A stretch of DNA of 64,000 nucleotides, taken from Actinomycetales bacterium. Lineage in GTDB: Bacteria; Actinomycetota; Actinomycetes; S36-B12. This document shows, piece after piece, positions 1-64,000 of this stretch (position 1 is its first letter; each line of letters opens with the position of its first letter). The notes under the pieces are model-generated. The model was not told the DNA's origin and ran no database searches. It saw only the letters and a list, made by a program, of their open reading frames with translations. The stretch lies in contig WGLX01000012.1 of the NCBI GenBank assembly GCA_016125355.1, positions 124,001 through 188,000 of the forward strand, given 5' to 3'. A program made the translations under genes and the position numbers.

Positions 1-273
1 GATGCCGTGGGTGCCGCGCGCGTGCATGCCTCCGAGACCGGGCCGGTGCACGCAGAGCCGGGCTGGTCCGTCGAGGACCGTGAACGCATGGCGGAGGTCG
101 CACGTGCCCGGGGCTGGTCAGGTGTGGAGACGTGGTCGGCGGCCAACCTGTTCTTCGGCGGGGTGCATGCCGTCGAGGTGGCGCCGGATGGGACCGTCGA
201 CGCGGTCGGCGACTCCCGGCGCACCGGCTCCGTCGGCATCCTCCGCCCCGACGGCTCCACGGCGCAGGCCTGA
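1..273 (+). CDS. Gamma-glutamyltransferase, C-terminal end (partial)
   Basis: This reading frame enters from the left edge and ends at TGA 271-273. The 90 visible residues resemble the end of the small subunit of gamma-glutamyltransferase: a segment with a conserved 'ETGPVHAEPGW', a helix, then 'FFGGVHAVEVAPDG' and the terminal 'VGDSRRTGSVGIL', which matches the usual glycine-rich 'GDPRR-G' close of the family. These enzymes cleave or transfer the gamma-glutamyl group of glutathione and related peptides. The catalytic threonine lies outside the window, so activity cannot be judged. The assignment rests on the C-terminal pattern only. Confidence 0.7.
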   Translation, partial: DAVGAARVHASETGPVHAEPGWSVEDRERMAEVARARGWSGVETWSAANLFFGGVHAVEVAPDGTVDAVGDSRRTGSVGILRPDGSTAQA

Positions 274-310
274 ACGGGAACCACTCAACGAGGTGTGCCG
301 GTGGGCGTGG

Positions 311-1564
311 CTAGCCGCAGATGCGGAGGATGAGCCGCGCGAGGGCCTGGGCGCTCTGGATCACCTCGTCGACGCGGACGTACTCGTCCGGGGTGTGCGC
401 CGCCTCGGGCGTGCCCGGCCCGTAGTGCACCGTGGGGATCCCGCCGATGCGCGTGAGCAGGCGCAGGTCGGACCCGTACGGACCTCCATACACGTCCAGG
501 GGCTGGCCGGAGACCTCCTCATGCACCTCGGCGACGATGCTGCTGATCGGGTGCTTCGGGTCCACGCGGCCGGACGCGAACTGGCCACCCCACCACGTGA
601 CCCGGGCGGGATGATCGCGGAGCCAGGGGTCGGCAGCGCAGGTCGCCGCGACCGTGGCCTCGAGCTCGGCCCGCGCGTCCTCGACCTCCTCGCCGATGGC
701 GACCCCGAGCCGGCCCTCGGCGACGAGAACGTCGGGCACGGTGGAGGCCCAGTCGCCGGCATGGACGGTGCCGATGCTCAGCGGGTAGGCGATCGGCCAC
801 CGCTCCATGATCGGATCGACGTCCCGATTGCGGCGCGCCTCGAGCTCCTCGAGTGCGTGGTAGAGGGGGATGAAGCGCTCGATCGCGCTCACCCCGCTCA
901 TCCGCATCGACGCGTGCGCCGCCAGGCCCGGAACGGTGAGGCGGAAGGTGAGGGCGCCGCCATTGCCCGGAACCATGCCGAGGCTTGTGGGCTCCGGGAC
1001 GATGCACATGGCGGCCGTGACACCGTGCCGGAGGAGAGCGAACGTGCCGAGACCACCGTCCTCCTCCCCGCTGACGGGTGCGAGGATGACGTCGCCCCGC
1101 AGGGTGATCCCGGCCTCCGCAATGGCCCGGGTGGCTGCCCACATCGCCGCAACCCCGGCCTTCATGTCGCTGGCCCCGCGCGCCACGAGGACGTCGGCGC
1201 CGTTCCGCGACATGCGGCGGGGCACGAAGGGGTCGCCGCTCCAGGCGTCGAGGTCGCCCGGCGGAACGACGTCCGTGTGGCCGTCGAGCAGGAGGGTGGG
1301 GCCGTTGCCGTCGCCCTTCAGCGTCGCCGTGACTCCCACGGCGTGGTCGCGGTCGACCTCCATTCCCGGGAACTCGGGGTCCGCGGTCAGCCTGTCGAGA
1401 TCGATGTCCCATCGGTCGACCTCGAAGCCCTCAGCACTCCAGCGCTCGGCGAGCCAGTCCTGGGCCTCGACCTCCGCAGGCGTGCCGCTCACCGACGGGA
1501 TGGCGAGCAGGGCGGACAGGTCCTCGATGAGGCGGGCGCTGTCGATGTCGGGAACGGAGGTCAT
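311..1564 (-). CDS. M20-family metallo-deacylase (ArgE/DapE type)
   Basis: A 417-residue zinc hydrolase of the M20 group, which removes acyl or peptide groups from small amide substrates in the cytoplasm. Metal ligands are visible in order: His near 96 in 'LLDGHTDVVP', Asp near 133 in 'GASDMKAG', the Glu pair near 167-168 in 'SGEEDGG', Glu near 191 in 'VPEPTS' and a C-terminal His in 'AAHTPDEY'. The dimerisation or lid domain fills the middle, around 'GLAAHASMRMSG'. Length and motif spacing fit acetylornithine deacetylase or succinyl-diaminopimelate desuccinylase relatives, but no arg or dap gene is nearby, so the substrate is not assigned. It is convergent with the preceding gene and divergent from the next. 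Confidence 0.85.
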   Translation of the reverse strand: MTSVPDIDSARLIEDLSALLAIPSVSGTPAEVEAQDWLAERWSAEGFEVDRWDIDLDRLTADPEFPGMEVDRDHAVGVTATLKGDGNGPTLLLDGHTDVVPPGDLDAWSGDPFVPRRMSRNGADVLVARGASDMKAGVAAMWAATRAIAEAGITLRGDVILAPVSGEEDGGLGTFALLRHGVTAAMCIVPEPTSLGMVPGNGGALTFRLTVPGLAAHASMRMSGVSAIERFIPLYHALEELEARRNRDVDPIMERWPIAYPLSIGTVHAGDWASTVPDVLVAEGRLGVAIGEEVEDARAELEATVAATCAADPWLRDHPARVTWWGGQFASGRVDPKHPISSIVAEVHEEVSGQPLDVYGGPYGSDLRLLTRIGGIPTVHYGPGTPEAAHTPDEYVRVDEVIQSAQALARLILRICG

Positions 1565-1646
1565 CGGGGAATCATGCCCGCATTTCCCTTGTGGTGTCGG
1601 CGAGGGGCCGACATGATCGGTGGGCTGGACGGGGAGGAGGACGCCG

Positions 1647-2384
1647 TTGACGCGGAACCGTGGACGGCTCGTCGCCGTGGGGGTCGTTCTCGCGGCGCTG
1701 GTGCCGTGGGGAGCTCCCGCGTCGGCTGCGTCCGTCGGCCCGCAGGTGGGGGAGTGCTACCTCCTCGATCAGGACGTCCTCACGGAACGCGGCTGGTGGC
1801 CCGACGTCTCGGCGGTGCCCTGCACCGAGCGCCACAACTTCGAGGTCACGGAGGTGGGTCCGTTGCCGCAGGACGCGAACGCCTTCGACTTCGCCCGGGG
1901 GCAGTGCGGGGCCCCGGAGCTGTGGTCGGCCCTCGGCGTCAACCTGCCCCTCTCCGGAATCGTCCGGAGCCCCTTGCGCGTGGTGCCCTGGAGCTTTGCC
2001 GTCCGGCAGGCGCCGGGCACCTACGTGTGTGGCGGCGTGGCGCTCAGCTACCAGGGCGTCGATGACCCGATCGCGATCCCGCTGACGACGAGCATCAAGG
2101 ACCTGTCCCGACGGGAGCGCTCCGCGCTGCGCCACTGCTCGGACGCCTCGAACGGTCGCGGCGCCCTGCGGCCATCGGTGACGGTGCGCTGCGCCAGCAG
2201 GCCGAGCTGGCTGGTGACCTCGTGGGTGATCTGGAAGGCCTTCTACGACGAGTACCCGGGCCGGGTCGAGCTGCGGAAGCGGGCCAAGGACCTGTGCGGG
2301 ACCGACCGGGTCGCCTCGCTCCCGTCCCGGGCTGACTGGGATGCGGGCCTGCCGATGACGTCCTGCTACCGCCTGCGTGCGTAG
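1647..2384 (+). CDS. Secreted septum-formation-family protein
   Basis: The start is a TTG at 1647, chosen because GGGGAGGAGG lies 7 bases upstream and because it gives a clean Sec signal peptide: Arg-rich start, hydrophobic run to about residue 20, and an Ala-x-Ala site near 'APASAAS'. The mature protein of about 220 residues contains cysteines at regular intervals ('GECYLL', 'VPCTERHNFEV', 'GQCGAPEL', 'YVCGG', 'HCSDAS', 'VRCAS', 'DLCGTD', 'SCYRLR'), which suggests disulfide bonds outside the membrane. The 'PC-x-HNFEV' block resembles the actinobacterial septum-formation domain found in secreted or lipid-anchored proteins; the biochemical role of that domain is not established. An earlier in-frame ATG at 1620 would bury the signal peptide. 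Confidence 0.6.
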   Translation: MTRNRGRLVAVGVVLAALVPWGAPASAASVGPQVGECYLLDQDVLTERGWWPDVSAVPCTERHNFEVTEVGPLPQDANAFDFARGQCGAPELWSALGVNLPLSGIVRSPLRVVPWSFAVRQAPGTYVCGGVALSYQGVDDPIAIPLTTSIKDLSRRERSALRHCSDASNGRGALRPSVTVRCASRPSWLVTSWVIWKAFYDEYPGRVELRKRAKDLCGTDRVASLPSRADWDAGLPMTSCYRLRA

Positions 2385-2563
2385 TTTTGCGTGGAATATC
2401 CCTTTTGTGCTCCATTATCCACAGGGTTGGCGAGACATGACGTCATCCGGGGCGCCGCGTGTGCGGGAATGTGCTGGCCCCTGCCTTAGGGTGTAGCCGA
2501 TCACGCATGGCGGCGCCAGCCGCCGACCGCGGCCACGCGGTACTGACGAAACAGGAGGGCCCG

Positions 2564-2719
2564 ATGGCCGAGACCTACAGCGGCGAGGCTTACTGCGTGA
2601 AGTGCAAGGAGAAGCGGGCGTTCGAAGGCCACGTCGAGGAGACCAATGGCCGACGCTTCGCCAAGGGCATCTGCCCGGTGTGCGGCACCAAGGTGACCCG
2701 CATCCTGGGCAAGGCCTAA
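2564..2719 (+). CDS. Small zinc-ribbon protein, DUF5679 type
   Basis: A 51-residue protein starting at ATG 2564 behind the strong ribosome site CAGGAGGG. It has two CxxC knuckles, 'YCVKCKEKR' and 'ICPVCGTKV', separated by about 25 residues, so it should bind one zinc ion as a zinc ribbon. Size, sequence and the basic tail 'TRILGKA' fit the short DUF5679 proteins of Actinobacteria, whose role is unknown. It stands alone, followed directly by two GC-rich hairpins. An upstream in-frame start at 2459 is unlikely because it lacks a ribosome site. Confidence 0.75.
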   Translation: MAETYSGEAYCVKCKEKRAFEGHVEETNGRRFAKGICPVCGTKVTRILGKA

Positions 2720-2769
2720 GACCCGGCCCGCAGCGCGGGCCACCTGCACTCACGCGCCACGAGCGCACG

Positions 2770-2799
2770 GCGAGGGGCGACCACCCGGTCGCCCCTCGC
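2770..2799 (+). terminator. Perfect 13-bp hairpin terminator
   Basis: A 13-bp perfect stem with an ACCC tetraloop lies 50 bases after the small zinc-ribbon gene. A smaller hairpin (GGCCCGC/GCGGGCC, 2725-2741) precedes it. No clear T run follows, as is common in high-GC actinobacteria. Confidence 0.65.
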
Positions 2800-2893
2800 T
2801 GGCGTCTACGGCGCGAGGCTGCGGGGTTCGGCCCGGGGCGAACGTCGGCTGCAGCCGGTGGGCCGACCGGGCTTTGCCGTATACCGTGGAGGC

Positions 2894-4240
2894 ATGAGCT
2901 TCCCCTTCGGCTTCGGTATGGGCGACGGCGGGCCTGACGACGGCACCCCGGGCGGTGGCGCGACGGGCCCGTTCGGTGCCGGTGGCTTCGATATGAACGC
3001 ACTCGGCGCGGCCCTCCAGCAGCTCGGCGCGATGATGCAGGCCGGGCAGGGCGGCCCCGACGCCGGCGGCCCGGTGAACTGGTCGATGGTCACCGACATC
3101 GCTCGCAAGACGCTCGCGCAGGCGGGCGACCCCTCGGTGTCGGATGCCGAGCGTCGCGCGGTGGCCGACGCGGTCCAGCTCGCCGACGTGTGGCTCGACG
3201 GCGCCGTCAGCTTCCCGGCCACCGCCAAGGCCCCGGCGGCGTGGAGTCGGTCGGAGTGGCTCGAGGAGACGCTGCCGGTATGGCGGCAGGTCGTCCAGCC
3301 CATTGCCGAGCACATGCAGCAGGTGGTCGGCCAGACCATGGCGGGCCAGAGCGTGGACCCCGCCGCGCTCAGCGACAACCTGCCGGAGGCGCTGCGCGGG
3401 ATGTTCCCGGAGGGCATTCCCCCGGAGATGGCCCAGATGATGGGGCCGATGATGGGCATGATGCAGCAGCTCGGCACCGCCGCATTCAGCATGCAGCTCG
3501 GCCAGGCGCTGGCCGCCCTGGCCTCCGATGTCGTCAGCAGCTCCGATATCGGGATCCCGCTCACGACGGACGGCCGGCCCGCACTCATCCCGCGCAACGT
3601 GGCTGCCTTCGGCGATGGCCTCGGGGTGCCGGTGGAGGATGTGCGGCTCTACCTCAGCCTGCGCGAGTCGGCTCACCAGCGGCTGTTCGCGCATGTGCCC
3701 TGGCTGCGCCCGCGGATCATCGGCGCCGTCGAGGAGTACGCCCGGGGCGTGCGCATCGACCCCGGCCAACTGCAGGAGGCCCTGAACGGTGTCGACATGA
3801 GCGACCCCGCCGCGTTCCAGGAGCTGCTCGGCAGCGGCCTGCTGCAGCCCGAGGACACCGACGAGCAGCGCGCCGCCATCGCGCGGCTCGAGACGCTGCT
3901 CGCCCTGGTCGAGGGCTGGGTGGACGATGTCGTCGACCAGGCCGTCTCGGAGCGGCTGCCCTCGGCGGTGGCACTGCGGGAGACGATCCGCCGCCGCCGT
4001 GCGGCCGGTGGACCGGCCGAGAAGACCTTCGCCACGCTCGTCGGCATGGAATTGCGCCCGCGGCTCGCGCGCGAGGCGGCCACCTTGTTCGCCGTGGTGC
4101 GAGCCGGTCGGGGAGCGGATGCTCGTGACGCCCTCTGGGCGCACCCGGACCTGCTGCCCGGACCGGACGATCTGGCCGACCCGTTGGGCTTCATCGAGAG
4201 CAGCGCCAACGAGATCGACCTCGGGCTCGACGAGGAGTGA
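2894..4240 (+). CDS. DUF2342-type zinc-metalloprotease-like protein
   Basis: 448 residues from ATG 2894. The start is supported by a TATACC hexamer at 2880-2885, eight bases before the ATG, which suggests a leaderless transcript. The N-terminus is rich in Gly, Asp and Pro, followed by a long helical body. The block 'YLSLRESAHQRLF' with 'PWLRPRIIGAVEEYARG' and 'IDPGQLQEAL' is characteristic of the actinobacterial family named as zinc-dependent metalloproteases (DUF2342). The usual HExxH is degenerate here ('RESAH'), so proteolytic activity is doubtful. The middle is unusually methionine-rich ('EMAQMMGPMMGMMQQ'). It overlaps the downstream NUDIX gene by 4 bases. Confidence 0.75.
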   Translation: MSFPFGFGMGDGGPDDGTPGGGATGPFGAGGFDMNALGAALQQLGAMMQAGQGGPDAGGPVNWSMVTDIARKTLAQAGDPSVSDAERRAVADAVQLADVWLDGAVSFPATAKAPAAWSRSEWLEETLPVWRQVVQPIAEHMQQVVGQTMAGQSVDPAALSDNLPEALRGMFPEGIPPEMAQMMGPMMGMMQQLGTAAFSMQLGQALAALASDVVSSSDIGIPLTTDGRPALIPRNVAAFGDGLGVPVEDVRLYLSLRESAHQRLFAHVPWLRPRIIGAVEEYARGVRIDPGQLQEALNGVDMSDPAAFQELLGSGLLQPEDTDEQRAAIARLETLLALVEGWVDDVVDQAVSERLPSAVALRETIRRRRAAGGPAEKTFATLVGMELRPRLAREAATLFAVVRAGRGADARDALWAHPDLLPGPDDLADPLGFIESSANEIDLGLDEE

Positions 4241-4785
4241 CCCCACTCGCCCAGCTGCATGCGGACGCCTTCGACGTGCTCCGGCACTGGACGCATGACG
4301 AGCCGCAGCAACGCGTGCTGCGGGATCAGTACCTTGAGTTCCTTCGCGAGCACCCCGACGCCATGTCGCGTTCGTGCGCCATTGGCCACCTCACCTCGAG
4401 CGCCCTCGTGATGGACGAGCACCGCACGCGGGTCCTGCTGACCCTGCACCCCAAGGTGGGGCGATGGCTGCAGCTCGGCGGACACAACGAGGACGGCGAT
4501 GCGTCGATCCGGGCGGCCGCGCTGCGGGAGACCCGCGAGGAGAGCGGTATCGAGGACGTGACGATCTCGGCGGCACCGCTGCGCCTGGACCGTCATCCGG
4601 TCCCGTGCGGCGGCCGCATGTCGGAGCACCTCGACGTGCAGTTCCTCGCCCTCGTGCCGGCCGACGCGAAGGCGGTCATGAGCGAGGAATCCGATGATCT
4701 GCAGTGGTTCCCCGTCGACGCACTGCCCGATCCGCTCGATCCGTCGGTGCGGGCGCTGGTCGACGCCGCCCTCGGCGCAAGGTGA
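4237..4785 (+). CDS. NUDIX hydrolase
   Basis: 182 residues, starting with GTG in a GTGA overlap with the upstream gene, so translation is probably coupled. The NUDIX box is visible as 'GGHNEDGDASIRAAALRE' followed by 'TREESGIE', which keeps the REx2EExG metal-binding core; the first acidic position is Asp instead of Glu. Family members hydrolyse diphosphates linked to another group, often damaged nucleotides or sugar nucleotides. The substrate cannot be read from the sequence. The N-terminal 50 residues form an extra helical segment typical of actinobacterial stand-alone NUDIX proteins. Confidence 0.8.
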   Translation: MTPLAQLHADAFDVLRHWTHDEPQQRVLRDQYLEFLREHPDAMSRSCAIGHLTSSALVMDEHRTRVLLTLHPKVGRWLQLGGHNEDGDASIRAAALRETREESGIEDVTISAAPLRLDRHPVPCGGRMSEHLDVQFLALVPADAKAVMSEESDDLQWFPVDALPDPLDPSVRALVDAALGAR

Positions 4786-5239
4786 CGGACAGGCAAACAG
4801 CCGGTGGCCGGGGCAAATTAATTTCCCTCCACAGGGTGCGGACAACATTTCGCCTGCTCAGAGGCGGTTTTCCCGTGCTTTCCCCATGCTTTTCCCCAGT
4901 TGTGCACACGGCTCGTCCACAGCGACACGCGAGTGCCTCAACAGGCTGTTCACAGGGTGTCCACAGGGTTGGTGAACGACTTCGCCATTCGCGTTGACGG
5001 CGGTGCTGCGCAGTCCCTAGTTTCCTCGCGTTGGACCCCCGGGATAACACGCCGGTTCGCAAGGGGAAGGCGAACTCGACGGAGAGCCCCCGGGGGTCCG
5101 TCTCTTTGGGAAGCCTGCCCCCGGCGCCGCGACGTGTCCAGATGGTCGTTCGCACCCTTACCGAACCCTTACCCTTGTCAGGAACCTCCGCGCGGAACGG
5201 CCCGTCCGACCGTCGCGGCTGAACGATGAGGAGCGCGTC
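4786..5239. other. Gene-free stretch with clustered TCCACA boxes
   Basis: I see no supportable gene in these 454 bases. The stretch has four close relatives of a DnaA box on the plus strand: around 4827 (CTCCACAGG), 4913 (TCGTCCACA), 4947 (TGTTCACAG) and 4958 (TGTCCACAG), plus GTGCACAC at 4902. Base composition is locally less GC-rich around 4810-4900, with several TTTCCCC runs. This may be a DnaA-titrating cluster or regulatory DNA for the following operon. It is not an origin by itself, since no dnaA or dnaN is near. Confidence 0.35.
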
Positions 5240-5464
5240 GTGTCTGCGTTGGCCTGGTGGCTGATTCCCATTGGGGCCACCGTGCTGGCAGTCCTCTTCG
5301 TCATGCTGCGCAGTCGGCCCGCCAAGCCCACGAACACGGAGGACTCCATGGAACGGCTACGTCGCATGCAGGAGGCCATGGAACGCCCCATGCCCTCCAA
5401 CACCCGTGTCATCCGGCCGGACGAGCCGGAGATCCGGGATGCCGGCGACGGCGGCCGGCCATGA
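5240..5464 (+). CDS. Small single-pass membrane protein
   Basis: 74 residues from GTG 5240, with a GATGAGGAG ribosome site. One transmembrane helix covers about residues 4-23 ('ALAWWLIPIGATVLAVLFVM'). A charged cytoplasmic tail follows, rich in Arg, Glu and Met and probably helical. It overlaps the next gene by an ATGA, so the two are co-translated. I know no function for it; its fixed place before a YlbL-type membrane protease-like protein suggests that it belongs to the same complex or operon. Confidence 0.6.
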   Translation: MSALAWWLIPIGATVLAVLFVMLRSRPAKPTNTEDSMERLRRMQEAMERPMPSNTRVIRPDEPEIRDAGDGGRP

Positions 5465-6633
5465 CGACCCCCGAGCAGCCGACTCCCGAGCAGCCGACTC
5501 CCGAGCAGCCGACTCCCGAGCAGCGTCCGATCGAGGCCGCCGTCGACACTGAGCCGAGCCCGGCCCGCCGGCACCGCCCGGGTCGACGCGGCTGGATGCT
5601 CATCATCAGCGGTGTGACCACGACGGCCCTCCTGGTGGCGGCCTTCCTGCTCCCGGTGCCGTTCGTGAAGCTGTCACCGGGTCCCACGTTCAACGTCATC
5701 GGCCAGGACGGCGGGTCGGACGTGATCGCCATCAGCGGCACGCAGACCTACCCGACGACCGGGTCCTTGGACATGACCACCGTGTACGAGTCTGGCGGCC
5801 CGCGCGGCGGGCTCACCTTCGTCGATGCGATCGGGTCGTGGCTCAACCCCAGCGATGCCGTCGTCCCGCAGGAACTGCTCTTCCCGGACGACGTCTCCAG
5901 TGAGGACGTCGCCAAGGCGCAGGCCATCATGTTCGACACCTCGCAGTCGAATGCCGTCGCCGCCGCCATGAGGTACCTCGGCAAGCCGGTGACCACGCAG
6001 GTGGTGGCCAACGCCATCTACCCGGACACGCCGGCGGACGGGGTGATCGAGGCCAAGGACCAGATCGTTTCGGTGGACGGCACGACCATCACCTCGGCCC
6101 AGCAGGTCGTCGATGCCGTCCGGAACCAGCCGGTCGGCACGACGCTCGAGATCACCCTGCGACGCGAGGGCCAGGACAAGAAGGTCAGCGTCACGACGGC
6201 CGACAATCCCGACTCACCGGGGACTCCGTACCTCGGCATCGGCGTCGGCGAGCTGTACTCCGCCGACTTCCCGATCGACTTCACCCTCCAGGATGTGGGC
6301 GGGCCCAGTGCCGGCCTGATGTTCGCGGTGGGCATCGTGGACAAGCTCACCCCGGACAACCTGACCGGCGGGCAGCACATCGCCGGCACCGGAACCATCG
6401 AGCCGGACGGCACCGTGGGTCCGATCGGAGGCATCCGGCAGAAGCTCGTCGGGGCCCGTGACGCCGGGGCCACGCTGTTCCTCATGCCGGCCTCGCACTG
6501 CGGTGAGGTGGCCGGCCATATCCCGGATGGGCTGACCGTCACGCCGGTGAAGACGCTCAACGATGCGGTCGACGCGATCCATGCGTACACGAGTGGGGAG
6601 AGCGTTCCCTCGTGCCCGGCGGATGCCGCCTGA
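5461..6633 (+). CDS. YlbL-type PDZ/Lon-like membrane serine protease
   Basis: 390 residues from ATG 5461. Order of parts: a repetitive TPEQP N-terminal tail (residues 3-21), a basic stretch, one membrane helix at about 45-66, a PDZ-like domain at about 165-245, and a C-terminal Lon-type protease domain. The catalytic Ser (near 283, 'VGGPSAGL') and Lys (near 328, 'GGIRQKLVGA') dyad is intact. The domain should face outside the cell. Family members are membrane-anchored relatives of Lon with uncertain substrates. It is coupled to the small membrane protein upstream and followed by the UPF0182 gene, a pairing I know to be common in Actinobacteria. Confidence 0.85.
   Translation: MTTPEQPTPEQPTPEQPTPEQRPIEAAVDTEPSPARRHRPGRRGWMLIISGVTTTALLVAAFLLPVPFVKLSPGPTFNVIGQDGGSDVIAISGTQTYPTTGSLDMTTVYESGGPRGGLTFVDAIGSWLNPSDAVVPQELLFPDDVSSEDVAKAQAIMFDTSQSNAVAAAMRYLGKPVTTQVVANAIYPDTPADGVIEAKDQIVSVDGTTITSAQQVVDAVRNQPVGTTLEITLRREGQDKKVSVTTADNPDSPGTPYLGIGVGELYSADFPIDFTLQDVGGPSAGLMFAVGIVDKLTPDNLTGGQHIAGTGTIEPDGTVGPIGGIRQKLVGARDAGATLFLMPASHCGEVAGHIPDGLTVTPVKTLNDAVDAIHAYTSGESVPSCPADAA
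5467..5526 (+). repeat. Four tandem 15-bp coding repeats
   Basis: The unit ACTCCCGAGCAGCCG is repeated four times in frame, with one change in the first copy and a changed end in the last. It encodes TPEQP repeats in the N-terminal tail of the YlbL-type protein. Identical central copies imply recent expansion by slippage. Confidence 0.9.
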
Positions 6634-6667
6634 GGCGCCCCGGGGCCTGCTGTCGTAGGTTGGTGAG

Positions 6668-9600
6668 ATGAGTTTCGACATGCCGGGCATGGGCGGGCCG
6701 GGAGAGGGCCCGGGGACGGTCACGGAGGAGCCTCGTCGGCGCCGCGGCGTGCTGCTTCCGACGATCATCGTGCTCGCCCTGCTGGTGGGTGCCTTCGTCA
6801 TCTTCACGGGCTACTACACCGACTGGCTCTGGTACGACTCCATCGGCAAGACCTCGGTCTTCACCACCTCGATCGCCACCCGGGTCGTCATGTTCCTCGT
6901 GTTCGGCGTGGTCATGGGCGTCGCCGTCGGCCTGTCGATGTGGATCGCCTGGCGCACCCGGCCCACCTTCCGGGGGATGACGCCCGAGCAGGCCAGCCTG
7001 GAGCGCTACCGGGTGGCCGTCGAGCCCTACCGGCGACGTTTCACCATCCTCGCCGCCATCGCGGTGGGCTTCGTCGCCGGCCTGACGGCCGCGGGGGAGT
7101 GGGGCACCTACCTGCTGTGGCGCAACGCCACCCCCTTCGGGATCAACGATCCCCAGTTCGGGATGGACCTGTCGTTCTTCACGTTCACGCTGCCGTTCGT
7201 GCGGTTCCTCATCAGCTTCGGCTTCGCGGTGATCCTCATCTCCATCGTCGCCGTCATCGTGATCCAGTACCTCTACGGGGGTCTGCGGCTGCAGCCCAAG
7301 GGGGACCGGGCCTCCGCGGCCGCCCAGGCCCAGCTGAGCGTGCTGATCGGGCTGTTCATCCTGCTCAAGGCGGTGTCGTACTGGTTCGACCGGTTCGCGC
7401 TCGACACCCAGAGCCAGCAGCTCGTGGCGGGCTTCACCGGCCTGAAGTACACCGACGTCTACGCCGTCCTCCCCGCTCTGAACATCCTCACGGCCGTGTC
7501 CGTCCTGGTGTCGGTGCTGTTCTTCATCAATGCGTTCCGGCGGCACTGGGCCATCCCCGTGATCGGCGCGGGACTGCTGATCGTGACCAGCCTCGTCGTG
7601 GGGACGATCTACCCGATGATCGTCCAGCAGTTCCAGGTCCGGCCGAGCGAGCTGGTCCGCGAGCAGCCGTACCTCGAGCGCAACATCAATGCCACGCGCG
7701 CCGCCTACGACATCGCCGACTCCGAGGTGAAGGACTACCCGGGCACGGTCAGCCCACCCACCGCAGAGGTCCTCAACGCCAGCGCCGGCACCCTGAATGC
7801 GATCCGCCTGCTCGACCCGGCCGTGGTGTCACCCACGTTCAACCAGCTGCAGCAGATCCGCGGCTACTACTCCTTCAACTCCAAACTCGACATCGACCGC
7901 TACGACCTCGAGACCGGGCGCCGGGGCACCGTCATCGCCGTCCGCGAGATCAACCTGGCCGGTATCCCGGACGGGCAGCGCAACTGGACCAACGATCGCA
8001 CCGTGTACACGCACGGCTTCGGCGTCGTGGCCGCGTACGACAACACCGCGCTCACCAATGGCCAGCCTGACTTCTTCGAGAGCGACATCCCCTCGACCGG
8101 TCAGCTCAAGGTCGAGCAGCCGCGGGTGTACTTCGGTGAGTTCTCCCCGCAGTACAGCATCGTCGGCGCCCCTGAGGGCACCCCGCCGGTCGAGCTCGAC
8201 TATCCGGACGACAACAGCCCGACGGGGCAGACGACCAACACGTACACCGGCAAGGGCGGGGTCCCGATGGGCAGCCTGTTCGGCCGCGTGCTGTTCGCCA
8301 CCAAGTTCCAGGACGTGAACATCCTGCTGTCCGACCTGGTGAATCCCGAGTCGCGCATCCTGTACGACCGCGATCCGCTCACGCGCGTCGAGAAGATCGC
8401 GCCGTGGCTCACCCTCGATCAGGACCCGTACCCGATCGTGGCCGACGGACGCATCAAGTGGATCGTCGATGGCTACACGCTGTCGAACGAGTACCCGTAC
8501 AGCTCGCGGGTCAGCATCAGCGAGGCCACCAGCGACTCGGTGAGCACCCGCTCCCTGCCGAGCTCGCTGCTTCCACGCGACCAGGCGAACTACGTGCGCA
8601 ACTCGGTGAAGGCCGTCGTCGACGCCTATGACGGCACGGTGACCCTGTACGCCTGGGATGCGAAGGATCCGGTCCTGCAGACGTGGATGAAGGCCTTCCC
8701 CGGCATCGTGCAGCCGCTGAGCGAGATGCCGAACGAGGTCATGCAGCATGTCCGCTACCCGCAGGACCTGTTCAAGATCCAGCGCGCGATCCTCAGCCGG
8801 TACCACGTCACGGACCCGACGACGTTCTACAACGCGTCCGACGTGTGGATCGTGCCCAACGATCCGACCGTGAGCCCGGCCCAGGTGTTCCAGCCGCCGT
8901 ACTACCTGACGCTGCAGATGCCCGGCACCTCGAAGCCGGCCTTCTCCCTGACGACGACGTTCGCGCCACAACGCCGCCAGACCTTGGCCGCGTTCATGGC
9001 CGTCAACTCCGAACCGGGGGAGAACTATGGCCGCATGGAGGTCCTCCAGCTGCCGAGCAACACCACGATCCCCGGGCCGCAGCAGGTGCAGAACCTCTTC
9101 GAGTCGGATCCGTCCGTGTCGAGCCAGCTGAGCCTGCTCAGACGCGGCGGCTCCGAGGTCGACCTCGGCAACCTGCTCAGCCTGCCGTTCAACGGCGGCC
9201 TGCTCTACGTGGAACCGGTCTTCATCCGGGCCACGACCGACGGCTATCCGCTGCTGCGAAAGGTCCTGGTCGGCTACGGCCAGAACGTGGCGATGGAGAA
9301 CACGCTCGACGTCGCACTCGCCAAGGTGCTCGGCAGCAGCCCGGACTCGACCGCCGAGGGCACACCGGGCCAGAACGTCCCGGACCAGGGCACGGGCACG
9401 CCGACGCCCACCCCGACGCCTTCCCCGTCGGCACCGGCGACCACGGGAGATCCCTCCCAGGATCTGGCCATCGCGATCGCCGCGGCCCAGGCCGCGTACG
9501 ACGCCGGTCAGCAGGCCCTGGCGCGCGGGGACTGGGTGGCGTACGGGCAGGCGCAGGAGGACCTCAAGGCTGCTCTCGATGCCATCGCGGTGGCCGAGAA

Positions 9601-9673
9601 CACGCTGTCGGGTGGTCAGACCCTGCCGACGCCGACGCCCGAGGCGACCCAGGCGGAGGGCACGGCGGCATGA
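6668..9673 (+). CDS. UPF0182-family integral membrane protein
   Basis: 1001 residues. The N-terminal third carries about seven membrane helices (from 'LLPTIIVLALLVGAFVIF' to about residue 320). It is followed by a large, probably extracellular domain of about 550 residues and a Pro/Thr/Ser-rich linker ('GTPTPTPTPSPSAP'), then a helical end rich in Ala and Gln. Length and motifs such as 'YTDWLWYDSIG' fit UPF0182, which is widespread in Actinobacteria and of unknown function. A TAGGTT hexamer at 6656-6661 lies just before the ATG, consistent with a leaderless message. It overlaps the methyltransferase gene by an ATGA. Confidence 0.9.
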   Translation: MSFDMPGMGGPGEGPGTVTEEPRRRRGVLLPTIIVLALLVGAFVIFTGYYTDWLWYDSIGKTSVFTTSIATRVVMFLVFGVVMGVAVGLSMWIAWRTRPTFRGMTPEQASLERYRVAVEPYRRRFTILAAIAVGFVAGLTAAGEWGTYLLWRNATPFGINDPQFGMDLSFFTFTLPFVRFLISFGFAVILISIVAVIVIQYLYGGLRLQPKGDRASAAAQAQLSVLIGLFILLKAVSYWFDRFALDTQSQQLVAGFTGLKYTDVYAVLPALNILTAVSVLVSVLFFINAFRRHWAIPVIGAGLLIVTSLVVGTIYPMIVQQFQVRPSELVREQPYLERNINATRAAYDIADSEVKDYPGTVSPPTAEVLNASAGTLNAIRLLDPAVVSPTFNQLQQIRGYYSFNSKLDIDRYDLETGRRGTVIAVREINLAGIPDGQRNWTNDRTVYTHGFGVVAAYDNTALTNGQPDFFESDIPSTGQLKVEQPRVYFGEFSPQYSIVGAPEGTPPVELDYPDDNSPTGQTTNTYTGKGGVPMGSLFGRVLFATKFQDVNILLSDLVNPESRILYDRDPLTRVEKIAPWLTLDQDPYPIVADGRIKWIVDGYTLSNEYPYSSRVSISEATSDSVSTRSLPSSLLPRDQANYVRNSVKAVVDAYDGTVTLYAWDAKDPVLQTWMKAFPGIVQPLSEMPNEVMQHVRYPQDLFKIQRAILSRYHVTDPTTFYNASDVWIVPNDPTVSPAQVFQPPYYLTLQMPGTSKPAFSLTTTFAPQRRQTLAAFMAVNSEPGENYGRMEVLQLPSNTTIPGPQQVQNLFESDPSVSSQLSLLRRGGSEVDLGNLLSLPFNGGLLYVEPVFIRATTDGYPLLRKVLVGYGQNVAMENTLDVALAKVLGSSPDSTAEGTPGQNVPDQGTGTPTPTPTPSPSAPATTGDPSQDLAIAIAAAQAAYDAGQQALARGDWVAYGQAQEDLKAALDAIAVAENTLSGGQTLPTPTPEATQAEGTAA

Positions 9674-10269
9674 CCGCCGAGTACTGGGATGGCCGGTACG
9701 CGGACATCGGGGATACGAAGGTCTCCTGGTACCAGGAGAGCCCCGACATCTCGCTGATGCTCATCGACAAGGTGAGCGACGTCCGCGCGGGGGTCGTCGA
9801 CATCGGCGGTGGCGCGGGGCGCCTCGTCGACCACCTGCTCCTGCGCGGCTACCACGACATCACTGTGGTCGACCTCAGCCAGCACGCGCTGAACGTCGCG
9901 CGTGACCGGGTCGGCCTCGCGCCGGTGCACTGGGTGGTCTCGGACGTCCGCGAGTGGCAGCCGGACCGCACCTTCGACGTGTGGCATGACCGGGCCGCAT
10001 ACCACTTCCTCACGGACCCGGACGAGCAGCGGCACTACTGGGACCTGGTTCGGGCGAGCGTCCCGCACGGCGGCCACGTCATCGTCGCCACGTTCGCCGA
10101 GGACGGTCCCGAGATGTGCTCCGGCCTTCCCGTGCACCGGTACAGCGCTGAGGGGCTGGCCGCGTCGATGGGCGAGGGATTCGAGGCCGTGGAGTCGATC
10201 CGGGAGGAGCACATGACGCCGACTGGCGGTACCCAGAGTTTCGTCTGGGTGCTCGCCCGCCGAGTCTGA
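9670..10269 (+). CDS. Class I SAM-dependent methyltransferase
   Basis: 199 residues, starting in an ATGA overlap with the UPF0182 gene. The Rossmann SAM-binding motif I is 'VVDIGGGAGRLVDHLL', followed by the acidic end of strand 2 ('ITVVDLSQHAL') and motif 'WVVSDVREWQP'. The start 'TAEYWDGRYADIGDTKVSWYQ' is shared with a group of short methyltransferases related to TehB and thiopurine methyltransferase. The substrate is unknown; the acceptor is probably small because no additional domain is present. Confidence 0.75.
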   Translation: MTAEYWDGRYADIGDTKVSWYQESPDISLMLIDKVSDVRAGVVDIGGGAGRLVDHLLLRGYHDITVVDLSQHALNVARDRVGLAPVHWVVSDVREWQPDRTFDVWHDRAAYHFLTDPDEQRHYWDLVRASVPHGGHVIVATFAEDGPEMCSGLPVHRYSAEGLAASMGEGFEAVESIREEHMTPTGGTQSFVWVLARRV

Positions 10270-10322
10270 CCCGTATCCCGCAGCGGTCGCCGCTGCCGGT
10301 GCGCCCGGCGCATACTGGACGC

Positions 10323-10625
10323 GTGGACGAGCGAGACCCCGCGGACGGTGAGGAGCCCCGCACGGGCATCTTCATCGGCCTGTCGGCCGGTGCCGGGAGC
10401 GCTGGGGCCGCGCTCTCGGCGGGCATGGGGGCCTTCGAGGCCTTCGTCAACCCGGCGGCCGCGCGGGCGCGGGAGGAGCTCGAGCAGCAGCATGAGCGGG
10501 TGATCCCAACCCCGAGCCCCGGCGACCGCCTCCTCGAGGACGGGGTCATCGTGATCGAGGTAGCTGATCAGGGCTCGGACGACTCGACGATCGACAGGTC
10601 GTCGAAGGACTCGCCGGCCCCGTAG
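10323..10625 (+). CDS. Small hypothetical protein, DUF6191-like end
   Basis: 100 residues from GTG 10323, preceded by CATACT at 10311-10316, consistent with a leaderless start. A Gly/Ala-rich segment ('GLSAGAGSAGAALSAGMGAF') leads into 'NPAAARAREELEQQHERV' and 'GDRLLEDGVIVIEV', a pattern I associate with short DUF6191 proteins of Actinobacteria. Its last 58 bases overlap the convergent HtaA gene, so either the two 3' ends overlap or this reading is partly spurious. Confidence 0.4.
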   Translation: MDERDPADGEEPRTGIFIGLSAGAGSAGAALSAGMGAFEAFVNPAAARAREELEQQHERVIPTPSPGDRLLEDGVIVIEVADQGSDDSTIDRSSKDSPAP

Positions 10626-11056
10626 TAGCCGGCGAACAACGGCAGGGCCTCCTCGGTCAGCCGGACATCGGCTCCGTGCCAGACGGTCGGGCCGGCCTGA
10701 GCGGTGTCCGAGGTCGCGGCGAAGGTGACGAACGGGATCGCGGCACCCGACTCGCCGGTGACGGAGAGCACGGATCGGTCGGGGCGGATCTCGATCTGCG
10801 GGTCGGCCACCCGGAACGACAGGGCGCCCCCGTGCGCGCCGAAGAGGACCGCACCGGTGAACGCCATCCGGATCGCGTCGTCGTCGACGTCCGACGCCGG
10901 TGACGGCGCAGCGGGCGCCCAGACGAAGGTCGCCGCATCCGCCATGGCCAGGCCGGGGCTGCCGAGGATCTCGCCGTCGGCGATGCGGGCGACGTACAGC
11001 ACGAAGCTGCGCTTGATCGACCAGTGCAGTCCGGGGGTCGTGGAATCCGCGCTCAC
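10568..11056 (-). CDS. HtaA-domain protein (putative heme binding)
   Basis: 162 residues. The opening 'GLHWSIKRSFVLYVARI' and the pattern of short beta strands match the HtaA domain, which in Corynebacterium and relatives binds heme at the cell surface for iron acquisition. Unlike classical HtaA there is no visible signal peptide or membrane anchor, and only one copy of the domain is present, so a cytoplasmic or lost-anchor variant is likely. No heme ABC transporter is in the window. The gene is divergent from amt. Confidence 0.65.
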   Translation of the reverse strand: MSADSTTPGLHWSIKRSFVLYVARIADGEILGSPGLAMADAATFVWAPAAPSPASDVDDDAIRMAFTGAVLFGAHGGALSFRVADPQIEIRPDRSVLSVTGESGAAIPFVTFAATSDTAQAGPTVWHGADVRLTEEALPLFAGYYGAGESFDDLSIVESSEP

Positions 11057-11171
11057 GGTCCGAACCTAGTCCCGCGCGCGGCCTACCGGCTGGAGACAGC
11101 TGGGCATCCGGCATGATGCGCAGGTTGCCCGCGCCCCGAAAGCATCCCCGCACCCCAAGGATCCGCCACCT

Positions 11172-12847
<1,676 letters not shown>

Positions 12848-12875
12848 CGAACAGCCCGTGCGCCATGCTGGTGGC

Positions 12876-13304
12876 GTGGAGGACGCGCTGATCGTGGGCC
12901 GCGGGATCGTCATCCCCGCGCACGAGCTGCAGTGGCGATTCTCCCGGGCCGGCGGGCCCGGCGGGCAGGGCGTCAACACGACGGACACCCGCGTGCAGCT
13001 GACGTTCGACGTGGCGGCGAGCCCGGCCATCCCCGACCACCTCAGGCCACGCGCTCTGCGCCGGCTCGAGTCCCGTCTGCAGGACGGCCGCGTGACCATC
13101 ACCGCGTCGGACAGCCGGTCACAGCTGCAGAACCGGCGGGCCGCCGAACGCCGCTTGGTCGAGCTCCTGCGTGAGGCGATCGCGCCGCCACCGCGCACGC
13201 GTCGCCCCACCAAGCCGAGTCGCGCCTCCGTCGATCGGCGCATCAAGGCCAAGAAGGCCCGCGGAGAGACCAAGCGACTGCGGCGCGGGGTCGCCGACCA
13301 CTGA
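12876..13304 (+). CDS. arfB: Ribosome-rescue peptidyl-tRNA hydrolase ArfB
   Basis: 142 residues from GTG 12876, without an upstream ribosome site; CATGCT lies just before it, so a leaderless start is likely. The catalytic GGQ loop is 'SRAGGPGGQGVNTTDTRVQL', as in ArfB/ICT1, with the domain-3 fold of release factors. The C-terminal tail is strongly basic ('DRRIKAKKARGETKRLRRG'), the part that enters the empty mRNA channel of stalled ribosomes. The protein releases nascent chains from ribosomes lacking a stop codon. Confidence 0.88.
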   Translation: MEDALIVGRGIVIPAHELQWRFSRAGGPGGQGVNTTDTRVQLTFDVAASPAIPDHLRPRALRRLESRLQDGRVTITASDSRSQLQNRRAAERRLVELLREAIAPPPRTRRPTKPSRASVDRRIKAKKARGETKRLRRGVADH

Positions 13305-13372
13305 TCACGGCGACGACACGCCGTCTCCACCTCGACCCGCACCCACCCGGCGGCGAATGGCAAGATCGCCGC

Positions 13373-15166
13373 ATGCCAGGTCTCAGCAGGCGAGGGTTCC
13401 TCGGTGCGGTGGCCGGGCTCAGCGCCGCGTGGGCCATCCCGGCCGATGCCCTGGGAGCGGTGCTCGCCGCGCCCGCCGCTCCCGGCCAGGGGTTCAGCAC
13501 CCTGCAGGGCGCTATCGCCATCGGCCCGGAGGTCAACCGGAGCTACCGCACCCTCGTCCCGCGCGAGGGGGAGCCGCACTACCCGCGCCTCGACGTGATC
13601 GGCCAGATCCCGGACCCGCGACGCGTGGATCGCCGCCGGTCGCTGCTGTACCTGGCCCACCTGTCCGACATGCACCTGATGGACGCGCAGAGCCCGGCCC
13701 GGCTGGAGCCGATGATCGCCCAGGACCATTCGGCGTGGGCCAGCGCCTTCCATCCGCACGAGACGATGACCACGCACGTTGCCGCGGCCATGGTGCAGGC
13801 CATCGGCGACGTCCGCATCTCGCAGGTCACCGGAGCCCCCATGGCCGCCGCCTTCGTCACGGGCGACTCCGCGGACATGCTGAGCAACCACGAGACGCGC
13901 TGGTACATCGATGTGCTCGACGGCGTGCCGTTCACGCCCAACTCGGGGGCCGTCGGTGTGTACGAGGGCGTCCAGGTGTGGAGCGAGGCGTACTACGCGT
14001 ACCACCCCGAGGACCCAGTAGCCGACTGGTTCGGGATCTACGGCTTCCCCGCCGTGCCCGGGCTGCTCGACGCCGCCATCATGCAGGAGCTGAAGAGCCC
14101 CGGGCTGCCGGTGCCGTGGTACGGCGTCTACGGCAACCACGACACCACATGGCTGGGCACGCTGACGGTGCCCGACTCCGTTCGTGAGCTGGCCGTCGGT
14201 GACCGCAAGTACTGGGACTGGATGGCGCAGGGCGTCGACTTCGTCGCCGGCTGGTCGTCGCAGACGTCGGCGCTGGGCCGTCTCGTCCAGAGCCTGACGT
14301 CGAGTGTCGGCGTGCACCTGGGGACGAAGCAGGTCACGGCCGATCCGGTGCGGCGCATGCTCGACCAGCTCGACTTCATGCGGGCCCACTTCCAGACCTC
14401 GCCGAATCCCGGTCCGGTGGGGCACGGATTCACCCAGGCCAACCTGGACACCGGGCGCACCTACTGGAGTGCGGACATCGGGCCGTTCGTGCGCGGCTTC
14501 GGCCTCGACACCTGCAACCAGGTCGCCGGTCCCGATGGCGCCGTGCCCGAGGACCAGTTCGAGTGGCTCAAGGCGGGGCTGGCGCAGGCCGAGTCGGACG
14601 GCAAGCTCGTGATGATCTTCAGCCATCACAACTCGTTCACCCTGGAGAACGAGGCGGCGCTCGCCACAGCCCCCCAGCGGTTCGTGCACGCCGAGGAGTT
14701 CGTGGGGATGCTGCTCGAGCACCCCAACGTGATCGCGTGGGCCAACGGCCACACCCATATCAACACCATCACGCCGCACCGAACCCCGGACGGAACCGGC
14801 GGCTTCTGGGAGATCACGACCGCCTCCTGCATCGACTTCCCCCAGCAGCAGCAGGTGATCGAGGTCGTCGACAACCGCGACGGCACGCTCAGCCTGTTCA
14901 CGACGGTTCTCGACCACGCGTCACCGGTGGAGTGGAACGGCGACCTCAGCCCCGTGGGCCTGGCCAGCCTGAGCCGGCAGTTCGCCGCCAACGACTGGGT
15001 GGAGAACCCGAGTCTTCGCGTCGGATCGGTCGTGGATCGCAACTGCGAGCTGCTGCTCCCCGCGCCGTTCGATCTCTCGCGGTTCACGGACGCGGCCGTG
15101 GAGGCCGCCCACGCCCAGGACCGCGCACGGCTGATGGCCTGGGAGGCGGGGTGGCCCAGTTCATGA
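13373..15166 (+). CDS. Tat-exported metallophosphoesterase, TIGR03767 type
   Basis: 597 residues. The start 'LSRRGFLGAVAGLSAA' is a twin-arginine export signal, with cleavage likely near 'ADALGA'. Calcineurin-type metal ligands are visible: 'LAHLSDMHLMDA', 'FVTGDSADML', 'VYGNHDTTW', 'IFSHHNSF' and 'NGHTHINTI'. Large inserts between these motifs and the total length fit the actinobacterial TIGR03767 family, whose substrate is unknown; phosphodiesters or phosphatidate-like compounds are possible. The stop overlaps the downstream lipoprotein gene by ATGA, so the two products are probably made together. Confidence 0.82.
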   Translation: MPGLSRRGFLGAVAGLSAAWAIPADALGAVLAAPAAPGQGFSTLQGAIAIGPEVNRSYRTLVPREGEPHYPRLDVIGQIPDPRRVDRRRSLLYLAHLSDMHLMDAQSPARLEPMIAQDHSAWASAFHPHETMTTHVAAAMVQAIGDVRISQVTGAPMAAAFVTGDSADMLSNHETRWYIDVLDGVPFTPNSGAVGVYEGVQVWSEAYYAYHPEDPVADWFGIYGFPAVPGLLDAAIMQELKSPGLPVPWYGVYGNHDTTWLGTLTVPDSVRELAVGDRKYWDWMAQGVDFVAGWSSQTSALGRLVQSLTSSVGVHLGTKQVTADPVRRMLDQLDFMRAHFQTSPNPGPVGHGFTQANLDTGRTYWSADIGPFVRGFGLDTCNQVAGPDGAVPEDQFEWLKAGLAQAESDGKLVMIFSHHNSFTLENEAALATAPQRFVHAEEFVGMLLEHPNVIAWANGHTHINTITPHRTPDGTGGFWEITTASCIDFPQQQQVIEVVDNRDGTLSLFTTVLDHASPVEWNGDLSPVGLASLSRQFAANDWVENPSLRVGSVVDRNCELLLPAPFDLSRFTDAAVEAAHAQDRARLMAWEAGWPSS

Positions 15167-15540
15167 CCAGGCGACTCCCGATCGGTGTGCGCGCGGCGCT
15201 GGTGGTCACGTCGGCGGTCCTGCTCGCGGGCGGGCTCTCCAGCTGTGCGTCCCAGGTGGCGGCGCTGGCACCCGTCGGCGGGGATGCCCTAGCGGGTGTC
15301 CGGTTCGCGTCCGTCGATGTCCTGCTGGCCGCGAAGGTGGGCATCCTCGAGGCGCCCGTCTGCACGCAGGCGGGAGACGCGGTCTCCTGCACGGGCACCC
15401 TCACCGACGGCACGGCCATCACCGTCCGGGCGGATGTCGGCTCGACGCCGCACACCATGATCGTCAAGGTCGGGGATCAGGTCCTCTACGACGGTGACGT
15501 CCAGTCCGTACTCGACGAGGCGGCGAGGGCGACGAAGTGA
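15163..15540 (+). CDS. Small lipoprotein
   Basis: 125 residues from ATG 15163. The signal peptide ends in a lipobox, 'LLAGGLSSCAS', so Cys near 28 should be lipidated and the protein anchored to the outer face of the membrane. The domain after it has one cysteine pair ('APVCTQAG' and 'VSCTGTL') and resembles the short DUF4333-like beta domain. It is coupled by overlaps to the phosphoesterase upstream and the membrane protein downstream. Its function is unknown. Confidence 0.65.
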   Translation: MTRRLPIGVRAALVVTSAVLLAGGLSSCASQVAALAPVGGDALAGVRFASVDVLLAAKVGILEAPVCTQAGDAVSCTGTLTDGTAITVRADVGSTPHTMIVKVGDQVLYDGDVQSVLDEAARATK

Positions 15541-16235
15541 AGACCTATCGCGTCACGGCGCTCGGCTCCGCGCTCGTCCGGATGTGGCGGGCGTGGTCGG
15601 TGATCCTGCCCGTCGTGATCGTCAACGCCCTCCTTCAGGGTGCTCTCGTCCCGCTCGCGACGACGCCCGCATCGGAGTGGCTGCTGGTCGTGGCCGCTGT
15701 GGTCAGCGCCGTCGCCTTCGTCCTGTCCTACGGGACGATCGCCGCGGCCGCGCTCGAGGTGCCGTTCGGGAGAGTGGGCTGGCGTCGGGCGATGCTCACC
15801 CTCCGGCCGCGGCTCCTTCCGTTCCTGGTGTGGGCGCTTGGGCTCCTCATCATCGTCGTGGCCGGGCTCGCGATCCATCTGGCGGTGGCGCTGCTCCTCG
15901 TGGGCCTGACGGCCTTCCTGCTGCTGGCCGTGCTCGACGGGCGCCCGCAGCCGCTGAAGGTCAACTTCCAGACGATCGGCAGGCGGATCTGGCGCTGGTT
16001 GGTGACGGGCGTCGTCGTGGTTGTCCTGGTTCTCGTCGGCATCATGGCGCTGGGGATGATGCAGTTCTTCCTGCGAGGGTTCCTGGGCGCAGCGGTCGGC
16101 TGGCTGCTCGCAGGCCTGGTCATCGCGTGGCTCATCACGACGCGCGCCCTGCTGTACCGAAGCGCATGGGCCTTGTCGGAGCCGGTCGACCCCGCAGAGG
16201 ATGAGCTGGCGGCGCCGACCCCGGATTTGGCTTGA
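15537..16235 (+). CDS. Multi-pass membrane protein, unknown function
   Basis: 232 residues starting with GTG in a GTGA overlap. About six membrane helices are visible, including 'WSVILPVVIVNALLQGALV', 'WLLVVAAVVSAVAFVLSYG', 'FLVWALGLLIIVVAGLAIHL' and 'WLVTGVVVVVLVLVGIMAL'. The short loops carry Arg clusters on alternate sides. I recognise no transporter motif. It closes a three-gene operon with the Tat phosphoesterase and the lipoprotein, so an envelope role is likely. Confidence 0.6.
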   Translation: MKTYRVTALGSALVRMWRAWSVILPVVIVNALLQGALVPLATTPASEWLLVVAAVVSAVAFVLSYGTIAAAALEVPFGRVGWRRAMLTLRPRLLPFLVWALGLLIIVVAGLAIHLAVALLLVGLTAFLLLAVLDGRPQPLKVNFQTIGRRIWRWLVTGVVVVVLVLVGIMALGMMQFFLRGFLGAAVGWLLAGLVIAWLITTRALLYRSAWALSEPVDPAEDELAAPTPDLA

Positions 16236-16255
16236 CCGGACGGGCCACGTATCCT
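16227..16255 (+). promoter_or_regulatory. Promoter of the initiator tRNA
   Basis: TTGGCT (16227-16232) and TATCCT (16250-16255) are separated by exactly 17 bases and lie 15 bases before the tRNA. The -35 overlaps the stop codon of the preceding gene. Confidence 0.6.
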
Positions 16256-16270
16256 TGCGGGGCAAGGCGA

Positions 16271-16344
16271 CGCGGGGTGGAGCAGTTCGGTAGCTCGCTG
16301 GGCTCATAACCCAGAGGTCGCAGGTTCAAATCCTGCCCCCGCTA
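16271..16344 (+). tRNA. Initiator tRNA-Met (CAT anticodon)
   Basis: A 74-base cloverleaf with anticodon CAT. It has the three consecutive G:C pairs at the base of the anticodon stem (GGG/CCC) and the unpaired position 1 of the acceptor stem that mark initiator tRNAs. T-arm and acceptor 3' half are intact. The base after the discriminator A is C and then G, so CCA is not encoded here, although a CCA follows the matching sequence at 52951-52954. The last 34 bases form part of the 35-bp repeat that marks the island attachment site. Confidence 0.95.
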
Positions 16345-16345
16345 C
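16311..16345 (+). repeat. attL: left 35-bp direct repeat of the island
   Basis: The 3' part of the initiator tRNA, from the anticodon-stem 3' strand to one base past the discriminator. It is identical to 52919-52953. Both copies lie in the same orientation, and a tyrosine recombinase gene begins 162 bases inside. This is the standard signature of tRNA-targeted integration. Confidence 0.92.
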
Positions 16346-16348
16346 GAA

Positions 16349-16384
16349 TTTCAGGCGCGGAACCTACGGGTTCCGCGCCTGAAA
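16349..16384 (+). terminator. 16-bp perfect hairpin after the tRNA
   Basis: A perfect 16-bp inverted repeat with a TACG tetraloop, directly after attL and therefore on island DNA. It begins and ends with TTT/AAA and probably ends tRNA transcription, replacing the hairpin now found beyond attR at 52964-52992. Confidence 0.75.
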
Positions 16385-16507
16385 GGTTTGTGGGACTTGA
16401 TCACATGTCCACTTTGGGACGGGTTTCCCGGACAGCCGCCGCGGCTGAGCTTCAGCCCCCGCATTCCCGTGCCGGCCCTCGACCGCGGCTGGCTGTGCAG
16501 TCCGGGC

Positions 16508-17431
16508 ATGACGAACATGACCACGATGACCGCCGCCCACGCACTCGACCGGCCCGCCGACTGGCGGATCGCCCTACGCGCTGAGAACAAGGCGCCCGGC
16601 ACCGTCGCGATCTACCTCGACGGCGCCACCCGCTACCTGACCTGGTGCGCCGAGCGCAACCATCTCCCGATGAGTCGGGCCGCGCTCAACTCCTGGATCG
16701 CCGGCTTGCTCGACGCAGGCGGAGCGCCCGGCACTGCCCGCATCCGGCAGCTCGCCGTCCGCCGGTTCGCGTGCTGGCTCACCGCCGGCGGTGAGATCCA
16801 CGCTGATCCGTTCCCCGGGGTCAAGGCACCCCACGTCGAGCCACCGCTGGTCGAGCCGCTCACCGACGCCGAGCTCCGCGCCCTCCTCGCTACATGTGCC
16901 GTGGCGGAGGGAGCTGAGGATGCGCTGCACCACCGCCGCGACGAGGCCATCATCCGGCTCATGTTTGAGACCGCCATCCGCTCCGGCGAACTCATCAACC
17001 TCCAGCTCGACGACGTCGAGCCACTCGGTCGGCTGGTCACGATTTGCCGCGGCAAAGGCGGACGAGGCCGGGTGATCCCGATCGGGCAAGCGACCACCGA
17101 GGCCATCCTCGCCTACCTCGCCGACCGCGAACGCCATCCGCTCGCTCACACCCCCGAACTCTGGCTCGGGCACGGAACCAAGCGCTTCGGCCGGGAAGGG
17201 CTCTACCGCGGCCTAAGACGCCGTGCCCTCCGCGCCGGCGTCCAGGGCTTCCGACCGCATCGGCTGCGGCACACTGCCGCGCACCGCTGGCTCGCCGCCG
17301 GCGGCTCGGAGTCCGGGTTGATGGCGATCGCCGGGTGGACCCGCACCGACATGCTGGTCCGCTACACCCGCGCCCGAGCTTCGGACCGCGCGGCCGACGA
17401 AGCCCGTCGGCTCGATCTGGGCAACCTGTGA
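16508..17431 (+). CDS. Tyrosine recombinase, island integrase 1
   Basis: 307 residues from ATG 16508 (an earlier in-frame start at 16388 overlaps the hairpin and repeats). The N-terminal SAM-like core-binding domain is followed by the catalytic domain with Arg in 'ETAIRSGELINLQL', Lys in 'CRGKGGRGRVIPI', the His-x-x-Arg box 'FRPHRLRHTAAHRW', a Trp in 'AGWTRTDMLVRY' at the second His position, and the nucleophile Tyr in 'RYTRAR'. It cuts and rejoins DNA at att sites. Location directly beside attL makes it the likely integrase of this island. It is very similar to the second integrase at 28005-28928. Confidence 0.9.
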   Translation: MTNMTTMTAAHALDRPADWRIALRAENKAPGTVAIYLDGATRYLTWCAERNHLPMSRAALNSWIAGLLDAGGAPGTARIRQLAVRRFACWLTAGGEIHADPFPGVKAPHVEPPLVEPLTDAELRALLATCAVAEGAEDALHHRRDEAIIRLMFETAIRSGELINLQLDDVEPLGRLVTICRGKGGRGRVIPIGQATTEAILAYLADRERHPLAHTPELWLGHGTKRFGREGLYRGLRRRALRAGVQGFRPHRLRHTAAHRWLAAGGSESGLMAIAGWTRTDMLVRYTRARASDRAADEARRLDLGNL

Positions 17432-17580
17432 GTTCTCGAGACCGGGTCATGGCTGGAAGCGCAGACGTTGGTGGCCACGACCGCGCCGACGCGCTCGGCG
17501 ACGTTCAACTCATCAACAGTGGCCTCTACCTCGAGCATCGGCCACCCCCTGACGCGTGTCGGGCCCGAGAACGTAGGTCC

Positions 17581-17608
17581 AGTCTCACCGGACGATTGCG
17601 GTGAGACT
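17581..17608 (-). terminator. Hairpin at the end of the arsA operon
   Basis: AGTCTCACCG and CGGTGAGACT form a perfect 10-bp stem around an 8-base loop and overlap the arsA stop codon. No T run follows. It probably ends or protects the leftward arsenic transcript. Confidence 0.5.
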
Positions 17609-19382
17609 AGGCGAGTGCGCCCACTGCTGAAACCGTGGTGCCTCGGGCGACGGAGCTCAGGCGCTCTTCGCCGACAGTCTCGTGTGCCATCAGGGGCACG
17701 ATGGCCGCCCGATCGGTCAACGACTCGACTCGAGCGACTTGGGTGGCCTCGTTGTCGGCGCGGACCCTGAGGAACGGTGATTCGGGGTGTGCGGCGAGGA
17801 GCGAGTAGTTGATGACCCAGGCCCACGGATGGATGCCCGCGCGTTCCAGGTCCTGCTGGAGGATCTCTGCTTCGGCGACCGGGGTCGGCTCGGCCAGAGT
17901 GATGAGCAGGACCTTGGTCTGGCTGGGGTCCTGCAGCCGCATCAACGGGGTGGTGTAGGACAGGGCGTCGCCCATCTGGCGCACCACGTCGCGGTGGTAG
18001 GAACCCGCTGCGTCGAGGAGGAGCAGGGTGTGGCCGGTGGGTGCGGTGTCGATGACCACGAACTCGTGGCGTGACTCGTGCACGGCCTTGGAGAACTGCT
18101 GGAAGACCGCGACTTCCTCGGTACAAGGGGAGAGCAGGTCCTCAGCGAGGTTGCGTCTGCCGGCCTCGTCGAGGCTCTTGCCCTTGGTGGCCATCACCCG
18201 GTCGCGGTACTCCCGCGTCGCCTCGACCGGGTCGATGCGCGAGACCCGCAGGCCTGCCACGGCGCTGTGCAGGGTCTGCTCCAGGTGGGCCGCGGGATCG
18301 GTTGTGGTCAGGTGGACTGGGTGGCCGCGGTGGGCGAGCTCGACGGCGATCGCGGAGGCGATGGTGGTCTTGCCGACCCCGCCCTTGCCCATGCAGAGCA
18401 CCAGGCCGTGCTGGTCGGTCTCGATCTCATCGACCAGCGCCGCCAGCGACCCCGGCAGGGTCGCCTCCGGGGCCTCGGAACCGTCCGGCAGTTCGGGTGC
18501 CGTCTCGCTCACCAGGGACCGCAGCGCAGGCAGACCCACCATGTTGGTCGGCCGCAGCGCGATCACGTCTCGGGTCAGTCCCGCTACGCCGGCCGGCATC
18601 GTCTCGAGTGCTGCGGTCTCGCGGCTGCGCACGGCGGTCGCGAGTGCCTCGTGCCCGGCCTCGGGGGGCAGCACGCCGTTGATGACCACGTGCGTGGCGT
18701 GGATGCCGATCTCGCCGAGCTCGTGCTGGGTCCGGTCGATCTCGGTCAGAGAGGAGGTCTGGGCGCGGGCCACGAGGACCAGTCGGGTGCGAACCGGGTC
18801 CTTGAGCGCCTCGACGGCTGCGGCATAGGTCGAGCGTTGCTTGTCCAGCCCGGCCAGCGGCCCCAGGCAGGAGGCGTCGCCCTTGCCGGCCTGGAGGAAG
18901 TCGGTCCAGGAGCCGGGGAGCTGGAGCAGCCGAACGGTGTGGCCGGTGGGGGCGGTGTCGAAGATGACGTGGTCGTAGCCGCCGTAGAGGGCTGGGTCGG
19001 CCAGGAAGGACGTGAACTCGTTGAACGAGGCGATCTCGGTGGTGCAAGACCCGGAGAGCTGTTCGGTGATCGCGGCCAGTTCCTTGTCGGGCAGCAGCCC
19101 ACGCACCGGGCCGACGATCCGTTCCCGGTAGGCCTCGGCGGCCTGCTCCGGGTCGATCTCCAGTGCCGAGAGACCGGGAACGGCGTCGATGCGGGTGATG
19201 GTGTTCCCGATCGCGAGGTCGAAGACCTGGCCCAAATTGGAGGCCGGGTCGGTGCTGATCAGCAGGACCCGTTTGCCGTGCTCGGCCAGGGTGACGGCGG
19301 TGGCGCAGGCGATCGAGGTCTTGCCGACCCCGCCCTTGCCGGTGAAGAACAGGAACGGCGGCGGGTTGTCGAGGAATCGCAT
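17607..19382 (-). CDS. arsA: Arsenite-stimulated ATPase ArsA
   Basis: 591 residues made of two homologous halves. Each has a P-loop ('FTGKGGVGKTS' near residue 15 and 'MGKGGVGKTT' near 325) and the signature 'DTAPTGHT'. Cysteines at positions matching the arsenite-binding triad are present: 'SGSCTTEIASF', 'GDASCLGPL' and 'LSPCTEEVAVF'. ArsA drives arsenite efflux through the membrane protein ArsB and receives As(III) from ArsD. The start ATG 19382 gives the usual 'MRFLDNPPPFLFF' opening and lies two bases after the upstream stop, so it is co-translated with arsM-arsD. No ArsB or Acr3 gene is in the window, which leaves its partner unclear. Confidence 0.93.
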   Translation of the reverse strand: MRFLDNPPPFLFFTGKGGVGKTSIACATAVTLAEHGKRVLLISTDPASNLGQVFDLAIGNTITRIDAVPGLSALEIDPEQAAEAYRERIVGPVRGLLPDKELAAITEQLSGSCTTEIASFNEFTSFLADPALYGGYDHVIFDTAPTGHTVRLLQLPGSWTDFLQAGKGDASCLGPLAGLDKQRSTYAAAVEALKDPVRTRLVLVARAQTSSLTEIDRTQHELGEIGIHATHVVINGVLPPEAGHEALATAVRSRETAALETMPAGVAGLTRDVIALRPTNMVGLPALRSLVSETAPELPDGSEAPEATLPGSLAALVDEIETDQHGLVLCMGKGGVGKTTIASAIAVELAHRGHPVHLTTTDPAAHLEQTLHSAVAGLRVSRIDPVEATREYRDRVMATKGKSLDEAGRRNLAEDLLSPCTEEVAVFQQFSKAVHESRHEFVVIDTAPTGHTLLLLDAAGSYHRDVVRQMGDALSYTTPLMRLQDPSQTKVLLITLAEPTPVAEAEILQQDLERAGIHPWAWVINYSLLAAHPESPFLRVRADNEATQVARVESLTDRAAIVPLMAHETVGEERLSSVARGTTVSAVGALA

Positions 19383-19384
19383 GA

Positions 19385-20665
19385 TCAGCAGCACCCGGTC
19401 GGGCCGCAGCCGCTGTCCTCTGCGAGCGCGAGCTCGGTGGCTCCGGCCGGGACGGCGACCGGCGTCTGCATGAGAGTGGGCGTCGGAGCGGTCAGGCCGG
19501 TGTAGCGGAGCAGCTGGTCACGCGTGGGGTAGGCGCCGGTCAGGACGGTGACCCCGTCGACGGTGGTCAGCGGCAGACCTTCGGAGCCCGCGACCTCCAG
19601 GAACGAGCGCACCGCGTCCTGCGAGGCGAAGGCGAGGGGATCGTTGGCCAGGTTGTGCCGCGCGATGTCGGCTCCCTGGGCGGTGAGGTGGTTGAGGTCG
19701 GCGGTCAACTCGACGAGGCGTTGGTCGACGTCCTCCCCGCAGACCCCGGTGTTGCAGCACAGGGCGGGTTCGTAGACGTGGACGCTGGGCATGCGGGTCT
19801 CCTCAGATTCGGTCGTGGGGCTGCCGGTGCGCTGCATGAGGGGTTTGGTCGCCCGCAGGGAGGCGTTACGGATGACGCCGTCGAAGTCCGCGATCAGCGT
19901 GTCGAGGTCGGCGCTCGCGGGCAGGTCCGGGGGCCGCAGGCCGGCGGCCAGTCCTTCGAGCTCTCTGCGCCCGAAGACGTTCGTGGGTTCGATGTCGACA
20001 CGCTCGAAGCCGGCAGCCTGCATCAGCGCGACGGCGTCCGCCTCGACGAGGGCACCGGCGATGCAGCCGGTCCACAGGGCCATCACCTGGGTGAGGTCCG
20101 GGCTCAGCGGCCGGGAAAGGATCACGTCGGAGATGGCGAGCCGTCCGCCGGGACGCAGGACTCGGAACGCTTCGCGGAAGACCTGGGCCTTGTCGACCGA
20201 CAGGTTGACCACACAGTTGGAGATGATCACGTCAACTGAGTCGTCGGGGAGCGGGATGTCCTCGATGCTCCCGAGCAGGAACTCGACGTTCTCGACCCCG
20301 GCCTTCGCCTTGTTGGCGTTGGCGAGGACGAGCATCTCCGGTGTCATGTCCAGCCCGTAGGCCTTGCCGTCCGGGGCGACGCGGCGTGCGGAGAGCAGCA
20401 CGTCGATGCCTCCTCCGGAGCCGAGGTCGAGCACGACGTCGCCCGGCTGGAGAGCAGCGAGCAGGGTCGGGTTGCCGCAGCCCAGCGAAGCTGTGATCGC
20501 TTCCTGGGGCAGCAGATCGCGCGCGGCATCGTCGTACTGGGACTGCCCGAAGGGGGCCGCGTCGGTGTAGGCGGCCGGCCCGCAGCAGGAGGAGACGTTC
20601 CGTGCTGCCTCCGCGTACCGCTCCTGGACGGCGCTGCGGATCTTGTCTGCTTCGTGGGTCGTCAC
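19385..20665 (-). CDS. arsM-arsD: Fused arsenite methyltransferase-arsenic chaperone (ArsM-ArsD)
   Basis: 426 residues from GTG 20665, with a GAGGA site overlapping the arsR stop. Residues 1-291 are ArsM: SAM motif 'VLDLGSGGGIDVLLSA', an early Cys pair ('NVSSCCGP'), and 'ISNCVVNLS' and 'WTGCIAGAL' matching the catalytic cysteines. Residues 292-426 are ArsD: 'YEPALCCNTGVCG' holds the Cys12/13/18 triad and the tail ends 'GCGPTGCC'. No stop separates them. The ArsD methionine (ATG 19792) has its own site TGAGGAG six bases upstream, and that site holds an out-of-frame TGA. Separate ArsD may therefore also be made. ArsM methylates As(III); ArsD hands As(III) to ArsA. Confidence 0.88.
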   Translation of the reverse strand: MTTHEADKIRSAVQERYAEAARNVSSCCGPAAYTDAAPFGQSQYDDAARDLLPQEAITASLGCGNPTLLAALQPGDVVLDLGSGGGIDVLLSARRVAPDGKAYGLDMTPEMLVLANANKAKAGVENVEFLLGSIEDIPLPDDSVDVIISNCVVNLSVDKAQVFREAFRVLRPGGRLAISDVILSRPLSPDLTQVMALWTGCIAGALVEADAVALMQAAGFERVDIEPTNVFGRRELEGLAAGLRPPDLPASADLDTLIADFDGVIRNASLRATKPLMQRTGSPTTESEETRMPSVHVYEPALCCNTGVCGEDVDQRLVELTADLNHLTAQGADIARHNLANDPLAFASQDAVRSFLEVAGSEGLPLTTVDGVTVLTGAYPTRDQLLRYTGLTAPTPTLMQTPVAVPAGATELALAEDSGCGPTGCC

Positions 20666-20675
20666 GGTCGGTTCC

Positions 20676-20996
20676 TCAGTTGGTGGGGCAGTCGGTGGTG
20701 CCGGCGAGGGTGGACAGCAGGGCGATCGGTTCGGCGATCGCATCGCAGCACAGGGCGTAGACGTTGGAGCGCCCGACCGGGGTGGCGACGACCAGGCCGT
20801 TCTCCCGCAGGCTCTTGAGGTGATGGCTCACCAGGGTCTGTCCCAGGCCCGTGGTCGCGACGAGTTCGGTCACCGTCGACTCCCGGTCGGCGACCGCGAG
20901 CAGGATCATCAGCCTGTTCTCGTCCGAGAGGGCCTTCAGAACCGGAGCGATCTGTCGGGCTCGGTCAGCTGGGGTCGTGCGCGTTCGAGTCGCCAT
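20676..20996 (-). CDS. arsR: ArsR/SmtB-family repressor
   Basis: 106 residues with a winged helix: 'ALSDENRLMILLAV', recognition helix region 'LGQTLVSHHLKSLRENGLV' and wing 'VATPVGRSNVYAL'. The vicinal cysteines in 'YALCCDAI' may bind As(III) and release DNA. The protein represses arsenic operons until metalloid is present. It lies first in the arsR-arsM/arsD-arsA transcript, with its stop overlapping the next ribosome site. Upstream is a good leaderless promoter with an inverted repeat in the spacer. Confidence 0.9.
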   Translation of the reverse strand: MATRTRTTPADRARQIAPVLKALSDENRLMILLAVADRESTVTELVATTGLGQTLVSHHLKSLRENGLVVATPVGRSNVYALCCDAIAEPIALLSTLAGTTDCPTN

Positions 20997-21002
20997 GCCC
21001 CG

Positions 21003-21031
21003 AACTTAGCACCAGCAAATGTTGGTTTCAA
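21003..21031 (-). promoter_or_regulatory. arsR promoter with operator in the spacer
   Basis: Read on the minus strand: -35 TTGAAA (21031-21026), a 17-base spacer, -10 TAAGTT (21008-21003), then six bases to the arsR ATG, which makes the transcript nearly leaderless. The spacer holds CCAACATTTGCTGG, an imperfect inverted repeat (CCArCA/TGyTGG), a likely ArsR operator. Confidence 0.6.
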
Positions 21032-21081
21032 CAGCAGTCACTGTTCATGGGTCAAGGGGGTTGTGGATCGCACCCTCGGTG

Positions 21082-21180
21082 CTACAGCCACTTGTGGTCG
21101 TCTCGCCAGACGAGGCCAATCGCAACCACACAGGCAATCGAGATCAGCAGGAGCACGCCGATCTGCAGCGCTTCAATCAT
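21082..21180 (-). CDS. 32-residue single-helix membrane peptide
   Basis: A short frame, ATG 21180 to TAG 21082, between arsC and arsR. It encodes Met-Ile-Glu, then one hydrophobic helix ('IGVLLLISIACVVAIGLVW'), then a charged end 'RDDHKWL'. Composition and topology look like a real small membrane protein and not chance: the helix is uninterrupted and flanked by an acidic start and a charged end. There is no strong ribosome site. It could modulate a transporter, but nothing in the sequence shows this. Confidence 0.4.
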   Translation of the reverse strand: MIEALQIGVLLLISIACVVAIGLVWRDDHKWL

Positions 21181-21226
21181 GGTTGGCGCACCATCCACAG
21201 CGACGTTGTTCGCGTCCTCGTAGGGG

Positions 21227-21880
21227 CTACCGATGGGTGGGCTGGGGGACGCCGAGCTCCTCCAACAGGTTCAGGACCCGCTGCTCGATCTCGTCGCGGA
21301 TGGGTCGGACCGAGGCGATGTCCTGCCCGGCTGGGTCTTCGAGCACCCACTCCTCGTACTTCTTGCCGGGGAAGATCGGGCAGGCGTCGCCGCAACCCAT
21401 GGTGATGACCGCGTCGGCGGCTTGGACGACCTCGTCGGTCCACGGTTTGGGGAACTCCCCGGAGATGTCGATGCCCTTCTCGGCCATGGCGGCGACGGCG
21501 ACCTGGCTGATCTCGGCACCGGGTTCGGAGCCGCCCGACCAGGCGATCGCCTGGTCGCCGGCATGGTGGGTGAAGAAGCCGAGGGCCATCTGGGAGCGGC
21601 CGGCGTTGTGCACACACAGGAACAGCACGACCGGCTTGCCGTCGGAGACGTGTCCTTCGACCCGGCAGAGGGCCTGCAGTCGCTGGCGGGCGAACCGCTC
21701 GGCCAGCAGCGGCAGGAAGTTGCTGACCGTCGACTTGTCGGCGAACTCGTCGAACGATGAGTTCAGGAACCGCTCGATCGTCTCGGTGTTGAAGACGGTC
21801 GAGAACTCCTCGGCCAGTCGTGTGGCGGACCGTTTGAGGGCGAGTTGCTGATCAAGGGTGATGGTCGGGTTAGAGCTCAT
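21227..21880 (-). CDS. arsC: Arsenate reductase with N-terminal helical domain
   Basis: 217 residues. Residues 1-80 form a three-helix domain known from actinobacterial ArsC fusions and thought to aid dimerisation. The rest is a low-molecular-weight phosphatase fold: P-loop 'LFLCVHNAGRSQMA' with nucleophile Cys near 89, a cysteine pair in 'MGCGDACPIFPGKK' and the general-acid loop 'WVLEDPAGQD'. It reduces arsenate to arsenite, in Actinobacteria probably with mycothiol or thioredoxin. It lies 29 bases downstream of the arsR-arsC fusion gene on the same strand, so the two are probably one transcript. Confidence 0.9.
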   Translation of the reverse strand: MSSNPTITLDQQLALKRSATRLAEEFSTVFNTETIERFLNSSFDEFADKSTVSNFLPLLAERFARQRLQALCRVEGHVSDGKPVVLFLCVHNAGRSQMALGFFTHHAGDQAIAWSGGSEPGAEISQVAVAAMAEKGIDISGEFPKPWTDEVVQAADAVITMGCGDACPIFPGKKYEEWVLEDPAGQDIASVRPIRDEIEQRVLNLLEELGVPQPTHR

Positions 21881-21909
21881 CGTCGAGCCTCCAGTGAGAG
21901 AAGTGCGGG

Positions 21910-22578
21910 TCAGGATGCGAGGCGAGGGGCGAGGGCGCGGACGCGACCTTCGATCTCGTCATAGGCGGCGTCGAACGCCGCGTCGGTGCCAGCGCGCACG
22001 GGGTCGGGGATCGACCAGTGCAACTCGTGAGGCACGCCCAGCTCCTCGTGCGCCAAGTCGCAGACCGTGATCACCAGGTCGCCCTCGCCGAGCACGTTCG
22101 CGAGAGCGCGCGGACGAAGCCGGGGCAGTGGCAGGTCGTGCCGGCCGGCCACCTCGATCGCACCCGGATCGATCCGGTCAGCCGGATGCGTGCCCGCCGA
22201 GGTCGAAGGGACGTCACTGGCGCGCCGCCACAGGGCCGCGGCCAGGTGCGAACGCGCCGAGTTCGCGGTGCACACGAACACGACCCGCGATGGCGAGGGC
22301 ACCGGCCGCGCGGCGGCAACGAGGGCGGGCTCACGCAGGTGCAGGTACTGGCGCCGCCCGTCTCCCTGGGATCGGTGACTCGACACCAGGCCCACCTCAC
22401 GAAGGACCTTGAGGTGGTGCGCCAGCAGGTTCGAAGGCATCCCCAGAGCCTCGGCCAGCTCCGAGGGGGCCGCATCGCCGGTCGTGAGGATGTCAACGAT
22501 CCGCAGACGCGCCGGATCGCCCAACGCGGCGTAGACCGCGGCGCGTCGAGCCACCGACTCATCAGACTCAAGGTTCAT
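21910..22578 (-). CDS. ArsR-type repressor fused to a low-MW phosphatase (ArsC-like)
   Basis: 222 residues. Residues 1-90 are a winged-helix regulator ('ALGDPARLRIVDILTTG', 'GMPSNLLAHHLKVLREVGL'). Residues 97-222 are an ArsC/phosphatase domain with P-loop 'VFVCTANSARSHLA' (Cys near 103) and 'DLVITVCDLAHEE'. Such fusions are known in Actinobacteria and may couple arsenate binding to regulation. The start codon overlaps a TTGACTCAA palindrome in the short divergent region to the aquaporin gene, so it probably represses itself and that gene. Confidence 0.85.
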   Translation of the reverse strand: MNLESDESVARRAAVYAALGDPARLRIVDILTTGDAAPSELAEALGMPSNLLAHHLKVLREVGLVSSHRSQGDGRRQYLHLREPALVAAARPVPSPSRVVFVCTANSARSHLAAALWRRASDVPSTSAGTHPADRIDPGAIEVAGRHDLPLPRLRPRALANVLGEGDLVITVCDLAHEELGVPHELHWSIPDPVRAGTDAAFDAAYDEIEGRVRALAPRLAS

Positions 22579-22603
22579 TGACTCAAGTTTGACTGAGACA
22601 TCT
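22561..22603. promoter_or_regulatory. Divergent operator between arsR-arsC fusion and aquaporin
   Basis: The two start codons are only 25 bases apart. The region holds the palindrome TTGACTCAA (22578-22586), a flanking ACTCAA copy at 22566-22571 and a second TTGACT at 22589-22594. These TCAA/TTGA half-sites resemble ArsR operators. Binding here would block both genes. Confidence 0.5.
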
Positions 22604-23353
22604 ATGAAAGGTCAAGATGTCGAGGTGACTTCCTCGCTCGCCCGACGACTCCTCGCAGAGTTCCTCGGCACCGGCCTCCTGGTCGCCGTCGTCGTCGGCT
22701 CCGGCATCGCGGCCCAACAGCTCTCACCCGATGACACCGGCATCCAGCTCCTGGAGAATTCGACAGCCACCGTGTTCGGACTCGCGACCCTCATCCTGCT
22801 GTTCGGACCCGTCTCAGGTGCGCACTTCAACCCCGTGGTCTCTCTGGCGGACTGGTTCCTCGGCCGACGCTCGGAACACGGCCTCACACTTCCCGACGTC
22901 GCGGCCTACACCCTTGCCCAGGTGACCGGAGGGATCGCCGGTGCAGTGCTGGCCAACGTCATGTTCGACGTCCACACCGCGATCTCCACCAAGCATCGGG
23001 TCACCAGCGGCCACCTGGTCGCCGAGATCGTGGCAACCGCGGTCCTGGTGGCGCTCATCTTCGCGCTGGTCCGCAGCGACCGCGGCGCCTTCGCCGCGCC
23101 CGCGGTCGGCGCCTACATCGGTGCGGCCTACTGGTTCACCAGCTCCACCTCATTCGCCAACCCGGCGGTCACCATCGGCCGGATCTTCTCCGACACCTTC
23201 GCCGGCATCGCACCTGCTTCCGCGCCCGCCTTCATCGCCATGCAGCTCATCGGCCTCGTTGTCGGTCTCGGACTCATCCTTGCCCTGTATCCCGACGCGG
23301 GCACCAAGGCCGATGACGTCGTCGTCCCACACCCGGTCCCCGACCGGATCTGA
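22604..23353 (+). CDS. Aquaglyceroporin (MIP family), arsenite channel candidate
   Basis: 249 residues from ATG 22604, with six membrane helices. The two pore boxes are 'GAHFNPVVSL' (NPV instead of NPA) and 'TSFANPAVTIG'. MIP channels pass small neutral solutes; those in ars operons (AqpS type) let arsenite flow out after arsenate reduction. Its place beside arsC genes, with no ArsB or Acr3 in sight, makes it a likely arsenite exit route. Seventeen bases separate it from the flavoprotein gene. Confidence 0.85.
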   Translation: MKGQDVEVTSSLARRLLAEFLGTGLLVAVVVGSGIAAQQLSPDDTGIQLLENSTATVFGLATLILLFGPVSGAHFNPVVSLADWFLGRRSEHGLTLPDVAAYTLAQVTGGIAGAVLANVMFDVHTAISTKHRVTSGHLVAEIVATAVLVALIFALVRSDRGAFAAPAVGAYIGAAYWFTSSTSFANPAVTIGRIFSDTFAGIAPASAPAFIAMQLIGLVVGLGLILALYPDAGTKADDVVVPHPVPDRI

Positions 23354-23369
23354 CAGCGAAGGAACCATC

Positions 23370-24776
23370 ATGAAACTCGTCGCCATCGGCGGCAGCGATG
23401 CCGGCATCTCCGCGGCCCTGCGGGCGCGGGAGCTCGACCCGTCGGTCGATGTGACCGTCGTCGTCGCCGACGCCTACCCGAACTTCTCCATCTGCGGCAT
23501 CCCGTACTACATCTCCGGTGAGGTCACGCACTGGCGCAACCTCGCCCACCGCACCCACGCCGACCTCGAAGCGACGGGCATGCGGCTGCGCCTGGACACC
23601 TGGGCCTCTTCCATCGACGTCACCGGACAACGACTCTCCGTTCGCAACCCCGACGGCAGCGACGACGTCATCGAGTACGACGAGCTCATCGTCGGCACCG
23701 GAGCAGTCCCGGTCCGCCCGGCCATCGAAGGCCTCGACGCACTAGGCCCGAAGGACGGGGTGCACCTGCTGCACTCGATGGGCGACACCTTCGCCCTGAC
23801 TGAGTCCCTGGACCGGATCCAGCCCAAGCGCGCGCTCATCGTCGGCGCCGGCTACGTCGGACTCGAGATGGCCGAGGGCCTCACCATGCGCGGGATCGAG
23901 GTCACCCAGGTCGAGATGCTGCCCGAGGTGCTCCCGACCGTCGAGGTCGAGCTGGGCGCCCTGGTCCACGACGAGCTGGCCAAGAACGGCGTCGACGTCC
24001 ACACCAACGCCACCGTCACCCGTATCACCAAGACCGACACCGGACTCCACGTCGAGGGCAACACCACCGACGGGGAAGGACTGGCCTGGGACGTCGACCT
24101 GGTCCTGATCGTCGTCGGGGTCCGACCCGACACCGACCTCCTCGTCCGAGCAGGCGCCCAGACCGGCCCCCGGGGTGCGGTGCTGGTCGACGAGACCATG
24201 GCCACCGGGCTCCCGCACGTGTGGGCCGCCGGTGACTGCGTCGTCACCCACCACCGCCTCCTCGGCACGACCTACCTGCCCCTGGGCACCACCGCCCACA
24301 AGCAAGGTCGGGTCGCCGGAGAGAATGCGCTCGGCAGGTCGGTGAGGTACGCCGGATCGCTCGGCACCCAGGTCGTCAAGGTCTTCGACCTCGTCGCTGC
24401 CCGGACCGGTCTTCGTGACCACGAGGCCGTCGCCGCCGGCTTCACCCCCCTCAGCGCGACCGCATCCCCGGACGACCACAAGGCCTACTACCCGGGCGCG
24501 ACGCCGATCTCGATCCGCATCACCGGCGACGCCGACACCGGCCGACTGCTCGGTGCCCAGCTCATCGGCACCCGAGGTGCGGAGATCTCCAAGCGAGTCG
24601 ACACCTACGCCACCGCGCTCTTCCACCAGATGACCGTGACCGGGATGACCGAGCTCGACCTCTCCTACACCCCGCCGCTGGGTTCGCCCTGGGATGCCGT
24701 CCAGATGGCGACCCAGACATGGGTCAAGAAGCATCAGCTCGACGCCGAGCGCGCCACCCTCAACAAGGACACCTGA
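23370..24776 (+). CDS. CoA-disulfide-reductase-like flavoprotein of the ars cluster
   Basis: 468 residues from ATG 23370, with an AAGGA site. The N-terminal FAD motif is 'VAIGGSDAGISAALRA', the single redox Cys near 42 is in 'NFSICGIPYYISGE', the NAD(P) motif is 'RALIVGAGYVGLEMAEG', and the second FAD motif is 'HVWAAGDCVVT'. A C-terminal dimerisation domain follows. One active-site cysteine instead of a CxxxxC pair places it with CoA-disulfide reductases and NADH oxidases. In ars clusters it may maintain thiols or reduce an arsenic-thiol adduct; that is inference. Its stop overlaps the next start by one base. Confidence 0.8.
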   Translation: MKLVAIGGSDAGISAALRARELDPSVDVTVVVADAYPNFSICGIPYYISGEVTHWRNLAHRTHADLEATGMRLRLDTWASSIDVTGQRLSVRNPDGSDDVIEYDELIVGTGAVPVRPAIEGLDALGPKDGVHLLHSMGDTFALTESLDRIQPKRALIVGAGYVGLEMAEGLTMRGIEVTQVEMLPEVLPTVEVELGALVHDELAKNGVDVHTNATVTRITKTDTGLHVEGNTTDGEGLAWDVDLVLIVVGVRPDTDLLVRAGAQTGPRGAVLVDETMATGLPHVWAAGDCVVTHHRLLGTTYLPLGTTAHKQGRVAGENALGRSVRYAGSLGTQVVKVFDLVAARTGLRDHEAVAAGFTPLSATASPDDHKAYYPGATPISIRITGDADTGRLLGAQLIGTRGAEISKRVDTYATALFHQMTVTGMTELDLSYTPPLGSPWDAVQMATQTWVKKHQLDAERATLNKDT

Positions 24777-25177
24777 TGACCAAGCCGACGCTGCTCTTCG
24801 TCTGCACCCACAACGCCGGCCGGTCCGCCCTCGGCGCCGCACTCGCCCGGCAGCGGGCCGGCGACCGAGCCGTCGTGCTCTCCGCAGGGATCGACCCAGC
24901 CCCGAGCGCGAGCGCTGCAACCATCGCCAGCCTCGCCGAGATCGGCATCGACGACTCCGCACACGTCCCGACGAAGGTCACCGAAGAGCTCATCCGGACG
25001 GCCACTGTGGTGATCTCGATGAAGCCAGGACTCGATCTGCCTCGAATCGACGGAGTCGTCTACGAGACCTGGGATCTTCCGAACCCGCAGGGCTGGGAGG
25101 CATCGGCGATCCGTCCCCTTCGCGATCACGTTGGCGACCGGGTCACTGACCTCTTGGATCAGGTTGCTCCGGCATAG
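24776..25177 (+). CDS. Low-molecular-weight phosphatase-type arsenate reductase
   Basis: 133 residues. P-loop 'LFVCTHNAGRSALGA' with nucleophile Cys near residue 10; acid loop 'ETWDLPNPQGWE' near the end. The fold is that of mycothiol-dependent ArsC1/ArsC2 of Corynebacterium, which form an arseno-mycothiol adduct. It is the third ArsC-like domain in 4 kb. It is translationally coupled (TGATG) to the flavoprotein upstream, which hints that the two act in the same thiol cycle. Confidence 0.82.
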   Translation: MTKPTLLFVCTHNAGRSALGAALARQRAGDRAVVLSAGIDPAPSASAATIASLAEIGIDDSAHVPTKVTEELIRTATVVISMKPGLDLPRIDGVVYETWDLPNPQGWEASAIRPLRDHVGDRVTDLLDQVAPA

Positions 25178-25306
25178 CCAAGATTGGACCTACGGCATGT
25201 GCGACTGCATATCCCCTGCGGCCGGCTGCCGGGCGCGGGCCAGGACGGCGGCGCTCGGGCAGTTCGTTCGCCCAGGACCTCACCACGCCTCCACGGTCCG
25301 GTTGCG

Positions 25307-26245
25307 TTAAGGCTGGATGGTTCGGCTGGTGCGGCTACCTTCCTCGTGACCGGACGAAGCCCGGCTGAGGTGGTGAACAGCTACGGCCGAGGCGGCGAGG
25401 ATCACCAGCGCAGCGCCGAGCCATTGGCGGTCAAGGAGCCGTTCCCCAGCCAGGTAGGCGGCGGCAAGGCCGAAGACCGGGATCATCGGCAAGAAGGCGC
25501 CCGCGGTCGACGCCGGAATCCCGCGCAGACCACTGACATAAAACCAGAACGCGAAGCCGTAGTAGATCGCTCCGGACGAGACCGCCAACAGCCATGTGAT
25601 GGCATCAGTGGGAAAGCCGAGATCGGCGACGCCAAGCACGGAGGACCCTCCTGCGATGACCACGGCGAATATGAGCGCTGCCCCCTGCTGGACGAACGCG
25701 ACAAGGAGGGAGCCGTCATTCAGTAGAAGCCGGCGGGTGAGCACTGTGTAGCAGGCACAAGCGGTCACAGCGGCCACGGTCAGAGCAACGCCGGTGATGT
25801 CGCCGGTCACCCCTGGTCGATAGATCACCAGCAGCACGCCCACGAGCGCCACGACCATAGCGATGGCGGTCGCGCCAGCGACTCGCTCGCGCAGCACAAG
25901 CATTGCGAGCAGCAGGATCAGCACCGGCTCGGTGCCCCACAGCAGCACCGACATGCTGGCGCTGACCGTGACCAGCCCGAGCAGCCCGAGGGCATAGGCG
26001 AGACCCGGGTTCAGCACCCCGAGCACGGCCAACTTGAGCAGAGCAGGCCCTCGACTCCAATCCCTGTGCAACACGACCATGAGGCCCAGAAGGAGTAGGC
26101 AGCTTGCGGACAGCTCGATCACCAGGAGGGTGAGCGGTGCGACGCCGCGGTCCAGGACCTGCTTGCTCAAGACGGTGCCACCTCCCCAGCACGCGGTGGC
26201 AGCGAGAACGAGAAGGACAGGGCGATACGACAGACGTGCGGGCAT
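25307..26245 (-). CDS. EamA/DMT-family transporter
   Basis: 312 residues from ATG 26245, with GGAG nine bases upstream. Ten membrane helices in two five-helix halves are visible, with the EamA start 'VLLVLAATACWGGGTVLSKQ' and the repeat motif 'GALFxG'-like turn in 'WGTEPVLILLLAMLVLRERV'. DMT proteins export amino acids and metabolites. The substrate is unknown. An IS3 element sits 25 bases upstream of the start codon, so the original promoter is probably separated from the gene. The rightward ars genes end about 130 bases beyond its 3' end. Confidence 0.8.
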   Translation of the reverse strand: MPARLSYRPVLLVLAATACWGGGTVLSKQVLDRGVAPLTLLVIELSASCLLLLGLMVVLHRDWSRGPALLKLAVLGVLNPGLAYALGLLGLVTVSASMSVLLWGTEPVLILLLAMLVLRERVAGATAIAMVVALVGVLLVIYRPGVTGDITGVALTVAAVTACACYTVLTRRLLLNDGSLLVAFVQQGAALIFAVVIAGGSSVLGVADLGFPTDAITWLLAVSSGAIYYGFAFWFYVSGLRGIPASTAGAFLPMIPVFGLAAAYLAGERLLDRQWLGAALVILAASAVAVHHLSRASSGHEEGSRTSRTIQP

Positions 26246-26302
26246 GGCTGTGACTCCGGTTAGACGGGACTGGACTTGACCCGGTCCGGTGGACACGGTG
26301 TT

Positions 26303-27169
26303 TTAGGCGATCGCCTCTTGTTCGAACTGTGCGGGTGAACGGTATCCGAGCCGGGCTTTGATGCGGGTGGTGTTGTAGAAGCCCTCGATGTAGTCGAAGA
26401 TCGCCGAGCGCAGCAGATCCCGAGTGCGCCAGGTCTTCTGGCCGTGGATCCAGGCCAGCTCCCGCTTGAGGACCGACCACGTCGACTCGACTGCGGCGTT
26501 GTCGAACGCGTCGCCGGTGGACCCGAAGGACGCGGCGATGCCGAGTCGTTCGAGGTGTTGACCGAAGGCCAAGGAGGTGTAGGCGGCGCCGCGGTCGGCG
26601 TGGTGGATCACCCGCTGGTCAGGCCGGCGGCGCTCGAACGCCATCACCAGGGCGTCGATGACCAGGTCGGCGTCCGGGCTGGTGCCCATCGCCCACCCGA
26701 TGACGCGCCGGGAGTACAGGTCGATGACGCCGGCGAAGTGCAGCCAGCCCTCCTCGGTGCGGAACTGGGTGACGTCCGCGGCCCAGAGCCGGTCGCGGCG
26801 GGCGGGGTTGAAGTCCCGCTCGACCAGGTCCGGAGCCCACGCGGTGTTGGGCTTGCCGGTGCGCCACTTCCTGCGCGAGTGCGCACCGACGAGCCCGTGC
26901 TCGCGCATCAACCGGGCGACTCGCTTCCTGGCGGTGCGGTGGCCGAGCCGGGTCAGCTCGGCGTGCACTCGCGGTGCCCCGTAGGTGCGCCGGGAACGGG
27001 CGTGCACCTCGGCCACCACGGCTGCCAGCTCGCCGTCACGCTGAGCGTGAAGCGACGGCCGGCGCTGGGTCCACGCGTAGTAGCCCGACCGCGAGACCCC
27101 CAGCACAGAGCACAGCCGCTTGACCCCGTAGGAGTCGTGGTGTTCGGAGACGAAGCGGAAGCGGCTCAC
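26303..27169 (-). CDS. IS3-family transposase OrfB
   Basis: 288 residues. The HTH_21 segment ('VSRSGYYAWTQRRPS') precedes the rve integrase core. DDE residues are visible: Asp in 'LWAADVTQFRT', Asp in 'IHHADRGAAY' and Glu in 'DNAAVESTWSVLKREL'. The start GTG overlaps the orfA stop (GTGA). In this family the active enzyme is normally an OrfAB product made by frameshifting near the overlap. Confidence 0.93.
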   Translation of the reverse strand: MSRFRFVSEHHDSYGVKRLCSVLGVSRSGYYAWTQRRPSLHAQRDGELAAVVAEVHARSRRTYGAPRVHAELTRLGHRTARKRVARLMREHGLVGAHSRRKWRTGKPNTAWAPDLVERDFNPARRDRLWAADVTQFRTEEGWLHFAGVIDLYSRRVIGWAMGTSPDADLVIDALVMAFERRRPDQRVIHHADRGAAYTSLAFGQHLERLGIAASFGSTGDAFDNAAVESTWSVLKRELAWIHGQKTWRTRDLLRSAIFDYIEGFYNTTRIKARLGYRSPAQFEQEAIA

Positions 27170-27462
27170 CGGGTCGTCTCCTTGGCGAAATAGGCGGCTG
27201 CCTTGCGCAGGATCTCGCGTTCGACCTTCAGGTCCGCGACCTCCTTGCGCAGCCGCTTGAGCTCGGCTCGCTCGTGCTCGCTCAACGCGCCCGGCAACGC
27301 CTCAAGGGTCTGCTGCTCACGTGCCTTGCGGACCCACGCCCCGAGCGTCTTGTAGTTGATGCCGAGGTCTCGGGCGACCTGCGCCATCGGCTTGTCGGTC
27401 GTCAGGACCAGTCGGACGGCCTCGGTCTGGAACTCCGCCGGATACTTCGACGGACGGCCCAT
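27166..27462 (-). CDS. IS3-family OrfA (DNA-binding)
   Basis: 98 residues. An N-terminal helix-turn-helix ('MAQVARDLGINYKTLGAWVRKA') binds the element ends. A leucine-zipper-like coiled coil follows ('ELKRLRKEVADLKVEREIL'). It ends four bases into orfB. Confidence 0.92.
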   Translation of the reverse strand: MGRPSKYPAEFQTEAVRLVLTTDKPMAQVARDLGINYKTLGAWVRKAREQQTLEALPGALSEHERAELKRLRKEVADLKVEREILRKAAAYFAKETTR

Positions 27463-27526
27463 AACGGACTCCCTTCAGCGAGCCTGCGGCTCACCATCAG
27501 GTGTCCATCAGATCGGGTCAAGTCCA

Positions 27527-28004
27527 GACGATGGTCAGGTGGCTGATGTGGCGGCGCACAGCGCCGTCATTGCTCAGCTCGCTTGGTCCTCGTCATCACA
27601 GCGGTTATAGGCAGGCAGCCGCGTCGAACGCCGGATCACGCGAGTCCCGCTCACGCCGCCACGCTACCCGAAGACAGATGGGTGTCGATCCGGGCTGGCG
27701 GCGATCCACCGTCAGATCGGCTGGCGGCGGAGGTCGATCGCGCCAACGCAGCGGGCAGTCGGTTCGGGCTTCCCGTCACCATCGAACTCAGCGCAGTCGC
27801 CGGTAGCCGGGCTCCCCAGTGGACGTCGTGGTGGACGCAGGTCGGTGACAGCAGGTTTGAGTCTTGTATGACCAGCGAGGATTCGAGCCGGGTCCACTTA
27901 GTGACGGGTTTCCCGGACAGCCTGCCGTGCGGCAGCACCGGCTGACCTACACCGCGAGCAGCCCCACAACCGCGCCGGACAGCGGCTGGCTATGCGGGTC
28001 CGAC
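27527..28004. other. Gap before integrase 2; possible att relic
   Basis: No supportable gene in these 478 bases. At 27851-27867 a 17-base stretch matches the T-arm part of attL at 12 positions, and all five differences are transitions. At 27892-27922 the gap repeats a block also found before integrase 1 (16407-16437), including an identical 20-base core beginning GACGGGTTTCCC. These suggest an old internal attachment site from a second island insertion. Confidence 0.35.
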
Positions 28005-28928
28005 ATGACCCATCTGACCGCCATGACCGCCGCCCATGCCCTCGACCGCATCGCCGCCTGGCAGACCGCCCTTCGTGCCGAGAACAAGGCACCCGGCACC
28101 GTCGCGATCTATACCGACGGCGCCACCCGCTATCTGCGCTGGTGTGCCGACCGCAACCACCTCCCGATGAGCCGCGCCGCGCTCAACTCCTGGATCGCCG
28201 GCCTGCTGGACGCCGGTGCCGCACCCGGCACCGCCCGCATCCGCCAGCTCGCGGTCCGCCGGTTCGCGTCCTGGCTCAGCGCCGGCGGCGAGATTCGCAC
28301 CGACCCGTTCCCCGGGGTCAAGGCACCCCGCGTCGAACTGCCGTTGGTGGAGCCGCTCACCGACGATGAGCTCCGCGCCCTCCTCGCCACCTGCGCGGTG
28401 GCTCAGGGGACTGCGGAGCCGCTGCATCACCGTCGCGACGAGGCCATCATCCGGCTCATGTTCGAGACAGCCATCCGCTCCGGCGAGCTCATCGACCTTC
28501 AGCTCGACGACCTCGACCCACTCGGTCGGCTGATCACGATCCGCCGCGGCAAAGGCGGGCGACGCCGGGTGATCCCGATCGGGCAAGCCACCACCGAGGC
28601 CATGCTCGCCTACCTCGCCGAACGCGAGAGCCATCCGCTCGCCCACACCAGCGACCTCTGGCTCGGGCAGGGCACCAAGCGGTTCGGCCGGGACGGGCTC
28701 TACCGCGGCCTACGACGCCGAGCTCAGCGCGCTGGCGTCCAGGGCTTCCGGCCGCACCGGCTCCGGCACACCGCCGCCCATCGCTGGCTCGCCGCCGGGG
28801 GCTCCGAGTCCGGTCTCATGGCCATTGCCGGCTGGACCCGCACCGACATGCTCGTCCGCTACACCAGGGCTCGCGCCTCCGAACGCGCAGCGGCAGAGGC
28901 ACGTCGGCTCGACCTGGGCAACCTCTGA
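28005..28928 (+). CDS. Tyrosine recombinase, island integrase 2
   Basis: 307 residues from ATG 28005, equal in length to integrase 1 and nearly collinear with it. Catalytic residues are intact: Arg in 'ETAIRSGELIDLQL', Lys in 'RRGKGGRRRVIPI', 'FRPHRLRHTAAH' and Tyr in 'RYTRARAS'. It differs from integrase 1 by scattered substitutions, so it is a diverged relative and not a recent copy. It opens the second half of the island, as integrase 1 opens the first, which supports stepwise accretion of two elements at one tRNA. Confidence 0.88.
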   Translation: MTHLTAMTAAHALDRIAAWQTALRAENKAPGTVAIYTDGATRYLRWCADRNHLPMSRAALNSWIAGLLDAGAAPGTARIRQLAVRRFASWLSAGGEIRTDPFPGVKAPRVELPLVEPLTDDELRALLATCAVAQGTAEPLHHRRDEAIIRLMFETAIRSGELIDLQLDDLDPLGRLITIRRGKGGRRRVIPIGQATTEAMLAYLAERESHPLAHTSDLWLGQGTKRFGRDGLYRGLRRRAQRAGVQGFRPHRLRHTAAHRWLAAGGSESGLMAIAGWTRTDMLVRYTRARASERAAAEARRLDLGNL

Positions 28929-28947
28929 CTGCAGGCCGTCGGTGTGA

Positions 28948-29748
28948 TCATCCGGCGAGCTGCTGAAGGCGCTCCTGATCCAGCACGGTGATGCGGCCGC
29001 GGCCCAGGGTGATGAGCCCCCGGTCGGCCAGCTCACCGAGGATCTTGGTGGTGGTCTCGCGCGAGGTCGCGGCCAGCGCGGCGAGCTGCTCATGGGTGAG
29101 CTTGACCTGGACACCCCGGCCGATGGGGCGCCCGGAGGAGGCGGCTGCCAGGGTGACCAGGGCGCCGGCGATTCGTTCGGGCACGGACTTGAACACCGCG
29201 TCGGAGAACTTCTGCTCCAGCTCTCCGATGCGGCGGCCCAGGGTCTCGGAGATCCGTGCCGAGATCCGGGGGTCGCCGAGGAGGAGTCGGCGTACGTCAC
29301 CCTTGGTCATCACGCAGACGACGACGTCGTCGAGGGCCTCTGCGAAGCTGTCGTGCATCTGCTGGCCGACGATCACCATCTCCCCGAAGATGGTGCCGGG
29401 CTCGATGATCGCAGTCGTCAGGGCGCGGCCGTCTGGGGAGACCCGGAAGATCCGGATTCGGCCCTTCTTGAGGATGAAGAGCGTCTCCAGCGGTTGGTGC
29501 GGCGTGTAGACGAGATCACCGGAGGCGTAGGTCTTCATCGGCGCTGCCTGCGCCATCGCGTCCATCTCGGCGTCGTCGAGGTCGCAGAAGATGTCGACCT
29601 CGGACATGCACCACAGCTTGTCCGGGGCAGATCTGGCGCGCTCGATGTCCACGTCTTCCTCTCTGCGTCCCGGGGACCAGGGACGGGCGCCCCCGGCCAG
29701 GTTCTCGGGGTCGGTGATGGTCAGGCAGCTGGGTGGTTCGGTTGCCAT
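28948..29748 (-). CDS. Crp/Fnr-family regulator 1 (likely master regulator of island part B)
   Basis: 266 residues from ATG 29748, with GAGAAGG upstream. A nonconserved 45-residue start precedes a cyclic-nucleotide-binding-like barrel ('YASGDLVYTPHQPLETLFIL', 'EPGTIFGEM'), a long dimer helix and a Crp helix-turn-helix. The recognition helix 'ATSRETTTKILGEL' keeps the Arg-Glu pair that in Crp reads the GTGA half-site. The repeated operator GTGAGCGCGCTTAC in the following 16 kb has such half-sites, so this protein is the best candidate to bind it. The cysteines 'LWCMSEVDIFCDL' could hold an Fe-S cluster or sense redox state. It may start instead at GTG 29652. Confidence 0.82.
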   Translation of the reverse strand: MATEPPSCLTITDPENLAGGARPWSPGRREEDVDIERARSAPDKLWCMSEVDIFCDLDDAEMDAMAQAAPMKTYASGDLVYTPHQPLETLFILKKGRIRIFRVSPDGRALTTAIIEPGTIFGEMVIVGQQMHDSFAEALDDVVVCVMTKGDVRRLLLGDPRISARISETLGRRIGELEQKFSDAVFKSVPERIAGALVTLAAASSGRPIGRGVQVKLTHEQLAALAATSRETTTKILGELADRGLITLGRGRITVLDQERLQQLAG

Positions 29749-29768
29749 CGTCTCAGCCTTCTCGAAGA

Positions 29769-29819
29769 AGCGGGTCGGGTTGGCGGGCCAGGTGGCTGGG
29801 GGTGGCCACCCGACCCGCT
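29769..29819 (-). terminator. Stem-loop between membrane gene and Crp gene
   Basis: AGCGGGTCGGGT (29769-29780) and ACCCGACCCGCT (29808-29819) form a perfect 12-bp stem. It ends the leftward membrane-protein transcript before the Crp/Fnr gene. Confidence 0.6.
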
Positions 29820-29844
29820 CTCGGAGGTGGCATCGGCGGTGGGA

Positions 29845-30441
29845 TCAGTTCTGGGCGACCGTGGCCCGGGCGGGCAGGGCGGTCGAGGACCGGGCGAGTC
29901 CGACGGCGGTGAGTGCGCCCAGGGCCACGCCGTACATCAGGTGCTCGATGATGAAGGTGCCCCAGCCAGCCATCTCGGCCATGTTCTTGATCGGGTCGCC
30001 GCTGTTGAAGATCGCTGCCGCCAGCGGCAGACCGATGTAGGCGCTCATCACGAAGACGAGGAACCCGTAGACCATCCCGACGCCGGCCAGCGCGGCCAGT
30101 CCCAGACGCAGCCGGGAGGCGATCACGCCGAACACGGCGCCGTACATCGCGCCGGTCATCATGTGGATCATCGCGCCGAGGACGGCGGGACCGAACAGGA
30201 ACGTGAACGCGTCGCCGTTCATCTGGTCGGCCTTCATCGACTTCATCATGTTCGCGTCGTTCGTGACCAGGGAGGCGATGTGGTACAGCGGGGTGAAGAA
30301 GCCCGTGTCCTTGGCGTAGGCGGCGATCATCGCGTACATCGCCATCACCAGTGAGGCGATCACCCCGGCGACGGCTCCGATGAGGACAGCCCGACCAAGA
30401 CTGCTGTGCCCGACACTGCTGGGCGTGGTCGTGCGGGTCAT
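29845..30441 (-). CDS. Multi-pass membrane protein under the Crp-like site
   Basis: 198 residues from ATG 30441, with AAGGAG six bases upstream. Four to five membrane helices: 'AVLIGAVAGVIASLVMAMYA', 'PAVLGAMIHMMTGAMYGAVF', 'LAALAGVGMVYGFLVFVMSA' and 'MYGVALGALTAVGLA'. The loop between the first two is methionine- and charge-rich ('NDANMMKSMKADQMNG'), and histidines lie near membrane boundaries ('LYHIAS', 'IEHLMY'), which could bind metal or heme. I do not recognise the family. It has its own operator at 30536 and a terminator, so it is a single-gene unit of the regulon. Confidence 0.6.
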   Translation of the reverse strand: MTRTTTPSSVGHSSLGRAVLIGAVAGVIASLVMAMYAMIAAYAKDTGFFTPLYHIASLVTNDANMMKSMKADQMNGDAFTFLFGPAVLGAMIHMMTGAMYGAVFGVIASRLRLGLAALAGVGMVYGFLVFVMSAYIGLPLAAAIFNSGDPIKNMAEMAGWGTFIIEHLMYGVALGALTAVGLARSSTALPARATVAQN

Positions 30442-30535
30442 GAGGATCTCCTTGTTCGTACTGGGCGAGGTCGGATCGGTTGATCGATCTCGTGGCTGAC
30501 ACGCTGAATGCTTCCGCCGTGGGGTCTCGCGGTCG

Positions 30536-30549
30536 GTGAGCGCGCTTAC
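30536..30549 (-). promoter_or_regulatory. Crp-like operator, site a
   Basis: GTGAGCGCGCTTAC. On the minus strand the hexamer AAGCAT (30513-30508) predicts a start at 30501, which puts the palindrome centre at -41.5. Target: the membrane protein at 29845-30441. Confidence 0.6.
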
Positions 30550-30643
30550 ACAGCGACAGGTATCTCCGAAGACGGGTGAGCCGCGTTCGGTGGCCACGCG
30601 CTCCGCGAACGCACGCACTGACTAGTAGCGGTCGGGCGAAGGG

Positions 30644-31336
30644 TCAGATGCGCCGTCGCTGTGCTCGCGACAGCGCGCGGACGGCGAGGAGCACCTGCAG
30701 GGTGGCAGCTGGCCGGACCCAGCGAGGACGAGGAGCGTCGACCATCCGGCCCCTTCCGATGCTGACTGCCGTGACCACGCCGACGGGCACGAGCCAGGTC
30801 GCGGCAGCCGTGACCCTGAGGGCGCGGCGGTTCTCGCGGTTGGTGGTGAACCAGATCCAGAAGGCGGCGTCGGCGAAGACGTCGGCGTAGGCGCCGAACG
30901 GAGTGGTCGTGCCGGTGCGCCTGGCGAGCCTCCCGTCGACGAAGTCGGTGGCTATAGCGAGGCTTGCCAGCCACGGGTGCCGGGCACTGACGACCGCGGG
31001 GAGGTTGCCGCGGGCCAGGGTCAGGAGGTCGGCGGGGCCGAGATGGGAGCGAACTTCCAGGAGGCCCAGGTGAGTGCTCGCCAACAGCCAGCTGGTCGAG
31101 ACCCAGCGCCGACCCGAAGGCGGGGCCACCGCGAGGAGCAGGCCATGAAGCGCGGTCACCTCGGCCAAGGCGCGTGGATGTAGGCGGGCCTGGTCGACCG
31201 AGCGTCGGCAGGCTGCGACGAGGAACCGCGCCCACGCGGCCGGGCGCCAACGTCCGGCGGCAAGGTCGCGCAGCAGGTCGTCGGTGGCTGCCCGGCTCGA
31301 ACCCGGACCGACACCGGCGGCGAGGTGTCTCAGCAC
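30644..31336 (-). CDS. CDP-alcohol phosphatidyltransferase-family membrane enzyme
   Basis: About 230 residues; start taken as GTG 31336 just after the upstream stop, though an overlapping earlier start is possible because no ribosome site is clear. The full CDP-alcohol phosphotransferase signature DGxxAR-x8-Gx3Dx3D is present as 'VDGRLARRTGTTTPFGAYAD' followed by VFAD. Several membrane segments surround it. The family joins a CDP-activated lipid (or CDP-alcohol) to a polyol or alcohol. Unlike typical phosphatidylglycerophosphate synthases it has a long N-terminal helical extension. It is last in the operon with a SRPBCC protein, a methyltransferase and a radical SAM protein. Confidence 0.72.
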   Translation of the reverse strand: MLRHLAAGVGPGSSRAATDDLLRDLAAGRWRPAAWARFLVAACRRSVDQARLHPRALAEVTALHGLLLAVAPPSGRRWVSTSWLLASTHLGLLEVRSHLGPADLLTLARGNLPAVVSARHPWLASLAIATDFVDGRLARRTGTTTPFGAYADVFADAAFWIWFTTNRENRRALRVTAAATWLVPVGVVTAVSIGRGRMVDAPRPRWVRPAATLQVLLAVRALSRAQRRRI

Positions 31337-31346
31337 GAGACGCGGA

Positions 31347-31928
31347 TCATCGACGCGACGCCGGCTTGCCCGCGGATCGTCGTTCGCTCTCGACGCGGAT
31401 CGCCTCCAGGGACCCTTGCACCGTGGCGACCCAGCTGCGTGCGACGACGTCACCCCACCGCTCGCCGAGCGCGCCGAGGTCGGTGCCGAGCTCGCCGGTG
31501 TAGGTCAGCCGGGTCCCGCTCGGGGTCTCCTCGAGCTCGAATGTCTCCGCGACGTACGGCACCGGCCCGCGCACCAGCCGGAAGCCGATGCGTTCGGGCG
31601 GGGTGAAGGTGACCGTCTCGACGGTCACCGCGACCAGCCCGCCACCGACCGGTGTGCGGTGCGCGGCCAGGACCATCCCCTCGCCACGTTCCAGGATCTG
31701 CACCTTCTCAGCCATGGCCCGGGGCCGGCGTACGGCGTACGGCGCGGTCGCCGCGGCGTAGACGACGTCGCGGGGTGCGGCGATGTCGACGACCAGCGGG
31801 CCCAGCGGGCGGGTTCGCCGCCCTATCCCGAGGTCGAGGCTGAGGCGACCGGTCACCAGGCCGACGTAGCCGGCGGCGCCGGCCCCGACGAGGAGGCCTG
31901 CGCCGGTGAGAAGGCGGCTCACTCGCAT
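31347..31928 (-). CDS. Membrane-anchored SRPBCC (START-like) lipid-pocket protein
   Basis: 193 residues. One N-terminal membrane helix ('LLTGAGLLVGAGAAGYVGLV') is followed by a SRPBCC domain: 'LVVDIAAPRDVVYAAATAPY', beta strands and the long C-terminal helix. This fold encloses a hydrophobic ligand pocket. It overlaps the methyltransferase gene by 10 bases. In an operon with a lipid phosphotransferase and a radical SAM enzyme, it could carry or present a lipid substrate; this is inference. Confidence 0.75.
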   Translation of the reverse strand: MRVSRLLTGAGLLVGAGAAGYVGLVTGRLSLDLGIGRRTRPLGPLVVDIAAPRDVVYAAATAPYAVRRPRAMAEKVQILERGEGMVLAAHRTPVGGGLVAVTVETVTFTPPERIGFRLVRGPVPYVAETFELEETPSGTRLTYTGELGTDLGALGERWGDVVARSWVATVQGSLEAIRVESERRSAGKPASRR

Positions 31929-32722
31929 GGCTTCTCCGCGACGAGCAGCACGTAGTCGAGCGCACCGTCACGTACGGCGGCGCGAGCGGCACCGAGCACC
32001 GGGCCCGCTTTCGCGAAATCCACGCCGAGTGCCTCCAGGCGAGGTCTGGCGGTCATCCGGAGCAGCTCGAGCCGGGCCTCGATCTGGTCGATCATCCGGC
32101 TCAGCGCGTCGGTGTGAGGTTCCGTGGTCAGCACCCGCAGCCCAGCGGTGGTGGCCAGGTCGGCGTACTCGGTCATCGGGCGGGCGTCGGCGACGCAGGC
32201 GATCCAGGCGGTGAGCCCGGTCAGCTCCTCGGGGAGCCGCTCGCGGTCGGCGGCAACGTCGGTGAGGCCGAGCCTGCCTCCGGGGACCAAGAGGCGGGCC
32301 ATCTCCGCGATCGCGGTCGGCTTGTCGGGGAAGGTGCACAACGCGCACTCGCAGAGCACCACGTCCGCGCACTTCTCGGGGAGCGGGACGTTCTCGGCGT
32401 CGCCCAGGTGGAAGTCGGCACGGTCGGTCAGGCCCGCGGATGCCGCGGCCCCGGTGGCGAGGGCGACGTTGGCCGCCGACAGGTCGATGCCGTCGACGCG
32501 GGCGCCGTACTCACGGGCCGCGAGCAGGGCGCTGGTGCCTCTCCCCGAGGCCACGTCGACCAGGCGCTGCCCGGCTGTGAGCCCAACGCGGTCGAACAGC
32601 TGCCGAGTCAGGGTGAGCCCGCCCGGGTGGTAGCTGTCTCCGAGCAGCAGGGAGACCAGGTCGGAGGAGTAGCCGGCGGCACAGCAAGCCTTGAGAGTCT
32701 GGGCGTCCATGTGCGCACTCAT
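31919..32722 (-). CDS. Cysteine-rich SAM methyltransferase, ArsM/UbiE-like
   Basis: 267 residues from ATG 32722, which overlaps the radical SAM stop (ATGA). SAM motif I is 'LVDVASGRGTSALLAAREYG', followed by 'RVDGIDLSAAN' and 'FHLGDAENVPLPE'. It has an early vicinal pair 'LKACCAAGYSSD', then 'VVLCECALCTFPDK' and 'AWIACVADARP', so several cysteines line the expected active site, as in arsenite methyltransferases. The substrate could be a metalloid or a small thiol-bound group; a lipid-like methyl acceptor is also possible from context. It is translationally coupled to the genes on both sides. Confidence 0.78.
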   Translation of the reverse strand: MSAHMDAQTLKACCAAGYSSDLVSLLLGDSYHPGGLTLTRQLFDRVGLTAGQRLVDVASGRGTSALLAAREYGARVDGIDLSAANVALATGAAASAGLTDRADFHLGDAENVPLPEKCADVVLCECALCTFPDKPTAIAEMARLLVPGGRLGLTDVAADRERLPEELTGLTAWIACVADARPMTEYADLATTAGLRVLTTEPHTDALSRMIDQIEARLELLRMTARPRLEALGVDFAKAGPVLGAARAAVRDGALDYVLLVAEKPCE

Positions 32723-34305
32723 CGGGGAGCCTGCTTGCTGCCGTACGGGGTCGTCGTCAGCTGGGGTTGCAGCGGGAGGGCATTGGGCACCACGTCGGCG
32801 ACCGGTACCCCTGACTGCTCGGCGCGGACCTGCTCGCGGTAGCCGACGGAGTTGTAGGCGCAGAACGGGATCAGCCGGCCGTCGGGGGTGATCTCCTCCA
32901 CGCAGCACTTCATCAGCTGGCGCACGTTGAGGGTGTAGGGGTCGAGGAAGTCCTGGACCACGATCATGAACGCATTGTCGGTGATCCCGGCCAGTGCTTC
33001 GGGGAGGTTGACGCCGCAGGCGTCGGCGCAGTCGAGCGCCTCGGCGACCTGGGTGGAGAGCTTGGTGAGGCGGCTGTCGTTGGTCTCGGTGCCGACGAAC
33101 GCCGAGGCGCTCCACAGCTTCTCCAGCGCCTCGCGGATCTCGTAGTCGGGGATCACCCGGTTGGCGACGTAGTCGAGGTAGTCCTCGACCTGGAGCAGCC
33201 GCGGGATCGGCACCAGCCCGAAGTCCGGGTCGTCGGGGTGGCCCTGGGTGAGCAGATAGGTGATGGACCGGCAGGCCGGGGCACAGCACGGCACCGGGAA
33301 GAAGTCCTTGGTCGTGAACCACTGGGGGAGCTGGTCGGCGATGGCGTGCAGCACGTCGGAGTTGGTCAAACGGCTCAGCGGGTCGAACGCCACGTGGCGT
33401 CCCGAATGGGTGACCGGCTGGAACGCGACCGAGCGCACCGCCGGATGGCCAAGGCCGTATCGGACGATGGGTCCGATCTCGTGCTCGTTGAGATCCTTCT
33501 CGATCGCCGCGACCAGGGTGACGGTCAGGCCGGCCTCGGCACAGTTGTCCAGCGCCTTGTGCTTGGTCTCGCGCAGGTCACGGCCACGCACGGCCAGATG
33601 CGTCTCGGCCTCCAGCCCGTCGAACTGCAGGTAGACGTTCACCCGCCGGCCGGGCCGGTTGCGGCGGCCCAGCTCGGCCACGAACCGCTTGTCGGTGGCC
33701 AGCCGGATGCCGTTGGTGTTCAGGTTGACCGCGTTGATCGGTCGCTGCTGGGCCAGGTCGATCATCGCCAGGATGTCGGGGTGGATGGTGGGTTCACCAC
33801 CCGAGAACATCACCACCTCCGGCTCGCCCTCGGCCGCGACGAACGCATCCAGCATGGTGGCGCACTGGTCGAGGGTGATCGAGTAGCCGTCGGGGCCGTT
33901 GGCGCGCGGGCTTCCGGAGTCGGCGAAGCAGATCGGGCAGTCCAGGTTGCAGCCGGTGTTCACCTCGATGATCCCCAGGCAGGCGTGTTGCTTGTGCTCC
34001 GGGCACAGGCCGCAGTCCGACGGGCAGCCGTCCTTAACCTCGGTCTGGGTGCGCAGCGGCCGGGTGCCGGGTTTGTTGAACCGCTGGATGTCGACGTACA
34101 TCTCGGCGTCGCCGTAGACCCGTGCCTCGAACTCGCCATGCTCGGGGCACCGCTTGCGCAGGAACACCTGGTTGTCCCTGGCGTTGACCTCGGCGTCGAC
34201 GGTGCGTTTGCAGACCGGGCAGATGGACTTGGTGAGCTCGAGGAACACCTCGTCGCGCTCGCGTGGCTGCTGGCCGGTCACCGGGCCAGTCTGAGGGATC
34301 GTCAT
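32719..34305 (-). CDS. Radical SAM enzyme of the MJ0619/tetraether-synthase-like group
   Basis: 528 residues from ATG 34305. Order: a rubredoxin-like knuckle (CPVC at 29-32, Cys 53 in 'RKRCPEHGEF'), an extra cluster motif 'CPSDCGLCPEHKQHACL' (94-110), the radical SAM motif 'CNLDCPICF' (Cys 119, 123, 126), 'VMFSGGEPTIHPDI', then C-terminal cysteines ('VPCCAPACRS', 'MKCCVEEITPDGR', 'PFCAYN') for auxiliary clusters. I know this pattern from COG1964 proteins, which include the archaeal tetraether lipid synthase; other members are uncharacterised. Its ATG follows a TAGCGT hexamer and a Crp-like operator at -42, so the message is probably leaderless. It leads the operon with methyltransferase, SRPBCC and CDP-alcohol phosphotransferase genes. 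Confidence 0.8.
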   Translation of the reverse strand: MTIPQTGPVTGQQPRERDEVFLELTKSICPVCKRTVDAEVNARDNQVFLRKRCPEHGEFEARVYGDAEMYVDIQRFNKPGTRPLRTQTEVKDGCPSDCGLCPEHKQHACLGIIEVNTGCNLDCPICFADSGSPRANGPDGYSITLDQCATMLDAFVAAEGEPEVVMFSGGEPTIHPDILAMIDLAQQRPINAVNLNTNGIRLATDKRFVAELGRRNRPGRRVNVYLQFDGLEAETHLAVRGRDLRETKHKALDNCAEAGLTVTLVAAIEKDLNEHEIGPIVRYGLGHPAVRSVAFQPVTHSGRHVAFDPLSRLTNSDVLHAIADQLPQWFTTKDFFPVPCCAPACRSITYLLTQGHPDDPDFGLVPIPRLLQVEDYLDYVANRVIPDYEIREALEKLWSASAFVGTETNDSRLTKLSTQVAEALDCADACGVNLPEALAGITDNAFMIVVQDFLDPYTLNVRQLMKCCVEEITPDGRLIPFCAYNSVGYREQVRAEQSGVPVADVVPNALPLQPQLTTTPYGSKQAPR

Positions 34306-34341
34306 GACGCCCACGCTAGGTCGGCACCCATGCGTCGTTCG

Positions 34342-34355
34342 GTGTGCGCGCTTAC
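34342..34355. promoter_or_regulatory. Crp-like operator, site b (divergent)
   Basis: GTGTGCGCGCTTAC, between the radical SAM operon and the YjeF-NrtS gene. Leftward, TAGCGT (34318-34313) predicts a start at 34306, centre at -42.5. Rightward, CAGTCT (34378-34383) predicts a start at 34390, the ATG itself, centre at -41.5. One site could activate both. Confidence 0.62.
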
Positions 34356-34389
34356 AGTTTGCCGGCCGACTCACCTGCAGTCTTCGACC

Positions 34390-35388
34390 ATGACCACCGG
34401 CATCGGCGCGAGCGAACCCTTCCGGTCGCTGCCGGCCGACCGGGTCCCCGCGATCAGCGTCACGCAGATGCGCCGCGTCGATGAGCTGATGATCAGCAGG
34501 TTCGGGATCGCCCTGGCGCAGATGATGGAGAACGCCGGACGCAGTCTGGCCGAGCTCGCCCAGGCACGCTTCGCCCCTGGCTCGGTGTCGGTCCTGGCCG
34601 GGGCCGGCAACAACGGCGGCGGGGGACTGGTGGCTGCCCGTCATCTGGCCAACCACGGCCTGCGGGTCGAGGTCGTCGTGGCCGGGACGGTCGCGCCGGG
34701 GTCGTTGCTGCAGGCCCAGCTGCAGGCGGCGACCGCGTGCGGCGTCACCCTCGCCGAGGACCCCGGACCCGGTGACCTGGTCGTCGATGCCCTTGTCGGC
34801 TACGGGCTCACCGGCCCGCTTCGGGGCCGGGTCGCGGAGCTGGCCGGCTGGGTGAACAGCCTCGCCGCACCCGTATTGGCCCTCGACGCACCCTCCGGGT
34901 TGGACCTGGACACCGGCATCGCCGACCCTGCTTCGGTTCACGCGACGGCGACGATGACGCTCGCGCTTCCCAAGCACGGGCTCCTCACCGCACCTGAGAC
35001 CGGGGAGCTCTACCTGGCCGACATCTCGGTTCCGAGGCGCCTGTACGCCGGGCTCGGCGTGGAGGTGCCCGTCCTGTTCGCCCGTGGGCCGGTGGTGAGG
35101 CTCCGACGAGCCGATGAGCCAGCGGTCGGCGCTGCCTCAGAGACACCTGATCTGGCCTGGCGCACCTGGTGGCACGCGGGTCGACTGATCGCGACCGGCG
35201 CCACCTTCGCCCCCGCTGCCCAGATCGCTCTGGTCGTAGGAACACTGCTGACCGTGGTCAACCTCGGCGGGCGCATTCTCGGAGGCCAGCTCGACACCGG
35301 CACGTGGGTTCGGGTAGCTGCGAACTACCTGATCCCCTACGTCGTCTCCAGCCTCGGTCTGCTCGCGCGCAGCCGGGTACGCCAGTGA
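34390..35388 (+). CDS. NAD(P)H-hydrate epimerase domain fused to NrtS-like membrane domain
   Basis: 332 residues from ATG 34390. Residues 20-230 are a YjeF_N domain: 'VTQMRRVDELMISRFGIALA', 'MMENAGRSLAELA', 'VLAGAGNNGGGGLVAARHLA', 'VVDALVGYGLTGPLRG' and 'LALDAPSGLDLDTG'. This domain epimerises damaged NAD(P)H hydrates. Residues 255-332 form two membrane helices, 'IALVVGTLLTVVNLGGRIL' and 'VAANYLIPYVVSSLGLLA', which match the small nitrate/nitrite transporter NrtS. I know no characterised protein with this fusion. It lies downstream of a Crp-like site and is probably leaderless. Confidence 0.75.
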   Translation: MTTGIGASEPFRSLPADRVPAISVTQMRRVDELMISRFGIALAQMMENAGRSLAELAQARFAPGSVSVLAGAGNNGGGGLVAARHLANHGLRVEVVVAGTVAPGSLLQAQLQAATACGVTLAEDPGPGDLVVDALVGYGLTGPLRGRVAELAGWVNSLAAPVLALDAPSGLDLDTGIADPASVHATATMTLALPKHGLLTAPETGELYLADISVPRRLYAGLGVEVPVLFARGPVVRLRRADEPAVGAASETPDLAWRTWWHAGRLIATGATFAPAAQIALVVGTLLTVVNLGGRILGGQLDTGTWVRVAANYLIPYVVSSLGLLARSRVRQ

Positions 35389-35414
35389 ACGCGGGCTCGA
35401 GGCAGCCGCCCGGT

Positions 35415-36116
35415 TCAGGTCACCGTGCCGAGGCGGTTGCGGTCCACGACCCGGATGCTGCGGTAGGACACTTCGATCAGCCCGGCGTGCGCGAGTTCCC
35501 CGAGCACCTTGTTCACACTCGGTCGTCGTGCCCCGAGCATGGCCGCGATCGTGGCCTGCGACAACGCGATGCGGCCGTCGCGGTCGGCCTCGTCGAGCAG
35601 CAGCCGGGCGGTCTGGGCCGTCAAGGTGCCACCCAGAAGCCCCACCAGCCGGCTCTGGCTGGAGGCCAGGCGGGCCGCGACGCTGGTCAGCCACCGCCGG
35701 GCGAGCTGGCCGCGAGCAGTGATCAGTCGATCGAACTCCTCGGGGGACAGGAACAGGCACTCGACCCGGTCGACCGCCCGCGCGGTGTAGGGCGGAGGCA
35801 TCCGCAACAGCAGCTGGATGTCGCCATCGACATCACCCTCGCCGAGCACCGCCAGCACTGCCCGCCGCCGACCGGACCCGACCGAGAGCTCCACCTGCCC
35901 GGACCTGACCAGCCAGACCCCGGCCGGTCCGGTTCCGGCCGCGAACAACACCTGGCCGGCCTGCAGGGACCGAGCCTGCAGCGACCCCGCGAGGGCAGCC
36001 AGGTCCTCAGGCCCCAGCGGAACGGTCTCACCCCGGCCGACGCAGCGAGCAACCCACGCCGCGCCGCGGACCGCGGCGGGGTCGGGACCTCGCCTCGGCA
36101 GGAACTGTGTCACCAC
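35415..36116 (-). CDS. Crp/Fnr-family regulator 2
   Basis: 233 residues from GTG 36116. A 40-residue start leads into a cNMP-type barrel ('LQAGQVLFAAGTGPAGVWLV', 'VLGEGDVDGDIQLLL') and a Crp-type helix-turn-helix ('ALSQATIAAMLGARRPSVNK'). The recognition helix has Arg-Arg-Pro in place of Arg-Glu-Thr, so it should read a different sequence from regulator 1. A perfect palindrome, GTGTCA-N6-TGACAC, overlaps its own start codon, which suggests self-repression. It is divergent from the disulfide reductase gene, so that gene is a likely second target. Confidence 0.82.
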   Translation of the reverse strand: MVTQFLPRRGPDPAAVRGAAWVARCVGRGETVPLGPEDLAALAGSLQARSLQAGQVLFAAGTGPAGVWLVRSGQVELSVGSGRRRAVLAVLGEGDVDGDIQLLLRMPPPYTARAVDRVECLFLSPEEFDRLITARGQLARRWLTSVAARLASSQSRLVGLLGGTLTAQTARLLLDEADRDGRIALSQATIAAMLGARRPSVNKVLGELAHAGLIEVSYRSIRVVDRNRLGTVT

Positions 36117-36124
36117 GCTGACAC
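36107..36124 (-). promoter_or_regulatory. Palindromic operator at the start of Crp/Fnr 2
   Basis: GTGTCACCACGCTGACAC: two perfect 6-bp arms around 6 bases, the geometry of Crp/Fnr sites. It covers the start codon of the regulator, a position that blocks transcription or translation. Confidence 0.6.
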
Positions 36125-36231
36125 TCTACGGACGCGCCGGGCCATCACGACGGTTTCGTCCAGCACCCCGCCCGACCGGGTGCGGAACCAAGAGCCCGAC
36201 GCGGGCGAGATGGACGAGAAGGAGCAGGAAC

Positions 36232-37608
36232 ATGACCGAACAGGTCGACGTGGTGGTCATCGGACTCGGGGTCGGTGGTGAGGAGGTCGCCGGCCGGCTC
36301 GCCGAAGCCGGCCTGAGCGTGGTGGGTGTGGAAGCCGGGCTCGTCGGCGGCGAATGCCCCTACTGGGGATGCGTGCCGACCAAGATGATGGTGCGCGCGG
36401 CCGGACTGGTCGCCGACGTACGCCGTGCCGAGACGGTCGCGGGACGGGCGAGCATCGAGGCGGACTGGGGCCTCGTCGCGGGCCGGATCCGCTCGGAGGC
36501 GACCGACACCTGGGACGACCAGGTGGCCGTCGACCGGTTCGTCGGCAAGGGCGGAACCTTCGTCCGCGGTCGGGGGAGGATCACCGGGCGCGGCGAGGTC
36601 ACCGTGGGGGACCGGGTGTTCACTGCCCGGCGTGGCATCGTCCTGGCCAGCGGGACCGTGCCGTCGGTCCCGCCGATCCCCGGCCTCGCCGACGGGCCCT
36701 ACTGGACCAACCGCGACGCTGTTCAGGTCGAACAGCCGCCGGCGTCACTGGTGGTGATCGGCGGCGGGGCGATCGGCGTGGAGTTCGCCCAGGTCTTCTC
36801 CCGCTTCGGCACCACCGTGACGATCGTCGAGGCAGCCGATCGGTTGCTGCCCGGCGAAGAGCCGGAGGCCGGCCAGCTCCTGGCTGAGGTGCTCGCCGAG
36901 GAGGGCATCGACGTCCGCACCGCAACCTCCATCGAGCGGGTCGACCACGACGGCACGACGTTCACCGTGGCTCTCGGTGGCGGTGGCGGTGGGGGCGGCA
37001 CGGTGGTCGCCGAGCACGTCCTGGTGGCGACCGGCCGACGCGCGGTCCTGAGCGACCTGGGCGTGGACGCCTACAGCGTGCCCACCGCCGCGAGCGCCGT
37101 GGAGACCGACGACCGCCTTCGGGTCGCGGAGGGCCTGTGGGCCGTCGGTGACCTCACCGGGCACGGCGCGTTCACCCACGTCGCGATGTACCAGGCCGAC
37201 ATCGTGGTCCGCGACATCCTCGGCCAGGATGGGCCCGCTGCCAGCTACCACGCGGTTCCGCGGGTCACCTTCGCCGACCCCGAGGTCGGGTCCGTCGGTC
37301 TGACCGAGGACCAGGCCCGCGCGGCCGGCCTCAGCATCAGGGCCGGGTCCAGCCAGGTGCCGTCCTCGGCCCGGGGCTGGATCCACAAGGTCGGCAACGA
37401 AGGGCTCATCAAGCTCGTCGAGGACGCCGACCGCGGAGTCCTCGTCGGCGCCACCTCCGTCGGTCCGCACGGTGGTGAAGTGCTCGGCGCCCTGGCCGTG
37501 GCCGTTCACGCACAGGTCCCCGTCGCACAGCTGCGCTCGATGATCTACGCCTACCCGACCTTCCACCGCGGCATCGAGGACGCCTTGCGCGACCTCGGCC
37601 GGGACTGA
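36232..37608 (+). CDS. Pyridine-nucleotide disulfide oxidoreductase (Lpd/MerA-like)
   Basis: 458 residues from ATG 36232, with AAGGAG upstream. FAD motif 'VVVIGLGVGGEEVAGRLA', redox pair Cys 42/47 in 'GGECPYWGCVPTK', NAD(P) motif 'LVVIGGGAIGVEFAQVFS', FAD motif 2 'GLWAVGDLTGHG' and a dimerisation domain. The C-terminal active-site His-Pro of lipoamide and glutathione reductases is replaced by Tyr-Pro ('YAYPTFHRGIEDAL'), so the proton relay differs. A run of eight glycines lies near residue 250. No C-terminal cysteine pair is present, so it is not a mercuric reductase. It opens a rightward redox operon. Confidence 0.82.
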   Translation: MTEQVDVVVIGLGVGGEEVAGRLAEAGLSVVGVEAGLVGGECPYWGCVPTKMMVRAAGLVADVRRAETVAGRASIEADWGLVAGRIRSEATDTWDDQVAVDRFVGKGGTFVRGRGRITGRGEVTVGDRVFTARRGIVLASGTVPSVPPIPGLADGPYWTNRDAVQVEQPPASLVVIGGGAIGVEFAQVFSRFGTTVTIVEAADRLLPGEEPEAGQLLAEVLAEEGIDVRTATSIERVDHDGTTFTVALGGGGGGGGTVVAEHVLVATGRRAVLSDLGVDAYSVPTAASAVETDDRLRVAEGLWAVGDLTGHGAFTHVAMYQADIVVRDILGQDGPAASYHAVPRVTFADPEVGSVGLTEDQARAAGLSIRAGSSQVPSSARGWIHKVGNEGLIKLVEDADRGVLVGATSVGPHGGEVLGALAVAVHAQVPVAQLRSMIYAYPTFHRGIEDALRDLGRD

Positions 37609-37611
37609 GCG

Positions 37612-38565
37612 ATGACCACCGCGTTCGTGCTCTCCGGCGGCGCCAACCTCGGAGCGACGCAGGTCGGGATGCTGACCGCTCTAGCGGAAGCCGGGGAACG
37701 ACCCGACCTGGTCATCGGCGCCTCGGTGGGAGCCCTCAACGGCGCCTGGGTCGCTGCGGACGCACCCCTGCAGGAGCTGGCGACGGTGTGGCGCACGCTG
37801 CGCCGATCCGACGTGTTCCCCGCCCACCCGCTGCGCGGGCTGCTCGGCTTCGCCGCCCGCAGCGACCATCTGGTCGCCAACAGCGGGCTCCGCCGACTCC
37901 TGGCCGACCACTTGCGCTTCGAGAACCTGCAGGACGCCCCGGTGCCGTTCCACGTCGTGGCCACCGACCTCCTTTCCGGCGCGGGGGTGCTCCTCTCCCA
38001 CGGCGCCGCGGCAGAGGCGATCCTCGCCTCCGCCGCTATCCCCGGGGTACTGCCACCGGTCACCATCGACGGACGCGCCCACATCGACGGCGGGGTCGTC
38101 AACAACACCCCGATCTCGCACGCCGTCGACCTCGGCGCCGACATCGTGTGGGTCCTGGCCACCGGCTACTCCTGCGCGCTCGAGACGCCGCCACGCTCGG
38201 CACTGGGGCTCGCCCTGCACGCGGCGGCTCTCGTGATCCACCAACGCCTCAGCCTGGACGTCGAGCACTATGCCGACAAGGTCGACCTGCGAGTGGTGCC
38301 GCCGCTGTGTCCGATCGCCATCGCCCCGACCGACTTCAGCCAGGCAGAAGACCTGATCAGCCGCTCCTACCAGCACACCCGTGCCTGGCTCTCCCAGCCG
38401 CGGACGCCGTCTCCGAGCTCGCTCTTCGGCGACCATCCGCACCACCGGAATGTGTCAGCACGCAGACAGTCCGGGCCGCCGCCTGCCGTGCCAGGCGTTC
38501 TCAAGGAGAACACCAGCAGCAACCAACCCGCGACCGCATCGACATCAAGGAGAACCCAGCCATGA
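37612..38565 (+). CDS. Patatin-like phospholipase
   Basis: 317 residues, starting three bases after the reductase stop. The oxyanion loop is 'FVLSGGANLGATQVG', the nucleophile elbow 'VIGASVGALNGAW' (GxSxG) and the catalytic Asp 'HIDGGVVNNTPI' (DGG). These enzymes release fatty acids from membrane lipids. The last 50 residues are disordered and rich in Ser, Pro and Arg. Its presence beside lipid-related genes supports an envelope theme. It overlaps the DUF427 gene by ATGA. Confidence 0.85.
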   Translation: MTTAFVLSGGANLGATQVGMLTALAEAGERPDLVIGASVGALNGAWVAADAPLQELATVWRTLRRSDVFPAHPLRGLLGFAARSDHLVANSGLRRLLADHLRFENLQDAPVPFHVVATDLLSGAGVLLSHGAAAEAILASAAIPGVLPPVTIDGRAHIDGGVVNNTPISHAVDLGADIVWVLATGYSCALETPPRSALGLALHAAALVIHQRLSLDVEHYADKVDLRVVPPLCPIAIAPTDFSQAEDLISRSYQHTRAWLSQPRTPSPSSLFGDHPHHRNVSARRQSGPPPAVPGVLKENTSSNQPATASTSRRTQP

Positions 38566-38915
38566 CCTACGCCATCTGGAACGGCACGGTGATCGCCCAG
38601 AGCGAGGACACCGTGGTCGTCGAGGGCAACCACTACTTCCCGCCCGACTCGATCGACTGGGACCTGCTGTCCCCCAACAACCGGCAGACCACGTGCCCCT
38701 GGAAGGGCATGGCCAGCTACTACGACATCACCGTCGACGGCGAGACCAACCGAGCAGCGGCCTGGCAGTACCAGAGCCCCAAGCCGGCCGCCCGTGATAT
38801 TAAGGGTCACCTCGCCTTCTGGGGCGGCGTCCGCGTCACCACCACTGACCCCGCCGACACGGGCGAGCAGGGCTCCGTCGGCACCCTGCGCCGTCTGTTC
38901 ACGCGAGGACGGTGA
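38562..38915 (+). CDS. DUF427 protein, copy 1
   Basis: 117 residues from ATG 38562 behind CAAGGAG. The DUF427 signature is clear: 'DTVVVEGNHYFPPDSI', 'TTCPWKGMASYYDITVDG', 'AAWQYQSPKPAARDIKGHLA'. The conserved Cys in CPWKG may be redox active. DUF427 proteins are small beta-rich cytoplasmic proteins without an assigned reaction. This copy is one of three in 6.5 kb and the most diverged, with Phe-Trp-Gly instead of Phe-Trp-Gln near the end and a longer tail. Confidence 0.85.
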   Translation: MTYAIWNGTVIAQSEDTVVVEGNHYFPPDSIDWDLLSPNNRQTTCPWKGMASYYDITVDGETNRAAAWQYQSPKPAARDIKGHLAFWGGVRVTTTDPADTGEQGSVGTLRRLFTRGR

Positions 38916-38919
38916 CCCG

Positions 38920-39234
38920 ATGTCCACCCACCGCGACATCACCATCATGGTGCTGGATGACTGTCCCAACCGTGACCTCGCCCTCGACCGGGTCACCGCT
39001 GCAGCCCGCAACCTGGGCGCCAGCATGGTCATCGACGGCCCCCAGGTCCGGGTCCTGTCCAGTCACGCCGCCACGGTCGAGGGCTTTCACGGGTCGCCGA
39101 CGATCCTTGTGGACGGGACGGACCCGTTCCCCGTCGCCGACGGCACCACCGTGGCCTGCCGGCTCTACGCCACCGAGCGAGGCCTGGAGGGTGCGCCGTC
39201 GGTCCGCCAGCTCGAGGAGGTACTGCGGCGGTGA
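38920..39234 (+). CDS. Thioredoxin-fold 'DF family' protein, copy 1
   Basis: 104 residues from ATG 38920. The first strand leads to a single redox Cys in 'MVLDDCPNRDLAL', then 'VEGFHGSPTILVDGTDPF' with the cis-Pro expected of thioredoxin folds and a C-terminal helix 'GAPSVRQLEEVL'. I know this group as DF-family thiol or selenoproteins; here the residue is cysteine (TGT). A paralogue lies at 50213-50512. It overlaps the next gene by GTGA. Confidence 0.65.
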   Translation: MSTHRDITIMVLDDCPNRDLALDRVTAAARNLGASMVIDGPQVRVLSSHAATVEGFHGSPTILVDGTDPFPVADGTTVACRLYATERGLEGAPSVRQLEEVLRR

Positions 39235-40463
39235 GCAGGACCGAGCGGTTCACCTTCACCGGTTCCTGCGGCGACCAGTTGGCCGGCCGGCTGGACCTCC
39301 CCCAGGACCGGCCCCGTGCCTACGCGCTGTTCGCCCACTGCTTCACCTGCTCCAAGGACGTCGTGGCGGCCTCGCGGATCAGCCGGCGTCTCGTCGAAAA
39401 GGGTTTCGGGGTCCTGCGATTCGACTTCACCGGCCTGGGCTCCAGCGACGGCGACTTCGCCAACACCAGCTTCGCCTCCAACGTCGAGGACTTGGTCGCG
39501 GCCGCCGCCGCGCTGGGCTCGACCCATCAACCCCCGCGACTGTTGATCGGACACAGCCTCGGTGGCGCGGCGGTGCTCGCCGCGGCCACCATGCTGCCCA
39601 GCGTGACCGCGGTCGCCACCATCGGTGCCCCCTTCGACCCTGGCCACATCCGGCATCTGTTCCCCGAGGAGGCCCAGGACCGCCTGCGCCAGAACGGCCG
39701 CGCCGAGGTGACCCTCGCCGGGCGCACCTTCACCGTGGGGGCCCAACTGCTCCGGGACGCCGACAGGCACCACCTCGACGCGACCCTGAAGAACCTGGAC
39801 CGAGCGCTGCTGGTGCTGCACTCACCCACCGACGAACAGGTCGGCATCGACAACGCCCGCCGCATCTACGACGCCGCCCGTCACCCCAAGAGCTTCGTCA
39901 CCCTCGATGGCGCCGACCACCTCCTGACCCGCCGCGCCGACGCCGAGTACGCCGCCGACGTCCTCGCCGCCTGGTCAGCGCGCTACCTCCCCGACCTCCC
40001 CACGCCGACAGCTCCGCCAGCGCCCGGGGGCAGCGTTCTGGTCGAGGAGTCAGGCCGCGGACGGCTCGCCCAGAGCATCCAAGCCGGGCGACACGTCTGG
40101 ACCGCCGACGAGCCCGTGGGAGTAGGCGACGACACCGGGCCGACCCCCTACGACCTGCTGCTCTCGGCCCTCGGAGCCTGCACCACCATGACCATCCGGA
40201 TGTACGCCGACCGCAAGGGATATCCGCTGGAGCACGTGTCCGTACGGCTGAGCCACCGGCGCAGCCACTCGGAGGACTGCTCCGACCCGAACGGCCAGCC
40301 CTGCGCCATGGAGCACATCGACCGGGAGGTTCGGCTCAGCGGTGCCCTCGACGAGGAGCAGCGCGATCGGTTGACCCAGATCGCCGACCGGTGCCCGGTG
40401 CACCGCACCCTGACCGGACAGCTCCGCGTCGCGACCACCGTGCCTGAGGTGGACGGCGCATGA
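39231..40463 (+). CDS. Alpha/beta hydrolase fused to OsmC domain
   Basis: 410 residues from GTG 39231. Residues 1-255 are an alpha/beta hydrolase with nucleophile elbow 'LLIGHSLGGAAVLA' and a late Asp/His pair ('PTDEQVGIDNARRI', 'LDGADHLLTR'). Residues 275-405 are OsmC: 'GPTPYDLLLSALGACTTMTI' and 'IADRCPVHRTLTG' supply the two peroxidatic cysteines. Such bifunctional proteins are known in bacteria. OsmC reduces organic hydroperoxides; the hydrolase part may act on a lipid ester, giving a repair enzyme for peroxidised lipids. Confidence 0.85.
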   Translation: MSRTERFTFTGSCGDQLAGRLDLPQDRPRAYALFAHCFTCSKDVVAASRISRRLVEKGFGVLRFDFTGLGSSDGDFANTSFASNVEDLVAAAAALGSTHQPPRLLIGHSLGGAAVLAAATMLPSVTAVATIGAPFDPGHIRHLFPEEAQDRLRQNGRAEVTLAGRTFTVGAQLLRDADRHHLDATLKNLDRALLVLHSPTDEQVGIDNARRIYDAARHPKSFVTLDGADHLLTRRADAEYAADVLAAWSARYLPDLPTPTAPPAPGGSVLVEESGRGRLAQSIQAGRHVWTADEPVGVGDDTGPTPYDLLLSALGACTTMTIRMYADRKGYPLEHVSVRLSHRRSHSEDCSDPNGQPCAMEHIDREVRLSGALDEEQRDRLTQIADRCPVHRTLTGQLRVATTVPEVDGA

Positions 40464-40492
40464 GAGCCGCACCACGACGACGTGCCCACTAC

Positions 40493-40506
40493 GTGTCCGC
40501 GCTTAC
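40493..40506 (+). promoter_or_regulatory. Crp-like operator, site c
   Basis: GTGTCCGCGCTTAC. GAGAGT (40529-40534) predicts a start exactly at ATG 40541, centre at -41.5. Target: the small membrane protein. Confidence 0.6.
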
Positions 40507-40540
40507 ACAACCGCGCCGCGATCCCGCAGAGAGTGTCACC

Positions 40541-40945
40541 ATGAGCACCTCCACCAGCTCCTCGCAGGCTGGCGAGCGCGACAGCCTCGACCCCTCATCG
40601 GAGCCCGCCTCGCAGCTCCCGTCGGTGCGCATCGGCATGCTGGCCGGTCTGACCGGCATCCTGTGCTGCGTGGGACCCACCGTGCTCGCCATGGTCGGTG
40701 TGGTCGGCGCCGGTACGGCCTACGCGTGGGCCAACACCCTCTACGACGGCTATGCCTGGTTCTTCCGGCTCGCCGGTCTGCTCGTCCTGGGTGGCCTGGT
40801 CGCCTGGTCGCTCAAACGGCGCAACCAATGCGCGCTCGCCGGTGCACGCCGGGTGTGGCCGAAGCTGACGATGAGCCTCGGCGTCGCCGTCCTCACCTAC
40901 GCCGCCCTCTACGCCCTGACCACCTGGCTCGGCACGTTCGCCTAA
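40541..40945 (+). CDS. Small three-helix membrane protein with Cys-Cys pair (MerT-like)
   Basis: 134 residues. A polar N-terminal tail of 30 residues precedes three membrane helices. The first holds a vicinal cysteine pair ('LTGILCCVGPTVLAMVGVVG'), the arrangement used by MerT-type transporters to pass a soft metal ion. A single cysteine lies in the loop before the third helix ('KRRNQCALAG'). The resemblance is topological and limited to the cysteine motif. It is probably leaderless and directly controlled by site c. Confidence 0.6.
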   Translation: MSTSTSSSQAGERDSLDPSSEPASQLPSVRIGMLAGLTGILCCVGPTVLAMVGVVGAGTAYAWANTLYDGYAWFFRLAGLLVLGGLVAWSLKRRNQCALAGARRVWPKLTMSLGVAVLTYAALYALTTWLGTFA

Positions 40946-40987
40946 TCATCCTGACCAACCACTTCGAGGACTGTGCCGAGCCCGAAC

Positions 40988-41001
40988 GTAAGCGCGCTCA
41001 C
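40988..41001 (+). promoter_or_regulatory. Crp-like operator, site d
   Basis: GTAAGCGCGCTCAC. TACGGT (41024-41029) predicts a start near 41036, centre at -41.5, with a 22-base leader to the DUF427 ATG. It is the same palindrome with the better half-site on the other side. Confidence 0.62.
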
Positions 41002-41057
41002 GGTTCTCCTCCGACCGAAGCCATACGGTCGATGAAGATCGCAACCGAGGAGATTCC

Positions 41058-41396
41058 ATGGAATACCAGGCCGTCTGGCAAGGCGTCGTACTGGCGCAGA
41101 GCGCCGACACCGTCGTCGTGGAAGGCAACCGCTACTTCCCCGCCGACTCGCTACGGATGAAGTACGTCGAGCCGACCCGGATGCACACCCTCTGCCCCTG
41201 GAAGGGCCTCGCGTCCTACTACTCGATCACGGTCGACGGCGTCACCAACCGCAACGCCGCCTGGTACTACCCACACCCGACCTTCCTCGCCCGCCGGATC
41301 AAGGGCCGGGTCGCGTTCTGGCAGGGCATCCAGGTCGAGCCGGTCTCTGGAACCTCGACCGCCACCGCGCCCGAAGCCGCCGACAGCCGGCTCTGA
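41058..41396 (+). CDS. DUF427 protein, copy 2
   Basis: 112 residues. Motifs: 'DTVVVEGNRYFPADSL', 'HTLCPWKGLASYYSITVDGV', 'AAWYYPHPTFLARRIKGRVA'. The Cys of CPWKG is conserved. GAGGAGATTCC lies before the ATG. It is closest to copy 3 at 44727-45059, sharing 'AWYYP' and 'FLARRIKGR'. It has its own promoter with Crp-like site d and is followed by a peroxiredoxin-like gene and a GH15 gene on the same strand. Confidence 0.85.
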   Translation: MEYQAVWQGVVLAQSADTVVVEGNRYFPADSLRMKYVEPTRMHTLCPWKGLASYYSITVDGVTNRNAAWYYPHPTFLARRIKGRVAFWQGIQVEPVSGTSTATAPEAADSRL

Positions 41397-41427
41397 CCCA
41401 CCAGCCCACGACCGAGAGACCACGACT

Positions 41428-41979
41428 GTGCCGACCGACATCAAGACCGTCCCGACCGACCTCGCGCTGCTCACCCCGGACGGCGAACCGACGACACTTT
41501 CCGCCGTCCTCGACCACCGCCTCACCGTCGTCCAGCTGGTGCGCTACTTCGGATGCCTCCCGTGTCAGGAGTGGCTCACCACCCTCAGCGACGCCGCACC
41601 GCATCTGGGCGAGCACGACATCGCCGTGACCGCAATCGGCGGGTCGGCCGACTACCAGGCCCAATGGCTGCGCGACGAGCGTGGCATCACGATGCCGCTC
41701 TACCTCGACCCCGGCCAGAAATTCCGTGATGCGGTCGGCGCCGCCAAGCCCCTGGGTATCCGGATGCTCAACCCGAAGGGCGCCGCCGCATACGCACGGT
41801 CCCTGCGCCACGGCTTCCGGCCGCAGAAGATCACCCGGGACACCGTCCAGGCGCCCGGCGTGGTCATCCTGGACCGCTACGGCAACGTCTGCTGGCAGCA
41901 CATCGGCACACGGATCGGCGACTACCCCGACCTCGACGTCGTCGAGAAGGCTGCGCTCCAGCTCTCGATGATGACGTGA
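41428..41979 (+). CDS. Peroxiredoxin-like thioredoxin-fold protein
   Basis: 183 residues from GTG 41428. A thioredoxin fold with redox motif 'YFGCLPCQEWLTTL' (CxxC), then 'ITMPLYLDPGQKFRDAVGA' and 'GVVILDRYGNVCWQHIG'. It resembles the AhpC/TSA-like PRXL2 group. It probably reduces peroxides or disulfides. It lies 31 bases after DUF427 copy 2 and is probably co-transcribed with it. Confidence 0.72.
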   Translation: MPTDIKTVPTDLALLTPDGEPTTLSAVLDHRLTVVQLVRYFGCLPCQEWLTTLSDAAPHLGEHDIAVTAIGGSADYQAQWLRDERGITMPLYLDPGQKFRDAVGAAKPLGIRMLNPKGAAAYARSLRHGFRPQKITRDTVQAPGVVILDRYGNVCWQHIGTRIGDYPDLDVVEKAALQLSMMT

Positions 41980-42073
41980 GCGACATCGACGAGGGCCAGA
42001 GGTTCGTGCTGGCACTCAGCGGCTTCTCGACGCTCTTCCTCGCCCTCGGCCGCCTTGACGAGACAATGACGCC

Positions 42074-43891
42074 GTGACGGGCCCGATCAGTGACTATGCG
42101 CTGCTGTCGGACTGCCAGGGCTCGGCACTGGTTGGTCGCGACGGGTCGATCGACTGGGCCTGCATGCCGCGGTTCGACGCTCCGGCGCTGTTCGCCCGGA
42201 TCCTCGACCCAGACGCCGGCCACTGGCGGATCGGCCCGGACGCGCCCGCGCAGGTCCAGCGCCGGTACCTGCCGGAGAGCATGGTGCTGCGCACCGAGTT
42301 CCACACCGATGCCGGGTCGGTGGCCCTGACCGACGCGTTGGCGTTCGGCCCGAACGAGGGCGAACATCACATCGGGCACAGTTCACCGCACGTCATCGTG
42401 CGCCGCATCGAGGGCCTCACCGGTGCCGTCGAGGTGAGCGTGGACCTCGCGCCGCGCGCGGGATACGGCCTGACCGAACCGGTGCTGGTGGCCGAACCCG
42501 GCGGTGTGCGCACCCGCGGCGGGCCCTACACATACGCCGTCTCGAGCGAGATCCCGCTGTCCGCGTGCGGCAGTGACGCTCGCGCCACGGTCCGCGTCGA
42601 AGCCGGACAGGTGTTGCACCTTGCCCTGCGGGTCGCCGCACCGTGGGGCGCACAGCCTGCCCTGCTGACCGGAGCGCAGATGGCCACCATGCTGGATGCC
42701 ACAATCTCCGCCTGGCGGTCCTGGTCTGCCCTGCACCAGACCTATGACGGTCCGTACGCCGAACTGATCCGGCACAGCGGCCGGGTCCTCCAAGCCCTCA
42801 CCTACGCCCCCTCGGGCGCAGTGGTAGCCGCGCCGACCACCTCACTGCCGGAGAGCATCGGCGGCGAACGCAACTGGGACTACCGGTTCTGCTGGGTGCG
42901 CGACGCCAGCCTGACCCTCGAGGCGTTGTGGGTGGCCGCCTGTCCGCACGAAGCCGCTGAGTTCTTCACCTTCATCGCGACAGCGGCCGGCGGCCGAGTC
43001 CTGGCAGGCAAGGACCTGCAGATCCTCTACGGCGTCGGTGGTGAACGTCTGGTGCCCGAACACGAACTGGCCCACCTGGCCGGTCACCGAGACAGCACGC
43101 CGGTGCGCATCGGCAACGGAGCCTGGGACCAGGTCCAGATCGACGTCTATGGCGAGCTGCTCAGCGCCGCCTCGCTGCTGGCCGATCAGGTCGGCCGCTT
43201 CGACCCTGTCACCGCGCAGTTCCTGGTCGACGTCGCCGACACCGCCGCCACGAGGTGGACCGACCCGGACCAGGGGATCTGGGAGATCCGCGGCGCACCG
43301 CGCCACTTCGTCTACTCCAAGCTGATGTGCTGGGTAGCGCTCGACCGAGCCGTCGCCCTGGCTGACATGCTCAATGCCGCGGACCGAGTCCCGGCCTGGG
43401 CCGCCACCCGCGACCAGATCCGAGACGCCATCGAAGCCGAGGCCTGGAGCGAGCGAGCCGGCGCATTCACCCAGTCCTTCGGCTCCGACGAGCTCGACGC
43501 ATCAAACTTGATGCTCCAGCTGACCGGGTTCTTGCCCGCTACCGACCCGCGCATGCGCGCGACCGTCGAGGCCATCGCCACCCGATTGAGCGACGGCCGC
43601 GGCTTCGTCTACCGCTACCTGGCCCCCGACGGCCTCGAAGGCGGCGAAGGCACCTTTGCCATCTGCTCGTTCTGGCTCGTCCAGTGCCTGGCCGAGATCG
43701 GCGAACTGGACCGGGCCCGCACGCTCTTCGAACGCCTCATCGGCTTCGCCAACGACGTCGGCTTGCTCGCCGAAGAGATCGACACCACCACCGTTGAGCT
43801 GCTCGGCAACTTCCCACAGGCATTCACCCACATCGGGCTCATCAACGCCGCCTACGCCCTCGGTCGAGCAACGAGCCCGACCGCTGGGTGA
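42074..43891 (+). CDS. GH15-family glycoside hydrolase (glucoamylase/trehalase type)
   Basis: 605 residues from GTG 42074. It has an N-terminal beta domain starting 'ISDYALLSDCQGSALVGRDG' and 'SIDWACMPRFDAP', then an (alpha/alpha)6 barrel with 'NWDYRFCWVRDASLTLEALW', 'QIDVYGELLSA' and 'LLAEEIDTTTVELLGNFPQA', which holds the likely catalytic base. No signal peptide, so it acts in the cytoplasm, on trehalose or a maltodextrin. It could supply glucose or remove trehalose after stress. Its link to the redox genes is positional only. Confidence 0.85.
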   Translation: MTGPISDYALLSDCQGSALVGRDGSIDWACMPRFDAPALFARILDPDAGHWRIGPDAPAQVQRRYLPESMVLRTEFHTDAGSVALTDALAFGPNEGEHHIGHSSPHVIVRRIEGLTGAVEVSVDLAPRAGYGLTEPVLVAEPGGVRTRGGPYTYAVSSEIPLSACGSDARATVRVEAGQVLHLALRVAAPWGAQPALLTGAQMATMLDATISAWRSWSALHQTYDGPYAELIRHSGRVLQALTYAPSGAVVAAPTTSLPESIGGERNWDYRFCWVRDASLTLEALWVAACPHEAAEFFTFIATAAGGRVLAGKDLQILYGVGGERLVPEHELAHLAGHRDSTPVRIGNGAWDQVQIDVYGELLSAASLLADQVGRFDPVTAQFLVDVADTAATRWTDPDQGIWEIRGAPRHFVYSKLMCWVALDRAVALADMLNAADRVPAWAATRDQIRDAIEAEAWSERAGAFTQSFGSDELDASNLMLQLTGFLPATDPRMRATVEAIATRLSDGRGFVYRYLAPDGLEGGEGTFAICSFWLVQCLAEIGELDRARTLFERLIGFANDVGLLAEEIDTTTVELLGNFPQAFTHIGLINAAYALGRATSPTAG

Positions 43892-44088
43892 ACTGATCTG
43901 ATGAGTCACGATGGTGGGGTCGACCCGTTTCATGAACGGCGCATCGTCGAACAGCGCCGACATGCACGGGTTTGGAGATCCGCCGCTCGCTGCGTCCAGA
44001 TGCGGCGCCGCGTGTGTACTCGCGCAGGACCTAGCCGAGGTCGGCGACGCTGCTGCGCTCGTTCCCCAGCCCGCCGCACGACGGCACG

Positions 44089-44730
44089 TCACTCTCTGTC
44101 ATGCCGAAGGAGACCCAGGCCGATCAGAGTTCCCGCGGCGATCATGATCAATGACTCCTCGGCCGCCGTCGATCCGATCAACGCGGGGCCGTCGAGCGCC
44201 CCTGCGAGAGCCAGGATGCCGAGGACGCCAATGGCGAGCAGTGCGCTTCCGATCGCGGCGTGCAGCGCAGCCCCGCCTCGAAGAGGGCGGTCGCGGTTGC
44301 GTGCCGCGGCCAGCGGCCAGGCAACGGCGGTGAGGAGTGGGGCGAGATGGTAGGTGGTGGTCGGGTGCGTCAGTGCAAGGACCAGCCACCCGGCGGCTGC
44401 GGCGAGGCTCCATCCGGCACGAGTGAGCCGCCCCAGCGTCACCGGTGCACGCTTCGGCGCTGATCCGTCTGCGTCGGGGACGCCCACTGCGGCGAGCACC
44501 TCTCTGGCCGACGGGTTGACCATGGCGTGGTTGCCGACGACCACGGTCGGCACCGTCTCGTTGCCCCGGGCCACGGACCGGACCAGCGCGGCAGCCGCCG
44601 GGTCCTCCCAGATGTTCACCTCGGCGCGTTCGACCCCCGCGCGATCGAGTTCGTGACGCAGGACGTGGCAGAAGCCGCAGCCTGGCCGCCAGTAGACGGT
44701 CACGTCGAGCTCTCCCGCCGCCGTCGTCAT
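44089..44730 (-). CDS. Glutaredoxin-like domain fused to membrane helices
   Basis: 213 residues from ATG 44730. Residues 8-85 are a glutaredoxin fold: 'VTVYWRPGCGFCHVLRHELD' with a CxxC pair, 'TVPTVVVGNHAMVNPS' with the cis-Pro. Four membrane helices follow ('SLAAAAGWLVLALT', 'LAPLLTAVAWPLAAA', 'AIGSALLAIGVLGILALAGA', 'LIMIAAGTLIGLGLL'). The protein could pass electrons between cytoplasmic thiols and a membrane partner. ATGA overlaps couple it to DUF427 copy 3, and that gene to CcdA. Confidence 0.75.
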   Translation of the reverse strand: MTTAAGELDVTVYWRPGCGFCHVLRHELDRAGVERAEVNIWEDPAAAALVRSVARGNETVPTVVVGNHAMVNPSAREVLAAVGVPDADGSAPKRAPVTLGRLTRAGWSLAAAAGWLVLALTHPTTTYHLAPLLTAVAWPLAAARNRDRPLRGGAALHAAIGSALLAIGVLGILALAGALDGPALIGSTAAEESLIMIAAGTLIGLGLLRHDRE

Positions 44731-45059
44731 CGCCGCGGCCCCTCGGGCAGTGGGCGTGTGTCGTCGTCGTGGACGGAGCGGATCTCGACACCATTCCCGA
44801 AGGCGGCCCGGCCCTTGATCCGGCGGGCCAGGAACGATGGACGGGGGTAGTACCAGGCTGCTTTCCGACTGGCCACGCCGTCGACCTCGACGTCGTAGTA
44901 GGGGGCCAACCCCTTCCACGGGCACAGCGTTCGGGTGCGGCTGGGCCGCAGGTACTCCGAGAGCAGGGAGTCGGGCAGGAGGTAGTGGTTGCCTTCGACG
45001 ACCACGGTGTCGGCGCTGTCCGCGATGACGGTTTCGTTGAAGACGGCCTGCATTCTCAT
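44727..45059 (-). CDS. DUF427 protein, copy 3
   Basis: 110 residues from ATG 45059, with GAGGAG five bases upstream. Motifs 'DTVVVEGNHYLLPDSLLSEY', 'RTLCPWKGLAPYYDVEVDGV' and 'AAWYYPRPSFLARRIKGRAA'. It is enclosed by ATGA overlaps on both sides, between CcdA and the glutaredoxin-membrane protein, which is the strongest hint that DUF427 works in thiol redox chemistry in this organism. Confidence 0.85.
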   Translation of the reverse strand: MRMQAVFNETVIADSADTVVVEGNHYLLPDSLLSEYLRPSRTRTLCPWKGLAPYYDVEVDGVASRKAAWYYPRPSFLARRIKGRAAFGNGVEIRSVHDDDTRPLPEGPRR

Positions 45060-45961
45060 GACTTCTCCTCGAGTCGTTGGGGAGCTTGCGGGACGGGCTC
45101 GGCCGCCGGGGCTGAGAGCGCGCGGCGGCGTGGACGCCGGAGGGCGATGAGCGCCAGTGCAGCCAGGGCAACGCCGAAGCCCACGGCTCCGATTCCTTGC
45201 ACGCGGGCGGCAAGCCACCGCTGGAGTGATTCTGCGGCGATGACCAGCGGATCCGTGCCCGCGCCCGCGTGCAGCACCCGGAGCTCCCAGGCGCCGTACC
45301 AGGCGACGTATGCACCGGCCAGCAACAGGACCAGGCCGCCGATCCGTGGCAGAGCTCCTCCGAGGGAGCGCATCCGGGTGATCAGCCCGCCTCGCGCCAG
45401 CGCGGTGGCGACGGCCGCGGCCCCGACGACGAGGCCCATTCCGCCGGCGTAGACGAGGAACAGGACCAACCCCTGTGCCGTAGATCCAGACCTGAACGAT
45501 GTCACCACCACGGCGAGGAACGGCGCGATCGTGCATCCCATGGATGCGATGGCGTAGCTGGCTCCGAAGCCGGTCATCGAGGCCCAGCTCGCGGTGGGCG
45601 GCTGAACCCGGGCGCTGCGGCGACGTCGGACCGGGATCGTGGGCAGTCGGCGACCCAGTGCCACCCAGAGCCCGGCGACGGCCAGCACGACTCCGAACAG
45701 GACCGTGAACGCGGGCAGGTAGCCCTGCACCGACGCGGCGACCGGCGCGACCGCCAGACCGAAGGCCAAGAACACGCCGGCGAAGCCGGTTGTCAGGGCG
45801 AGGGTGGCGCGGGCCGCGCGCGCCACGGCCACCTGGCGGGGAAGCTCCCGATGATCCAGCACGAACAACGACAGGTACGCCGGCAACAGGGCGAAGCCGC
45901 AGGGGTTGACCGCCGCCAGCATGCCCGCGCCGAGCGCGAGCCCGATCGATCCGGCATCCAT
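45056..45961 (-). CDS. CcdA/DsbD-type thiol electron transporter
   Basis: 301 residues with six to seven membrane helices. Cys near 21 in 'AAVNPCGFALLPAYLSLF' and Cys near 143 in 'SMGCTIAPFLAVV' form the redox pair that moves electrons across the membrane to an external thioredoxin. The tail is a short cytoplasmic stretch rich in Pro and Arg. The outer partner is probably the thioredoxin-like lipoprotein encoded six bases upstream. Both belong to one operon with DUF427 copy 3. Confidence 0.85.
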   Translation of the reverse strand: MDAGSIGLALGAGMLAAVNPCGFALLPAYLSLFVLDHRELPRQVAVARAARATLALTTGFAGVFLAFGLAVAPVAASVQGYLPAFTVLFGVVLAVAGLWVALGRRLPTIPVRRRRSARVQPPTASWASMTGFGASYAIASMGCTIAPFLAVVVTSFRSGSTAQGLVLFLVYAGGMGLVVGAAAVATALARGGLITRMRSLGGALPRIGGLVLLLAGAYVAWYGAWELRVLHAGAGTDPLVIAAESLQRWLAARVQGIGAVGFGVALAALALIALRRPRRRALSAPAAEPVPQAPQRLEEKS

Positions 45962-45966
45962 GCCGG

Positions 45967-46476
45967 TCAGCCGGCCAGCTGCGCGACCAGCGCGTTCAGC
46001 TGGGCGTCTTCCAGGTAACCCTCGGATACGATCTCGCCGTCGGCCGAGATCACCGTGAAGGTGCTCTGCGCAGTCACCCCGAAGTGCCGCCAGATCTCAC
46101 CGTCCGGATCCACCAGGTGCGTGACGGAAGGAATCCTTCCCGCCAGGTCTTCGATCGCGGGTCCCGAGTCCAAGCCACCCACACCCACCACAGCCACCTT
46201 CCCCTGATACTTCTGCGCCAGCGCGGATACGTTCACGCTCTGGGCGCGGCACGTCGGGCACCAGGGAGCCCAGAACCACAGCACCGCCGGCTCGCCTTCC
46301 AGCGAGCTGCCATTGAACGCCGTCCCCGACAGGGTCGTCCCGGAGAAGTCGTAGTCGGCGGTCTTCCCGGTGCCGATCGGCTCCCCACCAGTGGCGCGAG
46401 AGTCGCTCGCGGTCGTGGTGCCGCAGCCGGCCAGCGTGAGCAGTGCCACGACGAGGGCAGCGATGATCCAGCGCAT
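45967..46476 (-). CDS. Thioredoxin-like lipoprotein (TlpA/ResA type)
   Basis: 169 residues. Lipobox 'ALLTLAGCGTTT' anchors it outside the membrane. The thioredoxin domain has 'VLWFWAPWCPTCRAQSVNV' (CPTC) and 'QSTFTVISADGEIV' with a Thr-Phe in place of the cis-Pro neighbourhood. It should exchange disulfides with exported proteins and be reduced by CcdA. Crp-like site e lies 42 bases upstream, and GAGGAT (46489-46484, minus strand) fits a leaderless start. Confidence 0.85.
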   Translation of the reverse strand: MRWIIAALVVALLTLAGCGTTTASDSRATGGEPIGTGKTADYDFSGTTLSGTAFNGSSLEGEPAVLWFWAPWCPTCRAQSVNVSALAQKYQGKVAVVGVGGLDSGPAIEDLAGRIPSVTHLVDPDGEIWRHFGVTAQSTFTVISADGEIVSEGYLEDAQLNALVAQLAG

Positions 46477-46511
46477 ACCCCCGATCCTCCGCCAGGTCTG
46501 GTCGGCGTTCT

Positions 46512-46525
46512 GTGAGCGCGCTTAC
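46512..46525 (-). promoter_or_regulatory. Crp-like operator, site e
   Basis: GTGAGCGCGCTTAC, identical to site a. With GAGGAT as -10 the leftward start is 46477, centre at -41.5. Target: the thioredoxin/CcdA/DUF427/glutaredoxin operon. It could also act rightward on the SRPBCC gene at 46607. Confidence 0.62.
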
Positions 46526-46606
46526 GCAAGGCCGCGGAGTTCCAACCGGAAATCCCGGGAGACGCTCGACGCCGATCGTGGATCGGCATTGGGGGAGGAT
46601 GAACGC

Positions 46607-47059
46607 ATGCCTGTGGACGTACGCGTGGAGACGGTCATCGACAGTGCGCCCGAACGAGTGGCATCGCTCGCGGGTGACCCGGCCAACGCACCGAGGTGGT
46701 ACGCCAACATCCGGTCCGTCGACTGGCAGACGCCGCCACCGGTTGCGGTCGGCTCCCGGTTGGACTTCGTCGCCCAGTTTCTGGGTCGACGGCTCGCCTA
46801 CACCTACGAGGTGGTCGAGCTCGAGCCGGAACGACGACTCGTCATGCGCACTACCGACGGGCCCTTTCCGATGGAGACGACCTACAGCTGGGATCCGGCC
46901 GGAGCTGGGCAGACCCGGATGACGTTGCGCAACCGCGGCAATCCGTCCGGGTTCTCCCGAATGGCCGCGCCCGTGCTCGAACGCGCGATGAGGCGTGCCA
47001 CCACCAAGGACTTGGCCCGGTTGAAGGCGATCCTCGAGGTGCCTCCAGCCAGCGTGTGA
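46607..47059 (+). CDS. SRPBCC (START-like) protein
   Basis: 150 residues from ATG 46607, with GGGGGAGGAT upstream. The domain starts 'VRVETVIDSAPERVASLAGD' and shows 'GSRLDFVAQFLGRRLAYTYE' and 'GPFPMETTYSWDP'. No membrane anchor, unlike the SRPBCC protein at 31347-31928. It should bind a hydrophobic ligand; nothing more can be said. Confidence 0.75.
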   Translation: MPVDVRVETVIDSAPERVASLAGDPANAPRWYANIRSVDWQTPPPVAVGSRLDFVAQFLGRRLAYTYEVVELEPERRLVMRTTDGPFPMETTYSWDPAGAGQTRMTLRNRGNPSGFSRMAAPVLERAMRRATTKDLARLKAILEVPPASV

Positions 47060-47090
47060 ACCGCAGCGAGTCCGTGGCTACGGTGAAGTG

Positions 47091-47825
47091 ATGACGACGC
47101 AAAGCACCGACCAATCGCTAGCCAGCACCGACCATCCGGTGAGCCCCGACGGCCCCCGCCGCCCGGCACTCCTGGTCTTCGACGTCAACGAGACGCTCTC
47201 GGACATGTCGCCCATGGGTCAGCGATTCGAGGACGTCGGGGCCCCCACGGACCTGGCCAAGACGTGGTTCGCTGGGCTTCTGCGCGACGGCTTCGCCCTG
47301 ACCGCCGTCAACGCCAGCGAGCCGTTCGCGCGGCTCGCGGCCGAGGCCCTCCGAATCAGCCTGCACGGGATCGCATTGAATCGCGGTACCGAAGAAGCGG
47401 TCGAGCACATCATGGCCGGCTTCGCCGGCCTCGGCGTCCACGCCGATGTCCCGGACGGGATCCGCGCCCTGAGCGCCCTGGGAATCCGGCTGGTCACCCT
47501 GAGCAACGGTGCCGCGTCGGTCGCCGCAGGATTGTTCGACCGAGCCGGCATCCGCGACCACTTCGACGCCCTCCTCTCGGTTGAACAAGCCGGCGCGTGG
47601 AAACCCGCCGCGGACGCGTACGCCTACGCGCTCGAGCAATGCGGAGTGGATCCCATGGACGCCATGTTGGTCGCCGTCCACCCCTGGGACATCGACGGCG
47701 CCGCACGCGCGGGACTCGCCACCGCGTGGATCAACCGAACAGGTGGCCCCTACCCGGACTACTTCAGGGCTCCCGACCTCCAGGTCGGGTCGCTGACCGA
47801 GCTGGCCGTCAAGCTCGCCGGCTGA
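47091..47825 (+). CDS. HAD hydrolase, type II haloacid-dehalogenase-like
   Basis: 244 residues from ATG 47091 (a GTG at 47088 is the alternative). HAD motif I 'LLVFDVNETLSDM' supplies the nucleophile Asp, motif II 'LVTLSNGAASVAAG', Lys in 'AGAWKPAADAYAYAL' and motif IV 'AVHPWDIDGAARAG'. The motif II 'SNG' and the overall plan match L-2-haloacid dehalogenases; phosphatase activity is the alternative. It ends in front of a shared terminator. Confidence 0.8.
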   Translation: MTTQSTDQSLASTDHPVSPDGPRRPALLVFDVNETLSDMSPMGQRFEDVGAPTDLAKTWFAGLLRDGFALTAVNASEPFARLAAEALRISLHGIALNRGTEEAVEHIMAGFAGLGVHADVPDGIRALSALGIRLVTLSNGAASVAAGLFDRAGIRDHFDALLSVEQAGAWKPAADAYAYALEQCGVDPMDAMLVAVHPWDIDGAARAGLATAWINRTGGPYPDYFRAPDLQVGSLTELAVKLAG

Positions 47826-47850
47826 CCGCCTGGTCTGGTTGAAGGAGGCC

Positions 47851-47886
47851 GGGCCGACCGCGCCTCAGACCATGCGCGGCTGGCCC
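47851..47886. terminator. Terminator between convergent HAD and AhpD genes
   Basis: A 13-bp stem with two mismatches (GGGCCGACCGCGC / GCGCGGCTGGCCC). It may serve both directions. Confidence 0.5.
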
Positions 47887-47896
47887 GAGAATGACC

Positions 47897-48439
47897 TCAG
47901 ATCCCCGGGGCGGCAGTGATGTCGAGTTCGGTCTGCACGAAGTGGTTGAAGTAGTTGGTCAACAGGTTCAGCGTGACGTGCACGGACAGCTCGGTGAGCT
48001 GCTCGTCGGTCCAGCCGGCGTCGAGCGCCGCCTGCCAGGTTGCTTCAGCGACGTTGCCGACGTCTCGGGTGTACTCGCGAGCGAGCGAGAGCAGCGCAGC
48101 GAGCTTGGCATCGAACTCCACCGTGCCGCGGCGGATGTCGATCATCTCGTCCTCGGACAGCCCGGCCGCCTTGCCGCCGCCGGTGTGCGCGGCCTGGCAG
48201 TAGGAGCAGTCGTCGATGTTGCCGACCGCGAGCGCGATGGCCTCACGGGTGCGGGCGTCGTAGGAGCTGTAGTCGGCGATGACCGACTGCAGCGCGACGT
48301 AGGACTGGAGCACCACCGGCGAGTGCGCCATCTCACCGTGGATGTTCAAGACCTTGCCGAACTTCGCCTCCAGTGCCTTGAGTTGGTCCCGGCTGTTCTC
48401 GGGGGCGCTGTCGAGGGTGTGGACGGGAATGCGGGGCAT
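47897..48439 (-). CDS. AhpD/carboxymuconolactone-decarboxylase-family peroxidase-like protein
   Basis: 180 residues, all-helical. The AhpD motif is complete: 'REAIALAVGNIDDCSYCQAA' followed by His ('CSYC..H'), with the upstream Glu of the proton relay. These proteins reduce alkyl hydroperoxides or serve as disulfide reductants. GGAGGACC lies before the ATG. An inverted repeat TGTCAC-N4-GTGACA lies 76 bases upstream. Confidence 0.82.
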   Translation of the reverse strand: MPRIPVHTLDSAPENSRDQLKALEAKFGKVLNIHGEMAHSPVVLQSYVALQSVIADYSSYDARTREAIALAVGNIDDCSYCQAAHTGGGKAAGLSEDEMIDIRRGTVEFDAKLAALLSLAREYTRDVGNVAEATWQAALDAGWTDEQLTELSVHVTLNLLTNYFNHFVQTELDITAAPGI

Positions 48440-48514
48440 GAGGGTCCTCCTGCGAACTCGGATCTTGTACGGACAAATCGCTCAACGACGCGACGACCCG
48501 CCCGCATTCGTAAC

Positions 48515-48530
48515 TGTCACCTGAGTGACA
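48515..48530 (-). promoter_or_regulatory. Inverted repeat upstream of the AhpD gene
   Basis: TGTCACCTGAGTGACA: perfect 6-bp arms around CTGA. It lies between the AhpD start and the end of the reductase gene. The regulator is unknown; spacing differs from the two Crp-like sites. Confidence 0.4.
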
Positions 48531-48565
48531 CTCTGAACAAGGGCCGGTGGACACCGGACGTGGTT

Positions 48566-49918
48566 TCAGAGCATGGAGCCCAGGTCGGACCCCACAGTGG
48601 GGTAGGCGGCTGTCGCAGACTTCAGCTGACGGGTGGTGAGGCCGACCTTGATGGCCAGGCCGAGGGTGTTGATCAACTCGCCGTATTCGTGTCCCAGGAG
48701 ATGCGCGCCGACGACCTGGTCGGTGGACTGGTCGATGAGGATCTTCGCCGCCGCGGTGGTTGCCCCGATCCGGTAGTTGGAGTACCAGCCGCTGGTGTCG
48801 GAGTAGCGGACCGCGAGGTCGATGCCTTCCTTGCGGGCTTCGGACTCCAGCATGCCGACGCGAGAGAGTTCAGGGATGGTGAACACCGCGGTGGGCACAC
48901 CGGCGTAGTCCGGAGCCGTGGTGGTGCCCTTGATCATGTTGGAGGAGGCGACCTTGGCCTCCGACACGGCGACCGGGGTGAGCGCCATCCCTCGGGTGTC
49001 GGCTGAGTCTCCGGCGGCCCAGACAGCGGAGTTGGTCGTGCTTTGGAGGTGTTCTGCGACGTGGATGCCGTGCTCGCCCCATTCGACTCCGGCGGCATCG
49101 AGATCGAGGTCTGCAAGGTCCGCGACCCGTCCGGCGCCGTGGACGACGAGGTCGGTCTCGATGGTCTCCTGGGCGCCGTCATGCTGCAGTGTGACCTGGT
49201 ATCCACTGTCGGACTGGTGCACATTCAGAATGCTGGTGTGTCGGCGCAGGTCGATGCCGACTTCCCGGCCGTGATCGACAAGGAGCTCGACGAGGTCGGG
49301 GTCGAAGCCCTTCAACGGCCGCTCGCCGCGGTCGATGATGATTGCCGCGCTACCGGCGCGCGCGGCGATGTGGGCGAACTCGAAAGAGATGAAGCCGCCC
49401 CCGACGAACAGGATCCGAGAAGGCAGTTCCTCGAGATCCAGGAAGTCGGTGCTGTCGATCAGGTGCTGGTGGCCGGGGAAGTCCAGGGGACGGGGTCGCG
49501 CACCGGTGGCGACCAGGAAGCGTTCGGCGTCGTAGGCGGTGGCGTCGATCTCGAGCTGTCGAGGGCCGGTGAACTTCGCCCGGCCGTGCAGGGTGGTGAC
49601 GCCGCTGTGGGTCAGGCCGTCCTCCATGCTCTGGGGGACCGGGTCAGTGAAGCCGTGCTTGTGCTTCATCAGGTCCGCCCAGTTGATCGACAACCCGTCG
49701 CTGTCGATGCCCTTGCCGCTCAGCAGGCGGGCACTGTCGATGATCTCGGCGCCGCGTCGCAGGATCTTCTTGGGATCGCAGCCCCGCAAGGCGCACGTGC
49801 CGCCGTAGGGGAGCGAGTCGACGATGGCCACTTCCCATCCTTGTGCTGCGCACTTGTTTGCGGCGGCGACCCCGGCCATGCCGGCGCCGATCACGATCAG
49901 GTCGAAGTGCTTGCTCAT
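48566..49918 (-). CDS. Pyridine-nucleotide disulfide reductase of the MerR-controlled operon
   Basis: 450 residues. FAD motif 'LIVIGAGMAGVAAANKCAAQ', redox pair Cys 42/47 in 'YGGTCALRGCDPKK', NAD(P) motif 'ILFVGGGFISFEFAHIAA', second FAD motif 'AVWAAGDSADT'. The C-terminal His-Pro-Thr-x-x-Glu is replaced by 'AAYPTVGSDLGSML', and there is no terminal cysteine pair, so it is not a standard MerA or glutathione reductase. It is last in the operon after a MerT-like protein and a thioredoxin-fold protein, which suggests reduction of a metal-thiol or low-molecular-weight disulfide. Confidence 0.8.
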   Translation of the reverse strand: MSKHFDLIVIGAGMAGVAAANKCAAQGWEVAIVDSLPYGGTCALRGCDPKKILRRGAEIIDSARLLSGKGIDSDGLSINWADLMKHKHGFTDPVPQSMEDGLTHSGVTTLHGRAKFTGPRQLEIDATAYDAERFLVATGARPRPLDFPGHQHLIDSTDFLDLEELPSRILFVGGGFISFEFAHIAARAGSAAIIIDRGERPLKGFDPDLVELLVDHGREVGIDLRRHTSILNVHQSDSGYQVTLQHDGAQETIETDLVVHGAGRVADLADLDLDAAGVEWGEHGIHVAEHLQSTTNSAVWAAGDSADTRGMALTPVAVSEAKVASSNMIKGTTTAPDYAGVPTAVFTIPELSRVGMLESEARKEGIDLAVRYSDTSGWYSNYRIGATTAAAKILIDQSTDQVVGAHLLGHEYGELINTLGLAIKVGLTTRQLKSATAAYPTVGSDLGSML

Positions 49919-50208
49919 AGGTTGTTCTCCTTGGCTGTCCCGTCGGTGGGGCTGTCAGGGTTCTGTGCTGACGAGGCGTCCGCGTGCGCGGTCGGTCTCG
50001 GGCGATGGATCGGACGTCCGCCTCGCCGGTCTCGTGCCCACCGTGCCCACCCGGCAGCGGCGAGCACGAGCCCGAGCCCGATCAGCACCCAGCTCTGCAG
50101 GGACCAGCCGGCGATGGCCCCGGCGATCCCGAGCGAGAACAGGACCGGCAGGCCGCAACAAAGACCGATGGCGCCAGCCAGTGCCGTGATCGGGCCGATG
50201 GTCGTCAT
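49915..50208 (-). CDS. MerT/MerC-like small membrane protein with Cys-Cys pair
   Basis: 97 residues from ATG 50208 (TTG 50226 or ATG 50220 are alternatives). Two membrane helices; the first holds 'GAIGLCCGLPVLFSLGIAGA' with vicinal cysteines, as in mercuric ion transporters. The second is 'WVLIGLGLVLAAAGWARWA'. A 40-residue hydrophilic tail follows. It overlaps the reductase start (ATGA). Together with a MerR-type regulator it suggests uptake or shuttling of a soft metal, but MerP and MerA proper are absent. Confidence 0.65.
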   Translation of the reverse strand: MTTIGPITALAGAIGLCCGLPVLFSLGIAGAIAGWSLQSWVLIGLGLVLAAAGWARWARDRRGGRPIHRPRPTAHADASSAQNPDSPTDGTAKENNL

Positions 50209-50212
50209 GCGG

Positions 50213-50512
50213 TCACGCATTCGCAAGGACCGCCCGCAGCTGCTCGAGGGTCGGCGCGCCTTGGAATCCGTCCGGCGTGCGGTAGCGGCGGCAGGCCAGG
50301 CCGACCTCGGAGTCAGGCTCGGCGAAGACGTCCACGCCGTCGACCTGGATGCTCGGTGAGCCGTGGAAGCCGGTGCGCTTGGCCTCCGCCGGAGTCTCGA
50401 CGAGGTAGCGGGTCAAGCGGACGTCGCCGCGCTCCGACGCAACGACGCGGAGTCGTTCGTCCGCGACCTTCCAGTTCGGGCAGTCCTGGAAGTAGAGCAG
50501 CGTGATGTCCAT
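50213..50512 (-). CDS. Thioredoxin-fold 'DF family' protein, copy 2
   Basis: 99 residues from ATG 50512. 'LLYFQDCPNWKVADERL' holds the single redox cysteine; 'RTGFHGSPSIQVDGVDVFAE' carries the cis-Pro; a second Cys is in 'VGLACRRYRTP'. It is first in the operon, directly behind a MerR-type promoter, and is paralogous to 38920-39234. Confidence 0.7.
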   Translation of the reverse strand: MDITLLYFQDCPNWKVADERLRVVASERGDVRLTRYLVETPAEAKRTGFHGSPSIQVDGVDVFAEPDSEVGLACRRYRTPDGFQGAPTLEQLRAVLANA

Positions 50513-50526
50513 GGCCGTCACGCTAA

Positions 50527-50548
50527 ACCTTGATCCATGGTGCAAGGT
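50527..50548 (-). promoter_or_regulatory. MerR-type operator and promoter
   Basis: ACCTTG-N10-CAAGGT inverted repeat. On the minus strand it fills the gap between -35 TTGACC (50551-50546) and a -10 near TTAGCG, with a spacer of 19 bases, the stretched spacing that MerR proteins correct on activation. Confidence 0.75.
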
Positions 50549-50567
50549 CAAGGCGTAGAGTCTCAAC

Positions 50568-50969
50568 ATGCGCATCGGAGAGGCTGCCGAGGCGGCGGGC
50601 GTAGCGGCGCAGACCATCCGCTTCTACGAGCGGCGCGGCCTGCTTCCCCAGCCACCACGGGGTCCCAACGGATACCGGGACTACGACGCCTCGGTCCTCG
50701 CTCAGCTCGCGTTCATCCGCAGCGGACAGTCAGCTGGGCTGACCCTGGTCGAGCTGTCCAGCATCCTCGACCAGCGCCGCGAGGGCGCCGTCCCATGCGC
50801 CCACGTCCACTCGCTGCTCATGACCAAGCTGAACGACATCAGGACCCGGCAAGACGAACTCGCCGCCCTGGAAAGGGATCTCGAAGGCCTCATCAGCCGC
50901 AGTCACCGCCTCGATCCAGCGGACTGCACGGACTCGAAGATCTGTCACATCATCGCGCCCGAGACGTGA
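50568..50969 (+). CDS. MerR-family metal-responsive regulator
   Basis: 133 residues. N-terminal MerR helix-turn-helix with wing 'QTIRFYERRGLLPQPPRGPN', long dimer helix, then metal-binding cysteines: one at the helix start ('GAVPCAHVHSLL') and two near the end ('DPADCTDSKICHII'). The three-Cys plan matches mercury or other soft-metal sensors; which metal is not clear. It is divergent from the operon it should activate, with the operator between them. Confidence 0.85.
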   Translation: MRIGEAAEAAGVAAQTIRFYERRGLLPQPPRGPNGYRDYDASVLAQLAFIRSGQSAGLTLVELSSILDQRREGAVPCAHVHSLLMTKLNDIRTRQDELAALERDLEGLISRSHRLDPADCTDSKICHIIAPET

Positions 50970-51140
50970 TGCGGGATCGACGTCCGTCCGGCCGCCTGCT
51001 CGCCGGTTCGAAGGACATCGTGGGCAACCCCGCATCCCCTACGAAGCCAACCGGCGCTTGCGTTCCAGCCTATCCAGTTGAGTCTTGGTCGCGCTTCCAC
51101 TGCCCCGTCGCCTCGCTCTGGTGACGCAATCCGAAGAGCC

Positions 51141-52560
51141 GGTCAAGTCCCAGGTAGTGGTGTAGCGCTGCGTTCTCCTTCTTGGTGTTCAGGCGGTGAG
51201 TGCGGGTAGGTCGTCGGCTCCGATCTGGGGTTCGGTGGTGGGCATGAGGTTCATGCGGGAGCGGGCCAGGACGTCCAGGCCGAGGTAGCGGCGCCCTTCA
51301 GCCCATTCGTCGGTCTGCTCGGCCAGGACGGCTCCGACGAGCCGGACGATCGCGTCGCGGGTGGGGAAGATCCCGACGGCGTCGGTGCGGCGCCGGATCT
51401 CCTTGTTCAGCCGCTCGGTGGGGTTGTTGGACCAGATCTGGGTCCAGATCTCCTTGGGGAAGCTGGTGAAGGCCAGCAGGTCAGCGCGGGCGCGGTCGAG
51501 GTGTTCGGCGACGGCGGGCAGCTTCTCGGCGACATAGTCCAGCAGCCGGTCGAACTGAGCGGCGACCGCCGCCGCGTCGGGCTGGTCGTAGACGCTGTGC
51601 AGCATCGCCTTGACCGCCGGCCACATGGACTTGGGGGTGACGCCCATCAGGTTGAACGCGTAGTGGGTGCGGCAGCGTTGCCAGGACGCGCCGGGCAGGT
51701 TCGCGGCGATAGCCTCTCGCAGGCCGGCGTGAGCGTCCGAAGTCACCAAGCGCACTCCGGCCAGGCCGCGGGCGACCAGGTCGGCGAAGAACTCGTTCCA
51801 CGCCGACCCGGTCTCGGCGGTGGCCACCCGCATGCCGAGGACCTCACGGTGCCCGTCACCGTTGACACCGGTGGCGAGCAGCACGACGGCGTTGATGACC
51901 CGGCCGCCTTCGCGGACCTTCATGGTCAGCGCGTCGGCGGTGACGAACGTGAACGGGCCGGCGTCGCCGAGCGGGCGGTGGCGGAAGTCCTCGACGATCG
52001 CGTCGAGCTCGCCGGCCATCCGCGAGACCTGGGACTTGGACAGCGAGTCGATCCCCAGCTGCTTGACCAGCTTGTCCATCCGGCGGGTGGAGACCCCGGC
52101 CAGGTAGCAGTCGGCGACCACGGTGATCAACGCCGACTCCGCCCGCTTGCGGCGCTCGAGCAGCCACTCGGGGAAGTAGGTGCCCTTGCGCAGCTTCGGC
52201 ACCGCGACGTCGATCGTGCCGACCCGGGTGTCCAGGTCGCGGTGGCGGTAACCATTGCGCTGCGCGGTCCGACCCGGACTCGGGCGTCCCCACTCGGCGC
52301 CCACGACGGCGTCGGCGTCGGCGCACAGCAGGGCGTTGATCATCGTCTGCAGCAGGCTGCGCATCAGATCCGGGGACGCCTCGGCCAGTGCTTCTCCGAG
52401 CAGGCCGGCAGGGTCGACAATATGAGGTGCGGTCATCGTGATGACTCCGATCGAGAGTGCTGTGGAAGGTTCGCTCGAAAGGATCACGCGGTGGCCGCAC
52501 CTGCGTCCACGCCAGGGACGACCTCGGCGACCGCGCTACACCACTATGCGGGACTCAACT
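51141..52560 (-). mobile_element. IS256-family insertion sequence, complete
   Basis: 1420 bp. The terminal inverted repeats are 28 bp with 22 matches, both ending in TAGTGGTGTAGCGC on the inner side. An exact 8-bp target duplication GAAGAGCC flanks it (51133-51140 and 52561-52568), which is the IS256 rule. The exact duplication indicates a fairly recent insertion near the right end of the island. Confidence 0.9.
51189..52436 (-). CDS. IS256-family transposase
   Basis: 415 residues from ATG 52436. The mutator-type core is clear: 'RNGYRHRDLDTRVGTIDVAV', 'FTFVTADALTMKVREGGRV' with the first catalytic Asp, 'RLVTSDAHAGLREAIAANLP' with the second, and 'WSNNPTERLNKEIRRRTDAV' with the catalytic Glu. 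The N-terminal zinc/DNA-binding part is intact. An earlier ATG at 52487 lies close to the inverted repeat and is less likely. Confidence 0.93.
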   Translation of the reverse strand: MTAPHIVDPAGLLGEALAEASPDLMRSLLQTMINALLCADADAVVGAEWGRPSPGRTAQRNGYRHRDLDTRVGTIDVAVPKLRKGTYFPEWLLERRKRAESALITVVADCYLAGVSTRRMDKLVKQLGIDSLSKSQVSRMAGELDAIVEDFRHRPLGDAGPFTFVTADALTMKVREGGRVINAVVLLATGVNGDGHREVLGMRVATAETGSAWNEFFADLVARGLAGVRLVTSDAHAGLREAIAANLPGASWQRCRTHYAFNLMGVTPKSMWPAVKAMLHSVYDQPDAAAVAAQFDRLLDYVAEKLPAVAEHLDRARADLLAFTSFPKEIWTQIWSNNPTERLNKEIRRRTDAVGIFPTRDAIVRLVGAVLAEQTDEWAEGRRYLGLDVLARSRMNLMPTTEPQIGADDLPALTA

Positions 52561-52568
52561 GAAGAGCC

Positions 52569-52918
52569 TGGCCGGGAACCACCACTTGACGACGCGACCA
52601 ACCGCCGTACGGCGGCACCCAGCAGCCGGCGTCGCAGCCACACTCGCGGTTGCGGGGATTATGCACACGCTGGATCAAGCTCCGGCTCACAGTGCTGAGT
52701 CTAGGTCGCCGCAGACCGGAGCGAAGGCTCCTCTGGCGCGAACCAGTCGACAAGCGGGGGATTGGACCTGTGGCCATTTACTGTCCACATTGGGTCCGTT
52801 CCGCTCCGCACCCAACGGGTATCCTGAGACCGGAAGCGAGGGCGAATCCCTCACCACACCGCGTGAATCGGTAGCTTCCGGCCCGACAACGTAGTCCTCG
52901 CGATGCCCCTGATGGCGT
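52569..52918. other. Gene-free island margin before attR
   Basis: No supportable gene in these 350 bases. A 17-base stretch at 52782-52798 (TGTCCACATTGGGTCCG) matches 14 of 17 bases of a block just inside attL (16406-16422) and may be a recombinase arm site. Confidence 0.4.
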
Positions 52919-52953
52919 CCAGAGGTCGCAGGTTCAAATCCTGCCCCCGCTAC
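52919..52953 (+). repeat. attR: right 35-bp direct repeat of the island
   Basis: Identical to attL at 16311-16345. The bases after it continue the original tRNA end: the discriminator A at 52952 is followed by CCA. No tRNA 5' half precedes it, so this is a fragment and not a gene. Confidence 0.92.
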
Positions 52954-52963
52954 CAACCAAGCG

Positions 52964-52992
52964 GTCAGACCCCCTCTCAGAGGGGGTCTGAC
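52964..52992 (+). terminator. Original terminator of the tRNA gene
   Basis: A perfect 12-bp stem (GTCAGACCCCCT / AGGGGGTCTGAC) with a 5-base loop, followed by CCATTTTG. It lies 11 bases after attR, where the tRNA terminator would be before integration. Confidence 0.75.
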
Positions 52993-53110
52993 CCATTTTG
53001 ACCCGCCCCTGCGGATCCGGACCGCAGACCTGGACGCCTATGCGGCCCCCCCAGGGTCCCGTTGCCGGGGGCGATGCTCGCGCAATGTGCGTCAGGCGAG
53101 CGCAGCATTG

Positions 53111-53139
53111 CCGATAGTAACGAGTGACGTTATTATCGG
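53111..53139 (+). promoter_or_regulatory. higBA operator/promoter
   Basis: CCGATAGTAACG and CGTTATTATCGG form a 12-bp inverted repeat with one mismatch around 5 bases. The right arm contains TATTAT, a good -10, three to four bases before the GTG start, so the operator covers the promoter as expected for HigA autoregulation. Confidence 0.6.
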
Positions 53140-53142
53140 GTC

Positions 53143-53421
53143 GTGATCGTCTCGTTCGCCGATCGGGACACCGAGCGGCTGGCGTCGGGTCAGCGGGTGC
53201 GCCGGTTCGCAGCGTTCGAGTCAATTGCGCGACGCAAACTGAGGCAGTTGGAGGTCGCTGGCCGCCTGGATGACCTGAAGGTGCCGCCCGGTAACCGACT
53301 GGAAGCACTGAAGGGTGATCGGAAAGGCCAGATGAGCATCCGCATCAACGACCAATGGCGTGTCTGCTTCCGATGGATGCCAGCAGGCCCGGCGGACGTC
53401 GAGATCGTGGACTACCACTAG
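53143..53421 (+). CDS. higB: HigB-type toxin (RelE/ParE fold)
   Basis: 92 residues from GTG 53143. The fold and conserved line 'LEALKGDRKGQMSIRINDQW' with 'RVCFRWMPAGPADVEIVDYH' match HigB-1 mRNA interferases, which cut mRNA in the ribosome. Toxin-first order is normal for hig. The cognate antitoxin follows after 13 bases. The pair lies on the chromosome side of attR, so it does not travel with the island as now defined. Confidence 0.88.
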   Translation: MIVSFADRDTERLASGQRVRRFAAFESIARRKLRQLEVAGRLDDLKVPPGNRLEALKGDRKGQMSIRINDQWRVCFRWMPAGPADVEIVDYH

Positions 53422-53434
53422 AAGGAGGGCGGAG

Positions 53435-53746
53435 ATGGCCAAGAGTCCCGTGCTGCTGGACCCCGTGACCCCGGGCGAGCTGCTGTGGGAGGAGTTCATG
53501 GTTCCCATGGGCTTGACCCGTTACCGGCTGGCCAAGGAGATCGGTGTCCCGGCGCCGCGCATCGGCGACATCGTCAGCGGCAAGCGCTCCGTGACGGCCG
53601 ACACGGACTTGCGTCTGTGCCGGTTTTTCGGCCTCTCCGACGGGTACTGGCTGCGCGCCCAGGCCGCCTACGACATCGAAGTCGCCCAGCGGGCGCTCGC
53701 CCCTGTGTTGAAGAAGATCAAGCCCTGGTCGGGCACCGCCGCGTGA
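53435..53746 (+). CDS. higA: HigA-type antitoxin
   Basis: 103 residues from ATG 53435 with GAAGGAGGG upstream. An Xre-type helix-turn-helix is clear: 'GLTRYRLAKEIGVPAPRIGD' then 'IVSGKRSVTADTDLRLCRFF', and 'GYWLRAQAAYDIEVAQ' completes the HigA fold. It neutralises HigB and represses the operon through the inverted repeat at 53111. Confidence 0.9.
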   Translation: MAKSPVLLDPVTPGELLWEEFMVPMGLTRYRLAKEIGVPAPRIGDIVSGKRSVTADTDLRLCRFFGLSDGYWLRAQAAYDIEVAQRALAPVLKKIKPWSGTAA

Positions 53747-53906
53747 ACGCGAATCTGGGCGGCGTGGGTGCAGGGCTGCACCACTACGGGGGTGCAGAAG
53801 GGGGTGCAGAAACGTCGTTATGTGAGGGAATCATGCGGAGCACGCAACACGATGGTCGCGGCACCCCCGCGTTCCCCCGCCACTGACGGAGGGGCGGACA
53901 AGATGG

Positions 53907-54146
53907 TCACTCGGTGAGTGCCGCCCTCTCGACGAGCGCATCGTGGTCCCCTTCGTTGATCCGTGAGTACGCGATGGCAAAGCCCGCCAGGGCCTCGTCG
54001 AACTGCGGCCCATCGCCCAGATACCCCGCGATGGTGCTGGCATCGGCGGCGCGGGCGTGAGCGCGGGCAAGCACGGCCCCGCACCCCTGCGCGTATTCGA
54101 GGAAGCCCTCGTGGCCGAGAAGGCTGATGTCGATAGCAGCCTTCAT
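53907..54146 (-). pseudogene. DUF2252 protein, C-terminal remnant
   Basis: 79 readable residues. 'EYAQGCGAVLARAHARAADA' and 'IAGYLGDGPQFDEALAGFA' followed by 'INEGDHDAL' match the end of DUF2252 proteins, which are about 400-450 residues long. The N-terminal four fifths are absent: the sequence to the right belongs to another gene. A deletion or recombination removed them. Confidence 0.7.
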
Positions 54147-54148
54147 GT

Positions 54149-54522
54149 CCCGTTCCGGACGAGCACAGGCGAATCGATCTGGCAGGGACGCTCCGACGTG
54201 TCGCCCGGTTCATGGGCGTGAACGCGGATCCCCACCTGTGCGACCTCATCGTCGAGGAGTCGAGTCAGCCGAGATGAACCGGCACGGCGACAAGTTCGAC
54301 GACAGCGTGTTCTTCGACGGCTTCCGGCACTCGATGTCATTGCCGGCGATCGGCAGCCGGGCCAAGGTGCGGGCGCCTGGCGCAACCCGTGAGGTACGCG
54401 CTCGAATCGTCACGCAGCTGGACGAGATGTGGGCGACCCTGGTGGCTCCGCAGACGGGATGGCGCGACCACGACGCCTTCGTCGACGACATCGCCCTCGG
54501 GCCGGGCCCGTTCCCCACCTGA
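54149..54522 (+). pseudogene. Sulfotransferase, C-terminal remnant with frameshift
   Basis: Two overlapping frames give the end of a sulfotransferase. Frame 1 part: 'RIDLAGTLRRVARFMGVNAD' to a TGA at 54275. After a one-base shift near 54262: 'MNRHGDKFDDSVFFDGFRHS', 'LPAIGSRAKVR' and a terminal helix. The family shows 'SSFxxMxxHxDKFDD' across this point, so the shift is inside the gene. The 5' part, including the PAPS-binding loop, is missing. It abuts the DUF2252 remnant. Confidence 0.65.
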
Positions 54523-54697
54523 GCGGTGGGCTGCCACCCGGCTCGATCATCGCGAGCCGTCGGTTCCAGCCCCATTGCGCACGCCTGAGGCGGGGCCAAG
54601 CCTGATGGGGTCGCGCCGCGCGGCACCACTCCGACGAACGACTCCGCCCGCCCTGCCTACCGTCCAGTGAGGGGATGGCCTTCACCGGTCAACGAAG

Positions 54698-55771
54698 ATG
54701 AGCGTCATTGCCGGGGTCGACGGGGTGCTGGGTCCGTTCGGGTACCCCCAGCACGAGGTCACAGACGCGTTTGCGGCCGTCGTCGCTCCCGATGGCGGCA
54801 GCAGGGAGGTGATCAAGCGCATCCATGCTGCGACCGGTGTCGAGCATCGGTACCTGGCGCTGCCGCTCGACGAGTACGACCAGGTGACGGGCTTCGGTGA
54901 GGCCAACGATGCCTTCATCCGGGTCGGCCTCGACCTGGTTGAGGCGGCTGCCGCGGGGGCTCTGGAGGCCGCGGGACTGGTGGCCAGCGACGTGGACATG
55001 GTCATGATGACGACGGTCACCGGGATCGCGGTGCCCTCCGTCGAGGCACGGTTGGTCCCCCGCCTGGGGCTGCGGCCCGATGTGAAGCGGCTGCCCGTGT
55101 TCGGGCTGGGGTGTGTGGCGGGGGCCGCGGGTGTCGCTCGGGTGCATGACTACCTGGTCGGTCACCCCGCCGACGTGGTGCTGCTCCTGTGCCTCGAGCT
55201 GTGCTCCCTGACGGTGCAGAAGAACGACACCTCCATGGCGAACATCGTGGCCAGCGGCCTGTTCGGAGACGGGGCAGCCGCCGTCGTGATGGTAGGGGAG
55301 GACCGTGCCCGGCAGCTGGGTATTCGCGGTCCCGAAGTCCTGGCGTCGCGCAGCAGGATGTATCCCGACACCGAGCGGACGATGGGCTGGGACATCGGCG
55401 GCAGTGGCTTCCGGATCGTCCTCTCTCCTGGTGTGCCCGATCTGATCATGGACAATCTCGGCGGTGACGTGGCCGCGTTCCTCGACGATCACGCGCTGAC
55501 GACCAGCGATATCGCCACGTGGGTGAGCCACCCCGGCGGCCCGAAGGTCCTGCAGGCGATGGAGTCGTCTCTCGACCTGCATGACGGTCAGCTGGACGTC
55601 ACGTGGCGATCCCTGGCTGCGATCGGCAACCTGTCGTCCGCGTCTGTGCTGCACGTACTCGGCGACACCCTCGCGGGCCGCGGCGTGGAGCCGCCGGTGG
55701 CCGGGACTCCAGGAATGCTGATGGCCATGGGCCCGGGGTTCTGCGCGGAACTCGTGCTGCTGAGGTGGTGA
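54698..55771 (+). CDS. Type III polyketide synthase
   Basis: 357 residues of the chalcone-synthase fold. The catalytic triad is present: Cys near 139 in 'VFGLGCVAGAAGVARV', His in 'TWVSHPGGPKVLQAME' and Asn in 'IGNLSSASVLHVL'. 'GDGAAAVVMVG' and the C-terminal 'GTPGMLMAMGPGFCAELVLL' are standard. The enzyme condenses an acyl-CoA starter with malonyl-CoA to a pyrone or resorcinol. Neighbours encode a methyltransferase/monooxygenase fusion and a UbiA prenyltransferase, so the product is probably a methylated, perhaps prenylated alkylresorcinol or quinone. Confidence 0.9.
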   Translation: MSVIAGVDGVLGPFGYPQHEVTDAFAAVVAPDGGSREVIKRIHAATGVEHRYLALPLDEYDQVTGFGEANDAFIRVGLDLVEAAAAGALEAAGLVASDVDMVMMTTVTGIAVPSVEARLVPRLGLRPDVKRLPVFGLGCVAGAAGVARVHDYLVGHPADVVLLLCLELCSLTVQKNDTSMANIVASGLFGDGAAAVVMVGEDRARQLGIRGPEVLASRSRMYPDTERTMGWDIGGSGFRIVLSPGVPDLIMDNLGGDVAAFLDDHALTTSDIATWVSHPGGPKVLQAMESSLDLHDGQLDVTWRSLAAIGNLSSASVLHVLGDTLAGRGVEPPVAGTPGMLMAMGPGFCAELVLLRW

Positions 55772-55775
55772 CGGC

Positions 55776-57266
55776 GTGGCCGGGTTCGTAGCATTCACCG
55801 TTCTCATCGCGCTCGTGGCCGTGGAGCGCATCGTCGAACTCCTCGTATCCAAGCGCAACCTCCGGTGGAGCGAGGCGCACGGCGGGATCGAGTACGGGCA
55901 CTCCCACTACCCGTTCATGGTCGCGTTGCACGTGTTCCTGCTCGCCGGCTCGCTGATCGAGGTCTGGGTCTGGCAGCGTCCACTGGTACCTGTCCTGTCG
56001 TGGGCGATGCTGGCCCTGGTGATCGGCTCGCAGGCCTTGCGCTGGTGGTGCATCATCACCTTGGGCCATCGCTGGAACACCTTGGTGGTCATCGTCCCGG
56101 GAATGCCGAAGGTGACGAGCGGCCCCTACCGGTGGCTCGCCCACCCCAACTATGTCGCCGTGGTGATCGAGGGGATCGCGCTGCCGATGGTCGGCTTCGC
56201 CTGGGTCACCGCAGTGGTGTTCACCGTGCTCAACATCCCTCTGCTCATGACGCGACTTCGTGTCGAGAACGAGGCACTCGCCACGCTGCCCGCGGCGATC
56301 AACGCGGGCCTCAGCGGCCTCGAGACCGTCGTCGTCGAACCACGCCAGGGAGCCATCGACAAGGCGTGCGGCGAAGGGCTGATGCCCGGCGCTCTGGAGA
56401 GTCTTGCGCGCATCGGCGTCAGCCCCCGCGGCCTGCCCTTCCACGGCATCAGGTACATCGCCGGCGAGAATGTGGCGGAGGCCCGATTCTCCCGGACGCC
56501 AGGGCGCGGGGTGCGGCGGACGGAACTGCACGGCGCCTTGCGCCAGCGGGCGAGCGAGCTGGGTGTGCGGTTCGTCGCCGACCGCGTCGACGCGATCGCG
56601 CATGACGACGAGTCGATCGAGGCGGCAGGCATCCGCGCGCGCTACCTCATCGGCGCGGACGGCCTGCACTCGCAGGTTCGCAGCAGTCTCGGCCTGGCCT
56701 CGGCGAGTCGTGGATCGAAGCGGTACGGGGTCAGGCAGCACTTCTCGGTCCGTCCGTGGACGGACATGGTCGAGGTGTATTGGCTGAGCGATGCCGAGCT
56801 CTACGTCACGCCGGTCGATGAGGATCTCGTCGGTGTGGCCGTGCTGGGCACCGCTCCCCTCGATCTCCACGCAGCGATCAGCATGGTCCCCGAGCTGGCC
56901 GGCCGGCTGGACGGCGCCCCAAGCGCCAGTACGCCCCGCGGTGCCGGGCCTCTGCGACAGCGTGTGACCGCGCGAACGGCCGGCCGGGCACTGCTGGTCG
57001 GCGACGCCGCCGGATATGTGGACGCACTCACGGGTGAGGGGCTGCGAGTCGGCTTCGCCGAGGCCGAGGCTGCCGCGGCCGCCATCCGGGCCGGTCTGCC
57101 CGGCCGCTACGAGGCTGACTGGCGCGGCATCACGCGGTCCTACCGTTGGCTGACCAATGCGCTCCTCTGGACGGCATCCCAGCGCAGGTTGCGCTCCGTC
57201 GTCGTCCCCGCAGCGCGAGCGCTGCCCATGGCCTTCGTCCGCATCGTGGACGGCCTGGCGTACTGA
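55776..57266 (+). CDS. ICMT-like methyltransferase fused to truncated FAD monooxygenase
   Basis: 496 residues from GTG 55776. Residues 1-170 are an isoprenylcysteine-carboxyl-methyltransferase-type membrane enzyme (helices 'AFTVLIALVAVERIVELLV' and others, then 'HRWNTLVVIVPGMPKVTSGP' and 'AHPNYVAVVIEG'). From about 175 a flavin monooxygenase reads 'GLETVVVEPRQGAIDKACGE' to 'GDAAGYVDALTGEGLRVGF'. The monooxygenase lacks the first beta-alpha-beta unit with GxGxxG, about 20-25 residues. In related clusters these are two genes, so a deletion spanning the junction near 56290 probably fused them in frame. FAD binding, and so hydroxylation, is doubtful. Confidence 0.8.
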   Translation: MAGFVAFTVLIALVAVERIVELLVSKRNLRWSEAHGGIEYGHSHYPFMVALHVFLLAGSLIEVWVWQRPLVPVLSWAMLALVIGSQALRWWCIITLGHRWNTLVVIVPGMPKVTSGPYRWLAHPNYVAVVIEGIALPMVGFAWVTAVVFTVLNIPLLMTRLRVENEALATLPAAINAGLSGLETVVVEPRQGAIDKACGEGLMPGALESLARIGVSPRGLPFHGIRYIAGENVAEARFSRTPGRGVRRTELHGALRQRASELGVRFVADRVDAIAHDDESIEAAGIRARYLIGADGLHSQVRSSLGLASASRGSKRYGVRQHFSVRPWTDMVEVYWLSDAELYVTPVDEDLVGVAVLGTAPLDLHAAISMVPELAGRLDGAPSASTPRGAGPLRQRVTARTAGRALLVGDAAGYVDALTGEGLRVGFAEAEAAAAAIRAGLPGRYEADWRGITRSYRWLTNALLWTASQRRLRSVVVPAARALPMAFVRIVDGLAY

Positions 57267-57276
57267 GCTGCCGGCG

Positions 57277-58110
57277 CTACATAGCCGGCGACAGCGTGAG
57301 CGCCACGACATCGAGCACAGCGACCCCGACAAGCGCGAGGAACATCGCCGACGGGCGCGCTGACCGAGAGCCGAGCAGCACCGCCGCCAGGAAGCCGACG
57401 ACGAGGAGTCCTGCCGTCCACGGGGCCGCGTTCGCGGTCGCCACGGCCACGAGGATGCCGGTGGCGACGCCCAGCAGGACCCAGCACAGGAGGGTGGACC
57501 AACGGGCGCCGAGCCGTACCACGAGGCCATCCACCCCGTGCGATCGATCGGACTCCAGGTCCCTCATCGCGTTCGCCAGGTGACCGCTGACCGCGACCAG
57601 CGCGAAGGCGGCAACCATCCACCAGGGTCCTGTGGTTCCGTCCAGTCCCATGTGCAGGAAGAGGGGCATGGCTCCGAAGGCGAGCGCATAGGGGAGCCAG
57701 GACCACACGGTGCGGGACAGGGCCACGTTGTAGAGCCAGGCCATCGAGAGCGCGAAGACGTGGATGGAACCCCCCGTGAAGCCGGCGACAACCCAGCTCA
57801 GCACGCTCGACACGAGCAACGCCGCCCACGCCGCTGCCCAGAGCGCACGCGACGAGACGACGCCAGCCACGGTCGGCTTCTCACTCCTCTCGGCACGGGC
57901 ATCGTTCGATGCGTCGAAGGCGTCATTGCTCCACCCCACGGACAACTGGCCCACGAGGATGGCCAGGGCCACCAGCGCCAGGGATGCACCGCGCCAGCCG
58001 ATGCTCCACGCGAACACCGTCATCACGGACGTGACGGCGATGGTGGGGAGCGCGTGGGACGCGGTGATGAAACCGCGCAGCCGCATTCCCGATGTGATCA
58101 TCTGAGCCAT
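57277..58110 (-). CDS. UbiA-family prenyltransferase
   Basis: 277 residues from ATG 58110 (an upstream start at 58170 adds an arginine-rich stretch). About eight membrane helices. The two diphosphate-Mg motifs are 'GWSNDAFDASNDARAERSEK' and 'MRDLESDRSHGVDG'. UbiA enzymes attach a prenyl chain to an aromatic ring or make a lipid quinone precursor. It is convergent with the monooxygenase fusion, with ten bases between the stops. It may modify the polyketide. Confidence 0.85.
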   Translation of the reverse strand: MAQMITSGMRLRGFITASHALPTIAVTSVMTVFAWSIGWRGASLALVALAILVGQLSVGWSNDAFDASNDARAERSEKPTVAGVVSSRALWAAAWAALLVSSVLSWVVAGFTGGSIHVFALSMAWLYNVALSRTVWSWLPYALAFGAMPLFLHMGLDGTTGPWWMVAAFALVAVSGHLANAMRDLESDRSHGVDGLVVRLGARWSTLLCWVLLGVATGILVAVATANAAPWTAGLLVVGFLAAVLLGSRSARPSAMFLALVGVAVLDVVALTLSPAM

Positions 58111-58216
58111 GCGTGCGCGCGCGATGACCCGACAACCAGGGCGCGATGAAGGTGCGCGACTCGACGTCACCCCCGAAGGCTACGCGGTGGCACTCGCCTG
58201 ACTGGATCGTCAACAC

Positions 58217-58252
58217 ATCTTGACGCGTCCATCTTGTCAACGTATCTTGACG
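58217..58252 (+). promoter_or_regulatory. Three direct repeats upstream of the HTH gene
   Basis: ATCTTGACG at 58217 and 58244 and ATCTTGTCAACG at 58231 repeat at 13-14 base steps. The last copy ends just before the ATG 58255. They look like operator sites for autoregulation. Confidence 0.5.
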
Positions 58253-58254
58253 GC

Positions 58255-58455
58255 ATGGACGAGGATGACTTGACCGCCACCGATCCCGCCGTCGGGCTGG
58301 CCGCCGTGGCTGCCCTGCACCGGCTCGCCGAGCGACTCGAGAATGTCCACGTCGATCACGCACGAGAGGCCGGCTGGAGCTGGGCCGAGATCGCGGCGGT
58401 TCTCGGCGTCAGCAAGCAGGCCGCGCATCAGAAGCATCAGCGAAGAGAGGAATGA
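58255..58455 (+). CDS. Small helix-turn-helix protein
   Basis: 66 residues from ATG 58255. The first 40 residues are helical and acidic; the end is a clear HTH, 'GWSWAEIAAVLGVSKQAAHQ'. Such proteins often precede a stand-alone Clp N-domain gene in Actinobacteria, as here (three bases apart). It probably represses the pair through the repeats at 58217-58252. Confidence 0.78.
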   Translation: MDEDDLTATDPAVGLAAVAALHRLAERLENVHVDHAREAGWSWAEIAAVLGVSKQAAHQKHQRREE

Positions 58456-58458
58456 GCC

Positions 58459-59001
58459 ATGTTCGAACGCTTCAGCAGCGAGGCTCGATCCACGGTGACG
58501 CGAGCGTATGACGTCCGGCAGCGACGCGGTGACCGGCAGATCGGGTGCGAACACCTGCTGATCGGCCTCGCCAGCGCCGGGGAGCCGCACCTACTCTCTG
58601 AAGGGCTCACCGAATCCTCACTGGAGCAGGCGCTCGCCGCCGGCCCCGGCAGCCCGGAGAGCGACGCTCAGGCGCTTCGGGCGATCGGGATCGACATCGA
58701 ACGGATCCGCGACAACGTGGACAAGGTCTTCGGCCCCGAGGCGTGGACGGATGCGGAGCCCGCACTGAAGCGCAGCGGCGGCATCACCGAGCGGATCCTG
58801 GGCAGGTCCGCCCGCCTGACCCCAGCGGCTAAGAAGGCCCTGGAGCTCGCTCTGCGTGAGGCCATTGTCGACCACTCCCGCGAGATCAGCACGACGCACC
58901 TGCTCCGCGCGATCCTTCGATCACCCGGCACTGTCGTCCCCGCGATCGTGCCCGACGCGACGCTCGCCCGACTCAGGGAGTCCACCAGGCGAGCTGCCTA
59001 G
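58459..59001 (+). CDS. Stand-alone Clp N-domain protein
   Basis: 180 residues with two Clp_N repeats: 'FERFSSEARSTVTRAYDVRQ', 'IGCEHLLIGLASAGEPHLLS' and, in the second half, 'LTPAAKKALELALREAIVDH', 'ISTTHLLRAILRSPGTVVP'. No AAA+ ATPase part follows. In ClpC these repeats receive adaptors and substrates, so a free copy could be an adaptor or a regulator of ClpC. GAGGAATGAGCC precedes the ATG. Confidence 0.85.
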   Translation: MFERFSSEARSTVTRAYDVRQRRGDRQIGCEHLLIGLASAGEPHLLSEGLTESSLEQALAAGPGSPESDAQALRAIGIDIERIRDNVDKVFGPEAWTDAEPALKRSGGITERILGRSARLTPAAKKALELALREAIVDHSREISTTHLLRAILRSPGTVVPAIVPDATLARLRESTRRAA

Positions 59002-59305
59002 TTCTGTCTATCGGCGTTGGCGGAGGGGCGTGTCAGCGGTCGACGTGAGGAGGGCATTGCCGTGCCGAGCCAGGGCTCGTGTCAACCGGTGGCGGCGCGT
59101 CGTGCAGCGAATGATGGGTCCGCCACGATTGCTCGACCTGCTTCTGCCGCTCACCCGTGAAGCTACGCGCCGGCCCACCGGCTGGCACCGTCCCGTCGCG
59201 TTGGGAGAACTTCCCGGGTGCTGAGGGAAACCTGCTCTGGCCGGTGGGAAACAGCAAGACGCAGAGTGACGGCGTAGGTCTCGTCGTCATTGAAGGGAAC
59301 ACGGC
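59002..59305. other. Gene-free gap
   Basis: No supportable gene in these 304 bases on either strand. No strong hairpin or repeat is visible. Confidence 0.5.
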
Positions 59306-60040
59306 ATGAACCCGACCGTTCACATCCCGACTGCCCACGCCCGCAAGTCGAGCCGCCTTTGGCGTGTCGCGGGCGTCCTAGCCCTAGCCCACATCGTCGT
59401 GATGTTCGGCAGCTTTGGTCTCCAGCAGGTGGCCCCGCTGGACGCGGACGCGACCACCGTCACTGCTGACCATGTCACGTCGTCTCTGGCCAAGGGGCTC
59501 ACGGGCGGATACCTCACCATGATCAGCTACCTCCTCCTCCTCCTCGTTGCGACGCTGCTGGCTCGGCTCCTCCGATCTGCCACGGACCTGTCCGGCTGGC
59601 TGACGGGCGCGATGACGGCTTCGGCCGCCGTGTTCGTTGCTGTGACATTCTCCGCGATGGCCGACCTGGGAGCAGCCCTGTACGACGGCCACCACGGCGC
59701 GTCTGTGGAGACCGTCACCTCACTCGACCACACGCATTGGTTTGGGATCTTCCTCGCGACCGCGGCACTCGGCGTCTTCACGGCGGCCGCCGGAGCGGCG
59801 ATCCTCGAGTCGGGCGCCCTACCCCGTTGGGTCGGCTACTTCGGGGCGGTCGTCGGAGTCACCTCAGTCATCTCGGTTGTCGGCGCCGGTGCGGGTTTCG
59901 TGGATACCGTGACGCTGCTGTGGACGTTGTGGTTCGTCTGCCTGGCTGTGTCCTGCCTGCGCCACGCAGCGGCGTCCCGGCAGGACACGGCCGGTGACTC
60001 GTCCGGGGAGTCTTCGATGATGCCTGCGGCGGGCGCGTAG
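59306..60040 (+). CDS. Multi-pass membrane protein, unknown function
   Basis: 244 residues with about six membrane helices ('VAGVLALAHIVVMFGSFGL', 'YLTMISYLLLLLVATLLARL', 'GAMTASAAVFVAVTFSAMAD', 'FGIFLATAALGVFTAAAGAA', 'GYFGAVVGVTSVISVVGAGA', 'TLLWTLWFVCLAVSCLRHAA'). A His-rich turn 'ALYDGHHGAS' lies between helices. TTGAAGGGAAC precedes the ATG. I do not recognise the family; the layout resembles small DUF4386-like proteins. The two-component genes follow. Confidence 0.6.
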   Translation: MNPTVHIPTAHARKSSRLWRVAGVLALAHIVVMFGSFGLQQVAPLDADATTVTADHVTSSLAKGLTGGYLTMISYLLLLLVATLLARLLRSATDLSGWLTGAMTASAAVFVAVTFSAMADLGAALYDGHHGASVETVTSLDHTHWFGIFLATAALGVFTAAAGAAILESGALPRWVGYFGAVVGVTSVISVVGAGAGFVDTVTLLWTLWFVCLAVSCLRHAAASRQDTAGDSSGESSMMPAAGA

Positions 60041-60082
60041 TCCGGGCATCATGAAGTGGTGCGCGCGCCGCCGGAGACAGCG

Positions 60083-62071
60083 ATGACCGGCGTGGCGGTA
60101 GCGGGTTGCGCCGCTGCCGCCACCGCCGGCATCGCGGCGTCGCTGTGGGTCGCGACTGTTGGCGGCCAGTCACTTCTGTCGGCGGCGCTCAGCGGAGCCG
60201 TGTCGGGGGCGTTCGTCCTGGTCGGAGCCATCGTGTCCGCAGCCCGGCCGCGCAACCGGGTCGGCTGGCTGATGCTCGTGGGCGGCAGCCTGTGGGCAGT
60301 CGGGAACGGGGCCGTCGATCTCGCCCACCGCGGTATCATCGAGGCACCCGGCACGATCGACGGCACGTCCCTGCTCGCCGTGTCCGGCTCCGCGTTGGGG
60401 GGCGCGGGCTGGATCGCGGTGACGATCGGCGTCGTGATGTTCTTCCCGGATGGGCAGGTCCCGGACCCGCGCTGGTCCTGGCTTCCGAAGGCGCTTCTGG
60501 GCACCGTCGCCGCGTCGACCCTCGGAGTCGTGACGGCTTCCGACGCCAATGTCCTCGGTCTCGGGCCTTGGGAGAACCCGATCGGACTGCCGAGTGGCCT
60601 CCAGCCGGTCTCGGGTCTCCTATCGTTGTTCGCTGTCGGCCTCGGGGGCGTCACCGTCGTGTGATCGATCATCGCTCAGGGGGGCCGCTGGCGAACAGGC
60701 GGCTTCTTGGAGCGGCAGCAACTTCTGGCGTTCGCGGCTGCGGCGTGCCTGCCGATTCTGGCCGTGCCGGTTGTCCTCACAACAGGCGTCGGAGGCTGGC
60801 TCCTCTCAGCCGCTGCGATCCCGCTGCCCTTCGTGATCGGGTTCGTTGTCCTTGCTGCCGATGCCTACGACCTTCAGACCGCGGCGAACCGGTTCCTCGT
60901 CTGGTTGACGATCTCCGCGATCGTCGTCGGTCTTTACGCCACGGTGATCGTGGGCGTCGGCAGTCGCTTCAACGAACAGGGCGCCCCGTGGCTGCCCTGG
61001 CTGGCGGCCGCCGCAGTGGCCGTCACATTTGCGCCCTTACGGGACGCTCTCCAGCGAGGGGCCAACAGGATCACCTACGGGCGCTGGGACCAGCCTTACG
61101 ATGTCCTCGCCACCCTCGGTCAGCGACTTGAAGCCACCACCGACGTTGACCTGCTCCTCGGCGATGTCATCGCCGAGCTCGACAGCCTCGGGCTCGAGGA
61201 CGCCGCGATCGTCTCCCCGGATGGCTCCGTCATCGCCGGGGCAGCCCAGACGCCGGAACCCCGCATGCAACTTCCGCTGTCCGCGTACGGACAGGCGGTC
61301 GGGACGCTCATGTTCCATGTTCCCCATGGCCCGCTTCGCCACCGCGACAAGCAGCTGATCGACGACCTCGCCGGCCACATCGCAGGCGTGCTGCACGGCC
61401 GTGAGCTCACCAAGGATCTCCAGCGCGCACTCGAGGCGGCGGTCCTGGTCCGCGAGGAAGAGCGGCGCAGACTGCGCCGAGACCTTCACGATGGGCTCGG
61501 GCCTGCTCTGGCGGGCCATGTGCTGCGCCTCGACGTCATAGCGGAGAAGGCCCAACGGCATATGCCCGTCGAGGCTGACGTGACCGCAGTCCAAGTCGAT
61601 CTGCGAAACACGATCACCGAGGTCCGTCGCGTCGTCGAAGGGCTCAGGCCGCCGGCGCTCGACGAGTTGGGCCTGCTTGGCGCGCTCCGCCAGACCCTGG
61701 ACCGACTTCTCGCTGGGTCGCCCGTGACGATGACGCTGCACGCCACTCGGCTCCCCGAGCTCCCAGCCGCCGTCGAAGTGGCTGCGTATCGCATCGTGAG
61801 CGAAGCGGCAACCAACGTCGTCCGGCACGCCGACGCGTCAACGTGCACCATCACGCTCGAAGTCGTCGACGACCGGCTACGCATCACCGTTGAGGACGAC
61901 GGCAAGCGCACCCTCAAACCCGACGGCAACTCCGGAAACGGGTTGCAGACCATGAGGGAACGCGCGGAGGAGCTTCGCGGCTGCCTCAACATCGTCCCCG
62001 GCGCCGGGACCACGATCGTCGCCGAGCTTCCCACAGCCTCATTCGCCTCGCGACGAGCCTTCCGCGTATGA
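60083..62071 (+). pseudogene. Membrane sensor histidine kinase with in-frame stop
   Basis: One open frame of 663 codons with a TGA at 60662-60664. Before it, residues 1-193 from ATG 60083 hold five to six membrane helices. After it the same frame continues as 'RTGGFLERQQLLAFAAAACL', two more helices, a GAF-like middle, the HisKA_3 box 'REEERRRLRRDLHDGLGPAL' with the phospho-His, and the ATPase domain ('AATNVVRHADAS', 'NSGNGLQTMRERAEEL'). TTG 60707 could restart translation of a shorter kinase. The response regulator follows with ATGA overlap. A sequencing error, a recent nonsense mutation (Trp TGG to TGA is one step) or restart are all possible. Confidence 0.75.
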
Positions 62072-62712
62072 CCTCGAAGCCAGTACGCGTTCTCATCGTC
62101 GAAGACCACCCCATCTTCGCCGCGGGCCTTGCGGCGCTCTTGGAAACCCACCCGGACATCGTCGTGGTTGGGATCGCAAGCGACGGACCTGAGGCTCTCG
62201 AACTCGCCTCACGGCTGAGCGACATCGACGTCGTTCTCATGGACCTCAACCTGCCCTCGATGTCCGGTGTCGAGGTGACCGCGCAACTCGCCACGGGAAC
62301 GGACCCACCTGTTGTGCTCGTGATCACGATGGTCGATGACGACGACACCGTCATGGCGGCCCTTCGGTCGGGGGCACGTGGGTACGTCCTGAAGGACGCG
62401 ACCGGAGATCAGATCGTGTCCGCGATCCGCGCGGTCGCCGACGGGGGCGCGGTGTTTGGGCCGGGAATCGCAACCCGCGTCCTCGAGCACAGCTCGAGAG
62501 GCTCCGCGCCCGGCCCAGCCGACGGGCTGACCGACCGGGAACGCCAGGTCCTCAACCGGATCAAAGTCGGAGCGAGCAACGCCCAGATCGCCAGGGAGCT
62601 CGGCCTGAGCCTCAAGACCGTGCAGAACTATGTCTCCCGGGTCCTCGACAAGCTTCAGGTCACCGACCGCACCCAGGCGGCACTCAAGGCGAGCGACCCT
62701 TCGCAAGGCTGA
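62068..62712 (+). CDS. NarL/FixJ-family response regulator
   Basis: 214 residues. The receiver domain has the acidic pair in 'RVLIVEDHPIFAAG', phospho-Asp in 'DVVLMDLNLPSMSG', Thr in 'VLVITMVDDDD' and Lys in 'GYVLKDATGDQ'. The LuxR-type HTH is 'LTDRERQVLNRIKVGASNAQ' with 'SLKTVQNYVSRVLDKL'. It is intact, although its kinase is interrupted. It may be phosphorylated by the restarted fragment or another kinase. Confidence 0.92.
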   Translation: MTSKPVRVLIVEDHPIFAAGLAALLETHPDIVVVGIASDGPEALELASRLSDIDVVLMDLNLPSMSGVEVTAQLATGTDPPVVLVITMVDDDDTVMAALRSGARGYVLKDATGDQIVSAIRAVADGGAVFGPGIATRVLEHSSRGSAPGPADGLTDRERQVLNRIKVGASNAQIARELGLSLKTVQNYVSRVLDKLQVTDRTQAALKASDPSQG

Positions 62713-62845
62713 GCCATGATGTCGGGGGGTGCGCGGAAGTCGGGGTGTGATGGGGGACCACCGGCAGGATTGCGGTAGAGGTCAAGTGCAGGTCGAGACT
62801 TCAAGCGGGGCAACGGGAATTACACTATTGTGGTTCCTTCGTAAC

Positions 62846-62872
62846 ACTGGTCACACTGGTCACTTCTGTGAC
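62846..62872 (+). promoter_or_regulatory. Repeat and palindrome upstream of the NlpC/P60 gene
   Basis: ACTGGTCAC occurs twice in tandem (62846-62863), and GTCAC-TTCT-GTGAC forms a palindrome at 62859-62872, 12 bases before the GTG. It resembles a Crp-family or similar dimer site. Confidence 0.45.
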
Positions 62873-62883
62873 AGGGTCCGCGC

Positions 62884-64000
62884 GTGTTCCGGCGTCCAGG
62901 GGTCCGCGTCCGGTGCCGGCCCGCTCGAGCCAGGGCCGCGTCGGCGGCCGTCGCCGTCGCCGTCATCGCCTCGGGTGTGGCCCTTGTCGCTCCGGCGGCA
63001 CAGGCGGAACCGGGGCAGCAGGCACCGCGCGCGGCCTCGAGTTCGCCGTCGCACGCGTCGACCTTCCAGTCCGTGGGCACGGCGGTGGCGTACGACTCGA
63101 CGGCGGGTGACGGACCGATCCAGGCGGGGGAGAAGCGCGGGCTGGCCCTGACGGGCCTGCCGGACACGGCGCATCGCGCCCTGGTCCTGCTGACCGCCCA
63201 CGATGTGACCGCGCGGGGCCGGATCACGGTTCGAAGCGGCCCGACCGGCGGCGCGATCGCCAAGCTCCGCTTCCCGGCCCAGGGCAGCAGGTCGACGATC
63301 CAGTTGGTGCCGGTCGCGGGCGGGCAGATGTTCGTCAAGGCCGCCAAGCGCTCGGCCGTCGACGTCAAGGTCAACCTGCTGGGGTATGACGTGGGTGCGA
63401 TCCCCGCCACGGCGAAGGGTCGCCCCGCCGTGGCCGTGAGTCACGGCGCCTGGGCTGCGGGCGCGACCCAGAGCGTGCGCCTGGCGCACCGCTACGGAAC
63501 TCCGGGCCGGAAGAAGCTCGTCGCCGCCCTGCTGCGGATCACGACGCGCAGGGCCGCGGCCGCCGGCGGCATCCAGGTCGCCCCGACCGACGCGACGTCG
63601 AGCGCGGTCGCGCCGATCCTGCCCGGACAGAAGACCTCGACGATCGCGTTGGTGCCGACCGCGCCGACGGGCGACCTCGAGCTTGCCGCCACGGTGGACG
63701 CGCACGTCCGCGTGGAGCTGATCGGCTACGTCGCCGACTCCGACGGCCCCACCCCGTCGGCCCCGTCGCCAGCCGGCTCCGCTGCTGGCGCCCCGGCACC
63801 GCAGGAGGTCGCCCCCGCGGGTGCAGCGGCCGTTGCCGTCCAGTACGCCCTGTCGAAGGTCGGCGACCGGTACGTCGCCGGGGCGGCCGGCCCCGATGCG
63901 TTCGACTGCTCGGGCCTGACCATGGCGGCCTGGGCCGCGGCGGGCGTGAGCCTTGCGCACCTGAGCTACAGCCAGTTCGACCAGACGCAGCACATCTCGC
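62884..64000 (+). CDS. Secreted NlpC/P60 peptidoglycan hydrolase (partial, 3' end outside)
   Basis: 372 residues visible from GTG 62884, running off the window. An arginine-rich start and a hydrophobic run ('AVAVAVIASGVALVAPAAQA') form a signal peptide. Two related beta-rich repeats follow (around 40-170 and 180-285, each ending near 'VNLLGYDV' or 'VELIGYVADS'), then a Pro/Ala linker and the start of NlpC/P60: 'ALSKVGDRYVAGAAGPDAFD' with the nucleophile in 'DCSGLTMAAW'. The enzyme cuts stem peptides of peptidoglycan; the His and third residue lie beyond the edge. The N-terminal repeats are not a domain I recognise. Confidence 0.82.
   Translation, partial: MFRRPGVRVRCRPARARAASAAVAVAVIASGVALVAPAAQAEPGQQAPRAASSSPSHASTFQSVGTAVAYDSTAGDGPIQAGEKRGLALTGLPDTAHRALVLLTAHDVTARGRITVRSGPTGGAIAKLRFPAQGSRSTIQLVPVAGGQMFVKAAKRSAVDVKVNLLGYDVGAIPATAKGRPAVAVSHGAWAAGATQSVRLAHRYGTPGRKKLVAALLRITTRRAAAAGGIQVAPTDATSSAVAPILPGQKTSTIALVPTAPTGDLELAATVDAHVRVELIGYVADSDGPTPSAPSPAGSAAGAPAPQEVAPAGAAAVAVQYALSKVGDRYVAGAAGPDAFDCSGLTMAAWAAAGVSLAHLSYSQFDQTQHIS

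Follow-up and report, generated by a model that had tools for sequence, protein, structure and literature searches.

A radical SAM protein related to tetraether lipid synthase and its methyltransferase partner: a different clade with a proposed role in lipid modification

Introduction

Among the described systems that resemble the locus analyzed here, the tetraether synthase Tes, or GDGT-MAS (MJ0619; PDB 7tol, 7tom; NF045702), stands closest in fold. The available extracts of PMC9433317 report that Met439, a labile ligand, and Tyr459 are completely conserved in 1000 archaeal Tes homologues, that Tyr459 is nevertheless dispensable (Y459F/L are active) and that Tes was observed together with S-AG, a lipid containing sulfur. 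Bacterial Tes homologues in general have been proposed to be tetraether or membrane-spanning lipid synthases (Zeng et al. 2022, PMC8941075), and the same has been proposed for Solibacter usitatus (PMC10087280; both as stated in the available extracts). Surveys, as far as their available extracts go, count bacterial "Tes homologues" among the proteins that might produce membrane-spanning lipids, on which the brGDGT climate proxies are based (PMC8941075, PMC11868695). A bacterial membrane-spanning lipid synthase, Mss, couples acyl chains in bacteria according to extracts of PMC13274423 and PMC11868695; we liken it to our proteins by the description of its reaction.

Two further systems join a radical SAM protein to a methyltransferase. 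The radical SAM (seleno)protein TrsS (NF045646) is often encoded beside a DVU_1556-type methyltransferase (NF045667), and a search of titles and abstract openings found no description of the function of the Trs system or of a lipid role for it. ArsL and ArsM are likewise a co-encoded pair of a radical SAM enzyme and an ArsM-like methyltransferase. They provide a precedent from arsinothricin biosynthesis (extracts of PMC8552651). The likeness to ArsL/ArsM is one of description, and our pair differs in having no arsenic context. For the pair itself and for its variant with Lgt, we found no published description in titles and abstract openings, a search that mostly did not extend to subscription papers.

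Here we analyze a 64,000-nt stretch of DNA from an Actinomycetales bacterium (GCA_016125355.1, contig WGLX01000012.1), referred to as the window.

Results

The operon consists of four genes on the minus strand (30644-34305), all confirmed at this place. The radical SAM gene runs from ATG 34305 (alternatively GTG 34314) to its stop at 32719 and encodes 528 aa. Its stop overlaps the start of the methyltransferase gene (ATG 32722 to 31919) by 4 nt (ATGA), and this gene in turn overlaps the gene of an SRPBCC protein (ATG 31928 to 31347) by 10 nt. A CDP-alcohol phosphotransferase paralogue follows after a 10-nt gap (GTG 31336, the most likely start, to 30644; a further start in the frame lies at 31453). 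The tight coupling described in the earlier note, with overlaps of 4 and 10 bases and a short gap, was thus verified in coordinates, strand and gap length.

The radical SAM protein combines an HMPTM zinc ribbon with a Radical_SAM domain and contains a rubredoxin-type CxxC...CxxH, CxxxCxxCxxH, CxxxCxxC and more cysteines. The second gene product has a class I methyltransferase domain, and the SRPBCC protein carries Polyketide_cyc2 behind a hydrophobic-looking N-terminus. The phosphotransferase has an N-terminal extension and the complete signature DxxDGxxAR(x8)GxxxDxxxD, and with 40.2 bits to PF01066 (gathering score 22) it belongs to this superfamily. Both the rubredoxin-like and extra cluster cysteines and the full phosphotransferase signature had been noted before and are present in the sequence. 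The locus is more than a chance arrangement, since the radical SAM protein is 63-85% identical (best segment) to proteins of many Actinomycetota and the methyltransferase follows it across phyla. In 58/58 further genomes belonging to this genus, family and order, some of which are incomplete, no match was found.

A structure search returned the Tes fold over the whole length of the radical SAM protein (Z 48.1 over 417 residues, 18..502, with 31% identity), the next family following at Z 20.5, and the match to Tes in PDB 7tol has an E value of 1e-76. The kinship with COG1964 and Tes read earlier from the cysteine pattern is thereby supported, and the structure comparison suggested at that time yields, besides Z 48, a near-complete match of the metal sites: the rubredoxin site, the N-terminal and SAM clusters and three C-cluster Cys/His are kept, and one metal ligand is missing. 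However, the labile-ligand position Met439 of Tes is occupied by Gln451 and Tyr459 by Glu471. Met is found in the first column in 33/33 Tes rows but in 0/85 rows here (1 of them a gap), and Tyr in the second in 33/33 Tes rows but in 0/85 here (3 gaps). Compared with Tes, four cysteines are added (Cys340, 341, 426 and 430), the Cys341 column being Cys in 16/33 Tes rows as well. With 321 bits, the protein scores below the curated cut-off of the Tes model NF045702 (450); its best NCBIfam model is TrsS (NF045646), again below cut-off (329.1 against 490).

In the tree, the clade of the window protein lies on the same side as TrsS and is set apart from archaeal Tes by a branch with 98/99 support, and a set of 38 rows (100/100) is firmly separate from both TrsS and Tes. 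The clade as we first drew it does not lie strictly on one side of a branch (2 changes; 18% of 200 bootstraps); the Lgt-linked loci L034, L167 and L170 and other rows of Actinomycetota (L021, L023, L026, L041-L043) are placed next to it or inside it. TrsS differs from the clade in lacking Cys341, 426 and 430 (0/13) and in mostly keeping the Met (11/13). A related methyltransferase gene matches beside 9/13 TrsS genes, upstream in 6/9 rather than downstream as in the window clade, whereas it adjoins none of 32 Tes loci (1.5-kb flanks). Two thaumarchaeal genomes (G454, G463) encode a true Tes (690 and 698 bits) in addition to a protein of the clade. The clade also occurs in Bryobacterales, to which the brGDGT producer Solibacter belongs. 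A separate Tes-like paralogue of about 700 aa was found in 5/5 acidobacterial genomes searched; it is the better candidate for chain coupling because Met and Tyr are kept in 4/4 complete copies and these group with Tes at 98/99.

To judge from the score below cut-off, the position on the TrsS side of the tree, the replaced Met and Tyr, the extra cysteines and the coexistence with Tes or Tes-like proteins, the window protein is a relative of Tes from a different clade and not Tes. Joining of chains as in Tes, one of the activities suggested in the earlier note, is not supported in view of the other branch, the loss of both residues and the coexistence. The same note held that placement in a distant COG1964 branch with another known reaction would speak against its proposal; the tree does show another branch, and the part on a known reaction does not apply, as no reaction was found described for any member.

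A methyltransferase gene lies within 3.5 kb of the radical SAM gene in 33/35 loci of Actinomycetota and 43/50 others, on the same strand in all, and near it in 41/43 full loci compared with 3/40 control windows. The 4-nt ATGA overlap recurs in 14/16 loci compared (of 48 listed), four loci of Chloroflexota have the order radical SAM, SRPBCC, methyltransferase, and Mycobacterium gastri encodes a natural fusion of both enzymes (798 aa). From this gene context, the two proteins probably constitute one widespread functional unit. Cys13/14, Cys126 and Cys176 of the methyltransferase align with Cys27/28, 151 and 201 of the window's own ArsM, and Cys14, 126 and 176, which correspond to the conserved cysteine triad generally known from ArsM (PRK11873; PDB 5evj, 4fr0), are invariant in 35/35 sequences. 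All 35 match both the arsenite methyltransferase and the DVU_1556 model. The window protein reaches 100 bits with PRK11873 (curated cut-off 263) and 124.8 bits with its best model, NF045667 (cut-off 155). In the structure search, antibiotic, phosphoethanolamine, mycolic-acid and prenyl methyltransferases all scored Z 24-29; ArsM did not appear in the 50 rows displayed, which is no evidence either way. No class stands out, and the fold is silent on the substrate.

Eighty loci have room downstream of the radical SAM gene; 74 have only the methyltransferase, 5 only an Lgt gene, 1 has neither and none has both. Outside the clade, four radical SAM proteins have Lgt and no methyltransferase gene (L034, L045/L019, L167 and L170, with flanks of only 1.5 kb for L167 and L170). 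In the genomes of the in-clade Lgt loci except L109 (four of five) and of two outside, a second Lgt was present elsewhere in 6/6, and the copy beside the radical SAM gene was not the best-scoring one in 5/6. Enrichment of Lgt over random DNA was not significant (2/43 versus 0/40, p 0.27). By gene content, an Lgt-family gene takes the place of the methyltransferase gene, and this alternation is seen in several lineages.

The four-gene set is real in the window, but its last two members are frequent rather than constant companions elsewhere: SRPBCC is encoded within 11 kb in 13/35 loci of Actinomycetota and 5/50 others, and the CDP-alcohol transferase in 11/35 and 3/50. With the caveats that the control windows come from only six genomes and that related loci are not independent, the 43 full loci exceed the 40 control windows in lipid-type genes (SRPBCC 11 versus 0, CDP-alcohol transferase 7 versus 0, PlsY 6 versus 0), thiol-redox genes (TlpA 14 versus 0, CcdA 9 versus 0, disulfide reductase 15 versus 1) and Crp genes (14 versus 1). 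GH15, patatin, YjeF, MerR, Lgt and the family of gene 29845 were not in significant excess. The lipid enzymes vary by lineage, PlsY being mostly confined to one subclade of Chloroflexota, and the neighbors in Chloroflexota and Acidobacteriota are otherwise of mixed function. The lipid genes sought were absent from many loci, including the two from Thaumarchaeota (covered for 1 kb upstream and for 3 and 10 kb downstream), and both SRPBCC and CDP transferase are missing within 11 kb of the plasmid locus of M. vanbaalenii. Overall, PlsY, the Lgt-family gene, CDP-alcohol transferase and SRPBCC nearby support the lipid theme proposed before for the operon, and the patatin and hydrolase/OsmC fusion mentioned in that context are both real.

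A predicted Crp-like palindromic operator precedes the radical SAM operon (34341..34356). The same palindrome is found before gene 29845..30441 (minus strand; weak DUF4199 match) at 30535..30550, between the Crp/Fnr-type regulator gene 35415..36116, whose start it overlaps, and a disulfide reductase gene at 36108..36123, within the patatin gene at its 3' end, 94 nt before a DUF427 gene at 38453..38468, and before a TlpA/CcdA pair at 46511..46526. This pair comprises a TlpA-type thioredoxin/redoxin (45967..46476) and a CcdA/DsbD-TM membrane thiol carrier (45056..45961), both on the minus strand. The reductase (36232..37608, plus) is an FAD enzyme of the lipoamide-dehydrogenase/mercury-reductase class, below cut-offs, and the DUF427 gene (38562..38915, plus) has related copies at 41058-41396 and 44727-45053. 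Weaker copies of the palindrome (<14 bits) precede a MerT-like gene (40492..40507) and DUF427 41058 (at 40987). A matrix trained without the window, with training sites picked after inspection of earlier site searches, gave 5 window matches of at least 14 bits, all in 28-51 kb, and 4 in 440 kb of control DNA; this count is the one to trust, since our first matrix was partly trained on window sites. When the region upstream of each homologue was searched with a plain Crp consensus, most loci gave no significant match; the specific palindrome describes the sites better. In other genera, the operator lies both between CDP-transferase and SRPBCC genes and before the radical SAM operon (L087, L126; L071 with a site on the radical SAM side). 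Candidate regulators are two Crp/Fnr-type proteins (28948..29748 and 35415..36116, both on the minus strand). The recurrent predicted operator and the enriched Crp genes lend support to the suggested link to a Crp-like regulator.

The window also holds integrase-like genes and a transposase, and stress genes surround the operon. Divergent from it lies a gene for a YjeF_N domain with a C-terminal NrtS-like part (34390..35388, plus). An arsenic island spans 17607-25177; its ArsA, ArsC, aquaporin and first ArsR have no homologue in 92 other radical SAM loci (BLAST E 1e-6), and the second ArsR has weak ones in 3 of the 92. A role in arsenic metabolism was considered on account of the ArsM cysteines, but at other loci the pair occurs without the island genes, which leaves it a minor rival. 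A role in mercury metabolism was rejected: the MerT-like gene (40541..40945, plus; weak Pfam match, homologues at 9/92 other loci) and disulfide reductase genes are near, but both reductases (291 and 272 bits) fall short of the MerA cut-off of 454.

Discussion

With moderate confidence, we propose that the radical SAM protein and the methyltransferase form a two-enzyme module for the modification of glycerophospholipids during envelope or thiol stress, the acyl chains being the most likely target. A lipid seated in a Tes-type pocket would lose a hydrogen atom from an unreactive carbon to the radical SAM protein, by means of SAM and the radical cluster, and the product of the adjacent gene, mostly the ArsM-like methyltransferase and in a few genomes an Lgt-family enzyme, would then complete the activated chain. 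The CDP-alcohol phosphotransferase and SRPBCC protein may provide the lipid or take part in its handling, thiols may be kept reduced by TlpA/CcdA and the disulfide reductases, and a Crp-type regulator would turn the gene set on via the common palindrome. Fold, cluster ligands, pairing, fusion, Lgt/methyltransferase alternation, shared operator and enrichments are shown at the level of sequence. A glycerophospholipid is a fairly probable substrate, and it is likely that the same molecule is processed by both enzymes in turn; that the partner caps sulfur or a similar soft atom is doubtful. The classical acceptor of Lgt is a thiol. It is improbable that the pair stops halfway through the Tes reaction: the acyl radical would be captured as a C-S bond on the C-terminal cluster, the lost Met and extra cysteines would let a lipid thiol be released, and the partner would cap it by S-methylation (methyltransferase) or S-diacylglyceryl transfer (Lgt family). 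If true, a new class of bacterial lipids, chain-end or mid-chain thioether lipids, would exist in members of Chloroflexota, Acidobacteriota, Actinomycetota and some Thaumarchaeota.

If the radical SAM protein instead coupled two acyl-chain ends like Tes and the methyltransferase methylated the product, the locus would encode a bacterial tetraether or membrane-spanning lipid synthase. The Tes fold and clusters, the lipid-type neighbors, the occurrence in Bryobacterales and the dispensability of Tyr459 for Tes activity (extracts of PMC9433317) agree with this. We nevertheless assign it a low probability, given that both Met439 and Tyr459 equivalents are universal in our Tes rows and absent here, and that true Tes in G454 and G463 and the Tes-like paralogues of the acidobacterial genomes are present beside the clade, the latter as better coupling candidates. 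A non-lipid role, in which a relative of the Trs system makes or matures a cofactor or natural product, is possible if rather unlikely: TrsS and DVU_1556 are the best models for the two proteins, TrsS shares the clade's side of the 98/99 branch and mostly has a methyltransferase match beside it, but both models remain under their cut-offs and lipid-type genes recur near the clade. The analogy itself says little because no description of Trs function was found.

Formation of a C-As or similar bond by the pair in the manner of ArsL/ArsM, perhaps on a lipid tail, would explain the invariant aligned cysteines and the universal match to the arsenite methyltransferase model, and has the precedent cited above (PMC8552651, extracts). 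We consider it very improbable, since the arsenic island is, apart from the weak ArsR matches, without counterpart at the other loci, DVU_1556 is matched just as universally and better by the window protein, and the Lgt variant does not fit. The absence of matches in the related genomes, some of them incomplete, and the integrase-like, transposase and stress genes around the operon could also mean that the unit is real but resides in a mobile stress island where lipid genes adjoin it by chance, and that it acts on a protein or another envelope molecule. The chance of this is slight, as the operator is common to the radical SAM operon and CDP-transferase/SRPBCC genes in other genera and the Lgt/methyltransferase alternation extends across several lineages.

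Given the strong similarity to Tes, searches for Tes homologues may well catch the clade, and surveys of membrane-spanning lipids built on them may include these different proteins. Met439/Tyr459, the extra cysteines and a neighboring methyltransferase or Lgt gene provide a simple test to separate the clade from Tes. The two-gene unit is now defined in named strains of Streptomyces, Salinispora, Pseudonocardia and Ktedonobacter, in which its product can be sought. At one further locus (L079), a 925-aa frame matches both the radical SAM and the methyltransferase model.

A relative of tetraether synthase that is not Tes

The earlier note had described four tightly coupled genes at 30644-34305, which was borne out: they lie consecutively on the minus strand from 34305 to 30644, the first two overlapping by 4 nt, the second and third by 10 nt, and the last two separated by 10 nt, and Pfam and NCBIfam confirm their classes. 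A radical SAM protein of 528 aa (rSAM, 32719-34305) is followed by a class I methyltransferase (MTase, 31919-32722), a small SRPBCC protein whose N-terminus looks hydrophobic (31347-31928) and a CDP-alcohol phosphotransferase with the full signature (30644-31336). The two curated NCBIfam families closest to rSAM are the radical SAM (seleno)protein TrsS (NF045646; 329 bits, cut-off 490) and archaeal tetraether lipid synthase, Tes (NF045702; 321 bits, cut-off 450), and neither cut-off is passed. All 46 rSAMs of alignment A2 matched both models at E 1e-20, the window member being the one whose scores were compared with the cut-offs. MTase also scores below the cut-offs of its closest family, DVU_1556 (NF045667; 124.8 bits, cut-off 155), and its second-closest, arsenite methyltransferase (100 bits, cut-off 263).

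The predicted rSAM structure (mean pLDDT 81.5) superimposes on tetraether synthase, the comparison proposed in the earlier note, with Z 48.1 at 2.8 Å over 417 residues, spanning residues 18-502; the next-best structural family reaches Z 20.5. Like Tes, rSAM retains the rubredoxin-site, N-terminal-cluster and SAM-cluster ligands as well as the three C-cluster cysteines. However, Gln and Glu replace two residues that are each present in 33/33 Tes rows, Met439 and Tyr459 (Tes numbering), of which Met439 is the C-terminal cluster's labile ligand. In the 34 other Actinomycetota rows of the window-type clade, the Met439 column holds Gln (33) and one gap and the Tyr459 column Glu (28), Gln (4) and two gaps; in the 50 remaining rows, the former holds Gln (27), Lys (14), Arg (4), His (3) and Thr (2) and the latter Ile (21), Phe (16), Val (5), Glu (4), Gln (3) and one gap. 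None of the 85 rows has Met at the first or Tyr at the second place. Loss of Tyr459 alone is not decisive, since excerpts of PMC9433317 describe active Y459F and Y459L variants of Tes. Four further cysteines (rSAM numbering) mark the clade: Cys340 (34/34 other Actinomycetota, 50/50 others; Tes 0/33, TrsS 5/13), Cys341 (34/34, 47/50; 16/33, 0/13), Cys426 (32/34, 50/50; 0/33, 0/13) and Cys430 (33/34, 41/50; 0/33, 0/13). The window rSAM is Tes-like, but it is not Tes. The relatives at L034 (a Persicobacter plasmid) and L217 have lost C-cluster cysteines (positions 467/482), so their sequences predict that they cannot perform unchanged Tes-type cluster chemistry.

A quick tree of 142 rows places the window in a 35-row Actinomycetota clade (support 100) nested in the 85-row clade (91). 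In the phylogeny that the earlier note had called for, a careful tree of 62 rows, a 98/99 branch has Tes and the Tes-like paralogues of Acidobacteriota on one side and TrsS and the window type on the other; a 38-row set including the window receives 100/100 and the TrsS set 97/94. The window-type clade as defined above does not occupy exactly one side of a branch in this tree. The two trees agree in placing the window type apart from Tes. Moreover, two thaumarchaeal genomes encode a window-type protein (262 and 270 bits) alongside a separate, true Tes that exceeds the cut-off (690 and 698 bits). All five acidobacterial genomes searched have a paralogue with a frame of ~650-710 aa beside the window-type protein. 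Met and Tyr are kept in 4/4 paralogues whose C-terminal part is complete; the fifth has Met, and its sequence lacks the residues beyond. These paralogues show no N-terminal cluster motif in the alignment and are therefore not textbook Tes either. For tetraether synthesis in bacteria, those of L142, L219, L220 and L221 (620-702 aa, Met439/Tyr459 equivalents kept) are stronger candidates than the window type.

Homologues of Tes have been described from bacteria and proposed as brGDGT enzymes (PMC8941075, PMC11868695, PMC10087280). For the brGDGT producer Solibacter usitatus, an excerpt of PMC10087280 reports two Tes homologues, 'one or both'; by analogy, one of them would be the window type. The kind of enzyme is already known; in the literature searched we did not find the residues and coexistence that set this clade apart from Tes, the alternation of MTase with an Lgt-family gene, or the regulon.

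Partner enzymes and possible product

In 33/35 Actinomycetota and 43/50 other loci, rSAM has MTase on its own strand no more than 3.5 kb away. A neighbouring MTase is shared with TrsS (9/13 loci, 6 upstream and 3 downstream), whereas none stands beside 32 Tes loci (1.5-kb flanks). Among full rSAM loci, 41/43 have MTase, compared with 3/40 control windows of 20 kb from six genomes. The rSAM stop and MTase start overlap by 4 nt in 14 of 16 loci compared, and in Mycobacterium gastri both form a natural fusion of 798 aa (L075:9950-12346). Cys13/14, 126 and 176 of MTase align with Cys27/28, 151 and 201 of the ArsM in the same window, and Cys14, 126 and 176 are invariant (35/35).

Of 85 loci examined, five end at contig ends (MTase in two); the 80 with room downstream have, within 3.5 kb, MTase without Lgt (74), Lgt without MTase (5) or neither (L117), and never both. 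The five Lgt loci fall in two tree groups, L090/L131 and L109/L118/L125. Outside the clade, Lgt without MTase occurs at L034, L045/L019, L167 and L170 (1.5-kb flanks for the last two). A further Lgt exists elsewhere in 6/6 genomes searched, and in five the best-scoring Lgt is not the rSAM-side copy, which therefore looks like a specialised second copy; in G753 the two copies tie (156.1 and 153.8 bits). Lgt uses phosphatidylglycerol and moves its diacylglyceryl group onto a thiol. Fusion, overlap and alternation suggest that rSAM and its partner are a functional unit in which the partner's step immediately follows that of rSAM or coincides with it.

Judging by fold, pocket and lipid-type companions, the substrate is probably a glycerophospholipid. 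rSAM would abstract hydrogen; the subsequent steps we infer. A thiol-type product, improbable as we judge it, would join several loose ends, because the Tes intermediate carries sulfur that a changed C-cluster could release, ArsM-type and Lgt-type partners would suit a thiol, and the regulon contains thiol-redox genes. Arsenic instead of sulfur is less probable still, since at other loci the rSAM-MTase pair is not accompanied by the arsenic genes of the window. These genes include 19385-20665 (-), which encodes a fusion of an arsenite methyltransferase (300 bits) with an ArsD metallochaperone domain (113 bits), both above cut-off, and adjoins ArsA, ArsR-type genes, an aquaporin-type channel and an ArsC-like phosphatase (17607-25177). 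Two integrase-like genes, 16469-17431 and 28005-28928 (+), 87% identical over 307 aa, flank this island, with a two-ORF transposase (26303-27462) between them; these mobile-element names were assigned by eye from sequence.

Putative operator, distribution and neighbours

The 16-base pattern TGTAAGCGCGCWCACC, derived from the sites preceding rSAM and gene 29845 (29845-30441, -), has six matches at five places in the window with up to 3 mismatches, against 1.14 expected in shuffles. A matrix trained on 12 rSAM-operon sites from other genomes finds, at 14 bits or more, five window sites, all between 28 and 51 kb, compared with four in 440 kb of control DNA. They precede gene 29845 (30535), the rSAM operon (34341), a Crp/disulfide-reductase pair (36108), a DUF427 gene (38453) and a TlpA-CcdA pair (46511), the last 11 kb from the operon. 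In other genera, a site of this kind precedes MauE-rSAM-MTase operons and lies between CDP-transferase and SRPBCC (L071, L087, L126) and between DUF427 and Crp (L058, L068); it is not present at every rSAM locus examined. Its form, TGTRA-N6-TYACA, fits a site for a Crp-type protein, and the window encodes two candidate regulators, 28948-29748 (-) and 35415-36116 (-).

No rSAM relative was found at E 1e-20 in 58 other genomes of the same genus, family and order. At E 1e-30, 22/396 phylum genomes have one, six of them with at least 66% identity (own genome included in both counts), and a Mycolicibacterium vanbaalenii plasmid carries a copy with 72% identity. A scan of named genomes gave at least 569 relatives, the best 80 of which, kept for analysis, come from Actinomycetota, Chloroflexota, Acidobacteriota, Methylomirabilota, Thermomicrobiales, Bacillota MAGs and two Thaumarchaeota. 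From this distribution, the window gene looks horizontally acquired; its GC content is unremarkable. The operon's CDP-alcohol transferase, one of six PF01066 matches in its genome, belongs to a rare subfamily (3/396 genomes at E 1e-10), shared with G186, which also has rSAM, and G201, which has none at E 1e-30.

Within 10 kb, the 43 full loci exceed the 40 controls in FAD disulfide reductase (15 vs 1), Crp (14 vs 1), TlpA (14 vs 0), SRPBCC and DUF427 (11 vs 0 each), MauE-like (10 vs 0), CcdA (9 vs 0), CDP-alcohol transferase (7 vs 0) and PlsY (6 vs 0), with optimistic p-values, the loci being related. GH15 (4 vs 1), MerR (4 vs 1), YjeF (3 vs 0), Lgt (2 vs 0), the 29845 family (2 vs 0) and patatin (1 vs 0) showed no significant enrichment in these loci. 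Four Chloroflexota loci have the order rSAM, SRPBCC, MTase, in three with YjeF next. In the window, 34390-35388 (+) joins a YjeF_N domain to a C-terminal part that shares 41% identity over 81 aa with a Mycolicibacterium plasmid protein annotated as nitrate/nitrite transporter NrtS. The GH15/trehalase-like gene at 42074-43891 (+) has homologues in the distant rSAM loci L040 (62% identity) and L037 (50%). Three related DUF427-type genes (38562-38915, 41058-41396 and 44727-45053; one Pfam-confirmed) lie in the window, and two of them stand behind the palindromic operator.
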